Origin: Camellia lanceoleosa | Lineage: Eukaryota; Streptophyta; Magnoliopsida; Ericales; Theaceae | Direction of reading: 5' to 3' | Length of the DNA stretch: 64,000 nt | Assembly: GCA_025200525.1 (NCBI GenBank) | Contig: CM045761.1 | Coordinates: 60,854,009-60,918,008, forward strand | Shown here: positions 1-64,000 of the stretch, in pieces | How positions within the stretch are numbered: the first letter of the stretch is position 1 | How the letters are laid out: each line of letters opens with the position of its first letter | The notes under the pieces: model-generated | What the model was told of the DNA's origin: nothing | What the model saw: the letters and a program-made list of their open reading frames with translations, nothing else | Database searches by the model: none | Made by a program: the position numbers and the translations under genes

Positions 1-344
1 GATCATTCAAAACTTAGTCAGCCAAGCCAAAACTTATGTACAAAGGTGTTTCAATGTTTTCACCAACATATAATATAACGAAAGAACAAAAGGGTGAGGA
101 CGAGTCTCGTGTGTGAGACGCTAAGGCTAACTTCTCAAAACTTGACCTTTCTCACACTTCACCGGGGCTGGGTTTGGACATCTCTTTGCTCACCTACATA
201 CACATGAATGAGTGTGAGCGAAAGCCCAATGAATAATATCAAGTAAAGAAGGTACGCAAATGAAATACACATATATCAGACGGCCTTGGGCCCATGTAGA
301 ATTCTATGTAGTGCATTATTTTGGTACATTAGGCGATCCAAGCC

Positions 345-655
345 CGAACATATCAAACGGCCTCTGGCCCACTTCGTTCCTTAACAAACGGCCTCGAGCC
401 CAATTCATTTTTGTATATCAAACGGTCTTTGGCCCATTCATTCATTCATTCATGTCAAACGGCCTTCGGCCCAATCGTTCATGTCAAACGGCCTTCGGCC
501 TAGTCATTCATGTCAAACGGCCCTCGGCCCAATCATTCGTGTCAAACGGCCTTCGGCCCAATCATTTATGTCAAACAGCCTTCGGCCCAATCATTCATGC
601 CAAATGGCCTTCGGCCCAGTCAATTGTGTCCAACGGCCGTTGGCCCAACCATATG
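345..655. repeat. 27-30 bp tandem repeat, about 11 copies
   Basis: The unit contains TCAAACGGCC, then TTCGGCCCA, then ATCATTCATG. The central copies (about 450-610) are nearly identical and the outer ones decay. Open frames across it encode only the translated repeat. It sits inside the chromovirus LTR at a place comparable to the different minisatellite at 47,525-47,760. Confidence 0.9.
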
Positions 656-991
656 GCATAACAACTGTTTGTCCACAATTCAATTTAACAAACTTATAAG
701 ACTTATATGGAAATAAGCAATTGGACAAATAACATACTTCAAATATCTTTACTAAGATATTACTCACAGTGATCTACCGATGGATTTGCCCTCGTGCTTG
801 ACCCTACACATTTCATGAACATAATGGGTCATAAACGATTCAATTCGTTCTTAATTCATACATCCCTCTTAGGCTTCTTTCTTATCCATTTTAACTCATT
901 TATGATGCTCAATGCATGCCTAAGAGTGCTTAGAAATGAAAGAGAACAAAAAACGAAACACAGAACACCTTTACAAAATTTCTGAAACAAG

Positions 992-1205
992 GGTCCCGCT
1001 CGAGCGTGGGTTCTGCCGTTCGAGCGGACCCTCATGGTCTGCAAAAGTACTGGTTGCCTTATTTTTACACTCGAGCGTGAATTCGGGTGCTCGAGCTGAA
1101 AATCACACTACATGGCTCCCCGCTCGAGCGGACATCAATGTCTGCAAAAATTCTGGGAGCTCGCATTTCACGCTCAAGCGGCGCTTTCCCCGCTCAAGCG
1201 GACAT
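992..1205. repeat. Cluster of CGCTCGAGCG-type palindromes
   Basis: At least seven copies of CGCTCGAGCG or one-to-two mismatch forms (CACTCGAGCG, CGCTCAAGCG, GTTCGAGCG) are spaced 25-60 bp apart, with TCTGCAAAA between some of them. The same arrangement recurs in two other chromovirus-type LTRs of this window (46,950-47,150 and 52,630-52,870). Function unknown. Confidence 0.85.
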
Positions 1206-2233
1206 GCCAATTTCTGGGTTTTCCAGAACTCTGCTTGAGGCTCAAATTCAATATTCAAAGGCTTTAAACTCATGATTTGTAATACAAAAACATGAAGGGA
1301 CATCACCTAACATAAGGACATGATTAATTGGGAGCCAATTGACTAAAATCATGGTTCATTTCCCAAACCATTTCAAATTCTTCAAGATTCAAATAACTAA
1401 GCTCTTTACTTACATGAATCTTGCATGCATGTACAATACTAACTTGATTCCATTTCAAATGGTGCAAATGGTGTTCAAAATCATGAAGCTACACAAAATT
1501 ATTCATGCATGTAAAGTTTGGTGCTCAATTCTTCATATTCAACATGCTTCATGCTTGAATGTGTATAACCATGGCAATTATGCACATGCATGCACATATA
1601 TGCTTCAAATTCAATAAATTCAATTCAAATTATGTTCTTGATCACAATCAAACTTTGAATCCATGAAATTATAAACTTAGGCTCATAAATCTTTGCTTAA
1701 TTACTCACATAGGAGCTTCAATTCTCACAATTGTAGTTAAATCTTGAGCCTAGCCTTCCAATTTCACAAACTTTGAACCAAATACACAATTCTCCCTCTT
1801 TCTCTCTCTAGAGCCGACCTCTCCTTCTTTATTTAGAGTGTGACTTCAATTTTTGAGTTCAAACAAAATGAATATAAATGTATATTAGCCCATTTTATAT
1901 AAGCTTCCTTAACCACATTCATTAATACCAATTAATTGAGCAATATATCATCAATTTAATCTAATTAATCTGATCCGAATCAATTTTCAATTAAATTTCA
2001 CCGTAGGCTCTAAAAATTACACCAATCACTACGACGTAGTCAATTTCGATTTCTGTGACCGATAAGGCCTTCAATTTAAATCCTAAAGCAGAAAATCAAA
2101 TAGATTTTCCTACGGTGAACAGATAGAAATTCAAAACCACATATATTCATATAAATGGCACTCAAAATCATATCAAACACATAATCACAATCATGAATAA
2201 GATTAATTAGCATAATACGGACCAGGGTTATCA

Positions 2234-2426
2234 TAGTAGTCAACTCTTCTCTCAGGGTAAGGATCACAACCGATCTTTCAAATAATGAGCAAACAAAGAT
2301 GCATTGATCAAACACATGGACACAGTTGATTTGGAAGTGTTTACAGCTGAACTTCAGAATGAAGTTGCCTACATATCCTGAAGATGAGAATCAAGCCTCA
2401 CGTAGTTCAGTGCGGGTTCACTCAGG
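2234..2426 (-). mobile_element. Element 2 internal fragment, between integrase and 3' LTR
   Basis: Contains GAAGTTGCCTAC, GGAATCAAGC-like sequence and ACGTAGTTCAG, matching element 1 at about 19,585-19,650 in the same orientation. The last five bases, TCAGG (2,422-2,426), are the left copy of the target duplication of the solo LTR. Noncoding. Confidence 0.8.
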
Positions 2427-3845
2427 TGTAGATGCGCCCTTGGGCCTCATGCTACAGTTCGGACTCGAATTGCCACAGTTCTTAATCTGAACCAAAGAGT
2501 CCAAATCTGGCAAATCGTTTTGAGAAAACAAATTTTTAGAAAAGAAGTGCCAAACATGGACTGCTTTGCCAGATACAAAGTCGCCACCTAAATATTTTAT
2601 TTTGGGGGAATTTAGGAACCCCTGATTCGATTGCCTAAGGCCACGTGTCCGTCATCACCAAAGTTGCCTCGGCTCGGGAACTTGGGTACGATTGGGGAAG
2701 GTCAGCTATGAGCACCCCCTCTCGCCCGATTCGAAGATCGGCCTCTACTAACCATGATATCTAATTTTGAAAACATTATGCGTTCTTGTTCCGGTTATTA
2801 TCCTAGATTTACTATGTGATGCGCGCAGCATACAAGTATAGACTGAATCGCCTGAATTGGAACAAAACATTTCATGTTTGTTTTTGAAAGCGGTTTGCTA
2901 CTCGTAAGTAGGCTAAAAATGCAGGTTTTACCACCTTCAGGTGGGCTTAGAAAAGATGGTTTTGCCACTATCTAGTGGGCTTAAAACTCACAGCCAATGC
3001 ATTATTCCAATTCAGATAATCCAACCTTCACCCACAAGCATTCAGGCAGATATATCACATAAGCACATAGCCTCATGGTAAGCATACTATCATGGCAACA
3101 TTCACACACATGTGGCATGCTAAAGCATAAAAGCTTGCCTAGTACTCCAAGACAAAACAGAAACTAGTTAGTAATCATATGCATGATCCTAGTTCATGTT
3201 TAAAATGACTAATGCAACACATGCAAAGATGCTATCTAGACAGGCTCGACTATTCTAAACATGGCATGTGAAATGTAATAGATAACATGTATTCAATTTG
3301 GAATTAAAATACAATGCAGTTAGCATGATGTGCCGAGCCCGGTGCATGCAAGACAAATGTATGTATGCAAACATGCTGTTATAAGTATGCTAATTGAAAC
3401 ATGCCCTAAACTAACCATCGAAAACTAGTAAATAAAAGGGAAGAAAGACGTGGGGTTGGAAGACATACACACACTCACGCACACTTATTACACAATTGCC
3501 CTCGCTCAGAGGGTCCGAATAAATATTACAGTCCGAATAAATACAACTAAATTAATTATTACAGAACTTCTAATTTAAATAACAAATTAAATGCAAAGGG
3601 AAGGCGGCCGCGGCCCTGCCTCGGAATGCGTGGATGATGCATGCTCGAATCCGTCTCGCCCGGAAACCCAGACCATACCACAGTTGCCTCTGTTTATACT
3701 GCCTTGCTCCTCTGAAAATTACGAAAGTCTCCAGACCTATTTTTAACCTCCTTCTGAGTGCTATGGAGTGCCACCAGCCAGAACAAAAGGTCACCAGCCA
3801 TGGAAATGGGCTTATCGGCCAAAGATTGTGTCATCGGCTGGACAC

Positions 3846-3885
3846 TGGTGGCCGGTCGGCACTATAGATGGCCGGTCGGCATTGA
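3846..3885. repeat. GGCCGGTCGGC repeat pair in solo LTR
   Basis: Two adjacent copies of GGTGGCCGGTCGGCA / GATGGCCGGTCGGCA, degenerate forms of the GGTGGCCGGCCACC module. They lie about 2.1 kb downstream of this LTR's TATA box. Confidence 0.7.
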
Positions 3886-5675
3886 TTCCTGCAGAATCCT
3901 GCAGTTGACAGCAGCAGAGGGCAAGCAGTGTATGGCATGGAATTTTCAAGCAAATGTGTGCATAGCCACTCTCCCAATCATGTTATGGACTCAAGGGAGT
4001 GTGGCCCTCGACCCTCGAGCCATCAATTGCGCATTTCGATGCATGATGGCCTAAGAGGCCAAGTTCGCCATTCAATGTAAATGCATGCACCAAAACAAAC
4101 GAGTGCCAATGCCCTATCATGTTGAGGTCAAGGGTATTGGCGGCCGAGGATTGAGACGTGTTTCGTCACTTCGAGTACGAACACTTCTCAGTCCTCATAC
4201 TTGGTTTGACACCCCAAACCAAGCAAAATGTAATGCAATGTGTGCCATATACAATGCAAAGTGATGCAACTCATGCAAGGCAATATGAACATGCTAAGCT
4301 AATGCAACATGATACTTTCTAACCATGCAAGCTAGACTAATGCAATATGGACATATCAAGCATACAACAAGACTATGTAATGCCATTAGCTAAACAACAT
4401 GTAAACATGTGAAAATGATACAATGTAAGCATACAATCAATATAATGCAACATGCAAGCATACAAAGTATGCAAAGATAGACTTATACTGAAATGAGAGG
4501 ACCTCAGCCCCGCCCAAAACAGTGGCCTAAAGATGATGCAAGAGGGCACAAATTATGCATGCAAGCATGCACACACCAAGGCCCATCATCTAAGCATGGA
4601 AGGGGACCACTCTAAGCATACCTAAAGGCAATATACTTGGACAATAAACACTCATGTTAAACTCTGAAAAGCATGCAAAAGATGGTGCCAAAACATGCTA
4701 GGGAATAGATACAAAATGGAAGGCATTCAAGGCCACAAAAGAGAGCATTGCTCAACACCTACCCTAACCACTCATAGCATGAACTAAAGAACCAAAAATA
4801 GAGTTCCCATGCATCAAAATATGCCCCAAAACCCACTGATATGGCAGCCCCAAATGACTTAAACACAAGGCATGCACTATGACCCTCTTCAAGGCACAAA
4901 AGAACAACCCTTCAAGGCAAGAAAGTGATGATGAATGTAAGCACACAAGCATGGATTAGGGACTGAAATGGCATGTGAAATGACTCCAAATCACTGAAAC
5001 AACCCAACTCAAGCATGCTCATGACTCACACACCCGATGCCAACATGCTAGAATGCAAAGGCGCTATACAAAGCATGAAATGCATGACCAAATCAACACC
5101 CAACAGACCTCAAGCATGGCAAAATATGACTAAAATCTTCACAAAGCTAGGCAAAAATGTGCAATCATGATGGTCTAATGGCAAGATGCACTTCTAGGCA
5201 AAATGGGGGAATACAAAGCAAGTATATTATGCATGCAAGGGACCTTTAATCTGACCAAAAACAGAGGTAAGATATGCCCAAATAACCCCCAAAAACCTCT
5301 GAAATGGAGCCAAGAACCACTAATCATGCATGCTACCCTTATGAGCCAAAAATGCAAACAAAAGAGAGACAAAGGGAGAGGGGTGTCTCTCCCCTATGCA
5401 AGACCTCAAAACCCCTTCTTCACTACTGAAAATCCTTTGGATTTCAGTGGTGAGAAGGCCAATACACCAAAGTAACCAAAGCTTAACAAAGAGAGCACAA
5501 AAAGGGCCAAACAAGGCCTAAGAGGGGGAGGTCGACCCCCAACACCAAAATGACCTTAATGAAGTATCCTAAGCATGAAAATAAAAGACTTTTTTCAGTT
5601 ATACACAAAGCCTAAATCAGTATGCAAGATAGGTTAAAGACTAGTGCAAGATTGGGGAATCTAAAGCAAAAGTGT

Positions 5676-5680
5676 TACCC
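5676..5680 (-). promoter_or_regulatory. Leader splice donor candidate in solo LTR
   Basis: The minus strand reads CTTCAAGG/GTAACAC with GT at 5,678-5,677, about 286 bp downstream of TATA. A donor in the same context lies 231-237 bp after TATA in the other three Tat LTRs. Confidence 0.55.
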
Positions 5681-5878
5681 TTGAAGAGCCCTTGAAGAAC
5701 AGCAAGGCCAGCCACCTTCTTCTGATCAAAACCATCCCAAAACTTTAAGAACAAACCCTCAAGACCTCCCAAGTCGAAGTATGGTATAATGGTGTGTGTC
5801 TTAGTGCAAAACCATGAACAAAACACACTTTTAGGCCCTTAAACACACACAAATGAAGAGAGAGAGAGGGAGATATAG

Positions 5879-5901
5879 AGATATATATATATATATATAT
5901 C
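5879..5901. repeat. (AT)n microsatellite
   Basis: About ten AT dinucleotides followed by CAGATATATATG. It lies in the transcribed part of the solo LTR. Confidence 0.95.
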
Positions 5902-5961
5902 AGATATATATGTGTATTAGGTTTGGATTTGCTGAACCTCTTCAATGGAGAGGGGAGGTCT

Positions 5962-5971
5962 CCTTATATAG
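5962..5971 (-). promoter_or_regulatory. TATA box of solo Tat LTR
   Basis: The minus strand reads CCTATATAAGGAG. It lies between repeats carrying GAAGCTTC on the upstream side and a leader with a splice donor downstream, matching the promoter layout of the other Tat LTRs. Confidence 0.75.
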
Positions 5972-5984
5972 GCAAGACAAAGGG

Positions 5985-6140
5985 CTAAAGCTTCTAAAGG
6001 AAGCCAAATGAAAAGGGTCAAGGCTTCCTAAAGAAGACAAGGAAAAGGGGGCAAGGCTTCCTGAGGAAGCTAAGACAGGGGTCCAAGCTTCCTCAGGAAG
6101 CTTCAGCAAAGGGGGCAAAGCTTCTCCAAGAAGCTTGAGT
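5985..6140. repeat. ~36 bp tandem repeat with GAAGCTTC palindromes
   Basis: Five degenerate units of about 36 bp lie directly upstream of the minus-strand TATA box. They contain AAGCTTCCT-C-AGGAAGCTT (perfect 9-bp arms) and GAAGCTTC, which fits the nGAAnnTTCn half-sites of plant heat-shock elements. A regulatory role is inference. Confidence 0.75.
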
Positions 6141-6249
6141 AAAAGGGTGCAAATGGTGCAAAACAGCCACACACGTGTATGGGGGCAGGGTCTGTGCACT
6201 CCAGCTGGCACAGCTGGTATGCACCATGCCTGAAAAAGGCAAAAAGGTG

Positions 6250-6365
6250 GTATCGGCCGGAAAAGGAGACAATCGGCCAAATATATGGTCGGCCGGCTAC
6301 AATAAATGGTCGGTCTGCTACTTATTTGGATGGCCGGCTAAATTGATGACCGGTGGGTGGTTGCC
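6250..6365. promoter_or_regulatory. GGCCGG-rich cluster upstream of solo-LTR TATA
   Basis: Five or more copies of TCGGCCGG, GTCGGCCGGC or GATGGCCGGC at 15-30 bp spacing, 290-400 bp upstream of the TATA box. These are degenerate members of the palindrome family found upstream of the other Tat promoters here. Confidence 0.7.
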
Positions 6366-7091
6366 AAGGCCACAAAGTGGTCGGTGGGTGTCCAGAATAA
6401 AGCCCTAGAAGTTAGCTTTCCAATGGTGCAAACCTTGAATTAAAATTCCTCCTGTGCAAAAAGTTATGCCTATTTTGGTGAAGCCGCGCAGATTCGATCC
6501 AACTGGATTGATCCCCTACTTCAACCAATCATATCTCCCCCATCCGGACTTCGCTTTAAGAGATTATTGAATGCAAAATGAAGTCCCGGAAGTCTTATTT
6601 CCAACGGAGGTGGCCTCATAGCTAAAATCCAAGTATGCAAATGAATAAGCCCGATTCAACGAGGGCTGCTCGACTCTTTCTCCTACCTGGATCCTTGCCG
6701 AACTTCTTCTCTAACTTGATTTCTCCCCTCTTCTCCTCTTTTCTTCAACTTCAAACCCCTAAGTAAGGTGTTTTGAAAGATTTTTCAAATATTTCATCTC
6801 TCTTTCATTCATTCCACTTTGTCCTCACTCGGTTTATCGAAAAGCGCATTATTTGACAAAATGTGAGCCTCGGAACATTGTAGAAACTTTATTTTCAACA
6901 TTTTGAAAGAGAGGGTTTTAAGATCTAAAATCTTTTGATCAAGATTGTTTTGATCCAAAAGGGGGATGAAGTTGGGATTTGACTCTCTTATTGCCGAAGA
7001 AATTGAACCTTTGCCCTGCACACCTTTCTCCACCAAGTAAACCATCAGTAACGCCCAAGTCTTGAGGGCGGTCAAAAATGGGGTGTCTGCA

Positions 7092-7139
7092 TCAGGTATT
7101 AACACTCTCCTTTTACGCTCTAAATTTTGCCAAGGTTGC
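7092..7139 (-). mobile_element. Element 2 internal sliver between two insertions
   Basis: Forty-eight bases lie between the solo LTR and element 1. They start with TCAGG (right target duplication of the solo LTR) and end with GTTGC (7,135-7,139, left target duplication of element 1). The middle (CACTCTCC, then TTTTGCCAAGG) matches element 1 near 19,670-19,705. Confidence 0.85.
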
Positions 7140-8754
7140 TGTAACAACGCCCGCGGGGGACCTCGCTACAGTTCGGACTCGATTTTGTTGCGGTTCTCAA
7201 TCTTGAACCAAAGAGCCCAAATCCGGCAAATCGTTTTGAAGAAAAACAGATTTTTTGAAAGAAGTGCCAAACATGGACTCGCTTTGCGGATAATGTAGTC
7301 GCCACCTAAATATTTTAAAATGGGAAATTTAGGAAACCCCGACTCGGTGCCAAAAGGCCACGTCCGTCCGCTATCACCAAAGTTGGCTCGAACTTGGGTA
7401 CGATTAGGGAAGGTCACATCGTGAGCACTCTCGCCCGGCCAAAGACCGCCTCTACTAACCATGATATCTGCTTTTGAAAACATTGTGAGTTCTTATTCGG
7501 TTATTAGCCTAGGTTACTATGTGATGCTCAAAGAAACAAGTATAGATGGGCTGTTCGAATTGGAACAAAACATTTCATGTTTGTTTGTTTGAAAATGGTG
7601 TGATGGTGCTACCCGCAGGTAGGCTAAAATGCGGATTTGCCACCCTCGGGTGGGCTTAGAAAACATGATTTTGCCACTATCTAGTGGGCTTAAAACAACA
7701 GTCGATGAATTGTCCCAATTCAAATAACTCAACCTCCACCCACAGTATTCAAGGCGCTTATATCACATAAGCACATAGCCTCATGGTAAGCATGCTATCA
7801 TGGCAACACTCACACGCATGCAAGGATGCTAAAGCTTAACACTTACCTCGTACTCCAAGCCAAAACACAAAACTGATTACATATCATACATGATCCTAAA
7901 ATATACCGAATGCCTAATACAACACATGCAAAATGCAACTATAGCAGCTCGGCTATTCTAAATATGGCATATGAGATGCAATACTATCAAGTATTCAACT
8001 TGGAATTGAAATACAAATGCAGCTTTTATGATGCGCGAGCCCAGTGCATGCAAAACAGATGAATGATGCAAACATGCTATCATCTTGTATGCTAATTGAA
8101 ATATGCCCTATATCTAACCATCCAGCGGGTAAATAAAGGGAGAAAGAAATGGGGTTGGAAGCCATACATCACACTCACCCACCCTTATTACAACATTGCC
8201 CTCGCGCAGAGGGTCCGAATAAATAATAATACAGACCCGAATAAAAGAATATACAGTCCGAAATATACAGATTTCTAATTAATTGACAAATTAAACTAAG
8301 AAAGCAATAGAATCGCATGCAAGCTGGACTCGCTTTTATTTGAATGATGTATCTTTGGAAATCCACCGATGCCCCAATGCCTCTGTTTCACAATGTTTCT
8401 TGAAATGCGCCAAGCTTTGAAAAGTTGTTGATCCTCGATTTTCTTGTGACAGAGAGCGTGGAAAAAGGGCATAGCAATGTATTTCACAAATATATGCATG
8501 CCTCGATCCTCGTGCCACCAATCACGATACCGATGCATGATGGCCGAGGAGCCGAATTGCACAACTCAATATAGGGATGAATGCTACAACAAAACTTAAC
8601 TCCATCATGGGTAATCCGGTGTGTCGGTAACTGGGGGATTGAGACACACTCCGTCACTCGGGGTACAGAATGTAGCTTGTTTCGCGTCCGAAATGCATGA
8701 TATGCATGAAATGCAACTAATATACAACCTAGCATGCTCAATGCTATGAAAATG

Positions 8755-9595
8755 AGATGAAAATGAGACGCCTCGGCGTGCACGGGCACGCAAATCGAGG
8801 CGATGATGAAATGAAAATCGGATAAAACCAAAGTGCCTCGAAACGCAGCGTACCCGTGCACGCAAACCGAGGCGATGATAAAGAATGAAAATCGGATAAA
8901 AGCGGTGCCTCGAAACGCGTGCCAGCGCAAATCGAGGCGATGATGAAAGATGAAAATCGGATAAAACCGGTGCCTCAAACGCGTGCCTGGTACACGCAAA
9001 TCGAGGCGATGATGAAAGAATAAAATCGGATAAAACCAAGTGCCTCGGCAGCGTGCCGCGATGATGAATGAAAATCGGATAAAACCGCGCCCAAGTGCCG
9101 CGAAAATCGAGGCGATGATGAAAGAATGAAAATCGGATAAAACCGGTGCCTCAAACGCTGCCTGGTAGCGCAAATCGAGGCGATGATGAAAGAATAAAAT
9201 CGGATAAAACCGGTGCATCAAACGCGTGCCTGGTAGCGCAAATCGAGGCGATGATGAAAGAATGAAAATCGGATAAAACCGAAGTGCCTCGGCAGCGTGC
9301 CGCGCCGTCGGCGATGATGAAATAGGAAAATCGGATAAAACCGAAGTGCCTCGAAACGCGTGCCCACAGGCGCGCAAATCGAGGCGATGATGAAAGAATG
9401 AAAATCGGATAAAACCGAAGTGCCTCGAAACGCGTGCCCACAGGCGCGCAAATCGAGGCGATGATGAAAGAATGAAAATCGGATAAAACCGAAGTGCCTC
9501 AAAACGCGTGCCTTAGCGCAAATCGAGGCGATGATGAAAGAATGAAAATCGGATAAAGCAGAAGTGCACGCAAACCGAGGCGATGCATTAAGGCA
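8755..9595. repeat. ~70 bp minisatellite in LTR, 12 copies
   Basis: The unit contains GAAAATCGGATAAAACCG, then a CG-rich variable part (GCCTCGAAACGCGTGCC-like), then CAAATCGAGGCGATGATG. The A-rich half is highly constant and the CG-rich half varies in length. The equivalent array in the other LTR (29,640-30,355) has about 10 copies. Long minus-strand open frames here are translated repeat, not genes. Confidence 0.93.
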
Positions 9596-9929
9596 TGAAA
9601 TGACATGGGAAATGATATGCAAGCATGGAAAAGGAATTTCAGCACTCTCAAATGATGTAAAACAGCCCCGAAATGATACGAAATGACAACCGAAGCATGC
9701 AATCATCCCGAAAATATGAAATTAAGCCCCGAAATGGCCTATAGCCATGCTATACATGCAAAATATGATTATGGAAGCAAGAACAGTAGCAAGGCAGTCC
9801 CAAATATGGCATTTTTTCAGTAACAAACATGTCCAAAATGCTAGCATAGGTATGGCAACATTATCATGCAAGATTAGTGGCCCAAAAGAGGATTTCAAGG
9901 CAGATGGCATATAGAAAACTCAAATGAAC

Positions 9930-10485
9930 AAACTTTCTTCTACAATATTGAAGAGGGCATAAAAATAAGCACATCTTCAGAAGATGATAGCCCCAAAGTC
10001 AGAATAAAAACATGCTAACAATTCCATGCAAAATGGAGCTCCAAAAAGGCTATAACAAGAGACATGCAAAGCATACACCAAATGACAAAACTTTCTTAAT
10101 GAGACATGTAGAGGGGGTCAAAATAAGACCAAAGTCAGTAGGGGTCGAAGTCCCAAAACAAATAGAAATAGGTCAAAAATTGCATACAAAATGTGGCACA
10201 TTTGATGAAATTTGAAGGAGGTGGTATATACAATGGCCAAATGGGGTTGAGCCCTTCTACAATGTTGTAGAGGGGCTCAAAATGAGCACAAAACCAGTAG
10301 GGGTCGGACCCCTAAAAACAAACACAAATAGGTCAATTTTAGCATGCAAAAATGTGACAAATTTGATGAATATTGAAGGAACTAGTATATATAAGCACCA
10401 AATGAAGTTGAGCCCTTCTACAATGTTGTAGAGGGGCTCAATATGAGCACAAAACCAGTAGGGGTCGGAGCCCCAATTCTCAACC
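9930..10485. repeat. ~155 bp degenerate tandem repeat with strong hairpins
   Basis: Four related units share CTTCTACAA, GTAGAGGGG, TCAAAAT, AGCA and AGTAGGGGTCGGA. Two units contain a 28-nt hairpin (10,250-10,277 and 10,411-10,438) with 13-bp arms, AGCCCTTCTACAA against TTGTAGAGGGGCT, one G-U pair and a TG loop. The same lies in the other LTR at 30,700-31,235. Confidence 0.85.
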
Positions 10486-10539
10486 AATTGGAGTAGAGAA
10501 ATGAATCAAGAAAAAGCCCTAAAAGTTGGTTTTGAAGAC

Positions 10540-10545
10540 TTACCC
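10540..10545 (-). promoter_or_regulatory. Leader splice donor in 3' LTR
   Basis: The minus strand reads CTTCAAGG/GTAAGTC with GT at 10,543-10,542, a near-consensus plant donor 233 bp below the TATA box. Confidence 0.65.
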
Positions 10546-10775
10546 TTGAAGACTTGTCTTTCTTTGCTTCTTGGCTTGGATTTGTAGCCTCTTGACCTCT
10601 GAAGAACACTTCCTTGCTGCTGGAATCGAAGTTGGAATGGTGAGGCTAGGTGTTGGTGAAGAAATCAAGCAAGACTTGAAGCTTTTTTGAAGGTTTTGGC
10701 TATGGAGATTAGGGTTTTTGCTTAAGTGTTCTTGAAGACAATTTTTGTAACCTTGAGGAAGGAGCTGATGGTCCC

Positions 10776-10783
10776 TTTAAATA
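10776..10783 (-). promoter_or_regulatory. TATA box (TATTTAAA) of 3' LTR
   Basis: The minus strand reads GCCTATTTAAAGGGACC. The same sequence is at 31,536-31,543 in the 5' LTR. It lies about 140 bp below the palindrome cluster. Confidence 0.7.
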
Positions 10784-10894
10784 GGCAAAAAAGGTGTAAA
10801 GAGGAGGAGAAGCATCCAAGCTTTCCTCCCAAAATATCCCTTGATGGGGTGATATTTTGACAAAATATCCTGACAATTGGAACAGAAAGCAAGA

Positions 10895-10975
10895 ATCGCC
10901 GGCCAGTAGTTTTCGGGAGGTGGCCGGCCACCACCCCACTGGTCGGCCACCACTCACCATGGCCGGCCACCACCA
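10895..10975. promoter_or_regulatory. GGTGGCCGGCCACC palindrome cluster, 3' LTR
   Basis: A perfect 14-bp palindrome GGTGGCCGGCCACC lies at 10,919-10,932, with GCCGGCC at about 10,898, GGTCGGCCACC at 10,941 and ATGGCCGGCCACC at 10,959. All are upstream of this LTR's TATA box. Confidence 0.85.
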
Positions 10976-10984
10976 AAAAAATGA

Positions 10985-11295
10985 ACAAAAGATTTTCCGG
11001 CCGACCACCATAGAAAGGTGTCCTCCCAAGTGTGTAGAATAAGGCCCCAAGGTCGAAATCGCAACTCAAGCAGAGTCACAACATAGAGCTTGAAGAAGAG
11101 GCCCAAAATGAACTGCACAATTTCTCGCCGACCACCAACATTTTGTGTCCTCCCAGATGTGTAGAACAAGGTTCCAAGGTTGAAATTTGGCAACACTGAA
11201 GCAGGAGCCACAACATAGTGCTTGAAGGAGAGGCCCAAAATGAAACTTCCAATTTTCTGGCCGACCATGGCTTTTAGGGTCCTCCCATGTTCCCT
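10985..11295. repeat. ~128 bp U3 subrepeat, 2.5 copies
   Basis: Units share GGCCGACCA, GTGTCCTCCCA, GTGTAGAA, CAAGGTTGAAAT, CACAACATAG and GAGGCCCAAAATGAA. Repeated U3 blocks like this often act as LTR enhancers; that role is inferred. Confidence 0.8.
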
Positions 11296-11339
11296 CATCA
11301 CAAATATGTAACTTTGGTTGGAAGAAAATACCCCCAAGG

Positions 11340-11880
11340 TGTTCAACATTGGCCCGGAAGTGAGAAAAACGGGCTCCGGAGGAGCGAAACTGGTTATCTG
11401 GGATAATTGCTGGCCTCCCACCCCCCAGTGATCTTCCTGGTGTTGAAACAGAGGTACCTGCCAAATTTGAACAAAAACTAATGAGAAATGAACGCTCGGG
11501 GCCAAAACCGAGCAATTCGGGATCCCGAAAATGGGCAGTCATGGGAAGTGGTGTTGGCAATGGAAGTGGTATCTCACACCCCAAGGTCCCTCGAATGACA
11601 AAACAGAGGTTCCGCCAAAAATCGAGAAAACCGATGCAAAATGAATGCTCGGGACCAAAACCGCGATTTGGGGTCCCAAAATGGGCCGCAGCACCTAAGT
11701 GGTGTTCGGCCAAGTGGGCATCAGAGGCCCCAGTGTTCCTCAGAACTATAAAACAGAGGTGCAAGCCAAAAACCGGAGAACTCGGAGATGGTTGGGCGGT
11801 CCCGAGCCGAGGCACACGGCCTAACGGTCCCGAAAACCGGGAACCGGGCTCCGAAATGGGCAAAATGGCCTACGGCCACA
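11340..11880. repeat. ~135 bp U3 subrepeat, about 3-4 copies
   Basis: Units share CAAAACAGAGGT, GCCAAAA, GAAATGAACGCTCGG/GAATGCTCGGGACC, AAAACCG, ATGGGC and AAGTGG. Copies differ by many short indels. Open frames across them are repeat translations. Confidence 0.7.
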
Positions 11881-12111
11881 AAAAGTAGCTCACGGCCACG
11901 GAGATAGTCTCAGACCACTCCTTCCTCGGAAAGAAAACAGAGAAAACCGAGTCCGTTCGCAAACCGAGACAAGGCAGAGAAGAGAATTGAAGTCCGGAGG
12001 CGGTATGCGCCACGACTCGAGACTTCGAACGAAAGCACAAGATGCAACATCACCGAAGCGCCAATCGGTGACGCCGAAGTCTTAAGGTCGGTCAAAAATG
12101 GGGTGTCTACA

Positions 12112-12127
12112 GTTGCCCCTCTTTGAC
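12112..12127 (-). other. Polypurine tract of element 1
   Basis: The minus strand reads GTCAAAGAGGGGCAAC immediately before the LTR start TGTAGACACCCC. This is the plus-strand primer site and fixes the inner edge of the 3' LTR. Confidence 0.85.
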
Positions 12128-13020
12128 AGAACTCGGAAGTCAAGAAGTGACGTGAGTGAATGTCAAAGCCCAGAGACGACCCATTTTTGACAAGGCCGAA
12201 GACTTAGACAAACATACAAGATAAACAGAAATGCGTGCTCGCAGGCAGGGGGGCGAGAATGCGAATGATAGGCACGGAGCCAGGTGATTATGCAAGTGCA
12301 ACAAGCTGTAATGAAGCAGGTATTGACAAATAGATGCAACAGTTTTAAGCAAGAATGCAAAGCAAGAACTACGTTTCATGCAGTTAGGAATGCGGAGAAT
12401 CATCCAATTCTCGTCGCGTCTCACACGGAGAAGATACGATACTCAAGGATTCGGGTCGCACCAAATTTCAAATGAACCGTACATACAATATCGTGCCTAC
12501 AAAAGAGAGAAATGCAACAAGAACAATATGCTAACAACATATATTCAATGCGATTCCTATGATTCGAAGAGTTTGACACACACAGTATCGGTGAAAGGAT
12601 GCATCACAATGCGAGAAAAGATAACGCGCGACAATGCATGCTCGAGCATAGAAGTATGGTACGTCAAGAAAACACGTATGACAATGCAAAACATTGATGG
12701 GAATGCAGATTATGAGCCAAATGATGACAAATGAGCACAAATCAGGATGCCGGTTTGTTGCGCAACAACAAGCTGAAAAACGCGCATTCGGCGACGGCAA
12801 CTCGATCGCGGCCTCTGATTTACATTCCGGAGAGGTCACAACATGTTTAAAAAAGGATACACTCCGATTTTGATGAATAATGAGGAGACACATGTCAATA
12901 ATTGCAATTAAAGTTTCAGCGGAGCAATTCGCGCCAGAAAGTGTACTTTTCTTCAACTTTTTCGGGTCCCGGGAGCTCCGATTTTCCTCAAAATTTGCAG
13001 AGAGGTAGGGGGGGGAAGAT
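12128..13020. other. Element 1 noncoding spacer
   Basis: Between the polypurine tract and the upstream region of the first opposite-strand gene. Rich in ATGCAA-type words, with no domain, RNA gene or clear repeat recognised. Confidence 0.6.
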
Positions 13021-13149
13021 GGTCGGCCAGCTCTCCTCCCTAGGAGAGGCCATCGGCCAGTAAAAAGGGGTGGCCGGCCACCAAAGTTAGGTGGCCGGCC
13101 ACACTGCCCAAAGTAGGGCAAATGGTCATTTTCATGATTTCTATATATA
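13020..13149 (+). promoter_or_regulatory. Promoter of the plant-mobile-domain gene
   Basis: On the + strand a TATA box, CTATATATAC (13,141-13,150), is preceded by GGTGGCCGGCCACC (13,069-13,082), a second copy GTGGCCGGCCACAC (13,091-13,104) and weaker TCGGCCAG copies at 13,022 and 13,053. The same module lies upstream of the LTR TATA boxes on the other strand. Transcription should begin about 30 bp downstream. Confidence 0.7.
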
Positions 13150-13383
13150 CACTTGCCCATTGCCTCCAAATCACACCCCAAGTGTGGAATTCTCCTCTTG
13201 CTCTCTAAGCCATTTTCTCCTTCAGATTCAAGATTTTATACGCCCCTACTCCCCACGAAGTTGTTTTTGTAAATCTTCCGAGTTTAAGCACTTTGAAGCG
13301 ACTAAATTTCGACTTTGGGGCTTCTCTTCTCATTTTCTCCACTTGTGGTAATTTTGTCTCATCATTTAGGAAATTTTCCCGGG

Positions 13384-13437
13384 AGTTGACTTTTGTTGAC
13401 TTTTCATTTCCCGAGAGTTGACTTTTGTTGACTTTTT
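13384..13437 (+). promoter_or_regulatory. Four W-box (TTGAC) motifs
   Basis: TTGACTTTTGTTGACTTTT occurs twice, about 30 bp apart, giving four TTGAC cores (WRKY-type sites) in the presumed 5' untranslated region. Confidence 0.6.
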
Positions 13438-13490
13438 TCCAAGTTTGGCCTGCTTTTGCTCATTTTTGCTCCTCTTGCAGATTTCTCGAT

Positions 13491-16400
13491 ATGGCGGGTC
13501 ATTTCTCATGTAGAGGTTTTCCAGCCGGAGATGATTTTGATCTCATGACACCGCCTCGAGGGTTCGCCTTTTATTCCCGGATCGATATGCCCCAGACATA
13601 AAGCCCGCGAGCCACTTTTCATTATTTCACCGATTTCAACGATCGAGCACCGGGATCTTCTTCACGAGAACCGGCAAAGACCTCTCCTACGATGTAGAGG
13701 TATTTTACTTATTCTCTCAGATTTCCCGTGCATTTCATACTCCTGCCATGCTTAGACACACAGATTTACTTACGACATGATACTTGCATCCTGAGCATGT
13801 GACTTAAACACTTGAATTTCATGAACACCTGGCATATTGAATAATTGTGAACGCACAGTGCACATTAGTTAGAAATTGAACACACATTCCAAACATTGAT
13901 TCACCAAGACACAACTCAAGTTGAAAATGAGCACACAAAGACATATCGACTAAGAGTAGAACACACATCCCAAAACTTGAAGCGAACACACTTTGAAAGT
14001 AGAACACAGCCCCAAACTTGAAGCTTAACACACGTAATCGATTGAAAGTAGAACACATACCCAAACTTGAAGCGAACACACAACCCATCGATTGAAAGTA
14101 GAACACACAGCCCCAAACTTGAAGCGAACATTACAATCGATTAGAAGTAGAACACACAATCCCAAACTTGAAGCGAACACACACTTAATCGATTGAAAGT
14201 AGAACACACAGCCCCAAACTTGAAGCGAACACACAAATTTAATCGATTGAAAGTAGAACACATACCCCAAACTTGAAGCGAACACACACCCATCGATTGA
14301 AAGTAGAACACATACCCCAAACTTGAAGCTTAACACACAATTTAATCGATTAGAAGTAGAACACACAGCCCCAAACTTGAAGCGAACACACACCATTGAT
14401 TGAAAGTAGAACACATTCCCAAACTTGAAGCGAACACACGTACCATCGATTGAAAGTAGAACACATACCCCAAACTTGAAGCTTAACACACGTTTAATCG
14501 ATTGAAAGTAGAACACACAGCCCCAAACTTGAAGCTTAACACACACATTCCATCGATTGAAAGTAGAACACACATTCCAAACTTGAAGCGAACACACAAT
14601 CGATTAAAAGTAGAACACAGCCCCAAACTTGAAGTGAACACACACCCATTTTCACTCCATTTGCACGCAATTTCATTTTCACTTCATTTGCACACAGCTC
14701 ATTTCACTTCATTTGCACACAAATTTCTTCATTTCATTTGTCGACCTATGCATTTATTCTCAATGCAAAGCGCCGACAAAGGCGAGGGTATGGCTCCACC
14801 GCCGAGGGAGTGGTATTTTGAGCTCCTAAGCCGTCCGGATTGGTCGACTTTGCAGGATTTGGACCATTCTCAGAGGGTTATCTCATTGCCTCATCAAGAG
14901 GACTTTATTTGTCGCTTTATGAGAGATGGTGGGACACCACCAATTCTTTCCATTTTTCTCGCCATCGGGATATGACCATGACCTCCGATTCTTGCTATGA
15001 TCACCGCCTAGACCTAGGCGGTGCTCCCATTCCTCACGACGAGGACATGGGTCAAGGAGGTCAGCTCGATGCACCTATTGGGGCACACCATCAGAGACAG
15101 AGGTACTGGAAGAGTTCGGTATACTTGGTTCTCTTCCCATTTTCGGCGGCCACAGATGGAGCCCGAGACTCCTGAGGAGGCGGAGCAGTATGCCCGCGGT
15201 TTCCTTATGTACCTCCTTGGCACCACCTTATTTGCTGATAGGGGGAACATGGTAGGATTACATCTCCTGAGTGCTCTGGTAGACCTCTCACTGTGTCGGC
15301 CAAGAGGATCGGCTACTGCCCTGCTACCTCAGACTGTTACATGAGCGCAGTCTCTCGCACACGAGGGGACTTACTCATGCCATCGAGAGCCCGGGAGGTA
15401 CATTCTGCCCTCTTGATTTACATTTCTTCCTCATTACTTGTTCATCGCACACACTACAAGACTTTGCATTCTCAGATTCTCGCCTTTTAGCACTTTGTAC
15501 TCACATTCCGTGATCGCTTTCTCATATGGGTATATGCATATTTCCCCACATTAGCTCCAGAGATGGAGGTGGCAGGACCTCCCATGACCCCATTTTCATT
15601 GATGTTTGAGAATGAGCACTTATCAAGGCCCCGAGAGACTCTCTTCCATCTACGACAGTACTTTGACACTGTGTTCGGCTACAGAGGTATTTCAGAACTC
15701 TCAGTTCTTTTCATTTTCATCTTTGGTCTACTTTGCACCTTTTGATTTCTGTTTGATTTACATATCCGGCTATCCACAGATCACCGGCGCCTTTGGGCAA
15801 GAGTTTGGCGATGACCTCGAGAACCAAGATCCGTGAGGATCGACCAGCCTCAAAGATAGGTTCCTCGCCGAGGGACCAACAGGCTTGGTTTTGGGAACGC
15901 CAGCCGTGGGGTGTGATTCCCAGACCTCCGCCAGGCTCTCCAGACACCATGCGGATCGCCGATAGATTATCCCCGAGGAGGTTAGTAGTGCTATGCAGGC
16001 GTTGATGCTTTATTACATCTTCTTGATGGAAACTACGCCACCTATCGCCAAGATATACCGATGCCCCTCTGACGGGAGTACGGGCTCCACCACGGAGGTC
16101 CACTGGCACACCATCTTCGAGTCGCGCCCATGCTACAGATATCCCTTCTTCTAGCAGGGCCGGTATGTCTAGAGGTAGAGGGAGTTCGATTCCCCCCGTC
16201 CCTCCGACTCTCGATCACCCCGATGGCAGAGATGCCGATCGAGTTGACGGGTTGGCAGTATGGGACCACTTCTCCGATTCCGATCCCTATGGAGCCTCCA
16301 ATGCCTGGCCACAGATATGTCAGTGATCCTGACTCACCACCGGTATGTTCTACCACTCTCATTTGTCACACAGATATTTTGGCAGTTGCTTATTTATTGA

Positions 16401-17045
16401 TGAGTTGAGCTTGTGTCTGCAGCCACCTCGGGATTACATAGACCAGATGCTCGGGGTAGTGGCATCACTTCGAGGATGGTCCTCAGAGAGAGGCACAGAT
16501 GTCCATCATGGGCTTCTGTACCCTTCATCTTTCTTGCATTTATCATATTTCATAATGCTCGCTTTGAACATTCCATTGCACCGATAGGTCAGGTAGAACA
16601 CATCCGCACACACCCCACTCACATACCAGACTTGCACTGCTTCATGTTTGAACTGACGATTGCACTTTGCATTTTCAGATGCCTCCAAGATATGCTCCAC
16701 CATGAGGTGGGCCTCCTGCCTTTTTCAGAGAGGTCGAGGCGCTAGACCCGCCGAGGCATGTGGACTCAAGGAGCCGGGCCATCCAGCCTTACCGAGGAGC
16801 TCGAGGAGTGGTCGCCCCGCAGACGCAGGGCACCCATTGTCGAGGATGACGAGGAGGAGGTCGCAGATCATGTGTCAGAGGCATCCCCTGGAGAGGGAGG
16901 CCCTGGTCTTGGTTCCGGGAGCGGAGACGAGCCTGAGGAGGATCCGGAGGATGACAGCTCCGATCCAGATGGTGATGAAGATGCAGAGATTATCCCGCAG
17001 GAGGGGATGAGAGGGCCTCCCTATTCCCGTTTCCGAGGACACTGA
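13491..17045 (+). pseudogene. Plant mobile domain (PMD) gene carried by element 1, multi-exon, degraded
   Basis: The start is ATG at 13,491, following a CTTGCAG and after the TATA box. Exon 1 runs to about 13,698 (donor AGAG/GTATTT). After a ~1 kb intron filled with tandem repeats, coding resumes near 14,760. Recognisable PMD segments are PREWYFELLSRPDWSTL and RWWDTTNSFHFS (14,800-14,960), GGAPIPHDEDMG (15,020-15,055), TPEEAEQYARGFLMYLLGTT with LFADRGN (15,165-15,250) and APEMEVAGPPMTPFS (15,550-15,600). An acidic tail (EEDPEDDSSDPDGDEDAE) ends at a stop near 17,045. Frameshifts occur near 14,930 and 15,830 and a stop lies in exon 1. PMD proteins occur as host genes (MAIN/MAIL type) and in transposons. 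Here the gene lies antisense to gag-pol, between pol and the 3' LTR. Its function in the element is unknown. Confidence 0.8.
13965..14645. repeat. ~50-55 bp tandem repeat inside PMD-gene intron, about 14 copies
   Basis: The unit contains ATCGATTGAAAGTAGAACAC, then CCCAAACTTGAAGC, then AACACAC. It lies between the donor at about 13,700 and the resumption of coding at about 14,760. Minus-strand open frames of up to 190 codons are repeat translations. Confidence 0.92.
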
Positions 17046-17640
17046 TGTTATTTCCTGCTTTATTCTACTTTTTTAGCTAGTAGTTTGTAGCACTTTGCAC
17101 ATTGTTAGGCAGTTTTAATTTTCTGTAAAACTGGTACCTTTATTTGTGTTGTAAAACATGATGAATGAAACAAATTTTTGAAAAGATGTTGTATTTGAAA
17201 TTTTAGCATCGCATCGCATCATTTTGCACAAAATGGAATTGAATGGAACGCGTTTCATGTATTTATCGGGTCGTAGTGAACCGACGCAACAAATCAAAAC
17301 AAACCGACTCGCTAAGAAATAATGTAATCTTAGCAGGTTTACAACTCGATAAGCAAAGTACAACAAGGTTAACGACTCAATAAACAAGACTTAATAAAAT
17401 TGTGTAACCAAAGGGTAACAACTCAGAACACAAAATGCGACAGCTCGACAAACTTACAACTCGATAATCAAAACAACAACTCGATAAGCAAAAACACGAC
17501 AAAATGTATTTCAGACAGACGATCTGGATGATGGGACGTACCCAAAACTGATAGAAATGGAGGCCTTCGACATTCCCGATGCACGAAAGTGCCTCAAACT
17601 TCCTTCCGGCGGGCAAAACAGGACCAACACGAGGCCGAAA
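17046..17640. other. Spacer between the two opposite-strand genes
   Basis: The first part is the likely 3' untranslated region of the PMD gene (T-rich, with TTTTCTGTAAAAC and a TGATGAATGAAAC stretch). The rest, with repeated AACAACTCGATAA words at 17,280-17,490, holds no recognised gene. Confidence 0.5.
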
Positions 17641-17664
17641 GCATTTTGTACCCGGAAAACAAAG

Positions 17665-17768
17665 AGTGGCCGGCCTACTAGGATAGGTGGCCGGCCGGCC
17701 ACCCTTCCCTTGACCACCAAAATGTTGACAAGTGTCCCGTGAATAGTGTTTTTGGCCTCCTATAAAAG
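17665..17768 (+). promoter_or_regulatory. Promoter of the second opposite-strand gene
   Basis: A TATA box TATAAAAG (17,761-17,768) is preceded by GGTGGCCGGCCGGCCACC (17,686-17,703) and GTGGCCGGCC (about 17,666). This is the same palindrome module as at the PMD gene and the LTRs. ATG follows 45 bp after the TATA box. Confidence 0.7.
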
Positions 17769-17812
17769 CCCCAATCTTGGAACTCATTCATTTCATCACA
17801 TTCTCTCTCAAA

Positions 17813-19075
17813 ATGGAAGCATTTCTCACCGAAAATCTCACATCTTGGATTTCTTCTTTAGATGGCTCGGAGAAGTTGAATTTTCGGGGTTTCGGCTTGA
17901 ATGCACTATTCACGCTAAGCCGGACTCCACTGCATCTTCCTTTCCTCCATGCCGCGGCAAGGTTTTGGAACCCGGTGACGACGCCTTTAGCTTTGGCGGC
18001 AAGAGGTATGTCCTACTTTTGAAGATTTTCAAGCCTTAATGGAGTCTCGACCGCCAAGAGATCTTGCCTCGCTTTTTGGCCATGCCCAAGCTTTAGGGCT
18101 TAATGTGCGGTCTCGACGCCAGATAATGCTCGATCTCGATTGGTAATGGATGTTGACATCCCGAGTCCGATGATCGATTCTCCGATGCCGAGAACCGCAA
18201 CGACCACCATTGGCAGAGGTTCGACAAAGATGCCCTTTGCTTGTGCATGCTATCTCATTTTCGCTCGCTCGCCCGAGGAGCCAACATCCGCTTGATCAAG
18301 TCGCCAAGGCTTGAGGAAGGAAAGAGTCAGATCGCTATGACTTTGGCCGAGACATTGATGGGTCTAGATGCCTTCTACCGTCAGAGACAACCAGTTTTGC
18401 GGGAGTCCACTATCGCTATGTAATGTTTCCCACCCAAGCTCACATGTATATTTGCTCACATCACTCGCCCTGCTCAATTTTTCCTCACAAAACCCTATCT
18501 TACTTTTCTCTCTCCTCGACATCTCTATTCTTTAATCTCTCATTTTTCATCCCTCCCCGTATATGGTTGATGGATAAATTGCAAGTTGTGGACTCTTGTC
18601 TCGCTTATTCAAATTTCATGGCTACTTCTTTTCGTCAACGCCTAGTTGACGCCCTTGATGAGGGATGGTGGTATGATGGATGTGCAACTTGTCGGCAGAT
18701 CGCATCGCTGGCGTTGTCCTTGGCTTAACCTTCCGGCGATGAGTTATAGCATGTTTCAGATACCGATTCGTTGGTCGGCTTGACTCATCGTGTATTTTAC
18801 TTCCCATTCCGCATTCTCAGCCGCTTGGCCATAATCAGACTTGCCCTCCGGAGGGGATTGAGTATCCAGCTACATTTCCAATTCGAGGCGCGCACCTTGC
18901 CCGACATACTACGGCCTGGAGGACCAGAGAGCTCCTATCCCCCGCTTCTACTTTTAGTTGCACTTTATCTGACGAGTGCTGGGATTGGCTCAACGAAGAA
19001 GCACAGGTTGGGCCTAGGCTGGCATCAGAGGCTTCAACTAGCTCTGGAAGGGGACGCAGGAACACCTGACTGGAC
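17813..19075 (+). pseudogene. Second opposite-strand gene in element 1 (FW.P / F.FG / CPTFE.F family)
   Basis: ATG at 17,813 opens MEAFLTENLTSWISSLDGSE, then GFGLNALFTLSRTPLHLPF and AARFWNP. A frameshift near 17,970 separates this from AFSFGG, CPTFEDFQALMESRPPRDLA and LFGHAQALGL (18,009-18,110). Later parts are MTLAETLMGLDAFYRQRQP (about 18,335-18,395), a likely intron, IWLMDKLQVVDS (about 18,565), GLTHRVFYFPFRI (about 18,775) and CWDWLNEEAQVGPRLASE (about 18,980). I recall this family from extra reading frames of Tat elements and from plant proteins labelled DUF7745 or aminotransferase-like; the label is from memory. Several frameshifts break it. An AATAAA-like signal follows at about 19,128. 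Biochemical role unknown. Confidence 0.65.
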
Positions 19076-19364
19076 TATGCCCCAGATTTATTGCTTTATT
19101 AGTACTTTCAAGTTTTCGTTATGAGTGTAATAAAAAGCAACTTCAATTGTATGCGAGAGCAAAAGAACTTTGTTTTGAAATCAATGAAATTGAAGATTGT
19201 GGTACTGAAAATTCTCCACTTTTGGTCCAAAAATGGTCTTAGTTGTGAAAAGATTACTTTGAGCAAAGTCAACTTTTATTAAAACTTTTCAAAACTATTT
19301 TCGATATGGATCAGAACTGGACACGCCTGAGATCTGTCACTGAGATGTACAACTCCGAATCCTA

Positions 19365-19475
19365 GCAACTGAAAAGTTGCCCCTAGTCTCAAAGGTGCTC
19401 GGCAAAGTGTGGCAACGGAAAGTTGCCCTAGTCCTAATGATGCCGCAACACTTCAATGCAACGGAAAGTTGCCCC
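19365..19475. repeat. Three short hairpins GCAACNGAAAGTTGC
   Basis: CAACTGAAAAGTTGCCCC, GGCAACGGAAAGTTGCC and GCAACGGAAAGTTGCCCC lie 40-60 bp apart, each followed by TAGT. Arms are GGCAAC/GTTGCC around GGAAA. They lie between the two convergent transcription units of element 1. Confidence 0.75.
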
Positions 19476-19797
19476 TAGTTTGAATAGCACTGTACCGGAG
19501 ATCGCAATAAATGCTGATGAATAGAGATGACTGAGATGATCATAATGGACAAAGTTGATCGGGGAAAAGATTATGATCAACTTCGTGATGAAGTCGCCAC
19601 GATCCCAAAGATGGGAATCAAGTCTTACGAAGTTCAGCTCAGTTCACCGAGTATTTTTGCTCTCCTTTGCGCCTAACTTTTGCCAAGGCCGCCTTTATGG
19701 TTTTCAACCTTGCGTAGCTCAGCTTTTATAATTTCAAATTTTCTATGCTCGAAGTTTTGCCTAGGTCGCCTTTTCGGGTTTTCGCCCAGCGAGCCTC
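19475..19797 (-). other. Element 1 region downstream of integrase
   Basis: Noncoding on the minus strand after the integrase stop. It supplies the reference that identifies the dispersed pieces of element 2 (GAAGTCGCCACG near 19,590, TTTTGCCAAGG near 19,690). Confidence 0.7.
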
Positions 19798-20900
19798 TCA
19801 AGGGTAGTATTTCTTCAACTTGTCCATATTGATCGGTTGGGAAAACTCCAAGCCATCTAGATCCATCGTAACCACAGCCACCACCGACTGCATTGACTTG
19901 ATAATGTAAGGACCATTCAATTGGGTCTCGAACTTGCCCCTTGGGTCGTGGATGGGAGCTCGTTGTCCTTGAGTACCAAATCTCCTTCTTTCAAGTTCCT
20001 CGACTTAACTTTCTTGTTAAAAGCCGGCGATTCTCGCTGATAACCTTGGACGTGGTACGTTGCTTTCAACCTTCTTTCATCAAAGAGCATGAGTTCTTCA
20101 AACTGCTTTTGTTGCTAATCCGCTTCGCCATCTCCGCATTCGCCAATACTCGCAATGACGGACCTCAATCTCAATTGGTAGAACGGCATCCATCCCATAG
20201 ACTAATGAGTACGGAGTCGCCCAAGAGAAGTTCTCGATCAAGTCCTCAGAGTCTCCACAGAGCAAACGGCAGCTTATCCGCCACCCTCGTAGGTTTCCAC
20301 CATCTTCTGTAGTATGCGCTTGATATTCTTGTTGGCGGCCTCAACTGCTCCATTGGTTTGCGGCCGGTAAGTAGATGACTTATGAAAAGCCACATTGTAC
20401 TTCTCCAACAAGTCAATCACCTCCTTCTTGAACTGGGAACCATTGTCCCAAACTATTTCATTTGGGACTCAGAGCGACAGATGATGTTGTTTCGATGAAT
20501 TTTGCAACGTGAAGCTTTCAACACTGCATAAGATTGGGCCTCAACCCACTTTGTGAAATAATCTATCGCTACAAGGATGAACTCATGCCCATTCGACCCT
20601 TTCGGCGTGACGGCCCCGATCACATCAATTCCCCAGACTGAAAATGGCCATGGCGAAGTCATGTTGTACAGCTTCGACGGCGGAATGTTCATGCGATTTG
20701 CATGAATCTGACATTTGTGGCATCGCCGAACAAAACCGATACAATCCTCCTCCATGGTGGACCAATAATAACCTTGTCTAAGGATCTTCTGCGCCAACAT
20801 CACCCCATTCATATGTGCACCACATTCACCCCCGTGGATGGCTTCCATCAGACGCTTGGACTCTTCAAAGATCAACACACGCTTTATGCATTCCAGATGA
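19798..20900 (-). pseudogene. Integrase of element 1 (broken)
   Basis: The integrase inserts retrotransposon cDNA into the genome. The N-terminal HHCC zinc finger is complete (EAIHGGECGAHMNG, then CHKCQ, 20,690-20,870). The core starts VWGIDVIGAV with the first catalytic Asp, followed by AIDYFTKWVEAQ. A frameshift near 20,500 interrupts the core. A C-terminal KLKKYYP-stop ends at 19,798. A GGPLRGL-type connection cannot be followed continuously. Compared with element 2 it keeps the zinc finger and first Asp that element 2 has lost, but is broken by indels. Confidence 0.85.
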
Positions 20901-20929
20901 CCCTTCTATACAATTTACCCGCAGATGAT

Positions 20930-21520
20930 GAACCGACGGCCAACCTTCTTATTGCCCTCTTGTCTTTGGCATTTACCTCGCGGTATGTTTCGCTTCCAAA
21001 AAGTTCCAGTATGTCGTAATACCAGGGTGTTCGTCCCGAACTTCATCTATGGTCAGAATCGACTCATAGGCAAAAGCGATTTCGTCAATAATGACCGGAC
21101 GATTCGACTCCACGTGATGTCTATCATGGATGATAGAGTTGCTAAAGCGCTCATGAACTTGTTGTTCTCTTAGTAGATGAGTAAAACTTAACTTTTCAAA
21201 CCGAGGAATCAAGAAATCCAAGGTTTGGTGATACATCATCATATTTTCCTCTTTTACTTTCCATTTCCTTTAGCTTGAGACACAACAAGATTCGAATCCC
21301 CAATGACGCCCAAATTGCCTTGCCCCTAATTCCGTGGTCGCCCATACCAAAGAATGCACGCTTCAGATTCTCGCTTCATTATTTGAGACTTTGAAACGGA
21401 GTTTGAAGGCTAGAGGATACGGAATTGTCGGTGCTATCAAGCAACACTCCTATCCCATACCCATGTTGATTTGACGCCCGCCAAAGTACATTGTCCAACT
21501 TTCCTCGCCGATATGCGTAA
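20930..21520 (-). pseudogene. Archaeal-like RNase H of element 1 (broken)
   Basis: The second RNase H domain defines Tat elements. LDFLIPRFEKLSFTHLLREQ (21,160-21,220) aligns with the intact copy at 34,300. Upstream residues are in other frames. A spacer to integrase (DEVRDEHPGITTYWNFLEAK) follows. It would remove RNA from RNA-DNA hybrids or act structurally. Confidence 0.75.
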
Positions 21521-21689
21521 TTGCTTCATCCGGGAATAGGTACTCAACGCTTCATCCCTCAACCGATGGTCGGCAAGGAACTCGCCATCGCTTCTTCCTT
21601 TTTACCGACTTGCGCGTCACATATGTAAGATCAAATTCGAGAGCAACAAAGAACCAACGAGCTAGCCTACCCAGAAGCGCCGGTTTCTA

Positions 21690-21995
21690 AAAGATATTTG
21701 ATGGGATCGAGACGCTAAACCAAAGATCACCGAAAGTGAGCTAACAGGTAGTGCCGCAGCTTCCTGGTAGCCCATACCAGAGCTAGACAAGCCTTCTCCA
21801 GCGGCGTATACCGGGTCTCATATTCTAGCATCTTCTTGCTCAAATAGTAGATGGCTCTTTCCACCCTATCTTCTGATTCTTGCGCAAGCATGCAGCCCAT
21901 CGTGGTCTCCGTCACTGACAGATACAAAATCAACGGTTTCCCTGGTTCCGCTGGTGATAAAACGGGTGGGTTCTCAGAGATATTCTTTAACTGCT
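21690..21995 (-). pseudogene. Ty3-type RNase H of element 1
   Basis: Reads ILYLSVTETTMGCMLAQE, AIYYLSKKMLEYETRYTP and CLALVWATRKLRHYLLAH, the region joining RT to RNase H in Ty3/gypsy polyproteins. Uninterrupted over about 68 codons, then frameshifted near 21,725. Confidence 0.85.
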
Positions 21996-22059
21996 CAAAC
22001 GCAATTTTGACACCGCCGTCCCATTGGAACTTCTTGCCTTTCTTCGTAAGACCAAAAGT

Positions 22060-22970
22060 GGTTCACAAGTCAAGGTTAGTTTTGAAATAAACCGCCTTAT
22101 GAATTGCACTTTACCCGTAAAGCCTCGCACCTCTTTTTCACCTTGGTGGTGGCATTTCTAAGATGGCCTTGATTTTGGAAGGGTCGACCTCGATGCCTTT
22201 GTGTAATCGAAACCCCAAAGATTTTTCCCGCCAGAACACCAAACGACATTTCGAGGGTTTAGCCAAGAACCTAATTCCTCGATCCTTTGGAAAAACTTGT
22301 GCAAGGCTGTAGTGGCCCTCTCTTTCTTTGGACTTGACAATCATGTCGCCCACGCACACCTCAACCTCTTTGTGGATCATATCATGTAGTATTGTGGTCG
22401 CGTCTGCTGATAAGTAGCCCCAGCCGTTCTTCAACCCAAACGGCATGACCCGGTAGCGAGATGTTCTACGGGTAGTGAATGCAGCTTTTCTCGCCTTCCG
22501 CGCCATCACTATCTCGATTGTACCGAGAAGCCATCCATGAATGAGAGCAATGCATGCCCCGCAGTGAAGTCCACTAGCTCATCAATGTGTGGCAAGGAAA
22601 GTCGCCCTTCTGACTAGCTCGCTCAAATCCTCAAGTCTACACACACCGGATCCTCGCCATCTTTCTTCTAAGACCGAACAATGTTGGCCAACCAAGTCGG
22701 ATATTCAGATACTAGCAGAAGCTCGCCAATTTGCTTGGTGACCTCTTCCTTAATCTTGAGAGCCCAATCCGCGATCCTTCGAAGCTTCGCTTGATGTGTC
22801 GGGCCTGGGTCAAGGGGGATCCGATGTCGCATAATCTCAGATCGATTCCTGCATGTCTTCGTAGGGACCACGCGAAAACATCTTTGAAATCTTTTAATAA
22901 AGCGACTAAGCGCCGCGTTCGAAGACAACGTGGACCCGATCCGACCACCATGGTCCTCCTCAAGCACTAA
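22060..22970 (-). pseudogene. Reverse transcriptase of element 1, catalytic site altered
   Basis: Segments recognised in order are LVALLKDFKDVFAWS (about 22,890), SEYPTWLANIV (about 22,690), YRVMPFGLKN (about 22,440), TTILHDMIHKEVEV followed by CVGDMIVKSK (about 22,350), and IEVDPSKIKAILEMPPPR (about 22,160). The catalytic motif is CVGD where element 2 has YVDD, so one catalytic Asp is replaced by Gly. Several frameshifts are present. Confidence 0.88.
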
Positions 22971-24130
22971 TGTTCACAGAATGATTTCATCCGTTAATGG
23001 CTTAACAAATCTCTCTTGCTCTTGCTCAATTAGACGCTAGAAACCGAGGAACTTCGCCCTCGCTGCTTTGATCAAAATTTTGAAAGTCCTAATTAATGCA
23101 ATAAATTAGGGGCACGTAAAAGTACTCGAAACCACATTCACCTCATTCTCATTAAGTTCATCCAAATCGCCCGATTCATCTACATAACAGACTCAAATGA
23201 AAAGGAAAAAGACGACCGACAGACTCGCATCCGGGTTAACATCCTCAGAGTACTGCAGACTCACCGAGCTGAATCGATTCACTCACAAGACTCGGTGGAA
23301 TCAGATTCCGCCACTACCCGAATCGCTGGATAAGAATCCTCCTCGCATCGCCAAATGAGAGAGGGTGCGATGGATGCATCCAAGATAGTCAGGTTGGCTC
23401 GCAACTGCTTTCATCCCCAATCATGGAGACCATGAAGTTATTCCCAAGCAATCTTGGTCGATCGGAGGATCGAGAGGAGACATGCCAGCTACCCCATTTC
23501 CAATTCCGTGCCCTCAAATCCTCGCCTTTATTCTCGCCAAATTTCGCTTGTTGGGTCTGCTCGCTTCAGGGCAACGCTATCCCTGATAGTTGCAGTGTCA
23601 AGAAGATTTCAAACCTGCACGCGCTCCTCTCCGCTAAACCATGGCTCGGGAAGCCGCAATGGAAAATCTTCCTTCCTGACGAAGCGTCTGCTCAGGTACC
23701 CCAGATGGGCCTATGCATTAGATCAAAAGGCTTCCCACTGCTTCGCCGGGCCCCGCCGCCATTTCCTTTCTCGCCAATTTCTTTGGTAGGCAGATAACCT
23801 AATCCAAAGGTATGTGGATTATGTGGCACTTCGCCAACGCTATGACTCCTTTCCTCGCCGCTTTCTTCCCAATCCCATCCCGGATATGTTGTAGCTTGTT
23901 CATGAGGTAGACAGATTGAGCACTAACGCATATACCCTCATTCACGCCCATAATGTTTTGCACCACCCTGCCTCACCAATGTAAATCCCGATATGAACAT
24001 ATCTTCCATGCCGTGTTCGATCTCCAGATCGGCGAGATACTCCTGAGGGGGATGGATTGATGAATTCCCAAAAACAATGGCTACTCCCTTTCCATAGGGG
24101 TATTTCACCATTTTATGTAGAGTAGATGAG
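22971..24130 (-). pseudogene. Protease-RT linker of element 1 (degenerate)
   Basis: Corresponds to the acidic linker of element 2 (36,102-36,926), but frameshifts leave only short matching pieces, for example around the ACACTCCATTTAC-like and Ser/Asp-rich stretch 23,160-23,420. Confidence 0.55.
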
Positions 24131-24560
24131 ACGGCCTTCACCGATGCAACCTGTGGTCGCCTAAAAGCATGTTAAAAGATGCAGGACCTCCAAGACATGA
24201 AAATCTACCTCTTGTTGTCCAGCCCAATCTTGGTTTGGATTTTACCGTCCCCTGTGACATCCCCGCTTGTATTGTCATAGGCTCGATCACTTGAGTAGTC
24301 GGTGAAGTCCGCAGTTTTAACCCAATTGCATACGCCGCCCGCCGGGCAGACATTAATAGCGGATCCCAGATCAACCAAGACCACCGGAATCCATTTATCC
24401 CTGCATTCTACAGAGATGTAGAGAGGTCTGTTATGATCCACGCCCTCAGGCGGCAATTCCTTGTCCGTAAAGGTCAATGCCGGGGAACCTCCTCCCGGGA
24501 AGACCAAACCAACTAGTTGTTCTGGCGTAGTTTCAATGGAAAGCTTGGCTTTGTCCATAG
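24130..24560 (-). pseudogene. Aspartic protease region of element 1
   Basis: QLVGLVFPGGGSPALTFTDK and KELPPEG lead into RDKWIPVVLVDLGSAINVCP (about 24,340-24,400), a retropepsin active site (D-x-G-S form in Tat). The flap side is frameshifted after NVCP. It would process Gag-Pol. Confidence 0.82.
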
Positions 24561-25559
24561 CAGAAAGGACACAAATGTCTCAGGTACCTCGAAGCCATAA
24601 GCAGCCCCGATGGAGATGTTCGCTTGTATTTTCTTTAGCCGCTCAAGATGCCTCCTCTTCAACTTGCTTCTCTCGCTTCTCCGCTTTTTATCTTTCCCCG
24701 ATGCCTAGAGTTGAACAAGGTGTGGGGGCTTGAAATACCGCCCACTTCTAGTCATATGGTCCACCTCGAGGTACCAAAGTGCCCTGTTGGCCACCCGCCC
24801 AATCTTCGCCTCAGGTGGGCAAGATATAAGTCGCCATCCTCCCACCACATTCCATTAGCATCTAACAGTGCACCGTCTGGTTCTCGTTTGTTTGTGCTCT
24901 CAGATTTTCCTCCCTCATGCTCACAAAGATGTTCGGCTTCGTGCCCACAAGACTTCAATTTCCTCATGGTTCTTCGCTGCCTCTCGTAAACCCATCTCTT
25001 TTCTTGTTCCTCCAAATCGCTTGTTCTTTTCAAAATGTCTTGGTCCCGAAGCGAATTCTTCAGACCGCGCCTCCGCGATTCACTCATTCCTCGCCCTTCC
25101 GCCACAAATGGTACAATGTCGCCGATCATCCAACCACCCGACGACTTCACGACTCGTGAATCGAACCGCTTAATTGATGCATCACCCGATTCCGATCGTT
25201 GAAAAATTGAAGGTTGGCGGCTCTTCCGCAAGCCAAATCATCCCCACGATTCAAGTTTATCCCCTGATCATACACAACTCACCTTCTCCGCAACCCCATA
25301 CTCAACTTAGGTTGGCTCATTGACAAGATATATCCACTGGATCATAAGCTCGCCACTAAATTCTCGATTGCTCCACCCCAGACTCAACAGCTTTTGTTTC
25401 CCTAAGCCCCGCCTGCTCCATTCTCGTGGTCACCACCTTTGGCTCAGTTGGGTTGTGGAGGTGTCCACCATGCACAAGTCCGCTATCAGGAGGATCACCT
25501 CCGCTTGGGTAGGTGGGAGGGGTAATGTAGATACTAGGGTCGTAAGATACGCCCCCGCT

Positions 25560-27116
25560 TGGATAAGATTGATTCTTTTGGGTGGATCTTGGTTATGTGT
25601 CGAGTGGGTTGGTTGTAACATTGGGTCGCCGAGGTAGAATGATGTTTTTGTCAATGAGATCTTGAACCTCATGACGCAGCCTGTAACACCGGGTCGGTGT
25701 CGTGACCATGCCGCCGGTGGTATTTGCAATATTTGGTCAAGGGGGAGTGGATTTGGTGGGGCCTCTTCCAAGGGTTTCAGATGCCCTTTTCTCGACTAGA
25801 ACCCCGAGGACTTTGGATAAAGGCATATGTAGTGGAGAAGGTTCGCTGACCCCGGGTTGGTACCTTGAAGCTTGGTTATCGCCTCCCAGAGGCATCGGAA
25901 AAGGTGTGGCCGCGGCCTTGGTTGGGAAGGGGATTGGTGGTGACCATTCCGACCTCTGTTCTTGTATTGGCAGAGCCACTCGGCCTCGCATTGGTATTCC
26001 GATTAAATGTTCTTCTGGTCGATCCCGATCTTGGTCAAACAGACCTTGCTTCATCGATCCTCTATTTGCATCCCCATATCATGTAGATCTGCGAAAGTGG
26101 GGAAAGGGACTACGATCATCTTCTTCATTAACGCCTACCGAGATTGCGCACAATCATCCGGATTCGATCTCTCGCTGGCCTTAAGGTCATCATCGATGCC
26201 TTCGCCTCCACCGTTACAAAGTCGAAAAGATTCTTTGGGCTCGCCTCGTTGTCTCGAGATCACGAGTGGTAATCTCGATCCGTGGTGTTATATGAATATT
26301 GTGCAACGAAGGCCTCGCCATCTCATCCCGCTTTATTTTCACCATCTTCCAAATTTGAATACCAAGTGGATGCCACACCGACAGGTTCGACCGAACAAAG
26401 AAAGCTTTTGCGGCAAGTTAGGCCCATTGGTCTTAAGACGCTCCGAAAATAGCGGAGGTGGACTATAGGGTCCCTGATCCATCAAAGCGATCGATCCGGG
26501 GCATCTTAAATCTGTCTCAAGAATGTCACGGCCACATCAAGATAGCCGCCTTCAATGTCCGGATGGCTTTCACCCCGTGATTTCTTGAAGAGTTTTTCCA
26601 ACTTGCTCAATTTCAGAGTCAGTGGTCTACCTCGAACTCAAATGGAGCGTCCGTAGTTAGGTGTAATGTTTTGGACAAGTGGTAGAAGCGGGGCGAGCTA
26701 CCGCTGGAAGACCCGTGTCCTCTTGGGTGTTTTGTGGGTTTGGCGTAGCATTTTGTGGATTTGGGAGGGTAGCTTGGGTATTCTCGCAGATTTGGAGGGG
26801 CATTCGCCAAGAGATATCTGCTCAGTAATGGGGCCCCGTGGTGGAGGAACTCTGCAGCCCCTAATGGAGGAGGGACTCGTGTGAAGCAGATGCAGCTCAT
26901 TGCTTGTAATCGGTGATCAACTCGCATCATGGGCCATGACAACCGCTCGTTGTTTGGAAAATTCCGCTGGCGGATAGCATCATCTTGCATTTGCTTCATG
27001 CTTTCACTCATCCGGGCGATCATCGCCTCCATTGTCAGGTTCTCGTTGTTCCATCTCAAAAATCGCAAGTGTGTCTCTATAGCGTAAATAGGAATCTCAA
27101 CCCGATCGTTCGACAC
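25560..27116 (-). pseudogene. gag of element 1 (broken)
   Basis: Gag is the capsid protein. An open stretch from 27,116 carries MEAMIARMSESMKQMQDDAI and TDAPFEFEVDH, collinear with element 2 gag. The capsid core and the C-terminal zinc-knuckle-like region (25,640-25,740, YC..FH then GHxTxxC in element 2) are only recognisable as nucleotide similarity because of frameshifts. The true start is unassigned. Confidence 0.75.
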
Positions 27117-28009
27117 TAAAGTAGATCGGCCGTATCAATAATCCGCTCGATGGATCAAGCGTTTCTCGCCTTCTTCTAATAACCGGTAGTGAATGGAACA
27201 CCGATGTCCGGCTAACTAGATCCTCGGATCGAGTAAGTCGGCGACCTCGTGTCCATTGCTTGGGGAGTATCGATCGCTCAAGCAATCGTATACAAACCGC
27301 CCTAAAAAAGATAATAAAGCAAAAGGAAATAAATGACCGTAAAAACGGCAAAGATAACAAATTAAATTTAAATACACACAACACACAATGAGCATACAAC
27401 ACACAGCTGGATAAGCTGAAATACATTGTCCTCAACCATCGATCACTATTCCTCAGACATCGTTTCAAAATCAATCTGTATCCGCAGACAACCGATTCTC
27501 AAATAATCGATCGATGCCCGCAGCGTAACGTACAACTCAAAATCGATGCCCGCAGTTCGATGCCCAAACTCATACCGATACATGCATTCCTCAGAGACAC
27601 ACTCTAGCAAGCACATAGCGTATAAGTGAGAGCCAAAACACCCCTATGTTGGGGTAGGGTTTCGCCCTATTTTGTCGTGAACTAGGGTTTCACTACGCAC
27701 GCAATGCGCTTCAAACAACCTATAAACGGGTAAGCAACCCGCCCTAGTTTGGATTGGTCACTATGGATCCGAATATGCACTAGGTCGAATGGTCAAGGGT
27801 GCCCAGAAACCGGGTTTGTGTTCTATATCGGCAGAGCTCAGAATCGATCAATTTTATGGACATGCCTTGACAAGACAAGCCTCCCAAGAAACCGCCAGAA
27901 TAGCAGATGGCAAACACGGTGTCCTAGGCGCACTAATGCAAATGCAATGCAAAGAAACACACAAGTGTAGTCAAAACCAGATATCATGAGTTCGAGTCAA
28001 GTTCTCTAA
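27117..28009 (-). other. Leader of element 1, with splice acceptor candidate
   Basis: Noncoding between primer site and gag. At about 27,304 the minus strand has a T-rich tract ending TTTTTTAG/GGCGG, a good acceptor. Paired with the LTR donor at 31,305 it gives a ~4.0 kb leader intron. Element 2 has a comparable tract at about 40,515. Confidence 0.55.
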
Positions 28010-28029
28010 ATCCCCAAGAGTCGCCAGAA
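28010..28029 (-). other. Primer binding site of element 1
   Basis: The minus strand after the LTR reads TTCTGGCGACTCTTGGGGAT. TGGCGACTC...TGGGGA is the form I associate with tRNA-Arg priming in Tat/Ogre elements (recalled). Confidence 0.65.
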
Positions 28030-29639
28030 TCAGAATAACGCTCATGGGGACCTCGCTACTCGACTCGATTTTGTTAATGTTCTCAATCTTGAACCAAAGA
28101 GTCCAAATCCGCAAATCGCTTTGAAGAAAAACAGATTTTTGAAAGAAGTGCCAAACATGGATCGCTTTGCCGATAACAGAGTCGCCACCTAAATATTTTA
28201 AAATGGGAAATTTAGGAAACCCCGACTCGGTGCCAAAAGGCCACGTGTCCGCCATCACCAAAGTTGGCTCGAACTTGGGTACGATTAGGAAGGTCACATC
28301 GTGAGCACTTCTCTCGCCGGCCAAAGACCGCCTCTACTAACCATGATATCTGCTTTTGAAAACATTGTGAGTTCTTATTCCGATTATTAGCCTAGGTTAC
28401 TATGTGATGCTCGCAAAGAAACAAGTATAGATCGGGCCGCTCGAATTGGAACTAAACATTTCATGTTTGTTTGTTTGAAAATGGTTTGATGGTGCTACCC
28501 GCAAGTAGGCTAAAATGCGGATTTGCCACCCTCAGGTGGGCTTAGAAAACATGATTTTGCCACTATCTAGTGGGCTTAAAACAAATAGTCAAAGAATTGC
28601 TCCAATTCAGATAACTCAACCTCCACTCACAGGCATTCAAGGCAGTTATATCACATAAGCACGTAGCCTCATGGTAAGCATGCTATCCTGGCAACACTCA
28701 CACGCATGCAAGGATGCTAAAGCATAAAACTCACCTAGTACTCCAAGCCAAAACAGGAAACTTATTAGAAATCATGCATGATCCTAAATGTACAGAAATG
28801 CCTAATGCAACACATGCAAAATGCAGCTATAGCAGGCTCGGCTATTTTAAATATGGCATATGAGATGCAACAGCTATCAAGTACTCAACTTGGAATTGAA
28901 ATACAGATGCAGCTTGTATGATGCGCCGAGCCCTAGTATGCAAAATGTATGAATGATGCAAACATGTCTTACATCAGATGCTAATTGAAATATGCCCTAT
29001 ATCTAACCATCCAAAGCGGTAAATAAAAGGAGAAAGAAATGGGGTTGGAAGACATACATCACACTCACACACCCTTATTACAACATTGCCCTCAAGCAGA
29101 GGGTCCTAATAAATAATAATACAATCTAATAAAAGAATATACAAATAAATATACAAATTTCTAATTAATTGACAAATTAAACTAAGAAAGCAATAGAATC
29201 GCATGCAAGCCGTGGATGATGGATGCCTGGCTTTGCGCAGAAATCCACCGATGCCCCAATTAGCTGCTTTCACAATGTTTCTAAATGCGCTGCTTTGAAA
29301 AGTTGTTGATCCTCGATTTTGCCGTGACAGAGAGCAGAAAAGGGCATAGCAATGTATTTCACAAATATATGCATGCCTCGATCCTCGTACACCAATCACG
29401 ATACCGATGCATGATGGCCGAGGAGCCGAATTGCACAACTCAATATAGGGATGAATGCTACAACAAAACTTAACTCCATCATGGGTAATCCGAGTGTTGG
29501 TGACTTGGGAATTGAGACACACTCGTCACCGAGTACGTAATGTACCTCGCTTCGTGCAATATGCATGATATGCATGAAATGCAACTAATATACAACCTAG
29601 CATGCACAATGCTATGAAAATGAGATGAATGAGACGCCG

Positions 29640-30355
29640 AAAAGCGTGCGCACACGGCACGCAAACCGAGGCGATGGCGATGAAAATCGGATAAAACCAA
29701 AGTGCCTCAAACGCGCACTACGTGCACGCAAACCGAGGCGATGATAAAAGAATGAAAATCGGATAAACCGGCGTTTCAAACGCGTGCCCACAGCGCGCAA
29801 ACCGAGGCGATGATGAAAGATGAAAATCGGATAAACGCAGCCAAACGCGTGCCCACAAAGCGCAAATCGAGGCGATGATGAAAGATGAAAATCGGATAAA
29901 CCGGCAGCCAAACGCGTGCCCACAGCGCCGCAAATCGAGGCGATGATGAAGAATGAAAATCGGATAAATGGCGTGCCAAACGCGTGCCCACAGCGCGCAA
30001 ATCGAGGCGATGATGAAAGAATGAAAATCGGATAAAACCGGTGCCAAACGCTGCGTGCCACAGCGCGCAAATCGAGGCGATGATGAAAGAATGAAAATCG
30101 GATAAACCGGCAGCTCAAACGCGTGCCCACAGCGCGCAAATCGAGGCGATGAAAGATGAAAATCGGATAAAATCGGTGCCAAACGCGTGCCCACAGCGCA
30201 AATCGAGGCGATGATGAAAGAATGAAAATCGGATAAACCGGCGTGCCTCAAACGCTGCGTGCCCACAGCGCAAATCGAGGCGATGATGAAAGAATGAAAA
30301 TCGGATAAACCGGCAGTGCCAAACGCTGCGTGCCCACAGCACGCAAACCGAGGCA
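29640..30355. repeat. ~70 bp minisatellite in 5' LTR, about 10 copies
   Basis: Counterpart of the array at 8,755-9,595, with GAAAATCGGATAAA and GAGGCGATGATGAAAG in each unit. The CG-rich half is shorter than in the 3' LTR. Confidence 0.92.
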
Positions 30356-30699
30356 ATGCATTAAGGCATGAAATGACATGGGAAATGATATGCAAGCATG
30401 CAAAGGAATTTCAGCACTCACAAATGATGTAAAACAGCCCTAAATGATACGAAATGACAACAAGCATGCAATCATCCCAAAATGTGAAATTAAGCCCCGA
30501 ATGGCCTATAGCCATGCTATACATGCAAAATATGATTATGGCAGCAAGAACAGTAGCAAGGCAGTCCCAAATATGGCATTTTTTCAGTAACAAACATGTC
30601 CAAAATGCTAGCATAGGTATGGCAACATTATCATGCAAGATTAGTGGCCCAAAAGAGGATTTCAAGGAGATGGTATATAGAAAACTCAAATGAACAAAC

Positions 30700-31235
30700 T
30701 TTCTTCTACAACATTGAAGAGGGCCCAAAATAAGCATATTTTCAGAAGATGGCAGCCCCAAAATCAGAATAAAAACATGCTAGAAATTCCATGCAAAATG
30801 GAGCTCCAAAAAGGCTATAACAAGAGACATGCAAATCTATACACCAAATGACCAAACTTTTTTCATGAGAAATGTAAAGGGGGTCAAAATAAGACCAAAG
30901 TCAGTAGGGGTCGAAGTCCCAAAACAAATAGAAATAGGTCAAAATTGCATACAAAATGTGGCACATTTGATGAAATTTGAAGGAGGTGGTATATACAATG
31001 GCCAAATGGGGTTGAGCCCTTCTACAATGTTGTAGAGGGCTCAAAATGAGCATTAAAACCAGTAGGGGTCGGACCCTAAAAACAAACACAAATAGGTCAA
31101 TTTTAGCATGCAAAAATGTGACAAATTTGATGAATATTGAAGGAACTAGTATATATAAGCACTAATGAAGTTGAGCCCTTCTACAATGTTGTAGAGGGGC
31201 TCAATATGAGCACAAAACCAGTAGGGGTCGGAGCC
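30700..31235. repeat. ~155 bp tandem repeat with hairpins, 5' LTR
   Basis: Counterpart of 9,930-10,485. Hairpins lie at 31,015-31,041 (one G shorter) and 31,174-31,201. Confidence 0.85.
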
Positions 31236-31301
31236 CCAATTCTCAACCAATTGGAGTAGAGAAATGAATCAAGAAAAGCCCTAAAAGTTGGTTTTGAAGA
31301 C

Positions 31302-31307
31302 TTACCC
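31302..31307 (-). promoter_or_regulatory. Leader splice donor of element 1
   Basis: The minus strand reads CTTCAAGG/GTAAGTC with GT at 31,305-31,304, 231 bp after the TATA box. Confidence 0.65.
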
Positions 31308-31535
31308 TTGAAGACTTGTCTTTCTTTGCTTCTTGGCTTGGATTTGTAGCCTCTTGACCTCTGAAGAACACTTCCTTGCTGCTGGAATCGAAGTTGGAAT
31401 GGTGAGGCTAGGTGTTGGTGAAGAAATCAAGCAAGACTTGAAGCTTTTTTGAAGGTTTTGGCTATGGAGATTAGGGTTTTGCTTAAGTGTTCTTGAAGAC
31501 AATTTTGTAACCTTGAGGAAGGAGCCGATGGTCCC

Positions 31536-31543
31536 TTTAAATA
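31536..31543 (-). promoter_or_regulatory. TATA box (TATTTAAA) of element 1 5' LTR
   Basis: Minus strand GCCTATTTAAAGGGACC. The leader below it starts A-rich and has AAACCCTAATCTCC, a typical plant leader. Confidence 0.7.
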
Positions 31544-31654
31544 GGCAAAAAAGGTGTAAAAGGGAGGAAAAGCATCCAAGTTTCCTCCCAAAATATCCTC
31601 GGATGGGGTGATATTTTGACAAAATATCCTGACAAATTGAACAGCCGAAAGCAA

Positions 31655-31737
31655 GAATCGCCGGCCAGAAGTTTCTCGAGGTGGCCGGCCACCACCCCAC
31701 CCGTCGGCCACCACTCACCATGGCCGGCCACCACCAA
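31655..31737. promoter_or_regulatory. GGTGGCCGGCCACC palindrome cluster, 5' LTR
   Basis: Perfect palindrome at 31,680-31,693, with GCCGGCCAG, GTCGGCCACC and ATGGCCGGCCACC copies beside it, about 115-190 bp upstream of the TATA box. Confidence 0.85.
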
Positions 31738-31744
31738 AAAATGA

Positions 31745-32620
31745 ACAAAAGATTTTCTGGCCGACCAGTATAGAAAGGTGTCCTCCCAAGTGTGTAGAAT
31801 AAGGCCCCAAGGTCGAAATCTGGCAACTGAAGCAGGAGTCACAACATAGAGCTTGAAGGAGAGGCCCAAAATGAACTTCACAATTTCTGGCCGACCACCA
31901 ACATTTTGTGTCCTCCCAGATGTGTAGAACAAGGATCCAAGGTTGAAATTTGGCAACACTGAAGCAGGAGCCACAACATAGAGCTTGAAGGAGAGGCCCA
32001 AAAATGAAACCCACAGTTTCTGGCCGACCAGTAGCTTTTAGGGTCCTCCCATGTTCCCTCATCACAAATATGTAACTTTGGTTGGAAGAAAATACCCCCA
32101 AGGTGTTCAACATTGGCCCGGAAGTGAGAAAAAACGGGCTCCGGAGGAGCGAAACTGGTTATCTGGGATAATTGCTGGCCTCCCACCCCCCAGTGATCTT
32201 CCTGGTGTTGAAACAGAGCTACCTGCCAAATTTGAACAAAAACTAATGAGAAATGAACGCCGGCCAAAACCGAGCAATCCGATCCCGAAAATGGGCCGAA
32301 GTGCCTAAGTGGTGTTGGCAAGTGGGTATCTGACCCAGGTCCTCTAATGACAAAACAGAGGTTCCCGCCAAAAATCGAGAAAACCGATGCAAATGAATGC
32401 TCGGGACCAAAACCGCTGCGATTCGGTCCCGAAAAATGGGTAGCACCGAAGTGGTGTACGGTCAAGTGGGCATCGAGGCCCCAAGGTTCCTCGAACTATA
32501 AAACAGAGGTGCAAGCCAAAACCGGAGAACTCGGAGATGGTTGGGCGGTCCCGAGCCGAGGCACACGGCCTAAAACCGGAACCGCCCGAAATGGCAAAAT
32601 GGCCTCGGCCACGAAAAGTA
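31745..32620. repeat. U3 subrepeats of 5' LTR
   Basis: The ~128 bp units (31,745-32,055) followed by the ~135 bp units (32,100-32,620), in the same order as the 3' LTR. Confidence 0.75.
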
Positions 32621-32840
32621 GCTCACGCCACCGGAGATAGTCTACGGACCACTCCTTCCTCAGAAAGAAAACAGAAAACCGAGTCTGTTCGCAAACCGAG
32701 ACAAGGTAGAGAAGAGGGTTCGAAGTCCGGAGGCGCGGCCACGACTCTGAGACTTCGGAACGAGCACAGTATGCAACATCACCAAGCGCTCAATCGGTGA
32801 CGTCTGAGTCTTAAGGTCGGTCAAAAATGGGGTGTCTACA

Positions 32841-32952
32841 GTTGCCCTTTCTGGGTTTTTAACCTTGCGAGCTCAGTTTTTCTTTTTTCCAATTTTTTGT
32901 GCTCTAACTTTTGCTTAGGTTGCCCTTCCGGGTTTTCGGCTTAGCGAGCCGC
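32841..32952 (-). mobile_element. Element 2 internal sequence beside element 1
   Basis: Begins with target duplication GTTGC. The segment CCTTTCTGGGTTTTTAACC continues the sliver ending at 7,139. A related copy of the pre-insertion sequence (TTTTGCTTAGGTTGCCCTTC) lies at about 32,912, supporting the junction. Confidence 0.85.
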
Positions 32953-33960
32953 TCAAGGATAATATTTCTTCAACTTGTCCATGTTGATTGGTTGGGAAAA
33001 TTCTAGGCCATCTAGGTCCATAAGAATAACGGCTCCACCCGACCAAATTGATTTAATGATGTAAGGACCAGTCCAATTGAGTCTGAACTCGCCCCTAAGG
33101 TCATGGATGGGAGCTCGGTTATCTGTGAGCACCAAATCCCTTTCTTTAAGATTTTTGGACTTAACTTTTTGTTAAAAGCCCTGGCAATCCTACGCTGATA
33201 TCATTGAACATGCTATAGTGTTTTCAGCCTTCTCTCGTCGAAGAGCATCAGTTCTTCAAACCTGCTCTGCTGTCAATCCACTTCTGCTATCTGGCACTCA
33301 GCCATAACTCGTAGCGATGGAACCTTTATTTTAATTGGCAGAACAACTTCCATCCCATAAACAAGAGAGTACGGAGTTGCCCCAGTAAATGTCCGAATCG
33401 AAGTCCTATAGCCCCAGAGAGCAAATGGCAATTTGTCTGGCCAGTCCCTATAAGTCTCAACCATTTTCTGCAAAATGTGCTTGATGTTCTTATTGGCGGC
33501 CTCAACAGCTCCGTTGGTTTGTAGCTGATATATGGATGACTTATGAAAAGCCACGTTGTATTTCTCCAATAAGTCGATCACTTCTTTCTTAAAATGGGAG
33601 CCATTGTCTAAAATGATCTCATTCGGGACTCCATAATGGCAAATAATGTTGTTGCGGATGAACTTAGCCACATGCGCTGCTTTCAACACTGCATAAGGCT
33701 GAGCTTCCACCCACTTCATGAAATAATCAATTGCCACCAGAATGTACTCATGCCCATTTGACCCTTTCGGTGTAACTGCCCCAATGACGTTAATTCCCCA
33801 GACTGAGAAAGGCCATGGTGAAGTCATGTTATATAGCTTTGACAGAGGGATGTTCATGCGATTTGCATGAATTTGGCATTTGTGGCATCGCCGAACAAAT
33901 CCAATACAATCCTTCTCCATGGTAGACCAGTCGTAACCTTGCCTGAGAACTCCATTAAGC
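32953..33960 (-). pseudogene. Integrase of element 2, first catalytic Asp and zinc finger lost
   Basis: The central core is open from 33,920 to 33,273: CHKCQ, VWGINVIGAV, AIDYFMKWVEAQPYAVLK, NEIILDNGSHF and NGAVEAANKNIKHIL. The second Asp and the Glu of DDE are present, but the first is Asn (GINVIG against GIDVIG in element 1). About 60 bp covering the HxxxH half of the zinc finger is deleted near 33,950. After 33,273 a Trp codon has become TGA. The C-terminal module (GPYIIKSIWSGGAVILMDLD, ending KLKKYYP) closes at 32,953. Confidence 0.9.
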
Positions 33961-34149
33961 GCTTCGACTCTTCTGCATCAACACACAGCTTGTGCATTCC
34001 TAGATGACCCTTTTTATACAACTTAACCCCGCAGACGATAAATTGAACGGCCATTCGTCGTATTGCCTTTTTATCTTTGTCATTTGCCCTTAGTGGATAA
34101 ACCTCCTTTTCCAAGAAGTTCCAGACATCATAATACCAGGGGTTTTGAT

Positions 34150-34640
34150 CTTGCACTTCATCTATTGTGGTGATAAACTCGTAGGCCGGCATATATCTTT
34201 GTTCAATAATGATCGGATGCATCTGGACTCCCAACGGGATGTCTATCATAGAAGATAGAGTTGATAAGGCGTCAACGTACTTGTTGTTCTCTCTTAGTAG
34301 ATGAATGAAGGTCAGCTTCTCAAACCTAGGAATCAGAACATCCAGGGTTTGAACATAGATTTTCATCTTTTCTTCTTTGATTTTCCAGTCTATTTTTGCT
34401 TGAGACACAACCAGGTTCGAGTCTCCAATGACGTCCAACCTTTTTGCCCCTAGTTCCAGGGCGACTTCCAATCCAGCGATACACGCTTCGTATTCTACCT
34501 CGTTGTTAGATACTTTGAACCAGAGTTTGAAAGCTAACGGTATATGGGAATTGTCGGGTGCTATCAGCAACACCTCTATCCCATAACCATACTGGTTAGA
34601 CGCTCCATCAAAGTACTTTGTCCAAACCTATTCCTCGACT
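34150..34640 (-). pseudogene. Archaeal-like RNase H of element 2 (mostly open)
   Basis: Open from 34,573: SNNEVEYEACIAGLEVALEL, GAKRLDVIGDSNLVVSQ, IPRFEKLTFIHLLREN and YVDALSTLSSM. This is the second RNase H that identifies the Tat lineage. The ExxYEA and GDS motifs and the terminal DAL are visible. It is followed by a linker with DEVQDQNPWYYDVWNFLEKE before integrase. Confidence 0.9.
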
Positions 34641-34783
34641 TGCAGAATAGCTTCATCTGGGAATAGGTATTCTATTGCTTCATCTCCTTCCACTAGGTGA
34701 TCTGCCAAAAACTCTGCTACTGCTCTCCCCTTGATAGACTTGCTAGTCACATACTTCAAATCAAATTCAGAAAGGAGAAGCAA

Positions 34784-35110
34784 TCAACAGGCTAGCCTAC
34801 CCGTAAGTGCTGGTTTCTCGAAGAGATATTTGATGGGATCTAATCTCGAAACCAGAATTACGGAGTGAGCTAACAGGTAGTGCCTTAACTTTCTGGTAGC
34901 CCATACCAAGGCTAAGTAAGCGTTCTCCAGCGGGGTGTAACGAGTCTTATAGTCCATCATTTTCTTACTCAAGTAATAGATGGCTTTCTCTACCCTATCT
35001 TTAGATTCCTGAGCAAGCATGCATCCCATTGTTGTGTCCGTTATTGATAGATACAGAATCAACGGCTTCCCGGCTCTGAAGGCAACAACACGGGTGGGTT
35101 CTGAACGTAC
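34784..35110 (-). pseudogene. Ty3-type RNase H of element 2
   Basis: ILYLSITDTTMGCMLAQESK, AIYYLSKKMMDYKTRYTP, YLALVWATRKLRHYLLAH and DPIKYLFEKPALTGR. Intact over about 90 codons, bounded by frameshifts. Confidence 0.9.
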
Positions 35111-35149
35111 TGTTTGATCTGCTCAAAAGCAAACTGACATCAGTCATCC

Positions 35150-36083
35150 TATTGGAATTTCTTTCCTTTTTTTAGAAGACTAAATAGTGGTTCACAAGTC
35201 AAGGTTAACTTTGCGATAAACCGTCTTATGAATTGCACTTTACCCAGAAAGCCTCACATCTCCCTTTCAGTCCTTGGTGGTGGCATTTCTAGGATGGCCT
35301 TGATTTTGGAAGGATCAACCTCGATGCCCCTTTGTGTGATCAGGAACCCCAACATTTTCCCTGTTGTTACGTCAAAAGTGTACTTCTGTGGATTCAGCCT
35401 CAACCGATATTCTCTGATCCGTTGAAAGAATTTCTTCAAGGCAGTGTAGTGGCTCTCTCGTTTCTTGGACTCGACAATCATGTCGTCCACATACACCTCG
35501 ACCTCTTTGTAGATCATATCATGTAGAATTGTGGTTGCAGCCCGTTGATAGGTAGCCCCAGCATTCTTCAACCCAAATGGCATCACCCTGTAGCAGTTGG
35601 TTCCCCACGGCGTGGTGAAAGCAGTCTTCTCTCTATCCTCGGGTGCCATCAAAATCTGGTTATACCCTAAAATCCATCCGTGAAGGAGAGCAACGCATGG
35701 CCTGCGGCGAAGTCCACCAATTCATCGATGTGCAGTAAAAGAAAGTCGTCCTTCGGAATATCTTTGTTCAGATCTCTGAAATCCACACATACCCGAATTT
35801 TGCGACCTTTCTTCGGCACCGAAACACTATTGGCCAACCAAGTCAGATACTCAGATACTAGCAAAAACCCTACATCTATCTACTTGGTGACCACTTCCTC
35901 AATCTTCAAAGCCCAATCCGGGCGTATTCTCCGCAGTTTCTGTTTGACGGGTCGGGCCTCGGGGTCAAAAGGGATCAGATGCTGTACAATCTCAGGATCG
36001 ATTTCAAGCATGTCTCCATAGGACCACGCGAAAACATCTTTGAAATCTTTTAATAAAGCAACTAAGCGCTTGCGTTCCTCCAA
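35150..36083 (-). pseudogene. Reverse transcriptase of element 2, YVDD intact
   Basis: Segments in order are LVALLKDFKDVFAWSYGDM, IRVCVDFRDLNKDIPKDDF, YRVMPFGLKNAGATYQRA, EVEVYVDDMIVESK and LGFLITQRGIEVDPSKI, ending EMPPPRTERE. The catalytic YVDD is intact. Stop codons lie at about 35,880 (TAG after VVTK) and about 35,667 (TAG after FTDGF), both explicable by C-to-T or G-to-A change. The linker/RT junction at 36,102 also carries a TAG. Confidence 0.92.
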
Positions 36084-36101
36084 AGATAACGTGGACCCGA
36101 T

Positions 36102-36926
36102 CTAGACTAGGCGCGGATCCTTCTCAGTACCCACATTAATTGGAATGATTTCATCAACAAGAGGTTTTACAAATCTCTCCTCCTCTCTATCAATCAAATG
36201 TTTCAAAACCAGAGGAATTCCTTCCTCATTGTTTTTATCAAAATTTTGAAAGTCATGATCAATGCAATATACAAGTGGCATAGAGAAGTACTTAGAAACT
36301 ACAGTGGTATTCTCATTCACAAGATCCAGCTCATCCAATTCCTCAGTTACAACCGACTCAAAAGAAAAGAAAAAGGACGGCCTAGACAAAACTACGGCAT
36401 CTGGGTTATCAACCCCAGGAATACCGGACGTTGACTCAGAAGAAGTGGAATCTGATTCTGACTCCATAGATTCTGTGGAATCAGATTCCGGCTCACTACC
36501 TAACTCAGAACTACTGGACAAAAAACCCTCCTCTAGCTGCCAAGTGAGGGATGGTGCGTCAGATGCATCTAGAATACCACCAGGAGGGTCCACACCTAAT
36601 TGGTCTCCAATCATGGAAATGGTTAGGTCATCCCTCAAGCTCTCCGGGTTGATCTGAGGATTCGAAAGGAGACATGCCAGTACTACTCCTATCTCAAGTT
36701 CACTGCTGTTGGACTCACTTTCTGTGCTCTGTTCAGCCTGAGCAGTTAATTCAGTCTGTTCCTCTATGGCTTCACCCTCTTGTAGTTGTAAGTCGAAGAA
36801 AATCTCGAAGCCGAGTAGACGCCGCTTCTCGAAGTTCAACCATGGCTCAGGAAAGCCACAAAATGGGAACTCTTCCCCCTCCTGGACAAAGCAGCCATTT
36901 AGAGTTCCTTGAATTGGCCTATGCAC
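36102..36926 (-). CDS. Acidic protease-RT linker of element 2
   Basis: A 274-codon open frame in the pol frame between protease and RT. It contains FEIFFDLQLQEGEAIEEQTE, a Ser/Glu/Asp-rich tract (SSSSELGSEPESDSTES) and LKHLIDREEERFVKPLVDEI just before RT. No enzyme motif is visible. Ogre-type Tat elements have a spliced intron near this place. Here the stretch is open and low-complexity, so it could be a linker or a retained intron-like segment. The first Met is unlikely to be a start. Confidence 0.6.
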   Translation of the reverse strand: MHRPIQGTLNGCFVQEGEEFPFCGFPEPWLNFEKRRLLGFEIFFDLQLQEGEAIEEQTELTAQAEQSTESESNSSELEIGVVLACLLSNPQINPESLRDDLTISMIGDQLGVDPPGGILDASDAPSLTWQLEEGFLSSSSELGSEPESDSTESMESESDSTSSESTSGIPGVDNPDAVVLSRPSFFFSFESVVTEELDELDLVNENTTVVSKYFSMPLVYCIDHDFQNFDKNNEEGIPLVLKHLIDREEERFVKPLVDEIIPINVGTEKDPRLV

Positions 36927-37168
36927 AAGCTCATAGTGCTTCCTACTTTGCTTTGCTTTGGCTCTTCAGGCCATTTCTTTCCCTTTTCTCACCCAGTCCT
37001 CTTTGGTGGGCATATAGCCCAAGCCAAAGGCATGAGGGTTATGTGGCACTTTGGCCAGTGTAGTGCTGCCCTTCTGGCCGCTCTTTCCTAATCCCATCTT
37101 AGGTATATGCTGTAGCTTGTTCATGAGATACATTGATTGAGCACTGACATATAAGCCCTCATCAACAG

Positions 37169-37890
37169 CTAGATATTTTGCACCACCCTTGCCTCAGCCA
37201 AGGTAAAACCAGACAAGAAAACATCCTCGTCGCCATGTACAATCTCCAGTACGGGTGTTGTAACCTCTGGCGGAGGATGTATAGATGAATTCTCGAATAT
37301 AATGGCTACCCCATTTCCAAGAGAGTATTTCAGCATTTGATGCAAGGTAGAAGAAACAGCTTTTACTTGGTGCAACCAAGGTCGCCCAAGTAACAAGTTG
37401 AAAATAGCCGAAACATCTAGGATGTGAAACTCAATATCCTGTTGGACCGGCCCGACCTGTGTTCTGATCTGAACTATTCCCATCACCTCTCTACTTGTGT
37501 TGTCGTAAGCCCGGATCACCAGGGTCGTTGGTACAAAATTCACTGGCTTCAAACCAATAGCATAGGCTGTGCAAGACAGACAAACATTAATTGCAGACCT
37601 AGTGTCAACCAATACCACCGGCACCTAATTCTTTTTACACTTAACTGAGATGTATAGTGGTTTGTTATGTGCGGAGCCTTCGGGCGGCAATTCCTTATCC
37701 GAGAAGGTCAAAGCTGGCGCAGCACCTCCTGGGAAGACAAGCCCCATTAGTTGCTTTGGAGTTGTGTCGATAGACAATTTGGCTTTATCCATTGCCGATA
37801 ATACAACTTGCCTGTGTACTCGCGAAGCCATAAGCAACCCCCAGATAGATATGTCTGCTTGAATCTTCTTCAACTGCTTCAACACAACCT
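37169..37890 (-). pseudogene. Aspartic protease of element 2
   Basis: An open stretch 37,885-37,625 (QLMGLVFPGGAAPALTFSDK, KELPPEG) ends at a TAG replacing a Trp codon. The active site VVLVDTRSAINV follows (37,610-37,575), then RAYDNTSREVMGIVQI and FNLLLGRPWLHQVKAVSSTL. The catalytic Asp is present, but the usual D-x-G-S is D-T-R-S, so the Gly position is Arg. ILDV...LLGRPW is the hydrophobic-Gly signature of retropepsins. Confidence 0.85.
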
Positions 37891-39360
37891 CTTCCTCTAA
37901 TAGTTTTCCCTCTGTTTTTCAACCTCCTTGTCTTTTCCGGATGCTTTGGGTTAGTCTAAGTGTGGGGGCTTGAAGTACTGCCCACTTCTAGTCATATAAT
38001 CCACCTCCTCAGAATACCAAGTGTTTTCTGGCAAGTCTTGGCCCCAATCCTCGTCGGTTTGGGCAAGATGCAGATCATCATCTTCCTACCATACTCCTCC
38101 AGCAACCGATAAGCAATTGTCCAGTTCTGTTGTAATTACTATTACATCACAGTCATCTCGCGCAGGGTGTTTGGCTTTCAGCTTTCTGACTATTCTTATC
38201 TCTTTCCTGTTCAAACTGCTTCAATGTGGCTTCTTATTCCGTATTAGCAGTACAAACAATGCCCGATTCCTGAGCTAAATTCTTAATACTGGTGCTCTCC
38301 GGCAGTTTCCTCATGTCCTCGGCGATTGTAGCAGTTTCTGCTTCTGGCTCTTCTGGCTTTGGTTGAAGTCCCTCATCCATATCAGGTTCATCACTGAGCC
38401 ACCCAGAGTTGTCTGTCGACCCATTCAAATCGAACCAGTTAATGTGCATATCTCCTGAATCTTGCTCATCGAAGAACTATAGATTGTCGATGTCTTCCTC
38501 CAAATCAGCTCGGTCATCTAATCCCTAACTTGGGCCATCCTCCTGAACCACATTGACCTCCATTCCTGTTGGCAACTTCGCCTCTGGTTTGGCCTGATTG
38601 GTCGGCACAATATAACGGCATAGGTTATATTCCTCCTCAGATAAATCCACAGAGCTCTCAGGCACTAAACTGACATTCCCATTCTCTACCAAGGCTACCC
38701 TGCCTCCATCTACCACGGTCACCACCATAGGTTTGGGTTAGGATATGGACGTATTCATCATGCACAAATCTGTGCTCTCAAGAATGAACAATGCCGGCTT
38801 AGGTAGGTGAGAGGGGGTGATGTATATACTGGGGTCGTAAGGAACAGCTAGCGTATGGATGAGGTTTATTTGCTGGAGTGGAGGACGTTGGTTATATGGT
38901 GGGAGAGGATTTGTAGTGACGTTGGGCTTTTCAGGAGGTGCTATCACCTTATTGTTAATGAGATCTTGAATCTCATGACGTAATCTAAAGCACTGATCAG
39001 TAGCATGACCATCCTATTGGTGGAAAGCACAATATTTGGCCGAGTTATGTTTATGAGGGAGAGGATTGGGTAGTAGGCGTTGCTTTAACAGCTTCAGATG
39101 CCCTTTTTTGATTGGGACCCTCAGGGCTGGAGACAAAGACATATAGAGCGGTGTGAAGACCCTCTGGCCTCGGGTCTGGTGGCTTGAGGTTTGGGAGGTT
39201 GTATTGGATGTACCGGCAAAGGGGTTAGCAGTCTTGGGTGTGGTGGTGACCATGCTCACATCTAAAGGCCTTGCAGCTACACTATCGCTAGTAGTCGCAT
39301 TGGAATTGCGTGTGAAAGCCCTCGTGGGCTATTCTTTCTTGTGGTCTATCAGACGCTACT
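37891..39360 (-). pseudogene. Gag C-terminal / gag-pro linker of element 2
   Basis: The zinc-knuckle-like region reads KYCAFHQ, a stop, DGHATDQCFRLRHEIQDLIN (39,035-38,950). The spacing YC..FH/GHxTxxC is the Tat form. Downstream pieces (VVTVVDGGRVALVENGNVS, an Asp/Glu-rich stretch 38,525-38,450) lead to protease. Several stops are present. Confidence 0.7.
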
Positions 39361-40460
39361 TAATTGCATCCTCAATTTGTAACCCTATTTCGTAGAGCTC
39401 AGCAAAAGTAGACAAAGGCAAGACTATCATCTTCTGTAATAATCTTCCTTGCAAGTTACGGACCACCATTCTGATCTGGTCCTTTTTAGATGGCTGGATA
39501 GTCATCATAGAGGCCTTGGCCCTCCACCGGGTCACAAAATCTGAGAAGCCCTCCTTCGGCTCCTGGCGGGTCGCTTCAAGATCATGAGTAGTGACCTCGA
39601 TCTGAGTATTATAGGAGTATTGCGCTATGAAGGCCTCGGCTATTTCCTCCTAGTTTCTCTTCACAAAGTCTTCAAGTTTGGCATACCAGATGTCCGCTAT
39701 ACCCGACAGGGTCCGGCCAAAGAGCGACAACTTCTGTAGTTTGGTGAGACCTATGGGTCTTAGGATGTCAAAGAATAACCGTAAATGGACAATAGGATCC
39801 CTGGAACTGTCAAACCGGTCTATATACGAGACTACCGAATCAGTATAGCCATCCTCAATATCAGGGATCAAATTCACGCCATGTGCTTGTTTAAAGAGCT
39901 TTTCCAGCTTGCTCACCTTCAGTGCAATAGGGTTGACCTTGAATTCAAACGGCTCCTCTATCGGGTAAATCAGGGCCTTGAAGGTCTGAGGTGGGATAGG
40001 ATCTGCTTGAATGCCCGCATTTTCTTGGACATTAATTGTGACCCCAGGTGCCGAAATTCCCGTTGGGGGTGTATGGGATGCTGAGGCTACTACAGGTTGT
40101 GGCTGTTGTTGCTGAAGCCTATCTATTACCTCTGTTTGGCGGGCTACAACCTCGGCTTGGTGAGCTGTGGTCTCAGCTTGTCGAGCAGCATCTAGCTGGA
40201 TGTTCTCAATAGTCTGCTGGAGTTGGTGAAGCATATCTTCCATGTTGACTGGGGGACTTTGAACTATCAGAACTGGCGAATACCCTCTGTCTGGAGTAGA
40301 AGTAGATAATTGGGCCTGATTGGGCACAGGCGAGGTAAACAGTGACTGCTGAATTGGCGAATTTTGCCAAATCCTCCTCCATCTAGTAACTAGTGGGAGT
40401 GAAACAAACACTGGCTGTCCCCTAACTAGATCCCCAGATCTGCGAATCCTTTTAACTTGG
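39361..40460 (-). pseudogene. gag of element 2 (one nonsense codon)
   Basis: Gag forms the virus-like particle. The visible order is MEDMLHQLQQTIENIQLDAA, a Gln-rich coiled-coil-like stretch (AEVVARQTEVIDRLQQQQ), EEPFEFKVNPIALKVSKLEK, the capsid core YIDRFDSSRDPIVHLRLFF and LFGRTLSGIADIWYAKLEDF, then a TAG at about 39,648. The same frame continues EEIAEAFIAQYSYNTQIEV and GFSDFVTRWRAKASMM. The TAG sits where relatives have Trp. The start codon could not be assigned; the frame is open upstream of the first Met. Confidence 0.85.
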
Positions 40461-41180
40461 GTCTAGAGTGCTTGGGGGGTAAAAGAATCGTCTAAAGCAA
40501 TGGTGAAAGGCTACCTTGCAAAAAGAAAAATAAAGCAAAAAGAAACAAAAATCAGAAACCGCGCAGCACAGAAACAACACGCAGTTGCAATCATAAGCTG
40601 GAGAACTGTACTCAAACACTAATTTTTGCCCCAAAATTGATACCCAGATTTGTAATTGATACATACATTCCTGCAGAGTTTCACTCTAAAAGCACATATC
40701 AAGCAAGTGAGAGCCAGAACACCCCTATGATGGGGTAGGGTTACCATGTCCTAATTTCGTCAGGAGCTAGGGATTCACTATGCAAAACAAGCGGTTTCAA
40801 ACAATTCCTACATTCGGGTGAGCAACCTGTCATAGTTTGGAACAGTCTTTATGGCTTCCAATATGCTACTAGGCCGATTGGTCAAAAAGGATGCCTCATT
40901 ACGACTATCTAATATACCACTCACACCTAACACCGAGAAATGAAAAAAGGACCAAACGGTACAGCGGTAGTCCAGATCCAAGGGTTGTGTTGCCATCATG
41001 GCAGAGTCCAGAACCGGTCAGCCTTTTGGCAAACTTTTCCAAGAAAACCTCCGAAAAGCTGCTCAGGAATAGCAGATGGCAAACACTGTGACTTAGGTGC
41101 ACCGATGCAAATGCAAATGCAAAAAAAACACATAAGTGTAGATAAAACAACATATCATGAGTTCGACTCAAGTTCTCTAA
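40461..41180 (-). other. Leader of element 2, with splice acceptor candidate
   Basis: Noncoding. A long pyrimidine tract on the minus strand (40,520-40,550) ends TTTTTGCAAG/GTAGCC at about 40,515, matching the acceptor position in element 1. With the LTR donor at 43,590 it gives a ~3.1 kb leader intron. Confidence 0.5.
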
Positions 41181-41203
41181 TTCCCCAGCAGAGTCACTAG
41201 AAA
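41181..41203 (-). other. Primer binding site of element 2
   Basis: The minus strand reads TCTAGTGACTCTGCTGGGGA directly after the LTR. It is the counterpart of the element 1 site with two changes. Confidence 0.65.
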
Positions 41204-42629
41204 CTGTGGACTCGCCTTTTTCTACGCAACGCCTTTCGGAAAGGTTTGAAAAGAATGCCTCACAGTTAGAACTCCAGCGGTTTTGAATCTTGTCCAAATC
41301 CAGAAAACCTTTTTGAAAAATCATTTTTAAATCAAATAATGCCAAAATTAGACTGTTTTTGCAAATACAGAGTCGCCACCTAAATATTTTATTTTTCAAA
41401 AAATTTAGGAAACCCTGACTCGTGCCGAAGGCCACCTGCCTGTCATCACAAAGTTGCCTCGGGTCGGGAACTTAGGTACGAGAGGGGAAGGTCCTGAAAT
41501 GAGCACCCCCGCTCACTCGATCAAAGATCGGCCTCTACTAATCATGATATGATTTTTTATAAACATTATGTGTTCTTGTTTCGTTATTAAGCTAGATTTA
41601 CTATGTGATGCGCACAAGCAAGTATAGACTAGTTTGCTTAATTTGGAACAACTCAACTCATGTTTTTTTTCGAAAATGTTTTGAATTTGCCACCTCAAGT
41701 GTGATTAAAAGATGCGGTTTTGCCACCAAACTTAGTGGGCTTAAAACTTTTGTTGAATCGTTCCAATTCAAACAACAAGCCTTCATCCACAGGCATTCAT
41801 GCAGTTTAGCATTTAAGCACATAGTCTCATGGCAAGCATGCTAAACATGGCATCATGGCAATCACACTCATGCAAGTATGCTAAAGCACAAAAACATACC
41901 GAGTACTCCAAGCCAAAATAGAAACTAGTTAGAAAGATGCATGATCCTAACTATACAAGATGCCTAATGCAACACATGCAATAATGCAATTAATAGGCTC
42001 GGCTACTAATATGGCATATGAATCGATTTGAACAACATGCGATTAAACACGTATTCAAATAAGATATTGAATTACTTATGCAGTTTGAGTGATGCGCCAA
42101 GCCTTGGTGCATGCAATACTAATGAATGGATGTAAGCATGCGATATGCTAATCGAAACATGACCTTAATCTAACCATCAAAAGCGATTAAATAAAAGGGA
42201 GAAAGACGTGGGGTTGTAAGACATACACACACGCACGCAAACTTATTACAACATTATGCCCTCACAAAAGAGGGTCCAAATGAATAAAAGCTAATCAACT
42301 AGCTATGCTAATTAAGCTAACTAATTATTACAAACCGAAAGCGAATAACTAGTTAAACTAACTAATTATTTACAACACTTAATTAGCCACAACTAATTAA
42401 TTACAATACACATTCAAACTACATATTTAAACACTAAATAAGCTTAAAATGTAAGAAAGGCTCATGTATGTGCTCGGTTTCCACCCGAAAATGCATTGTC
42501 TTGCTGTTAAATGCCTCTGTTTGCACATTTGAACACCAAAAAAACTGTCCACTTCCAGAACACTTCTGCTCCACTTCAGGAACACACTGTGTAAACTTCA
42601 TTGGTGGTCAACAAAGGGCCTGTCGACTA

Positions 42630-42655
42630 CTAATGGTGGCCGGTCGACTGCTAGC
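42630..42655. repeat. GGTGGCCGGTCGAC copy in element 2 LTR
   Basis: Two degenerate palindrome copies (GGGCCTGTCGAC, GGTGGCCGGTCGAC), downstream of the TATA box, comparable to 3,846-3,885 in the solo LTR. Confidence 0.6.
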
Positions 42656-43587
42656 ACTGATGACATGAACTCCACTTTTTGCTACAACAGAGAGCAAACA
42701 GAGCAAAACAGTGTATTCTCACAGATTATTTGCACACTTTGCCTCTCCTTTTCATGGGGAAATCAAATGAGGGACAAAATTTGGATTTACAAACCATTAA
42801 TCAAGCAATTTCATTGCATGATGGCTTGTGAAACCAATTGTGCAAGTTCATGGCTCAAACCACAAGGTGTTTTAGGCATGAAAGATGCATTACACTGTTG
42901 GCAATGAACCCCCTGAGGGATTAAACCATTAGGTGTGGCACCTCTATTTCATACTTAGGCAAACAAGGGGTTTAAAATCACTTTCAAAGCAAACAAAAGA
43001 GTGAAGAATGGAAGGAGATTGCAGAGATTTTAAGTGTTGAAATGATGTGCAAAACAACACTAAAACATGCTATTAACTCAAAACAATGATAGTTAAAGCC
43101 TTAAAACACTAAGCTAGTGAAGGAAATTACACTACAACTATGCAAAACAAGCCTCAACTGAATTAACCAGCCCAAAACAGAGCCAAAATAGGTTATTTCA
43201 AAGGCAAAAATATGCTGGACTTAAGCTAAATTAAGTTAGAAAAACATGCTAACATGTGAAGCTATTTAAGTATGCAAACAAGACACAAGGAGGGGAGGCT
43301 ACCCCCTCCAATTTTGGACTTCAAAAGTTGATTTTTGCCACTGAAAAAACTCTAAAATTTAGTTGTTAAAAGGCTCAAAAAAGTTGATTTGAAAGTGATG
43401 AAAAATGGTACAAAAGCTTAACAAACAAATGAGCAAGAAGGGTGGACCACCCCCTAACTCAAAGAGATCTCAAACCAACACTTTTAAGTCACAAAAATAG
43501 AGTTTTTGACAGTTCAAAATCAGCCCAAAAAGTTGAAATAGATAGCAAAACAAAGATATAAAATAAGCATAAACAAGGTAAGTGCTA

Positions 43588-43592
43588 TACCT
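43588..43592 (-). promoter_or_regulatory. Leader splice donor of element 2
   Basis: The minus strand reads GGCTTCAAAG/GTATAGC with GT at 43,590-43,589, 237 bp after the TATA box. Confidence 0.55.
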
Positions 43593-43825
43593 TTGAAGCC
43601 AAGCACAAAATAGCCAATAATCCAAGCTCAAACCACCTTCTAGGGCTCAAACAAGACTCCAAGTAATCTCAGCCCAAAGGTGAGAGTATTTGGTTAAGGG
43701 TTGGTATGCAAAAGCTAAGGACTTGTGAGCAAATGTGTGCAAAATATCAAGAGAGAGAGAGAATTCTAGAGAGAGATATTTTTGCTATAATTTTTCTAAC
43801 CCTCCAAAATGGGAGAGGAAACCCC

Positions 43826-43835
43826 CTATATATAG
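43826..43835 (-). promoter_or_regulatory. TATA box of element 2 LTR
   Basis: The + strand CTATATATAG gives TATATATA on both strands. Below it the leader is followed by the shared splice donor. Confidence 0.75.
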
Positions 43836-43949
43836 AAAAACCACCCCTTGAGCTTAGAAACATCTCACCATACACGTGTATAGAGATGCAGCTCAATGTG
43901 CAACAGCTGGCACAACTATCAATACTATCAATAAATATCTGGAAAAAGG

Positions 43950-44035
43950 CACTGGTGGCCGACCAGCCACACCCATGGCAGACAGAATCATCCCATGGCC
44001 AACAGTCTTGGGTGGTGGCTGACAGGTCACCAAGA
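43950..44035. promoter_or_regulatory. Degenerate GGTGGCC...GGCCACC palindromes, element 2 LTR
   Basis: GGTGGCCGACCAGCCACACC (43,954-43,973) and GGTGGCTGACAGGTCACC (44,012-44,029) lie 120-200 bp upstream of the TATA box, where element 1 has the exact palindrome. Confidence 0.65.
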
Positions 44036-44214
44036 GGTCCAGACACCAAGTTTTGGTCCAAAACAAGGCATAAAAAGAATAAGGTTTAAAGGCTCAAAGA
44101 CAGAGCATTCCGCTGAGGACTTTGGGTGCTCAAAACGAACACAAACACACAATCATCGAATGCACGAGCGATGATGTCTAAGTCTTGAGAATGGTCAAAA
44201 ATGGGGTGTCTACA

Positions 44215-45929
44215 ATTACCTATATGGAGTGACTTATGAAGTGTACATTGACCATAAAAGTTTAAAATATTTTTTTACTAAAAAGGAACTGAACATGAGA
44301 CAGAGGAGATGGCTTGAACTGATAAAAGATTTTGACTTGCAGATTATGTACCATCTAGGAAAGGCCAATATAGTAGCAGATGCTTTGAGCCAAAAACCCA
44401 TTGAGAATTTGGCATGCTTGTTTATTGGTCAAAAACAATTATTGTATGAGCTGGAAAGAAATGAAATTGAGATTGTTTTGCGTGAACAAGGTGGAATTTT
44501 AGCCGTCATTTTTGTACAACCAGCCATAATTGAAGAAATGAAAGGAAAATAGTTAGACAATGAATATCTGAAGAAGATTGTTGATGAGATTGATTCAAAA
44601 CTGAGGCCTGGATTTGTGTAAGAAAGTAATGTATTAAAGTTTCAGGGTAGGCTTTGTGTACCAGATTATTTAGACTTGAGAAAGCGTATTATGACCAAAG
44701 CCAACAATTCTAAATTGGCTATGCATTCGGGGAATACAAAGATGTCTAAAGATTTGAAACAAAATTTCTGGTGGCCTGGAATGAAGAAGAGTATTGTTGA
44801 TTTTGTAGCCAAGTGTTTGCATCGCCAACAAGTAAAAGCCGAACATCAACAACTCGTTGGATTGCTTCAACCATTTCCAATACCAGAATGGAAATAGGAG
44901 CATATCACAATAGACTTCATTATCGGTCTGCCTCGCTTTTCTAGAGATATAGATTCTATCTGAGTCATTGTTAATCGTTTGACTAAATCTGCTCACTTAC
45001 CTGTTAAAACCTTTTATAATGTGGACAAATTGGCTAATATTTATGTGAATGAGATTGTGAGACTGCACGGAATGCCAGTGTCTATTGTATCTGACAGAGA
45101 TCCTAAGTTCATTTCAAGATTCTAACAGAGTCTACAGCAAGCTTTGGGAACGGAATTGAAACTGAGCAGTGCTTATCACCCACAGACAGATGGCCAATCT
45201 GAACAAACCATTCAAACTTTGGAAGATATGTTAAGAATTTGTGTTAAATTTCCAAGGAAATTGGGAGACGTACTTTCCTCTGGCCGAATTTGTGTATCAT
45301 AACAGTTATCATTCGACTATTGGCATGGCTCCTTACGAAGCTTTGTATGGTCGAAAATGATGATTTCAATTTGTTGGGCCGAAGTAGGTGATAGACCGTC
45401 ATTGGGACTGAAACTTGTGAAAGAGAAGACTGAGAAAGTAAAACTGATTCAACAACGGTTAAAAACCGCACAGAGTCGTCAAAAGAGTTATGCGGATGTC
45501 CGAAGAAGAGACAGAGAATATGAAGTCGGTGACCATGTGTTTATCAAAGTAACTCCCATGAAAGGGTAGACACGGTTTGGGGTTAAAGGCAAACTAGCAT
45601 CATGGTACATTGGCCCGTATGAAATCATTGAGAAAATTAATTTGGTGACGTATCAAGTGGCTTTGCCTCCAGTCATGGTGAATATGCACAATGTCTTTCA
45701 TATTTCAATGCTTCGAAATTATTTGAGAGATCCATTACATGTGATTAAACTAACTCACGTGCTTCTAAAAGATGATTACATATATGAAGAATGGCCAATC
45801 CAAATTCTGAACCGTCGGATCAAAAGATTAAGAAACAAAGAAATTCTATTAGTGAAAGTAGACTGGCAAAATCACAGAGGGAGGTATACAACATGGGAAA
45901 CAGAAGAAGATATGATGAGAAATATCTGA
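44215..45929 (+). pseudogene. Chromovirus pol 3' half: RNase H, integrase, chromodomain
   Basis: Element 3, cut at its 5' side by element 2. The order is: RNase H end ([44 protein letters not shown]), an integrase zinc finger remnant (FWWPGMKKSIVDFVAKCLHR, QQVKAEHQQ), core ([47 protein letters not shown]) and a C-terminal GPYEIIEKINLVTYQVALPP, then a chromodomain-like end (LLVKVDWQNHRGRYTTWETE) at 45,929. The DDE residues are visible. Stops at about 44,897, 44,960 and 45,123 replace Trp codons, and a frameshift lies near 45,250. The chromodomain and the LTR type suggest the Tekay/Del branch. Confidence 0.9.
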
Positions 45930-45997
45930 ACTTGTTTCCATTGGACCCTATATTCTTCCGAAATGAAGGTAATTTGAGTTTGGAGGACCAAACTCTT

Positions 45998-46011
45998 TAA
46001 AGGGGGAAGAT
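45998..46011 (+). other. Polypurine tract of element 3
   Basis: TAAAGGGGGAAGAT directly precedes the LTR start TGTAACAACCCC. Confidence 0.85.
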
Positions 46012-46949
46012 TGTAACAACCCCGACCTGTGATTAGCTTATCATTTTTAATTAAGAATGCCTAATGAGTAATTAAGAGGAAATTATGAGTTAATTGCATG
46101 TGTATTTTGTTATTTTTGTTTATACCTATCTGACGTAGGAATATCTGTCTAAATTTCTGATTCAATATGCGAATTGAAGGCCTTATCGGCATCCGAACAT
46201 GAAATTGACTAAGTTTATATGTTATTTACAATTTTTGAAATTTTATGGTGGGTTGAATTGAAATTTGATTCGGAATTAAATAATTAGAATAAAACAATAA
46301 CAAACGATTAGTCTTAAGACAAGCTAAGTTGAGTCTAGAAACCTCAGATATATACATATGACCATCTTTGAGCCTTCAAAAATGTGAGAAGAGAGGGAAA
46401 GGAGGAGATTGAGGTCAAAAGAAGAGAAAAGAGAGAGATTGCTAAACATTGAAAAGGAATTGAAGGAATCAAGCTTAGACTTGCTAGAATTCAAGAGAAT
46501 GTAAGCTTCTAGGTAAGAATTCAACAGGTTTAAATGTTTTAACATGAGAATTGAGTTTGGAAAGTAGAGAAGAAGATCATTCTTTGCATGCATGTTCATG
46601 TCATTATGTTTTGAAAGTATTTTCAAGGAATTCCCTCTTGCATGTTAATGTTTTAACTTGGTTTTGGAAATTCATCATGTTTTACATCACTTTAGCCTAT
46701 TTGATCATGTTTTGGAAGGTTGGAGTTCATATCATTACATGCATGTTATGTTTTCAAAGTTTCAAGTTTTGCTTTTGAACAATTTACATGTTTTTGGGCT
46801 TTGATTTTGTGAAATGGCTTTCAATTCATGAAGTTATACAAGTTTAAACATGTTTTCTCAAGTTTTTGGCCCAAAAGAATATGATTTTGTGCATTGGAAA
46901 TGGATTTTGAACTTGGAACTGAAATCTAGAAATTCCAAATTTTGCATCT

Positions 46950-47150
46950 TCGCTCGAGTGACCACCCTTTGTTTTGAATCTTGGCTCGAGCGACCAAAAG
47001 TTGGCTTGAGCGAAAAATTCAAGCTCCCAATAGTTTTGCAGACAATTGCACGGTGGCTCGAGCAACCGTAGAGCGTGAAAATCAATCATCCAATGCTTTT
47101 ATAAACTTTGCAGACCGCTCGAGCGACCCAAGCTTCGCTCGAGCGAACTG
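46950..47150. repeat. Cluster of GCTCGAGCGA palindromes
   Basis: At least six copies (CGCTCGAGTGACC, GGCTCGAGCGACC, GGCTTGAGCGA, GGCTCGAGCAACC, CGCTCGAGCGACC, CGCTCGAGCGA) interspersed with TTTGCAGAC. Same module as at 992-1,205. Confidence 0.85.
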
Positions 47151-47524
47151 CCCTGTTTTCAAAATTTTGGCTAAGTATTTCAAAGTACAGTTTTGCATCC
47201 TCATTACATTCTAGGCATTCTAGGCCATGTTGGAGCTATAATAATGAGGATAAGAGTTATAAACACACGCTAAGAATGAAGAATAATTAGTTTAACACCG
47301 ATAGCACGTGTGTTCAAGTGTATCTATCATGTGTTTGTAAGTCATGTTTAACACCCGCTTGATCGATCTGTTTTGTACAAATGATCTATTATGCTATTGG
47401 AGTTATTTGTGAGTAACAACTCTCTAAAGCTATGTTTGACTATAAGTATTTTCTGACTTATATGATATGATTTGTTTTCTGAAATGCTATTTTGTGAATC
47501 ATGAATGAATGTCCAATTTTCAAA

Positions 47525-47765
47525 AATATAATTGTGGCATTCTTAGTTCACGTGGCCCTCATCCGGTGGAAATAATATTGTGGCCAATATGCACGTAGCC
47601 CTCGCCTCGGTGGAAATAATACCGTGACCTACGTTCATGTGGCCCTTGCCTGAGGGTAATAATACTGAGGCCTATGTTCACGTGGACCTCGCCTGGAGAA
47701 TACAATACTATGGCTATATGTGCACAAAGATGTTGGCCTTATGGTCGTCTGTACCGACTATGCAT
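47525..47765. repeat. ~43-48 bp tandem repeat, about 4-5 copies
   Basis: The unit contains GTTCACGTGGCCCTCGCC, then GGTGGAAATAATA, then TGGCCTA. Located in the 3' part of the chromovirus LTR. Confidence 0.88.
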
Positions 47766-48355
47766 GTGGGTCTTATGACCAATTTTATCTGTTAGCTAAT
47801 GGATGTACCACATAAAACTACTTATGAATTCTGTATAAGTATGTGAATCTAAATCTATTTCTCATATGAACTCTGATACTGAATCTGTGATGGACATCAT
47901 TCATAAACCCTTTACTCTATTGTTATTAACTAGGCTCCAGTTCATCGTATTATTTATGTATATAGGTGATCAGGCATGGGATCAGGCCTAAGCTGCTACC
48001 TGGAGTTCTATTTTGGGTCAGCCAACCACCGTGCCTCCCGAATTAAGAAGTGGTCAAGCTTGGTGAACCATGTTTAAGACTTTTGTTTTTTTGTCTGAAC
48101 AAGTTTCTGTACTATCTGTGTATTGGGCTAAGACTCATTTTAGTTTATCTATATATAAGCTGTCATCATATATGTAAATACAAGTTTGAAATTTTTCTGT
48201 CCTATGTATGTCTACACAGCTTTATGGACATTGTATTTTGATATTGCTTCCGCTAGCCCCTTAATTTTACTAATATGTTCAAAGGCCTTCAGTAATCCCA
48301 AGATTACTGGCCGGTTACGATACCAAACTTATAGGGGCAGGTTTGGGTCGTGACA

Positions 48356-49700
48356 AAATCTAACACCCGTGTTGGCATGAGGACTACGTCGTGGGAAGAG
48401 ATTGACCCTTAGTATCTTATGGGCTTTGCATGACCATGTGGCCATCCGATATGCATCGATTGACGCATACTTGACCTCATGATACTTCGAGATGCTGTCA
48501 AAGACCCAACATGTTATGTTGGCTTGTCGGATAAGTCGAGGGCCTTTGCTAGCACATTGTTGTGTGGCTAGGCACCTTGATGACATGAACCTAAGTTGGG
48601 CGAGTACCTTGCTTGAAATAACCTTGGCACTATGAAGCAACTTATGCCGTACTTGGTGCACTTGAGGCATCATGCCTACTTATGGCATCCGGGTAAAGAC
48701 GGAGCTTCCTTGTAGAGTTGTTCTGCTTGACAAAGCATTGGGCCCTAATGTTCAAAACGGGTGAGATCATTAACACTTGATTTGTCAATGACCTATCGTA
48801 GGCCTAAACTTGGTGGAGTTTGAGTGCCACATGGGCAAAAAATTGATCCGCTGCGACTCTAAAGGAGTTAGCCCCGAACACCTTGCCATGGTTTGTAGAA
48901 AATTGTATCTAGTTTTCAGAATATTTTTCAGAAGTGTCATAACTTTGCTAGATTTTTAGTTATTTAATAAAATGCCAGCACCGTTCAAATTTATCGACTG
49001 TTATGAAAATTAGATTTTCTCTCAAACCTCTCACTCTTTTTCGATAAAACCTTTTTTTCCATGAAAGCTAATACTTAAAGGAAGGTTTTGACATAAAACT
49101 AAGGTTAAGGAGATTTTTTTTACATTTTTCTAGAATTTTTGCAAGTGGGCTATAAAAACCGATTCTTTGAGCATAAAGCTTGAACTAAAAGGAAAAAAAA
49201 AAATAAGAAAAGAGGATAACCACGAATAATTATTCACTTCCATTATAATGAAAACATTTTAGATAATATATATTCAACTTAGAATGTTAGACTCAAGGTG
49301 TTCCATTGGAAATTATGTAAGATAGGTGTAGAAAAAGATAGTTTTGCACTAATTAAGTAAAAACACAAGTAAGGGTAAACTCCCTTCATTTTTAACACAA
49401 GAATACCATGTATACAATCTAAAAATAATATTCTAAACATCTAATTCTATGTATTTAGAAGAGAAAATAAAAGAATGGATTGTGTTGTGACTTACTTGAA
49501 TGCCTATGAAATGATATTGTGCAAATGAGCTCTCCTTTTCTTCCTCTTCCTCCAAGGCTCACAATTTCTCTCATCTTTCTCTCCTTCTTGCTGAAATTAG
49601 TGTGTGTGTGTGTGTGTGAATGTGTTTGATGTGCAAAGAATGCTAGGGGAGGGTTTTATTTATAAAAAAATTAAGATGAATTGTCTAAAATGTTCTTGGT
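48356..49700. other. Unclassified DNA, possible remnant LTR on the minus strand
   Basis: No coding domain seen. On the minus strand, TTTATAAATAAAACCC (about 49,660) followed by a purine-rich leader and CATTCAAGTAAGTC (donor-like, about 49,490) resembles an LTR or gene promoter. A GT microsatellite lies at 49,598-49,617. The left part (48,356-48,900) is more GC-rich and unrecognised. Confidence 0.4.
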
Positions 49701-51530
49701 TCAATTGAATATTTACATCTCTCTCCCTCTCTATATATATAACTAGTGGTAACTTAAATTATAAATTAAAAAAAAAAAAAACTATTATAATTATCTTGAA
49801 GTAATTTAATATTTTATTTTGTGGTATACATGAAATTTGTAAGTTAACTTTTATGTTTACAAATTTTAAAATTATTAGTTAAAAAAATAATATATATATA
49901 TATATATATATAACTATTTAGTGCAATTTTGATAATTTCTATTAAAAAAAAAGTTAAACCTAATTAAATGAGATTAAATGGGTTATGACATACCTCTTCT
50001 TGTTATGAAAATATACAATTTAAAAGTTATTATTAAGACAAATATACAATTTTATTATTAAATGTGAAGTGAAATGATATTTAACAATAATTACTATGAT
50101 ATTTCTATTATTAATCTAATAATTTAAGTTACATTTCTTTTGATTTTAATTTCATGACTAAAAATACAATATGAATATAATACACACACGGATTTCTAGT
50201 CTTTAAAAATAAGAAGGTTTCAAAATATTTTCAAACTTTCATCATTTTCTTTTAATTTTTTTTTATCTAATTTGATTTTAAATTTGAATAACATTTTTGA
50301 TTTGATATGAATTACTTTAACTTTTTCATTAAATTTTTATCAATTTTTAAAAGAACTTTCATTCTTATCCCATTTTTTTTTCCTTTTCACCAATTTTGAT
50401 GAAAAAAAAATAATTTTCAATGTTTCATCTTTTTAAATTTTTATAAAATTATTTGTTGATAAAAATATTAAGGGTTGAAGATTCTCTTAATTGGAATTAT
50501 AGTGAAATAACATCTTAAAATAGTCAAAGTTTGAGTATATGGTTGGTTGAAATGTATAATTTAATTAATTCTCTTCTCATATTTATATACAAATTGACAC
50601 TTATGACTACATCATTATAAGTCAGATTATGTAAAAAAAATTTAGGTGCTAAACATTTTTCATTTGTAAATATCGTACATGTTAAAAAAAGAAAAAAAAA
50701 ATGTGTAGCTTTTGGATATGGTTTATCAATTTTATTTTATGGACATAAACAATTGATGTTTCAATTTAAAAAATTAAAAAGTAAAAAAAAAAATAGATTG
50801 GGTTTTTTTTAGAGATAAAAGAAGTCATCCAACTCTTCTATATACTATTTAAGATGGATTATTTAATCACATAAAAAAATAGAAATTATATTTGGAGATT
50901 ATCTCTATATATTATACTATTATAGCTATAACAAAATAACTATAATAAATATGAAAAGTTATATTAAACTTTCGTTTTCAATTAATTGAATTATAATTAA
51001 CAAATTAACAAATAGCAGTAATGGTATAATGTGATAGAAATATGATAAAAATAAAGAATACAATGATATCTAAAAGTTTTAAATTTACCTAGTTATACAA
51101 AAATCTAATGTTATAGTAAAATCTTCAATTCCCAATAAACTTTCACATTTTCTATAAAATAAAATGACAATAAAAAATAAAAAATTTCATACCCATTTTT
51201 TTACTTCTATTTTATGGTTTTCATTGAAGAAAACAAAATCCGATCAAAATACTTGGCACATAACAGAGATAGATACTTCGATTGCAATCATAATTATCAA
51301 TAATTCTACTCCACCATGCAAGCCTGTAAAGAAACACATAAACCTCACTAAAACCGAAACTAAACCAACAATAAAGAAAGAGAATCACACAGGAAAAAAA
51401 ATAAAGTTAAAAAACAAATAAATTTATGGAGTGAGAGAATGTTACCTCCAACAACTTAGACCTCACCTAACCTAATCCATTAGCTCATCCGCTAGTGCTC
51501 CACTAGTGCCCGCGAAGTCTAGGAATTGGG
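49700..51530. other. AT-rich intergenic DNA
   Basis: Very AT-rich with an (AT)n run at 49,890-49,912. Open frames such as that at 51,164-51,421 are Lys/Thr/Ile-rich and look like chance. No gene or element recognised. Confidence 0.7.
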
Positions 51531-51539
51531 ATGACTAAT

Positions 51540-52365
51540 CAGATTATTCTTTAAATAAGACTTAAAAATTAATTAATTTGTCTCATTAAGTGATTTAAAA
51601 TTTTGATAGATATACATTAGAAAAATAGATAATTATATCACTAAATCATAATTCAAATTTAGATATTGTCATATTTTTTTGAGATCCATATTTATTTTTG
51701 TGTGGTTTCTATTTGGTTTTTTTTTTCTTTAAATTATTTAAGATGGAGTTGTGGGTTTATATATATATATATATATTTTTTAATTTAATTTATCTATGGT
51801 TTCTATTTTGTTTAATTATTATTATTTAGATAAGTTAGGATGTGAGTAAGATATGTGATAGACATGTAAGTTTTATTGATTTAAACTATAATGGTGGGAG
51901 ATATTTTCAAATCAGATTTGTTTAGATAAACTTTAAAGATTTTTAAAATTTAAAATCGAATATTGAGATGCAAAAGAAAGATTTTGACTGAACAAATAAA
52001 AATCAAATTTATTAATTTTATCTGTTTGTATATCTGATCTTTAGTTTTTTTTTTTTTTTGGTTATGTTATGTTATAATATAATATATAAGATATAGATAG
52101 ATATCTATAACTTTCATGAAAAATATTATCTGATTTTTTGGAAAAGAGAGAAGGAAGATACGTTTTAATATTTTTTTTGTTGGAAATTTGTGAGAAAAAC
52201 TATAATGGAGAGATTATGAAATATTTTTGTTATTTTTCCATTTGAAATCCATAAATTAAGGGATAATTATTATTTCTAAACTAATTAAATAAATAAATAA
52301 ATTAGTCAACAGTTTTTTTTTTAAAATCTATTTTATAAATTGAAAAATCAATAAATTTTATAAAA
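51540..52365. repeat. AT-rich duplicated segment, copy A
   Basis: Shares CATTAAGTGATTTAAAATTTTG, AAATCATAATTCAAATTTAG and a long block around TTTAGATAAGTTA...GATTTTTAAAATTTAAAAT with copy B, which is split over 52,365-52,438, 54,441-54,550 and 55,790-56,400. The ~800 bp repeat is noncoding. Confidence 0.8.
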
Positions 52366-52438
52366 TTGATTAGTTTGTCCCATTAAGTGATTTAAAATTT
52401 TGACAGATATACATAAAAAAAAATAGATAATTATATTA

Positions 52439-54440
52439 TATAGTGATTCTGATTTTGACCCAACCCTTGTTGTATCCCGGGCTCAGGTTTCATGATTCTG
52501 TATCATTAGTATAGTCTCTTTTTCCCTTATTCCTCATTGAAATTGAGTACTGGAGTGCCTTTGTTGTGTTTGGAACAGGTTGGTTGCTAGTTGGTTCCAA
52601 TTGTTGTTCTTCAAATTTTGGCCTCCTTGCTTAAGCGAGCTTTGTAAACTCCCAATAATTTTGTAGGCCTACAAAGATACTGGAAGGGTAGTGTTCTTCG
52701 CTCGAACGAGAACTCTTGCGCTTGAGCGACAGTCTTTTGTCTGTAAAACTTTTGGGAATGTGTATTCTGCGCTCGAGCGCAAGAACTCGAGCGCAAGAAC
52801 TTCTTGCGCTCGAGTGAGGTTACTTATCTATGTCTGATCGCTCGAGCAACAACTCTTGTGCTTGAGCAAGCTGCGCGATATTAGTTTGCAGCAGCACCTT
52901 TTTACATCACTTTTTCATATCTTTTGTTCTAAAAACCCTATATCGAGACCTCTTCTCTCTAAAACTCTCTCTCTCTCTACATTTTTCACCCAGATCTAGG
53001 GGGTTCTCTACCCGTGTGCCTTCGTTAAAAAGGAAGTACGTCTTAAGAGCTCTCTTTTGATCTGATTAAAGCTTGGTTTCAGCATTTTTAAAGTTCCTCC
53101 ATCTCTTCTTTTGGTCTTCTAAGCTTGAGGTAGGTATTTTCTACACTTTTATATTGTTTTTAACTTAGTTATTTGATGTTGTATGAATAAGATTGGGATT
53201 TTGAAGTTTTTAGACAACCTAGGGTTTTGATTTAAAATCTCAAAAGGGATTTTCGTATGAATGTAATGGAAATGGTTATAGGAGTAGATATGAACTTGTA
53301 TTGTGTCAAAATAGTTGATTTTGGTATTTGGAATGAACATGGGAAAAAGGAGAGCTTGGCTCTAAAATGACTTAAATGATTATTTTATATAAATAATGAA
53401 ATTGGTAATGAAAGTGTGAAATTGGGAGGTTGTTTATATAAATGATGGAGTTAGTTATGTATTATCTCGCACCTATGGAAATTTCGCATACTTTATCTAT
53501 TGTAAAGATTGTATATCTGTTTAAAAATATCTGTTTTGGGCTATCGGTAGAGGATAGTCATGATTGTTGTAGAAATTACACAAGGACTAGGCGAATTGAA
53601 ACTAATCTCTTATTGTTGTTATTGAATACGACTGTGGTATAATACATTGTACATGTATGATATTTGGGGAGAGAAATGGAATAGACTCCATTGAATTAAG
53701 TTGGCCTGTGTATCTTAGGTGTAAGTCCCAAAAATCGCGCGCATACATGGGTGCCGATTCCCGCGGATGAAGTAAAATGACAAATTGAAGTGTTGTGTAT
53801 TGATTATATATGTTTGAGAACCACTGAGTTATAGTCTCAGTTGGATGGTCAGGATAATAAGAAACATGACTCATGAAGTGAGGTGAAATGAATTGACATG
53901 AATGAAATTGAGATAAGACAGATTGGAATAAAGAAATTTGGTATATAATGATTTGTAAAATGTGATTGATTTTATGATAGGAATTAGACATACATTTCAT
54001 GCTTATACCTTTGTTAAGATTCATATATTGTGTTAGATTGTTTCTACTGGGTTTAGCTCACCCAATTGTGGAAAACCATTTTCAGGTGCTGGTAACATAC
54101 CTCCGCCAAGGCAGTAGCTTGGAGAAACTTGGAGCAAGGGCTCATTTTTTTTGTATTTAATTTGTATATCCAAGGGCTTTAACTATATTGAGCTATACTT
54201 ATTTTGTTGTAACCAATGAATGACTTGGGAAGATGTAAGCCGTTACGACATTTAAAATATCTGTTTAACTTTCATCTTTTATTATCAGTAACACATGCCG
54301 TAGATTCAGGATAGGACATTTATGAATGTATATAGCACGTGTCACCTTTTTTATATTAACTCTGATGAATGAAATTATGTTGTTTCAATTCTATTTCTGT
54401 AAAAGAGATGGGTTTGTCATATTTATTTTGGGGCGTTACA
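52439..54440 (+). mobile_element. Solo chromovirus-type LTR (~2.0 kb), TSD TATTA
   Basis: TATTA flanks it (52,434-52,438 and 54,441-54,445), and removing it restores AATTATATTACTAAATCATAA, as in copy A near 51,640. It ends GGGGCGTTACA. The start reads TATAGTGATTCTG, so the first TG seems mutated. It contains CTCGAG palindromes. No internal coding region is attached. Orientation is taken from the ...TTACA end and is tentative. Confidence 0.8.
52625..52875. repeat. Cluster of CGCTCGAGCG palindromes
   Basis: Copies include CGCTCGAACGAG, CGCTTGAGCGAC, GCGCTCGAGCGC, CTCGAGCGC, CGCTCGAGTGAG and CGCTCGAGCAAC, interspersed with CAAGAACT and TGTAAAACT. Third occurrence of the module in this window. 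Confidence 0.85.
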
Positions 54441-54568
54441 TATTACTAAATCATAATTCAAATTTAGATATTGTTATAACTTTTTGAGATCTATATCTAA
54501 ATTCTTATTTTTTTTATTTTTATATAGTTTCTATTTGTTTTTTTTTTTCCCACCGTGGGAAGGAGGGG

Positions 54569-55783
54569 GGGAATTACCTACACCTCCCTTGAGTTTTAGC
54601 TAAATTACAGATTCGCCCATGAGGTTTCAGAAATTATATCTCGCGCCCCCGAGGTTTATAACTATTAACAAAACGTTAAGAATGGTTAGTTAACATCACT
54701 AAAATATAAATTGATGGACGATATTACTCTTGCTGAAATCCTTTTCATAAATCAACAAAATTTACAAAAGAATTACGTTAGATGGAAAAAGAATTAAGTT
54801 TTTGGAACCATGTTTGATTTGTTGTTTAGAAAAAAAAAAAAAATTCAGAATTTAAAAAAAATAAAAACTAATTTAATAAAAATAAATATGCAAAAATATA
54901 TTTGATTTGTAAAAATTATTTCTAACCACTCAAAAGATAAAATTATATAAAAAACAATAATTATTTTTTATTTTTTATTTCTTAACCAAATTCATTTTTA
55001 ATTTTTGAAAAAAATTAAAATAAATTTCTAAAAATCAAACAAAACATATTATAAGAATTTTTTGATAACCATTTCTTGTGTTTTTAACTTATTTAATTAT
55101 TTGTTAATTTTATGATATTTTCATCATCTAACATTACAATATATAAGAATTTTAGAGACTAATTTTTTTTATTTCTAAAAGTAAAAATTTTGTTACAAAA
55201 GATATTTATAAACTAATTTCTATCGTCGTGAGGATAGTCACTAAAAGGTCGCCCTGAAAAGTCAAAAATAAGGTTTTTAGCTATAAAATTTGGAAAATGT
55301 CAATAATAAATAGACTTTTAGGGACAAAATAATTTAGTCTCAAAATGATTTATTTTTTGAGACAAAAAATTTGATACCAAAAAGATAATAATTAATCATT
55401 AATTTTCATTTTTCGTTCCTAAAAATATAATGACACTTTTCGCAGCAAAAATATTTAGTCCCCTAAAAATAATTTTATCCCTAAATTTTGATCTCTAAAA
55501 TCTTAATTTTTTGTAATGTGATAAGTGTTTTTCCATTCTAATTTTGCATTTCATAACTTATTTAAAAATGATAATTTAGCTAAACCTTAGGAGAAAATAT
55601 GTAATTTAGCTAAACCTCAAGAGAGTGTAGGTAATTTGCCCTTATTTGTCAAAAGGGCATTTTAGTCAATTTACGATATCCGTTAATGGCGTTAATTGCG
55701 ATGGTACGGGATGTAATTTTTGAAATCTCAAGGGAGAATCTGTAATTTCGTTAAACATCAAGGGAGGCATAGGTAATTTTCCC
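54569..55783. mobile_element. Mutator-like nonautonomous element, composite right end
   Basis: The left terminus GGGAATTACCTACACCTCCC is matched by an inverted copy ending at 55,783 (GGTAATTTTCCC) and by a second inverted copy ending at about 55,640 (GTAGGTAATTTGCCC). The inverted similarity extends about 60-80 bp. No transposase. It interrupts copy B of the AT-rich repeat. A target duplication could not be settled because the left flank is poly-T. Confidence 0.7.
55132..55518. mobile_element. MITE nested in the Mutator-like element
   Basis: Terminal inverted repeats are CATTACAATATATAAGAATT on the left and, inverted on the right, CATTACAAAAAATTAAGATT, both followed by TTTAGAGA. The interior has TTTAGTCTCAAAATG and AGGGACAAAAT words. 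CATTACAA resembles mutated CACTA termini; family assignment is tentative. Confidence 0.65.
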
Positions 55784-56399
55784 TTTTCTTAGATGAAGTT
55801 GTGTGTTTCTATTTTTTTTTTAAATTTAATTTATATGTGGTTTCTATTTGTTTTTAATTATTATTATTTAGATAAGTTATGATGCGAGTTAAATATGTGA
55901 CAGATATGTGAGTTTTATTGATTTAAAGTATGATAGTGAGAGATATTTTTAAATTAGATTTGTTTAGATAGACTTTAAAGATTTTTAAAATTTAAAATTA
56001 GATATTGAGAGGCACAAAAAATATTTTAATTGAATAACTAAAAATTAAATTGATTAATTTTATCTGTTTGTATATTTATTTTTTAATTTTTTAATTTTTT
56101 TGGTTAGGTTATATTATAATATATAAGATATAAATAGATACCCATAACTTTCTTGAAAAATATTATATGATTTTTTGGAGAAAAGAAAAGGAATGCAAGT
56201 TTTAATATATTTTTTTTTGAAAATTGATGAGAGAGATTATGATGGAGAGTTTATGAAATATTTTTATTATCTTTCTATTTGAAATTCAAAAATTAATGGA
56301 TAATTATTATTTCTAAAATAATTAAATAAATAAATCAACTGATAGGTTTTTTTTAATCTATTTTATAAATTGAAAAATCAATAATTTTAGAATAAGAGT

Positions 56400-57050
56400 T
56401 TGGAGCTCGTAGGAGACTTTTCATTAGAAACCCCTTTTTCTTTATATAATATATAAATAGATAGATAGATATAGATATTTAAATTTGTTTTATATATTTT
56501 TTTAATATACAAATTATTATTTTTAGATTTTTTATAAAAATAATTTAACAATCTCATCACTAATCATAGTGTGTGAGAGAAGTTGAAAAGAGTGCTGCAA
56601 TAATTATGAGAAAAGTCAAAAAGGTTTGTGGGTTGAAAGAAATCAATAAATGTTAATTTTTTTTAAATTAAAAAATTAAAAAATTAAGATTGAAATATTA
56701 GAACTTCCACAAGGCTTGTGGGTTAAAAAATCTCATTTTCCGTATATAATATATAGATTTTATACCATATTCAAAAACTTTTCTATGATTTAAGCAATTT
56801 GTCTCAATTTGTAACATTAGTCAAAAAAAATTTCATGATTTAAGCAATTTGTCTCAATTTGTATTATTAGTCAAAAAAAATTTCATGATTTCATGAAATT
56901 TGTTTCAAAATTACTACACAAAATTTTCATGACCACGTGCTTCAATTGACTAGGGTTTTGGAGGGATTTTTCAATCTATTTTAGTGTACAAATACTCTTA
57001 AATTAGTGTAGATATTTTGTAGAAAATATTATTATATTGGATTCTACTTT
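56400..57050. other. AT-rich intergenic DNA with a short tandem repeat
   Basis: A 60-bp unit (ATGATTTAAGCAATTTGTCTC, then TTAGTCAAAAAAAATTT) is repeated about 2.5 times at 56,785-56,905. Nothing else recognised. Confidence 0.7.
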
Positions 57051-57614
57051 TATATATAGAGAGAGAGAGAGAAATGATTATTAATAAAGTATGCGGGTAT
57101 GAGCTCCATTTACGAATTAGAATATTTATTTCAAGGGTAGAATTAATTAAATTAGTGATAGGAAAAATAATTCGATTTAGATTTCTCATTTTCTAATTAA
57201 AAGACGATTAATCGAACGAACCTTACAAGAATTAGAAAATCTAGGGTTTGAGCGATTATTCTTCAATTAGAGGGTTAATTAATTATTATTATTATTAGTA
57301 GTATATTAGAAATGATTCTTAAGTTGTTGGGTTCAATTAGGGTTCACATGGTTCCGATCGGTACAGGTTCTCGATTCTAGGGTTAAAATCGCAAGTAAAT
57401 GAAAAATTAAGGGCTCTTATTATAATAACTCAAAAGTGAGGGCCTTAATTTATAAATTGAAACATTTATTTAAATGCAATATTTAATTGAATTTAGATTT
57501 GGGAATTTAATTTGGTTAAAAGCTTCTTTGTTTCAAATTAAATGACGAATTGTAATAAGAACCGGAAACCGAAGATTTTGAGCGGTAAATCTATAATTAG
57601 GGAGTTAATTGATT
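57051..57614. repeat. ~560 bp direct duplication, copy 1
   Basis: Near-identical to 62,473-63,030, from TATATATAGAGAG to GTTAATTGATT. Copy 1 ends abruptly where the gene patchwork begins. Noncoding. Confidence 0.92.
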
Positions 57615-58690
57615 CCCGCCCAAACATTTATTTCTGAGCATTTCACCTACCCACGTCTCCCCACCTTCCCTCTTTACCACGTCTCCTTCTCATTCCGTCT
57701 TTATCTCTCTCCCTCTCTATTCTTTTTGAACAGAACCACCAAAAACACCTGTTTCTCTCTCTCATTTCCTTTCATTTCCCTTCATTTCCATCTCATTCTT
57801 CTCTGTAATTCCCATCTCTCTCTCCGACTAAACTGGGTAGTTGTTCCTCTCCAAATGCACTTCCAGACCCACCTCCAAATCAAACAAAGACCAACACTAA
57901 CCCCCAATTAGCAGACACGAAAAAGCCAGAAGAAGAGACTCTGAAGAAGATCTTCGTCATCAAACACTGCAAGAGCTACAGCATACCCAACCCAGTTCAC
58001 CAGAATATCCAATGTACAGCCATTTGAATCAGTTGATCTTGGTAACAACAACAACAACAACAACAATATTCACCGGAAACCCAAACCCGAACCCCCTATT
58101 CCTGTCCTCCTCCCTCTCTCCTAGCCACAACCTCAATGATGTTTCAAATGGTGGTGTGGTGGTTTTATCAGATTTGTTCAGAGAGTGTGTGCTATTCATT
58201 CAATTAGGTGTTCAATACTTGACTGCAAAGCTATTCTCTCTCTCTCTCTCTCTGATATTCTTTGTTCAACTCTCCATCGATCATCGTGTGTTTTCTTCTA
58301 CATCAATCGCTTCAGGTACACTATATATATATATATAGCAACTCTCTGTTTTCTTTAATGCTTTAATTCTTTCATAATTAGGGTTTTCCAAAGCATAATC
58401 GAATAAATTATCAATTTAATTACGATTTGATGATAAAATTCATCGCAATTCAAGGTGATGATGATTATGTTTAATTATCTGATTTAGGGTTTCACAAAAA
58501 AAGTGTCATTTTGGGTAATTTATTGTTGAAGAACATGTTTGCGGCTTCTTGCGCGTGCGATGTTTGCCGGACGGTGGTCTCGGTGATTAGCCGGTGGTCC
58601 GCTCGGATTGCGTATTGCGGTCTCTTTGCACTTTCTCTGATCGTATCGTGGATTCTTAGGGAGGTTGCTGCACTTCGAATTGGGCCGCAT
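57615..58690 (+). pseudogene. SERINC (TMS-like) gene 5' fragment
   Basis: SERINC proteins are multi-pass membrane proteins linked to serine incorporation into membrane lipids. A CT-rich leader-like segment (57,630-58,315) ends CTTCAG/GTACAC, a donor, followed by an intron. Coding starts at ATG 58,532 with MFAASC, then CRTVVSVISRWSARIAYCGL and FALSLIVSWILREVAA (first membrane segment). Family members carry about nine more residues after MFAASC, absent here. After REVAA the sequence changes to unrelated LRIGPHLWRW. All later exons are missing, so it is a first-exon fragment. That the leader belongs to this gene is inferred. Confidence 0.72.
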
Positions 58691-58884
58691 CTATGGCGAT
58701 GGTTCTTATTCCAAATTTTCATTTTTCTTTCTCATATTTAATTTTGTTACTTTATTTAGGATTATCCCTTTATTTATTTATTTATTCTTATTATTATTGT
58801 GAATTAATTTGATAAACTTGATTTGTTGAGATTGGTTGGGCATCGGTGGGAGAAAGAAAAAGGATAGGGAAGGCTTGGGAAAAT

Positions 58885-59075
58885 ATGGGAGATCAATTTG
58901 GGTCTCAGGCCCTGCACATTTGAGTTTAATCGTGCAGTTTGCCGACTTTGATGGAAGATTATTACAGCAAATTCATAAAAAAAATTAAGTTAGATCAATT
59001 TGGGTCTCAAGCCCTTCACATTTGAGTTTTGTTGTGTAATCTGCTAGCTTTGATGGAATAATCTGACAACCCCTG
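58885..59075. repeat. ~95 bp tandem duplication
   Basis: AGATCAATTTGGGTCTCA, CACATTTGAGTTT and CTTTGATGGA occur twice, at 58,890-58,965 and 58,993-59,065, with about 85 percent similarity by eye. Confidence 0.85.
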
Positions 59076-59084
59076 GGTGAATTT

Positions 59085-59122
59085 TTTTTTTCTTTTTTTT
59101 TTTTTTTGGGGGGGGGGGGAGT
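59085..59122. repeat. Poly-T / poly-G run
   Basis: A T-rich run followed by about a dozen G. It may be prone to length error. Confidence 0.9.
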
Positions 59123-59449
59123 TCTCACATTATTAACCTTTTTTTTTCTGGTATTTTCAGGTGGTTGTGTTGGAGTTTGAGAAGGTTGCATGCATATGGG
59201 GTTTAAGAAGAGTTTAAGAAGGTTGTTGGGAGTATATAATTTAGGACTGATTTGCTTATGTGCTTGATCATTATTATGTGGATGTGGATATCTACGACTA
59301 TCTTACGGAATTATGCTATTGGCTTTTCCAATTTTATTTTGTTCTTCTTTTTATTTTTATCCAAACAACTGAATTTCATGAAAATGAAACTAATGGCCTT
59401 TTGTTTTCTGTAACCAAGTGCTTTTGCCTCCTTAAGTTTGCTTTAATCA

Positions 59450-59997
59450 CAGATACATCTCTCTCTGTTTGGGATAATCATTGTTCATTATCCACAAGTT
59501 TTAGGTTTTGGATTGAGGTTTCAATGGTCACGAGGACTCGATTGCTTTACCAAATTTGTTTCGAAACACTAGAGACAGATTCACTTGGGGGTGAAGCAAA
59601 AAGTGTCGAAATTGGACTCAGACAGAGCAAAGTCAACCGGTTCGGGAAGAAGATGAAGATGAGGGCTGAAATCGACACGTCAGCGCCTTTCGAGTTTGTG
59701 AAGGAGGCAGCGAGCCGATTCGGTGGAATCGGTTTCTGGAAACCCAATTCCCACAAGCCCTCCGAATCTTCTGAGGTCTGCTCTCTCTCTCTCTCTCTCT
59801 CTCCAAGCAAAGTTTATTAATGTTTTTGCTTTAGAATTTTATTTTAACCTATTTCACAGATACATCTCTCTCTGTTTGGGATAATCATTGTTCATTATTC
59901 ACAAGTTTTAGGTTTTGGATTGAGGTTTCAATGGCTGCTGAGGACTCAGATTGCTTTACCCAATTTGTTTCGGAAACACTAGAGACAGATTCACTGT
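59450..59997. repeat. 135 bp direct repeat pair around the WEB fragment
   Basis: ACAGATACATCTCTCTCTG ... GAGACAGATTCACT occurs at 59,450-59,585 and 59,860-59,997, with a few single-base differences. The second copy continues into TGTAGTGTTTGATCC, which recurs at 60,530. Confidence 0.9.
59640..59778 (+). pseudogene. WEB-family (DUF827) gene fragment
   Basis: Reads MKMRAEIDTSAPFEFVKEAA, then SRFGGIGFWKPNSHKPSESS, matching the N-terminal conserved block of WEB-family coiled-coil proteins (relatives of WEB1, chloroplast photorelocation). It is followed by GAG/GTCTGC, a possible donor, and a CT microsatellite. The long coiled-coil body is absent, and the upstream in-frame residues come from the direct repeat. 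A captured exon fragment. Confidence 0.7.
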
Positions 59998-60024
59998 AGT
60001 GTTTGATCCGGGAATTGATAATTA

Positions 60025-60525
60025 TGGTTTCTCATTTATGGTTTTGAAATTGGATAACATAATTGATAATTGCTTTGTTATGTGATTTTTTAAAATGATT
60101 ATGTATATATTCATTGACATGATCTGGGTTCACATAACATAACATAATATATGATAAAATAATTATCAATTATGTATATATGAATTATAGTATAGATTTA
60201 TGGTTTTTTTGCATAACATAAATCACATAACTGAGAAACTATAACATAATCATTTTTGCATAACATAATTCACATAACTGTGAACATAACATAATTAAAT
60301 TATAGTATAGATTAATGGTTTCTCATTTATGTATATATTCATTGATAATTACACTAGAGACAGATTCACATAATAGTTTCACATAACATAAAAATCACAT
60401 AATATAAATCACATAAATCATATAAATCACACAATCAAACCCGAATGAGAAACAAATCACATAAAAAATTAGATAAAAAATCTATATAATAAGGCACAAA
60501 GGTTTTTTTTTTTTTTTTTTGGAAT
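60025..60525. repeat. AT-rich CATAACATAA / CACATAA repeat block
   Basis: Many scattered copies of CACATAACATAA and AATTGATAATTA. Flanked by the 30-bp repeat TGTAGTGTTTGATCC (59,995 and 60,533), so it may be an insertion with its target duplicated. Confidence 0.6.
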
Positions 60526-60952
60526 CTACTGTAGTGTTTGATCCAGGAATTGATAATTTACCTTTCTGGGTTCTCTCCTACATGGAGTTTCTTAAATACT
60601 TCAAGAGCCAAAGCTTAAGCTCTATTCATTAAGCTTGACTTGACTTCAGTTTGATCGATTTTTTTACACAAATAATGAAACCAACACACCCTTTCAGGTG
60701 TCCTAAACACTTGATACAAAAAAAGAAAACAATAATAGAGGTGAAATCAGAATTATCATCTTAATTAAATAATCTTGATTGACTGAATTTGTTATGTTTT
60801 TTGTCTATTTCTTTCACAAAGTCCTGATTTTGGGTTCTCTGCAGACAAGGTTGATCGGCCTGTTAGTACCGCCATTTACTTCTTTCCTCTTTCCTCTTTT
60901 TTTTTTCTATAAATATAAATTTGTATTTATTTATTTTATTCATCCATGCGTG

Positions 60953-61117
60953 CTTGGCATAGCAGTAAAGCTACCCCTTGGTGACTTGGTGGTCACAGGT
61001 CGAGTGGCGGAAAAAACATCTCCGCTTGTGGGGCATTGGGTACGCCCTGCATGCACCAACCCTTTCTCCGACCCCGCTTAAGCGAGAGCTTCATGCACTG
61101 GGTACGCCCTTTTTTAT
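60953..61117 (+). mobile_element. tRNA-derived SINE (Au-like)
   Basis: The A-box region is TAGCAGTAAAGCTACCCCTT, the B-box region GGTCACAGGTCGAGTGG, then GACCCCGCTTAAGCGAGAGC and a 3' end GGGTACGCCCTTTTTT. The layout and the conserved end match the plant Au-type SINE as I recall it. ATCCATGC on the left and ATCTATGC on the right may be the target duplication. Confidence 0.75.
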
Positions 61118-61139
61118 CTATGCCATCCAACTATGTTCT

Positions 61140-62347
61140 TCAACTCTCATCATCAAATGATTCCAAATCACCAGTGGCATTCTTGTACTTTATTGATTCC
61201 AGTGGTGGTACCTATCCAGAAGTTGTATCAAGAAGTCAAGCAAACTGGTTCCTGAGAAAATCCCATGAGCTTAACCCTGATTCAAGGTAGGGGAAAGAAA
61301 TAAGAATCCTCATGCCCTCCTAATTTTTCTCTAATGATTACATCTTATTACTTTGTTCTATAATAATGCGTTTTTATTCTAAATGATCTTTCATTTATGC
61401 TATTGATTGCCTAGAAAATGGAGGAATAGAAAATTTAGAATCTTATATCTGCCTTTGTCTGGTACAAAAGAAATTGAAAAATGACTCGGGTGACATTGAG
61501 TACTTATTTTAAAGGTCCATTGAATTGAGTTTTTGGTTTCTACACAAAACATACAATGGCAAATGTGAAGATTCTGGATTTTCTTTTATCCACTTTCTTA
61601 GCAACCAAAAGGAGTCGTATTGTGTAGGGTGCCCGAGATAATCTTCTAGCATATACCAAGTAAAGCCTATGAGAAGGTGGCTCCAATGTTTCTGTTTATG
61701 TCGTCGTGTGTGGGTTCCATTAACAAAGAGAGTATTGCTCCTCAACAAGCTGAAATGGGCATTATGAAACTTCTTGAAGGCAGGCCGTCTGTCAAGGTGA
61801 GAACACAGAATTATATACAATCATTCATATGAAATGATGGACTGTCAAGTCATGCTTCCAAAATTCTATTCTCATGTGCCAAACTGGTATTTTGTGTTTG
61901 TAGAAGCAAACGGGTTAAAATATTGAATTTGAAATCCTAGAATGGCCTATGTTCACAATGTAAAGAATGAATTTTGAGCTTGCACATTTTATACTAATGA
62001 TGAAAACATTTTGGGGAGCAGAAATTGTTTCCAAGCTGTACACTGTGTGTTTGGTTAGTTTCTTGAAAAATGGGTGGTTGTGCTTTGATGGGTAGAGTCT
62101 AATGTGTTTGTTGTATTCTTTTGCATGGTGGCAGGCAGTGTTTGCAGGTCACAACCATGGATTAGACTGGTGCTGCCCTTACAAGAAACTAAGGCTGTGT
62201 TATGCTAGGCACACTGGGTACGGTGGATATGGAAACTGGCCTAGGGGAGCTAGAATTTTGGAGATCAATTCGCAGCCCTTCTCTCTCAAATCATGGATAA
62301 GGATGGAAGATGGTAATTCGCATAGTGAAGTTATCTTGAGCTCTTAA
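61140..62347 (+). pseudogene. PAP16-like purple acid phosphatase, last three exons
   Basis: Metallophosphoesterase family. Exon A ends at 61,286 ([35 protein letters not shown]). Exon B is 61,628-61,796 (VPEIIF, stop, [34 protein letters not shown]). Exon C is 62,135-62,347 ([39 protein letters not shown], ending EVILSS and TAA). GT/AG borders are intact. The metal-binding GHNHG motif is present. In exon B the Trp of the conserved FWHIPS is TAG, and all upstream exons are missing. With a Helitron-like end 120 bp further on, it is best read as a captured, decayed 3' fragment. Confidence 0.88.
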
Positions 62348-62444
62348 AAGTGTTTCTTCTATATTTATTTAATTTTCTTCCTAGGGAACATTATTGTTAC
62401 AATGTTGTTCACCTGACATTATTTACACCGAACATTATTTACGT

Positions 62445-62472
62445 CGTGCCTTCAGGCACGGGCATACGCTAG
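62445..62472 (+). mobile_element. Helitron-like 3' terminus
   Basis: Hairpin CGTGCC-TTCA-GGCACG (62,445-62,460), eight bases, then CTAG (62,469-62,472) followed by T. This matches the hairpin plus CTRR end of Helitrons and insertion before T. Confidence 0.7.
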
Positions 62473-63030
62473 TATATATATATAGAGAGGGAAATGATTA
62501 TTAATAAAGTATGAGAGTATGAGCTCCATTTACGAATTAGAATATTTATTTCAAGGGTAGAATTAATTAAATTAGTGATAGGAAAAATAATTCGATTTAG
62601 ATTTCTCATTTTCTAATTAAAAGACGATTAATCGAACGAACCTTACAAGAATTAGAAATCTAGGGTTTGAGCGATTATTCTTCAATTAGAGGGTTAATTA
62701 ATTATTATTATTATTAGTATATTAGAAATGATTCTTAAGTTGTTGGGTTCAATTAGGGTTCACATGGTTCCGATCGGGACAGGTTCTCGATTCTAGGGTT
62801 AAAATCGCAAGTAAATGAAAAATTAAGGGCTCTTATTATAATAACTCAAAAGTGAGGGCCTTAATTTATAAATTGAAACATTTATTTAAATGCAATATTT
62901 AATTGAATTTAGATTTGGGAATTTAATTTGGTTAAAAACTTCTTTGTTTCAAATTAAATGACGAATTGTAATGAGAACCGGAAACCGAAGATTTTGAGCG
63001 GTAAATCTATAATTAGGGAGTTAATTGATT
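62473..63030. repeat. ~560 bp direct duplication, copy 2
   Basis: Near-identical to 57,051-57,614. It begins exactly at the Helitron-like terminus and continues past 63,030 into a related ~300 bp unit (ATTATTATGGCTTGGG onward), so this copy looks like the parent. It lies downstream of the kinase gene. Confidence 0.92.
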
Positions 63031-63183
63031 ATTATTATGGCTTGGGAAATGATTTATGAGTTTCCGGGTTCGATTAGGTTTTGGAATTTTTTGGTTAGCG
63101 CATGTTTCCAACTCTAGAGCTAAAATTGAATTTAAATTGAAGATCTTTATATAAATAAATCAAAAGTAAAGATCTAAACGAAA

Positions 63184-64000
63184 TTACAAAAATCGGGACC
63201 TCATATCCTGCCAGCAATGCGTACGAGGGGACGATATTTGTGGCAGATCAACATCTTCTATATCCCTGCATTGATCCTGTGCCACCAAAGCGCACTCAAG
63301 GCTCACCACTACATCAGCCATTGTAGGACGTCCATTTGGCTGATTATGTAAACATTTTTTAGCAACTTTTGTGAACAGCTTCAGGCAATGTGGCGAGATT
63401 TGGTCCTTTATACTAGGGTCAATGATCTGACCAAGTTTCTTCTTCTTGATACAATGTTGAGCCCATAGGGCTAGACTGCATTGTTCTTCCTCAAGCCTCA
63501 TATCGACTGCCGGCCTCCCACAAAGCACTTCCAACAACACGACACCGAAGGCATACACATCTGATTTCTTGGTTAGTCGACGAGTCATGAAATACTCTGG
63601 ATCCAAATAACCAAATGTGCCTTTAACGTCTGTGCTAACATGGGTGCCAAAATCGCTTGTGATGCCCATTTTGCACAAACCAAAATCTGAAATCTTAGCC
63701 ACCCAAACCTTATCCAATAGAATATTTGTGGTCTTCATATCTCGGTGTATAACACCTTGCTGAGTACTCGTGTGAAGGTAATCCAATCCACGTGCAACAC
63801 CAATGCAAATGTTGAGTCTTTGCTCCCATGATAAATGACAAATATTTCCACTAGAATTAATTTTGTAGAGATGATCAGCAAGGGTACCATTCTCTATATA
63901 CTCATAAACAAGGATCATCTCATCGCCTTCTTCGCAATAGCCTATAAGACTGACAAGATGATTGTGTCGAAGCTTGGAAAGCATCTCGATCTCTGTCCAA
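63184..64000 (-). CDS. FERONIA-type receptor-like kinase, kinase domain, 5' part outside window
   Basis: The open frame runs on through 64,000 (WTEIEMLSKLRHNHLVSLIG), so the start, extracellular domain, membrane segment and ATP loop lie outside. From the Met at 63,984: YEYIENGTLADHLY (28-40), VIHRDMKTTNILLD (78-91, catalytic HRD with the Arg of RD kinases), DFGLCK (100-105), GTFGYLDPEYF (122-132), SDVYAFGVVLLEVLCGRPAV (141-160), NGRPTMADVV (217-226). The stop at 63,184 follows a short tail after subdomain XI. The GTFGYLDPEYF...VLC.RPA pattern is that of CrRLK1L (FERONIA-like) kinases, which sense cell-wall and peptide signals at the plasma membrane. No break was seen. It is the only intact-looking coding sequence here. 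Confidence 0.9.
   Translation of the reverse strand, partial: WTEIEMLSKLRHNHLVSLIGYCEEGDEMILVYEYIENGTLADHLYKINSSGNICHLSWEQRLNICIGVARGLDYLHTSTQQGVIHRDMKTTNILLDKVWVAKISDFGLCKMGITSDFGTHVSTDVKGTFGYLDPEYFMTRRLTKKSDVYAFGVVLLEVLCGRPAVDMRLEEEQCSLALWAQHCIKKKKLGQIIDPSIKDQISPHCLKLFTKVAKKCLHNQPNGRPTMADVVVSLECALVAQDQCRDIEDVDLPQISSPRTHCWQDMRSRFL

Follow-up and report, generated by a model that had tools for sequence, protein, structure and literature searches.

VANDALs, one point of comparison for the element described here, are DNA transposons. The VANC proteins that they encode bind motifs arrayed within non-coding parts of the transposon itself (PMC5735166). In the Ogre lineage (Tat), the plant mobile domain (PMD) has been reported in 57% of elements (PMC6317226), and throughout the angiosperms there are Gypsy retrotransposons that encode PMD-A proteins (PMC5418596). 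Grande carries gene23, whose own promoter drives transcription and whose protein is nuclear (PMC11963269, PMC7264820), while TRP28 (PF04195) occurs in nearly all Retand clusters (PMC11963269). In the available texts, the function of the antisense accessory ORFs of plant retrotransposons is called unknown.

Element 1 and related retrotransposons

The window, a 64,000-nucleotide stretch of Camellia lanceoleosa DNA, contains element 1, a Tat/Ogre-like Ty3/gypsy retrotransposon of ~25.7 kb and high copy number. Two genes, termed gene 1 and gene 2, lie on the strand opposite to gag-pol in the interval between integrase and the 3′ LTR, the strand and place given in the original prediction. The main parts of the element are as follows.

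7155..12111, minus strand: 3′ LTR of element 1 (~5 kb), ends set by eye
19691..28043, minus strand: gag-pol internal part of element 1, with the integrase zinc-binding domain at 20453-20905
28044..32840, minus strand: 5′ LTR of element 1, also adjoining the integrase end of element 2

The two LTRs, about 4.8-5.0 kb in length, are 88.6% identical (7156-12118 versus 28046-32847). This divergence was left out for dating because it is inflated by assembly errors; frameshifts in the window copy are also probably largely assembly errors. Ogre elements are characterised by a PBS complementary to tRNA-Arg; in element 1, a stretch containing TGG was located by eye ~18 nt beyond the LTR. An Rfam scan returned 0 matches. 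The gag-pol of element 1 displays 65-79% DNA identity to that of the neighbouring element 2, which is without the two-gene module. Element 2 contains the pol domains RVT_1, RVT_3 and rve, and the minus-strand order RT, one RNase-H-like domain (RVT_3), H2C2 and rve refers to this element only. Tat elements have an additional RNase H domain (aRH) located between RH and integrase; the RVT_3 match presumably represents aRH, and no separate classical RH was identified in element 2.

Element 1 resembles the Ogre lineage in its very large LTRs and its extra PMD ORF (PMC6317226), a combination of ~4.8-5.0 kb LTRs and PMD that is frequent in Ogre and not strictly defining. It likewise resembles the Gypsy PMD-A elements in encoding a PMD (PMC5418596). 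However, the Ogre survey defines extra ORFs as uninterrupted frames of at least 250 codons, whereas the genes of element 1 have predicted introns, and its available text makes no mention of multi-intron antisense genes, a DUF7745 second gene or shared promoter arrays (PMC6317226). The antisense ORFs of Retand and Grande occupy the same interval between pol and the 3′ LTR in the same orientation, with tandem arrays nearby (PMC11963269). In contrast with the LTRs of about 5 kb in element 1, those of Retand measure 315-1,194 bp, and the word “intron” appears nowhere in the main text describing Retand, while the element 1 genes have predicted introns (PMC11963269). PF04195 (TRP28) was absent from the 22 scanned pieces of the element 1 accessory region.

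Two opposite-strand genes with predicted introns

The coordinates of the two genes and of their associated features are listed below.

13491..17045, plus strand: gene 1, plant mobile domain protein, from profile matches, relatives and alignment
13491-13699, 14771-15397, 15525-15686, 15780-16342, 16423-16517 and 16679-17045, plus strand: approximate exons of gene 1
13955..14644, unstranded: tandem array, ~50 bp x 13, within gene 1 intron 1
17813..19069, plus strand: gene 2, putative DUF7745-family protein, with two exons (17813-18419, ~18561-19069)
18420..18560, plus strand: gene 2 intron, with a GTAATG donor in 21/21 sequences and a CCCCAG acceptor in 12/21, not including the window copy
19129..19134, plus strand: AATAAA poly(A) signal 3′ of gene 2

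Unaltered single pieces of gene 1 matched PF10536 colinearly at E=1.1e-4 and 0.031 (22.0 and 13.9 bits, under the gathering score of 34.9), while a read-through query carrying X wherever two pieces were joined reached E=9.1e-13 and 48.5 bits, over that score, in agreement with the prediction of a plant-mobile-domain gene. The read-through query also found Camellia PMD proteins with E down to 6e-117, and the gene 1 relatives P0059, P0062 and P0077 match PF10536 at 105-110 bits. In exons 2-6, variants common to at least three copies fall at third positions in 68/127 cases (p=2e-6), compared with 54/187 for private variants and 34/112 in a non-coding control. The signal persists among shared variants after dropping CpG/CWG columns (38/69, p=8e-5) and is weak in exon 1 alone (8/18). 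Judged by these variants, gene 1 shows selection at the protein level.

Neither the individual pieces of gene 2 nor its read-through matched Pfam. Its relatives, found at E to 2e-92, carry PF24924/DUF7745 (P0001, P0006, P0008 and P0056 at 37.6-44.2 bits, with a gathering score of 26), and by virtue of these relatives gene 2 is a probable member of the DUF7745 family; no literature on DUF7745 was found. The expected profile matches were obtained for PMD with the gene 1 pieces, but for DUF7745 with relatives of gene 2 alone. The DUF7745 relatives also match PMD, at E to 2.8e-7 and under the Pfam cut-off, suggesting that DUF7745 proteins are distant PMD relatives and that gene 1 and gene 2 are related. 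A profile comparison between the gene 1 and gene 2 protein sets gave no signal. The original prediction of two different genes in tandem stands, with the qualification that the two are not unrelated, and its placement of gene 2 at 17,813-19,075 was right in all but the end, the stop codon being 19,067-19,069. Gene 2 exon 1 is stop-free in 85 of the 112 matches listed. Third positions account for 18/41 of the shared variants of gene 2, which is not significant (p=0.10), and for 36/83 of the private variants, which favour them (p=0.04); filtered variant sets gave no clear signal either. The AATAAA signal occurs in 20/20 copies within 220 bases around or after the gene 2 stop. AlphaFold2 models of both proteins (mean pLDDT 41) were too poor for inferring a DNA-binding fold.

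As anticipated, both genes appear to contain introns, five in gene 1 and one in gene 2. Of 21 aligned sequences (20 copies plus the window), 19-21 retain each donor and 12-21 each acceptor that was tallied; gene 1 intron 1, with too variable an acceptor, was left out of the acceptor count. The window copy is without the usual acceptor at gene 1 intron 2 and at the gene 2 intron. Gene models P0002 and P0040 remove the latter by splicing, and P0004 reads through it. The segment of gene 1 intron 1 was matched in 20/20 copies, with variable length; introns with tandem repeats are also a feature of VANDALs (PMC5735166). The introns would survive retrotransposition because they are antisense to the genomic RNA.

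In 20/20 other copies, each compared over 10 kb, the arrangement running from the LTR through gene 1 and gene 2 to the integrase side is unchanged in order and orientation. The two-gene module is a feature of the element family, with a fixed gene order; the search for further copies with the pair in equal order found it in every copy fetched, so that absence from all other copies, the outcome that would have refuted the proposal, was not seen. Among the representatives listed from other Camellia annotations, no adjacent locus tags for relatives of gene 1 and gene 2 were noticed by eye, which carries no information because each cluster shows a single name.

A palindromic unit in three promoters

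Each gene is preceded by its own TATA box and upstream palindromes, as originally described, and corresponding features are found in the LTRs.

10776..10784, minus strand: probable LTR TATA box, CTATTTAAA, with the final array site 145 bp upstream of it
10900..10968, unstranded: CGGCC array of LTR U3, with GGCCGGCC in exact form at 10922 and 10961 and a relaxed unit between them at 10941
13021..13100, unstranded: promoter 1 array, GGTCGGCC at 13021, GGCCGGCC at 13072 and 13093 (21 bp apart)
13141..13149, plus strand: gene 1 TATA box, CTATATATA, kept in 21/21 aligned sequences, window included
17668..17700, unstranded: promoter 2 array, GGCCGGCC at 17668, 17689 and 17693
17760..17767, plus strand: gene 2 TATA box, CTATAAAA, in 20/20 further copies and 18/18 more promoters
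31662..31729, unstranded: CGGCC array in the other (5′) LTR, counterpart of the 10900..10968 array

At the sequence level, the LTR promoter has one short palindromic unit in common with the two accessory promoters, and the rest of the sequence covered is almost free of it. The window contains 9 exact GGCCGGCC sites against 0.35 expected (maximum of 3 in 100 shuffles), distributed entirely among promoter 1, promoter 2 and the two LTRs, with none in the window gag-pol. In the 20 copies, 139/141 sites lie upstream of the LTR promoter and the two gene promoters, leaving 2 sites in 142,186 other bases; this count covers 10-kb stretches, with most of gag-pol covered in the window only. Of the 20 copies, 19 have the unit in LTR-U3, 18 in promoter 1 and 19 in promoter 2; among 256 palindromic 8-mers it is alone in occupying all three places at such a frequency, the runner-up reaching 1 copy at its weakest place. 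The U3 array at 10900..10968 is located ~1.15 kb from the LTR start. In most copies, promoter 2 displays sites 21 bp apart with a third 4 bp further, and in promoter 1 a 21-bp spacing was observed in 10/14 copies having at least two sites. Exact sites in the LTR are 4-65 bp apart, and relaxed units in the left LTR of the window 19-20 bp. Promoter 2 of the window falls short of a three-unit phased run. Among 18 further gene-2 promoters, exact GGCCGGCC is kept in 12 and the TATA box in 18.

Of 15 diverged loci, 11 present an altered unit, CGGTCGGC, at the equivalent place in the promoter of gene 2, and 3 of these also contain GGCCGGCC; in 7 loci CGGTCGGC is repeated with a spacing of 20-21 bp. 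No gene-1 match was identified within 1.5 kb upstream of gene 2 in 11/15 diverged loci, using PMD-relative queries that a diverged gene 1 could escape, and in one of these 11 an LTR start lies ~530 bp upstream of gene 2. Elements that carry gene 2 may thus not all have the pair. These properties recall VANDAL, in which a transposon-encoded protein gene accompanies arrays of short units in non-coding parts of the same element and the array unit differs between related families (PMC5735166). Similarly, the unit of element 1 is arrayed in non-coding parts and rare elsewhere in the stretches covered. For VANC, binding has been demonstrated (PMC5735166).

Regulatory and alternative interpretations

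The reading we favour, to which we give about even chances, is that of a conserved accessory module whose two genes and LTR form three transcription units co-regulated via the arrays, likely by an element-encoded PMD-type factor. The sequence points to two opposite-strand, intron-bearing PMD-superfamily genes with their own TATA promoters and a fixed order in the copies compared. Pol II would produce two spliced mRNAs of host style, and one or both accessory proteins would act in the nucleus. The arrays would be recognised by a factor, most likely an element-encoded PMD-type protein, such that transcription of genomic RNA and accessory genes would be switched together, probably through activation or anti-silencing. 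Co-regulation might proceed via the encoded proteins, after the manner of VANDAL VANC. The stable order, the conserved TATA boxes, the confinement of the unit to three places and its altered form in diverged loci favour this reading. Against it weigh the unremarkable conservation of the array columns, the exact sites kept in 12 of 18 further gene-2 promoters as opposed to 18 for the TATA box, the lack of both units in the L048 LTR start, and the non-significant third-position signal in the shared variants of gene 2. A full VANC-like self-recognition, in which the antisense-encoded PMD-type protein or proteins would bind the unit in the LTR and in their own promoters, the element would activate or un-silence itself, and unit and protein would co-change between subfamilies (GGCCGGCC versus CGGTCGGC), is put forward tentatively, at less than even chances.

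It is rather doubtful that the module proteins instead act off the arrays, the PMD protein imitating or poisoning host MAIN/MAIL1 silencing and an ordinary host factor binding the arrays. The host proteins MAIN and MAIL1 contain a PMD and belong to a silencing pathway, and some PMD-A clades are encoded by Gypsy elements (PMC5418596); the protein-level selection on gene 1 would fit such a role. Nevertheless, the confinement of the sites, in the sequence covered, to three promoter regions of the element and the change of unit in a related subfamily would be left unexplained.

We consider it unlikely that the arrays have no regulatory meaning, being by-products of repeat slippage and template switching where the sequence is GC-rich, and that only the accessory genes' basal TATA promoters operate. 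Consistent with such an origin, conservation of the array columns does not exceed that of the remaining promoter sequence (0.971 versus 0.970; 0.905 versus 0.904), and because of this, array retention across related copies may reflect simple descent. Array length and spacing also vary from copy to copy, and ~970 bp of LTR start at L048, the sole B-type LTR start examined, contain neither GGCCGGCC nor CGGTCGGC; the gene-2 promoter of L048 has CGGTCGGC. With sites masked, promoter 1 keeps a weak similarity to the LTR promoter (shuffle fraction 0.01), which also fits slippage, and its origin as a whole duplicate of that promoter is weakly possible. Promoter 2 was unlike both promoter 1 and the LTR promoter once masked (fractions 0.43 and 0.43, 500 shuffles), and its derivation as a whole duplicate of the LTR promoter was rejected for want of residual similarity. 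The proposal that the promoters copy LTR architecture thus applies to palindrome array and TATA box, not to the whole promoter sequence. Slippage does not readily account for the occurrence of arrays ahead of TATA boxes at three distinct places and their near absence elsewhere, nor for the persistence of an array at the equivalent place in a diverged subfamily.

An action of the antisense transcripts as RNA, pairing with genomic RNA or feeding 21-nt phasiRNAs and so limiting or tuning the element, appears improbable. In tea, 175 PHAS loci coincide with weakly expressed plant mobile domain genes (PMC10673657), and antisense regulation has been proposed for such ORFs (PMC7264820), yet the splice signals of gene 1 and the constraint on its third positions suggest that its product is a protein, and host phasiRNAs may be a response rather than a function. 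Finally, a one-off insertion or host-gene capture in the window copy, suggested by the lack of the region in element 2, is ruled out by its presence in 20/20 other copies.

The literature already describes antisense accessory ORFs driven by a promoter of their own, as well as PMD in Ogre. Judged by the literature consulted, the paired multi-intron module and the GGCCGGCC arrays common to the LTR and both gene promoters appear to be new. A short signal common to these three promoters makes the function of the ORFs directly testable, by binding and reporter assays. Arrays that the accessory promoters have in common with the main promoter of the element suggest a self-contained regulatory circuit.

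Organization and identity of the antisense gene pair

Self-comparison of the window revealed a minus-strand Ty3/gypsy element (element 1) enclosed by a pair of LTRs, with its integrase ending at ~19.7 kb, ~7.6 kb from the 3' LTR. Two genes occupy this interval, antisense to gag-pol:

7155-12111, minus strand, 3' LTR of element 1 (~5 kb; 88.6% identical to the other LTR)
13491-17045, plus strand, gene 1, between integrase end and 3' LTR
17813-19069, plus strand, gene 2, between integrase end and 3' LTR
28044-32840, minus strand, 5' LTR of element 1 (88.6% identical to 7155-12111)

The original prediction of two antisense genes in the element holds directly for gene 1, a plant mobile domain (PMD) gene, and for gene 2 through its relatives, which place it in the DUF7745 family. 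Untouched pieces of gene 1 match the PMD Pfam profile colinearly (E=0.031 and 1.1e-4), and its read-through, with X at frame changes, matches PMD at E=9e-13 and Camellia proteins at E down to 6e-117; the best of these, the predicted protein P0059, aligns from the gene start to the last residues. Protein search with gene 2 identified Camellia proteins at E=2e-92 that bear PF24924 (DUF7745). Since gene 2 relatives also match PMD, one from Rhododendron along the entire domain (E=2.8e-7; its 30.5 bits fall short of the 34.9 cut-off), the two genes are, on these sequence matches, probably distant kin.

Inspection by eye gave no matching short flanks on either side of element 1. Element 2 (28044-46300), in whose pol the Tat domain test identified a single RNase-H-like domain, has one LTR in common with element 1; the integrase of element 2 ends against the PPT/LTR junction, and the accessory region is therefore missing there. 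The two elements look like a recombined three-LTR tandem. A direct repeat pair at 57053-57614 and 62473-63030 (97.5% identical, 5.4 kb apart) is probably an LTR pair belonging to a smaller, young element.

Conservation of order, splice signals and reading frames

Comparison of gene 2 DNA with its own genome gave 10,209 first-look candidates, 40 of which were scored; in 39 of these, one being the window itself, at least 1,232 of the 1,263 bases of gene 2 were covered at 88-100%. Twenty of the 38 non-window matches were read over 10 kb, and all 20 display the order LTR, spacer, promoter 1, gene 1, intergenic part, promoter 2, gene 2 and integrase-side start in the same orientation, although the copies chosen, being those most similar to window gene 2, over-represent its close kin. 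The module thus recurs in other family copies and is not a one-off insertion. Predicted proteins P0060 (C. lanceoleosa), P0076 and P0082 (both C. sinensis) span the element LTR or spacer into PMD, as does P0140 (C. sinensis) weakly, while P0042 (C. fascicularis) runs from gene 2 into the 3' flank.

The introns proposed for both genes are supported by splice signals kept across 21 aligned sequences, window included (donors in 19-21, tallied acceptors in 12-21). For gene 1, the five donors occur in 21, 21, 21, 20 and 19 sequences and the four tallied acceptors in 13, 21, 20 and 20; intron 1, which contains a tandem array of ~50-bp units, has an acceptor too variable for counting, and it was left out. 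The gene 2 intron keeps its donor in 21 and its acceptor in 12; in gene models, which are not RNA, it is read through in P0004 and skipped in P0002 and P0040.

Of 127 variants common to at least three copies in gene 1 exons 2-6, 68 fall at third positions (p=2e-6); without CpG/CWG columns the count is 38/69 (p=8e-5). Common ancestry of the copies makes variant sites less than fully independent, in gene 2 as well. The corresponding counts are 54/187 for private variants, 34/112 for non-coding columns counted arbitrarily and 8/18 for shared variants of exon 1 alone. Gene 2 displays no sign of this pattern, as its third positions hold 18/41 shared (p=0.10) and 36/83 private variants (p=0.04).

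Both reading frames are broken in the window copy. Across the 21 sequences, CAG+CTG density drops as deletion runs increase (Spearman -0.93 for gene 1, -0.83 for gene 2); no trinucleotide has a stronger negative association in gene 1, and only CCC/GGG does in gene 2. Base loss at CHG sites, seen in separate copies, resembles long-read error at methylated positions rather than mutation, assuming long-read sequencing. The tracking of indels with CAG/CTG loss suggests that the assembly is systematically wrong at CHG-methylated sites, and many of its TE "pseudogenes" may therefore be intact. By-eye counting found no internal stop in 85 of the 112 gene 2 exon-1 matches listed in the search with the predicted protein P0007, which are best-scoring copies biased to open frames.

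Promoters, the shared palindrome and a diverged subfamily

Each gene was expected to have its own TATA box and upstream palindromes, and this is what was found: both TATA boxes are kept in 21/21 sequences, and the 8-mer GGCCGGCC is the sole one of 256 palindromic 8-mers that marks the LTR promoter, promoter 1 and promoter 2 in at least 18/20 copies. Across 20 copies the LTR part has 54 of its sites; promoter 1 accounts for 33 and promoter 2 for 52, leaving 2 elsewhere. The window has 9 against 0.35 expected. Further gene 2 promoters carry the TATA box in 18/18 and exact GGCCGGCC in 12/18. Spacing is 21 bp in promoter 2 of most copies and in promoter 1 of 10 of the 14 copies having two or more sites; exact LTR sites are less regular (4-65 bp, 20 copies), and relaxed units in the window's left LTR lie 19-20 bp apart. 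Phased runs, defined as at least three CGGCC units with a spacing of 18-23 bp, were detected in promoter 1 of the window and in three of its LTRs, four places in all. Its promoter 2 has none at this threshold; 49 of 50 shuffled windows had no such run. Array columns are not more conserved than the rest of their promoters. A hairpin-like motif (GGATATTTT...AAAATATC...GGGATATTTT) lies at ~10825-10870 in LTR U3, between palindrome array and TATA box, and was seen by eye in most LTRs compared.

Among 15 diverged gene 2 loci examined from the P0007 search, four (L053, L054, L057, L061) have GGCCGGCC and the gene 1 C-terminus upstream of gene 2. In the other 11 (L047-L052, L055, L056, L058-L060; B-type) CGGTCGGC stands at the place of GGCCGGCC; seven of them have repeated units with a 20-21 bp period, and three of the 11 additionally contain GGCCGGCC. 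None of the 11 has a gene 1 match within 1.5 kb upstream in searches with its PMD relatives, which a diverged gene 1 could escape; several align upstream over a tandem array of ~58 bp. At L048 the LTR starts ~530 bp upstream of gene 2, and the absence of both units from its first 970 bp is evidence against a universal link. CGGTCGGC occurs just twice in the window (3853 and 3873), both times in the third LTR, within a stretch aligning with the B-type gene 2 promoter of L050 (E=1.9e-11). This diverged LTR (2443-7091) also contains a CGGCC array of its own (6290-6332), and its stretch 3771-3881 aligns with B-type gene 2 promoters.

Proposed working and relation to known systems

The genes, their order, promoters, splice signals and shared unit are observed in the DNA; in a working module the genes would be transcribed, their transcripts spliced, the proteins would act in the nucleus and the arrays would be recognised. 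The nearest working model is VANC, a transposon protein described as binding unit arrays within the element that encodes it and as causing DNA methylation loss (PMC5735166). Arrayed units lie within the element here as well; binding is known for VANC and would be the predicted counterpart here. In tea, PMD genes are reported to yield phasiRNAs (PMC10673657), which implies that a related species transcribes and targets such genes; the sections of that report used here do not state their location in this element.

Antisense coding regions between pol and the 3' LTR, the place matched by genes 1 and 2, are described in all surveyed Retand clusters (PMC11963269), Grande gene23 is reported to have its own promoter (PMC7264820), as predicted for both genes, and PMD, encoded here by gene 1, is given for 57% of Ogre elements (PMC6317226). 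The region is therefore of a kind already known; the new parts, as far as the literature was searched, are the intron-bearing gene pair and the shared arrays.
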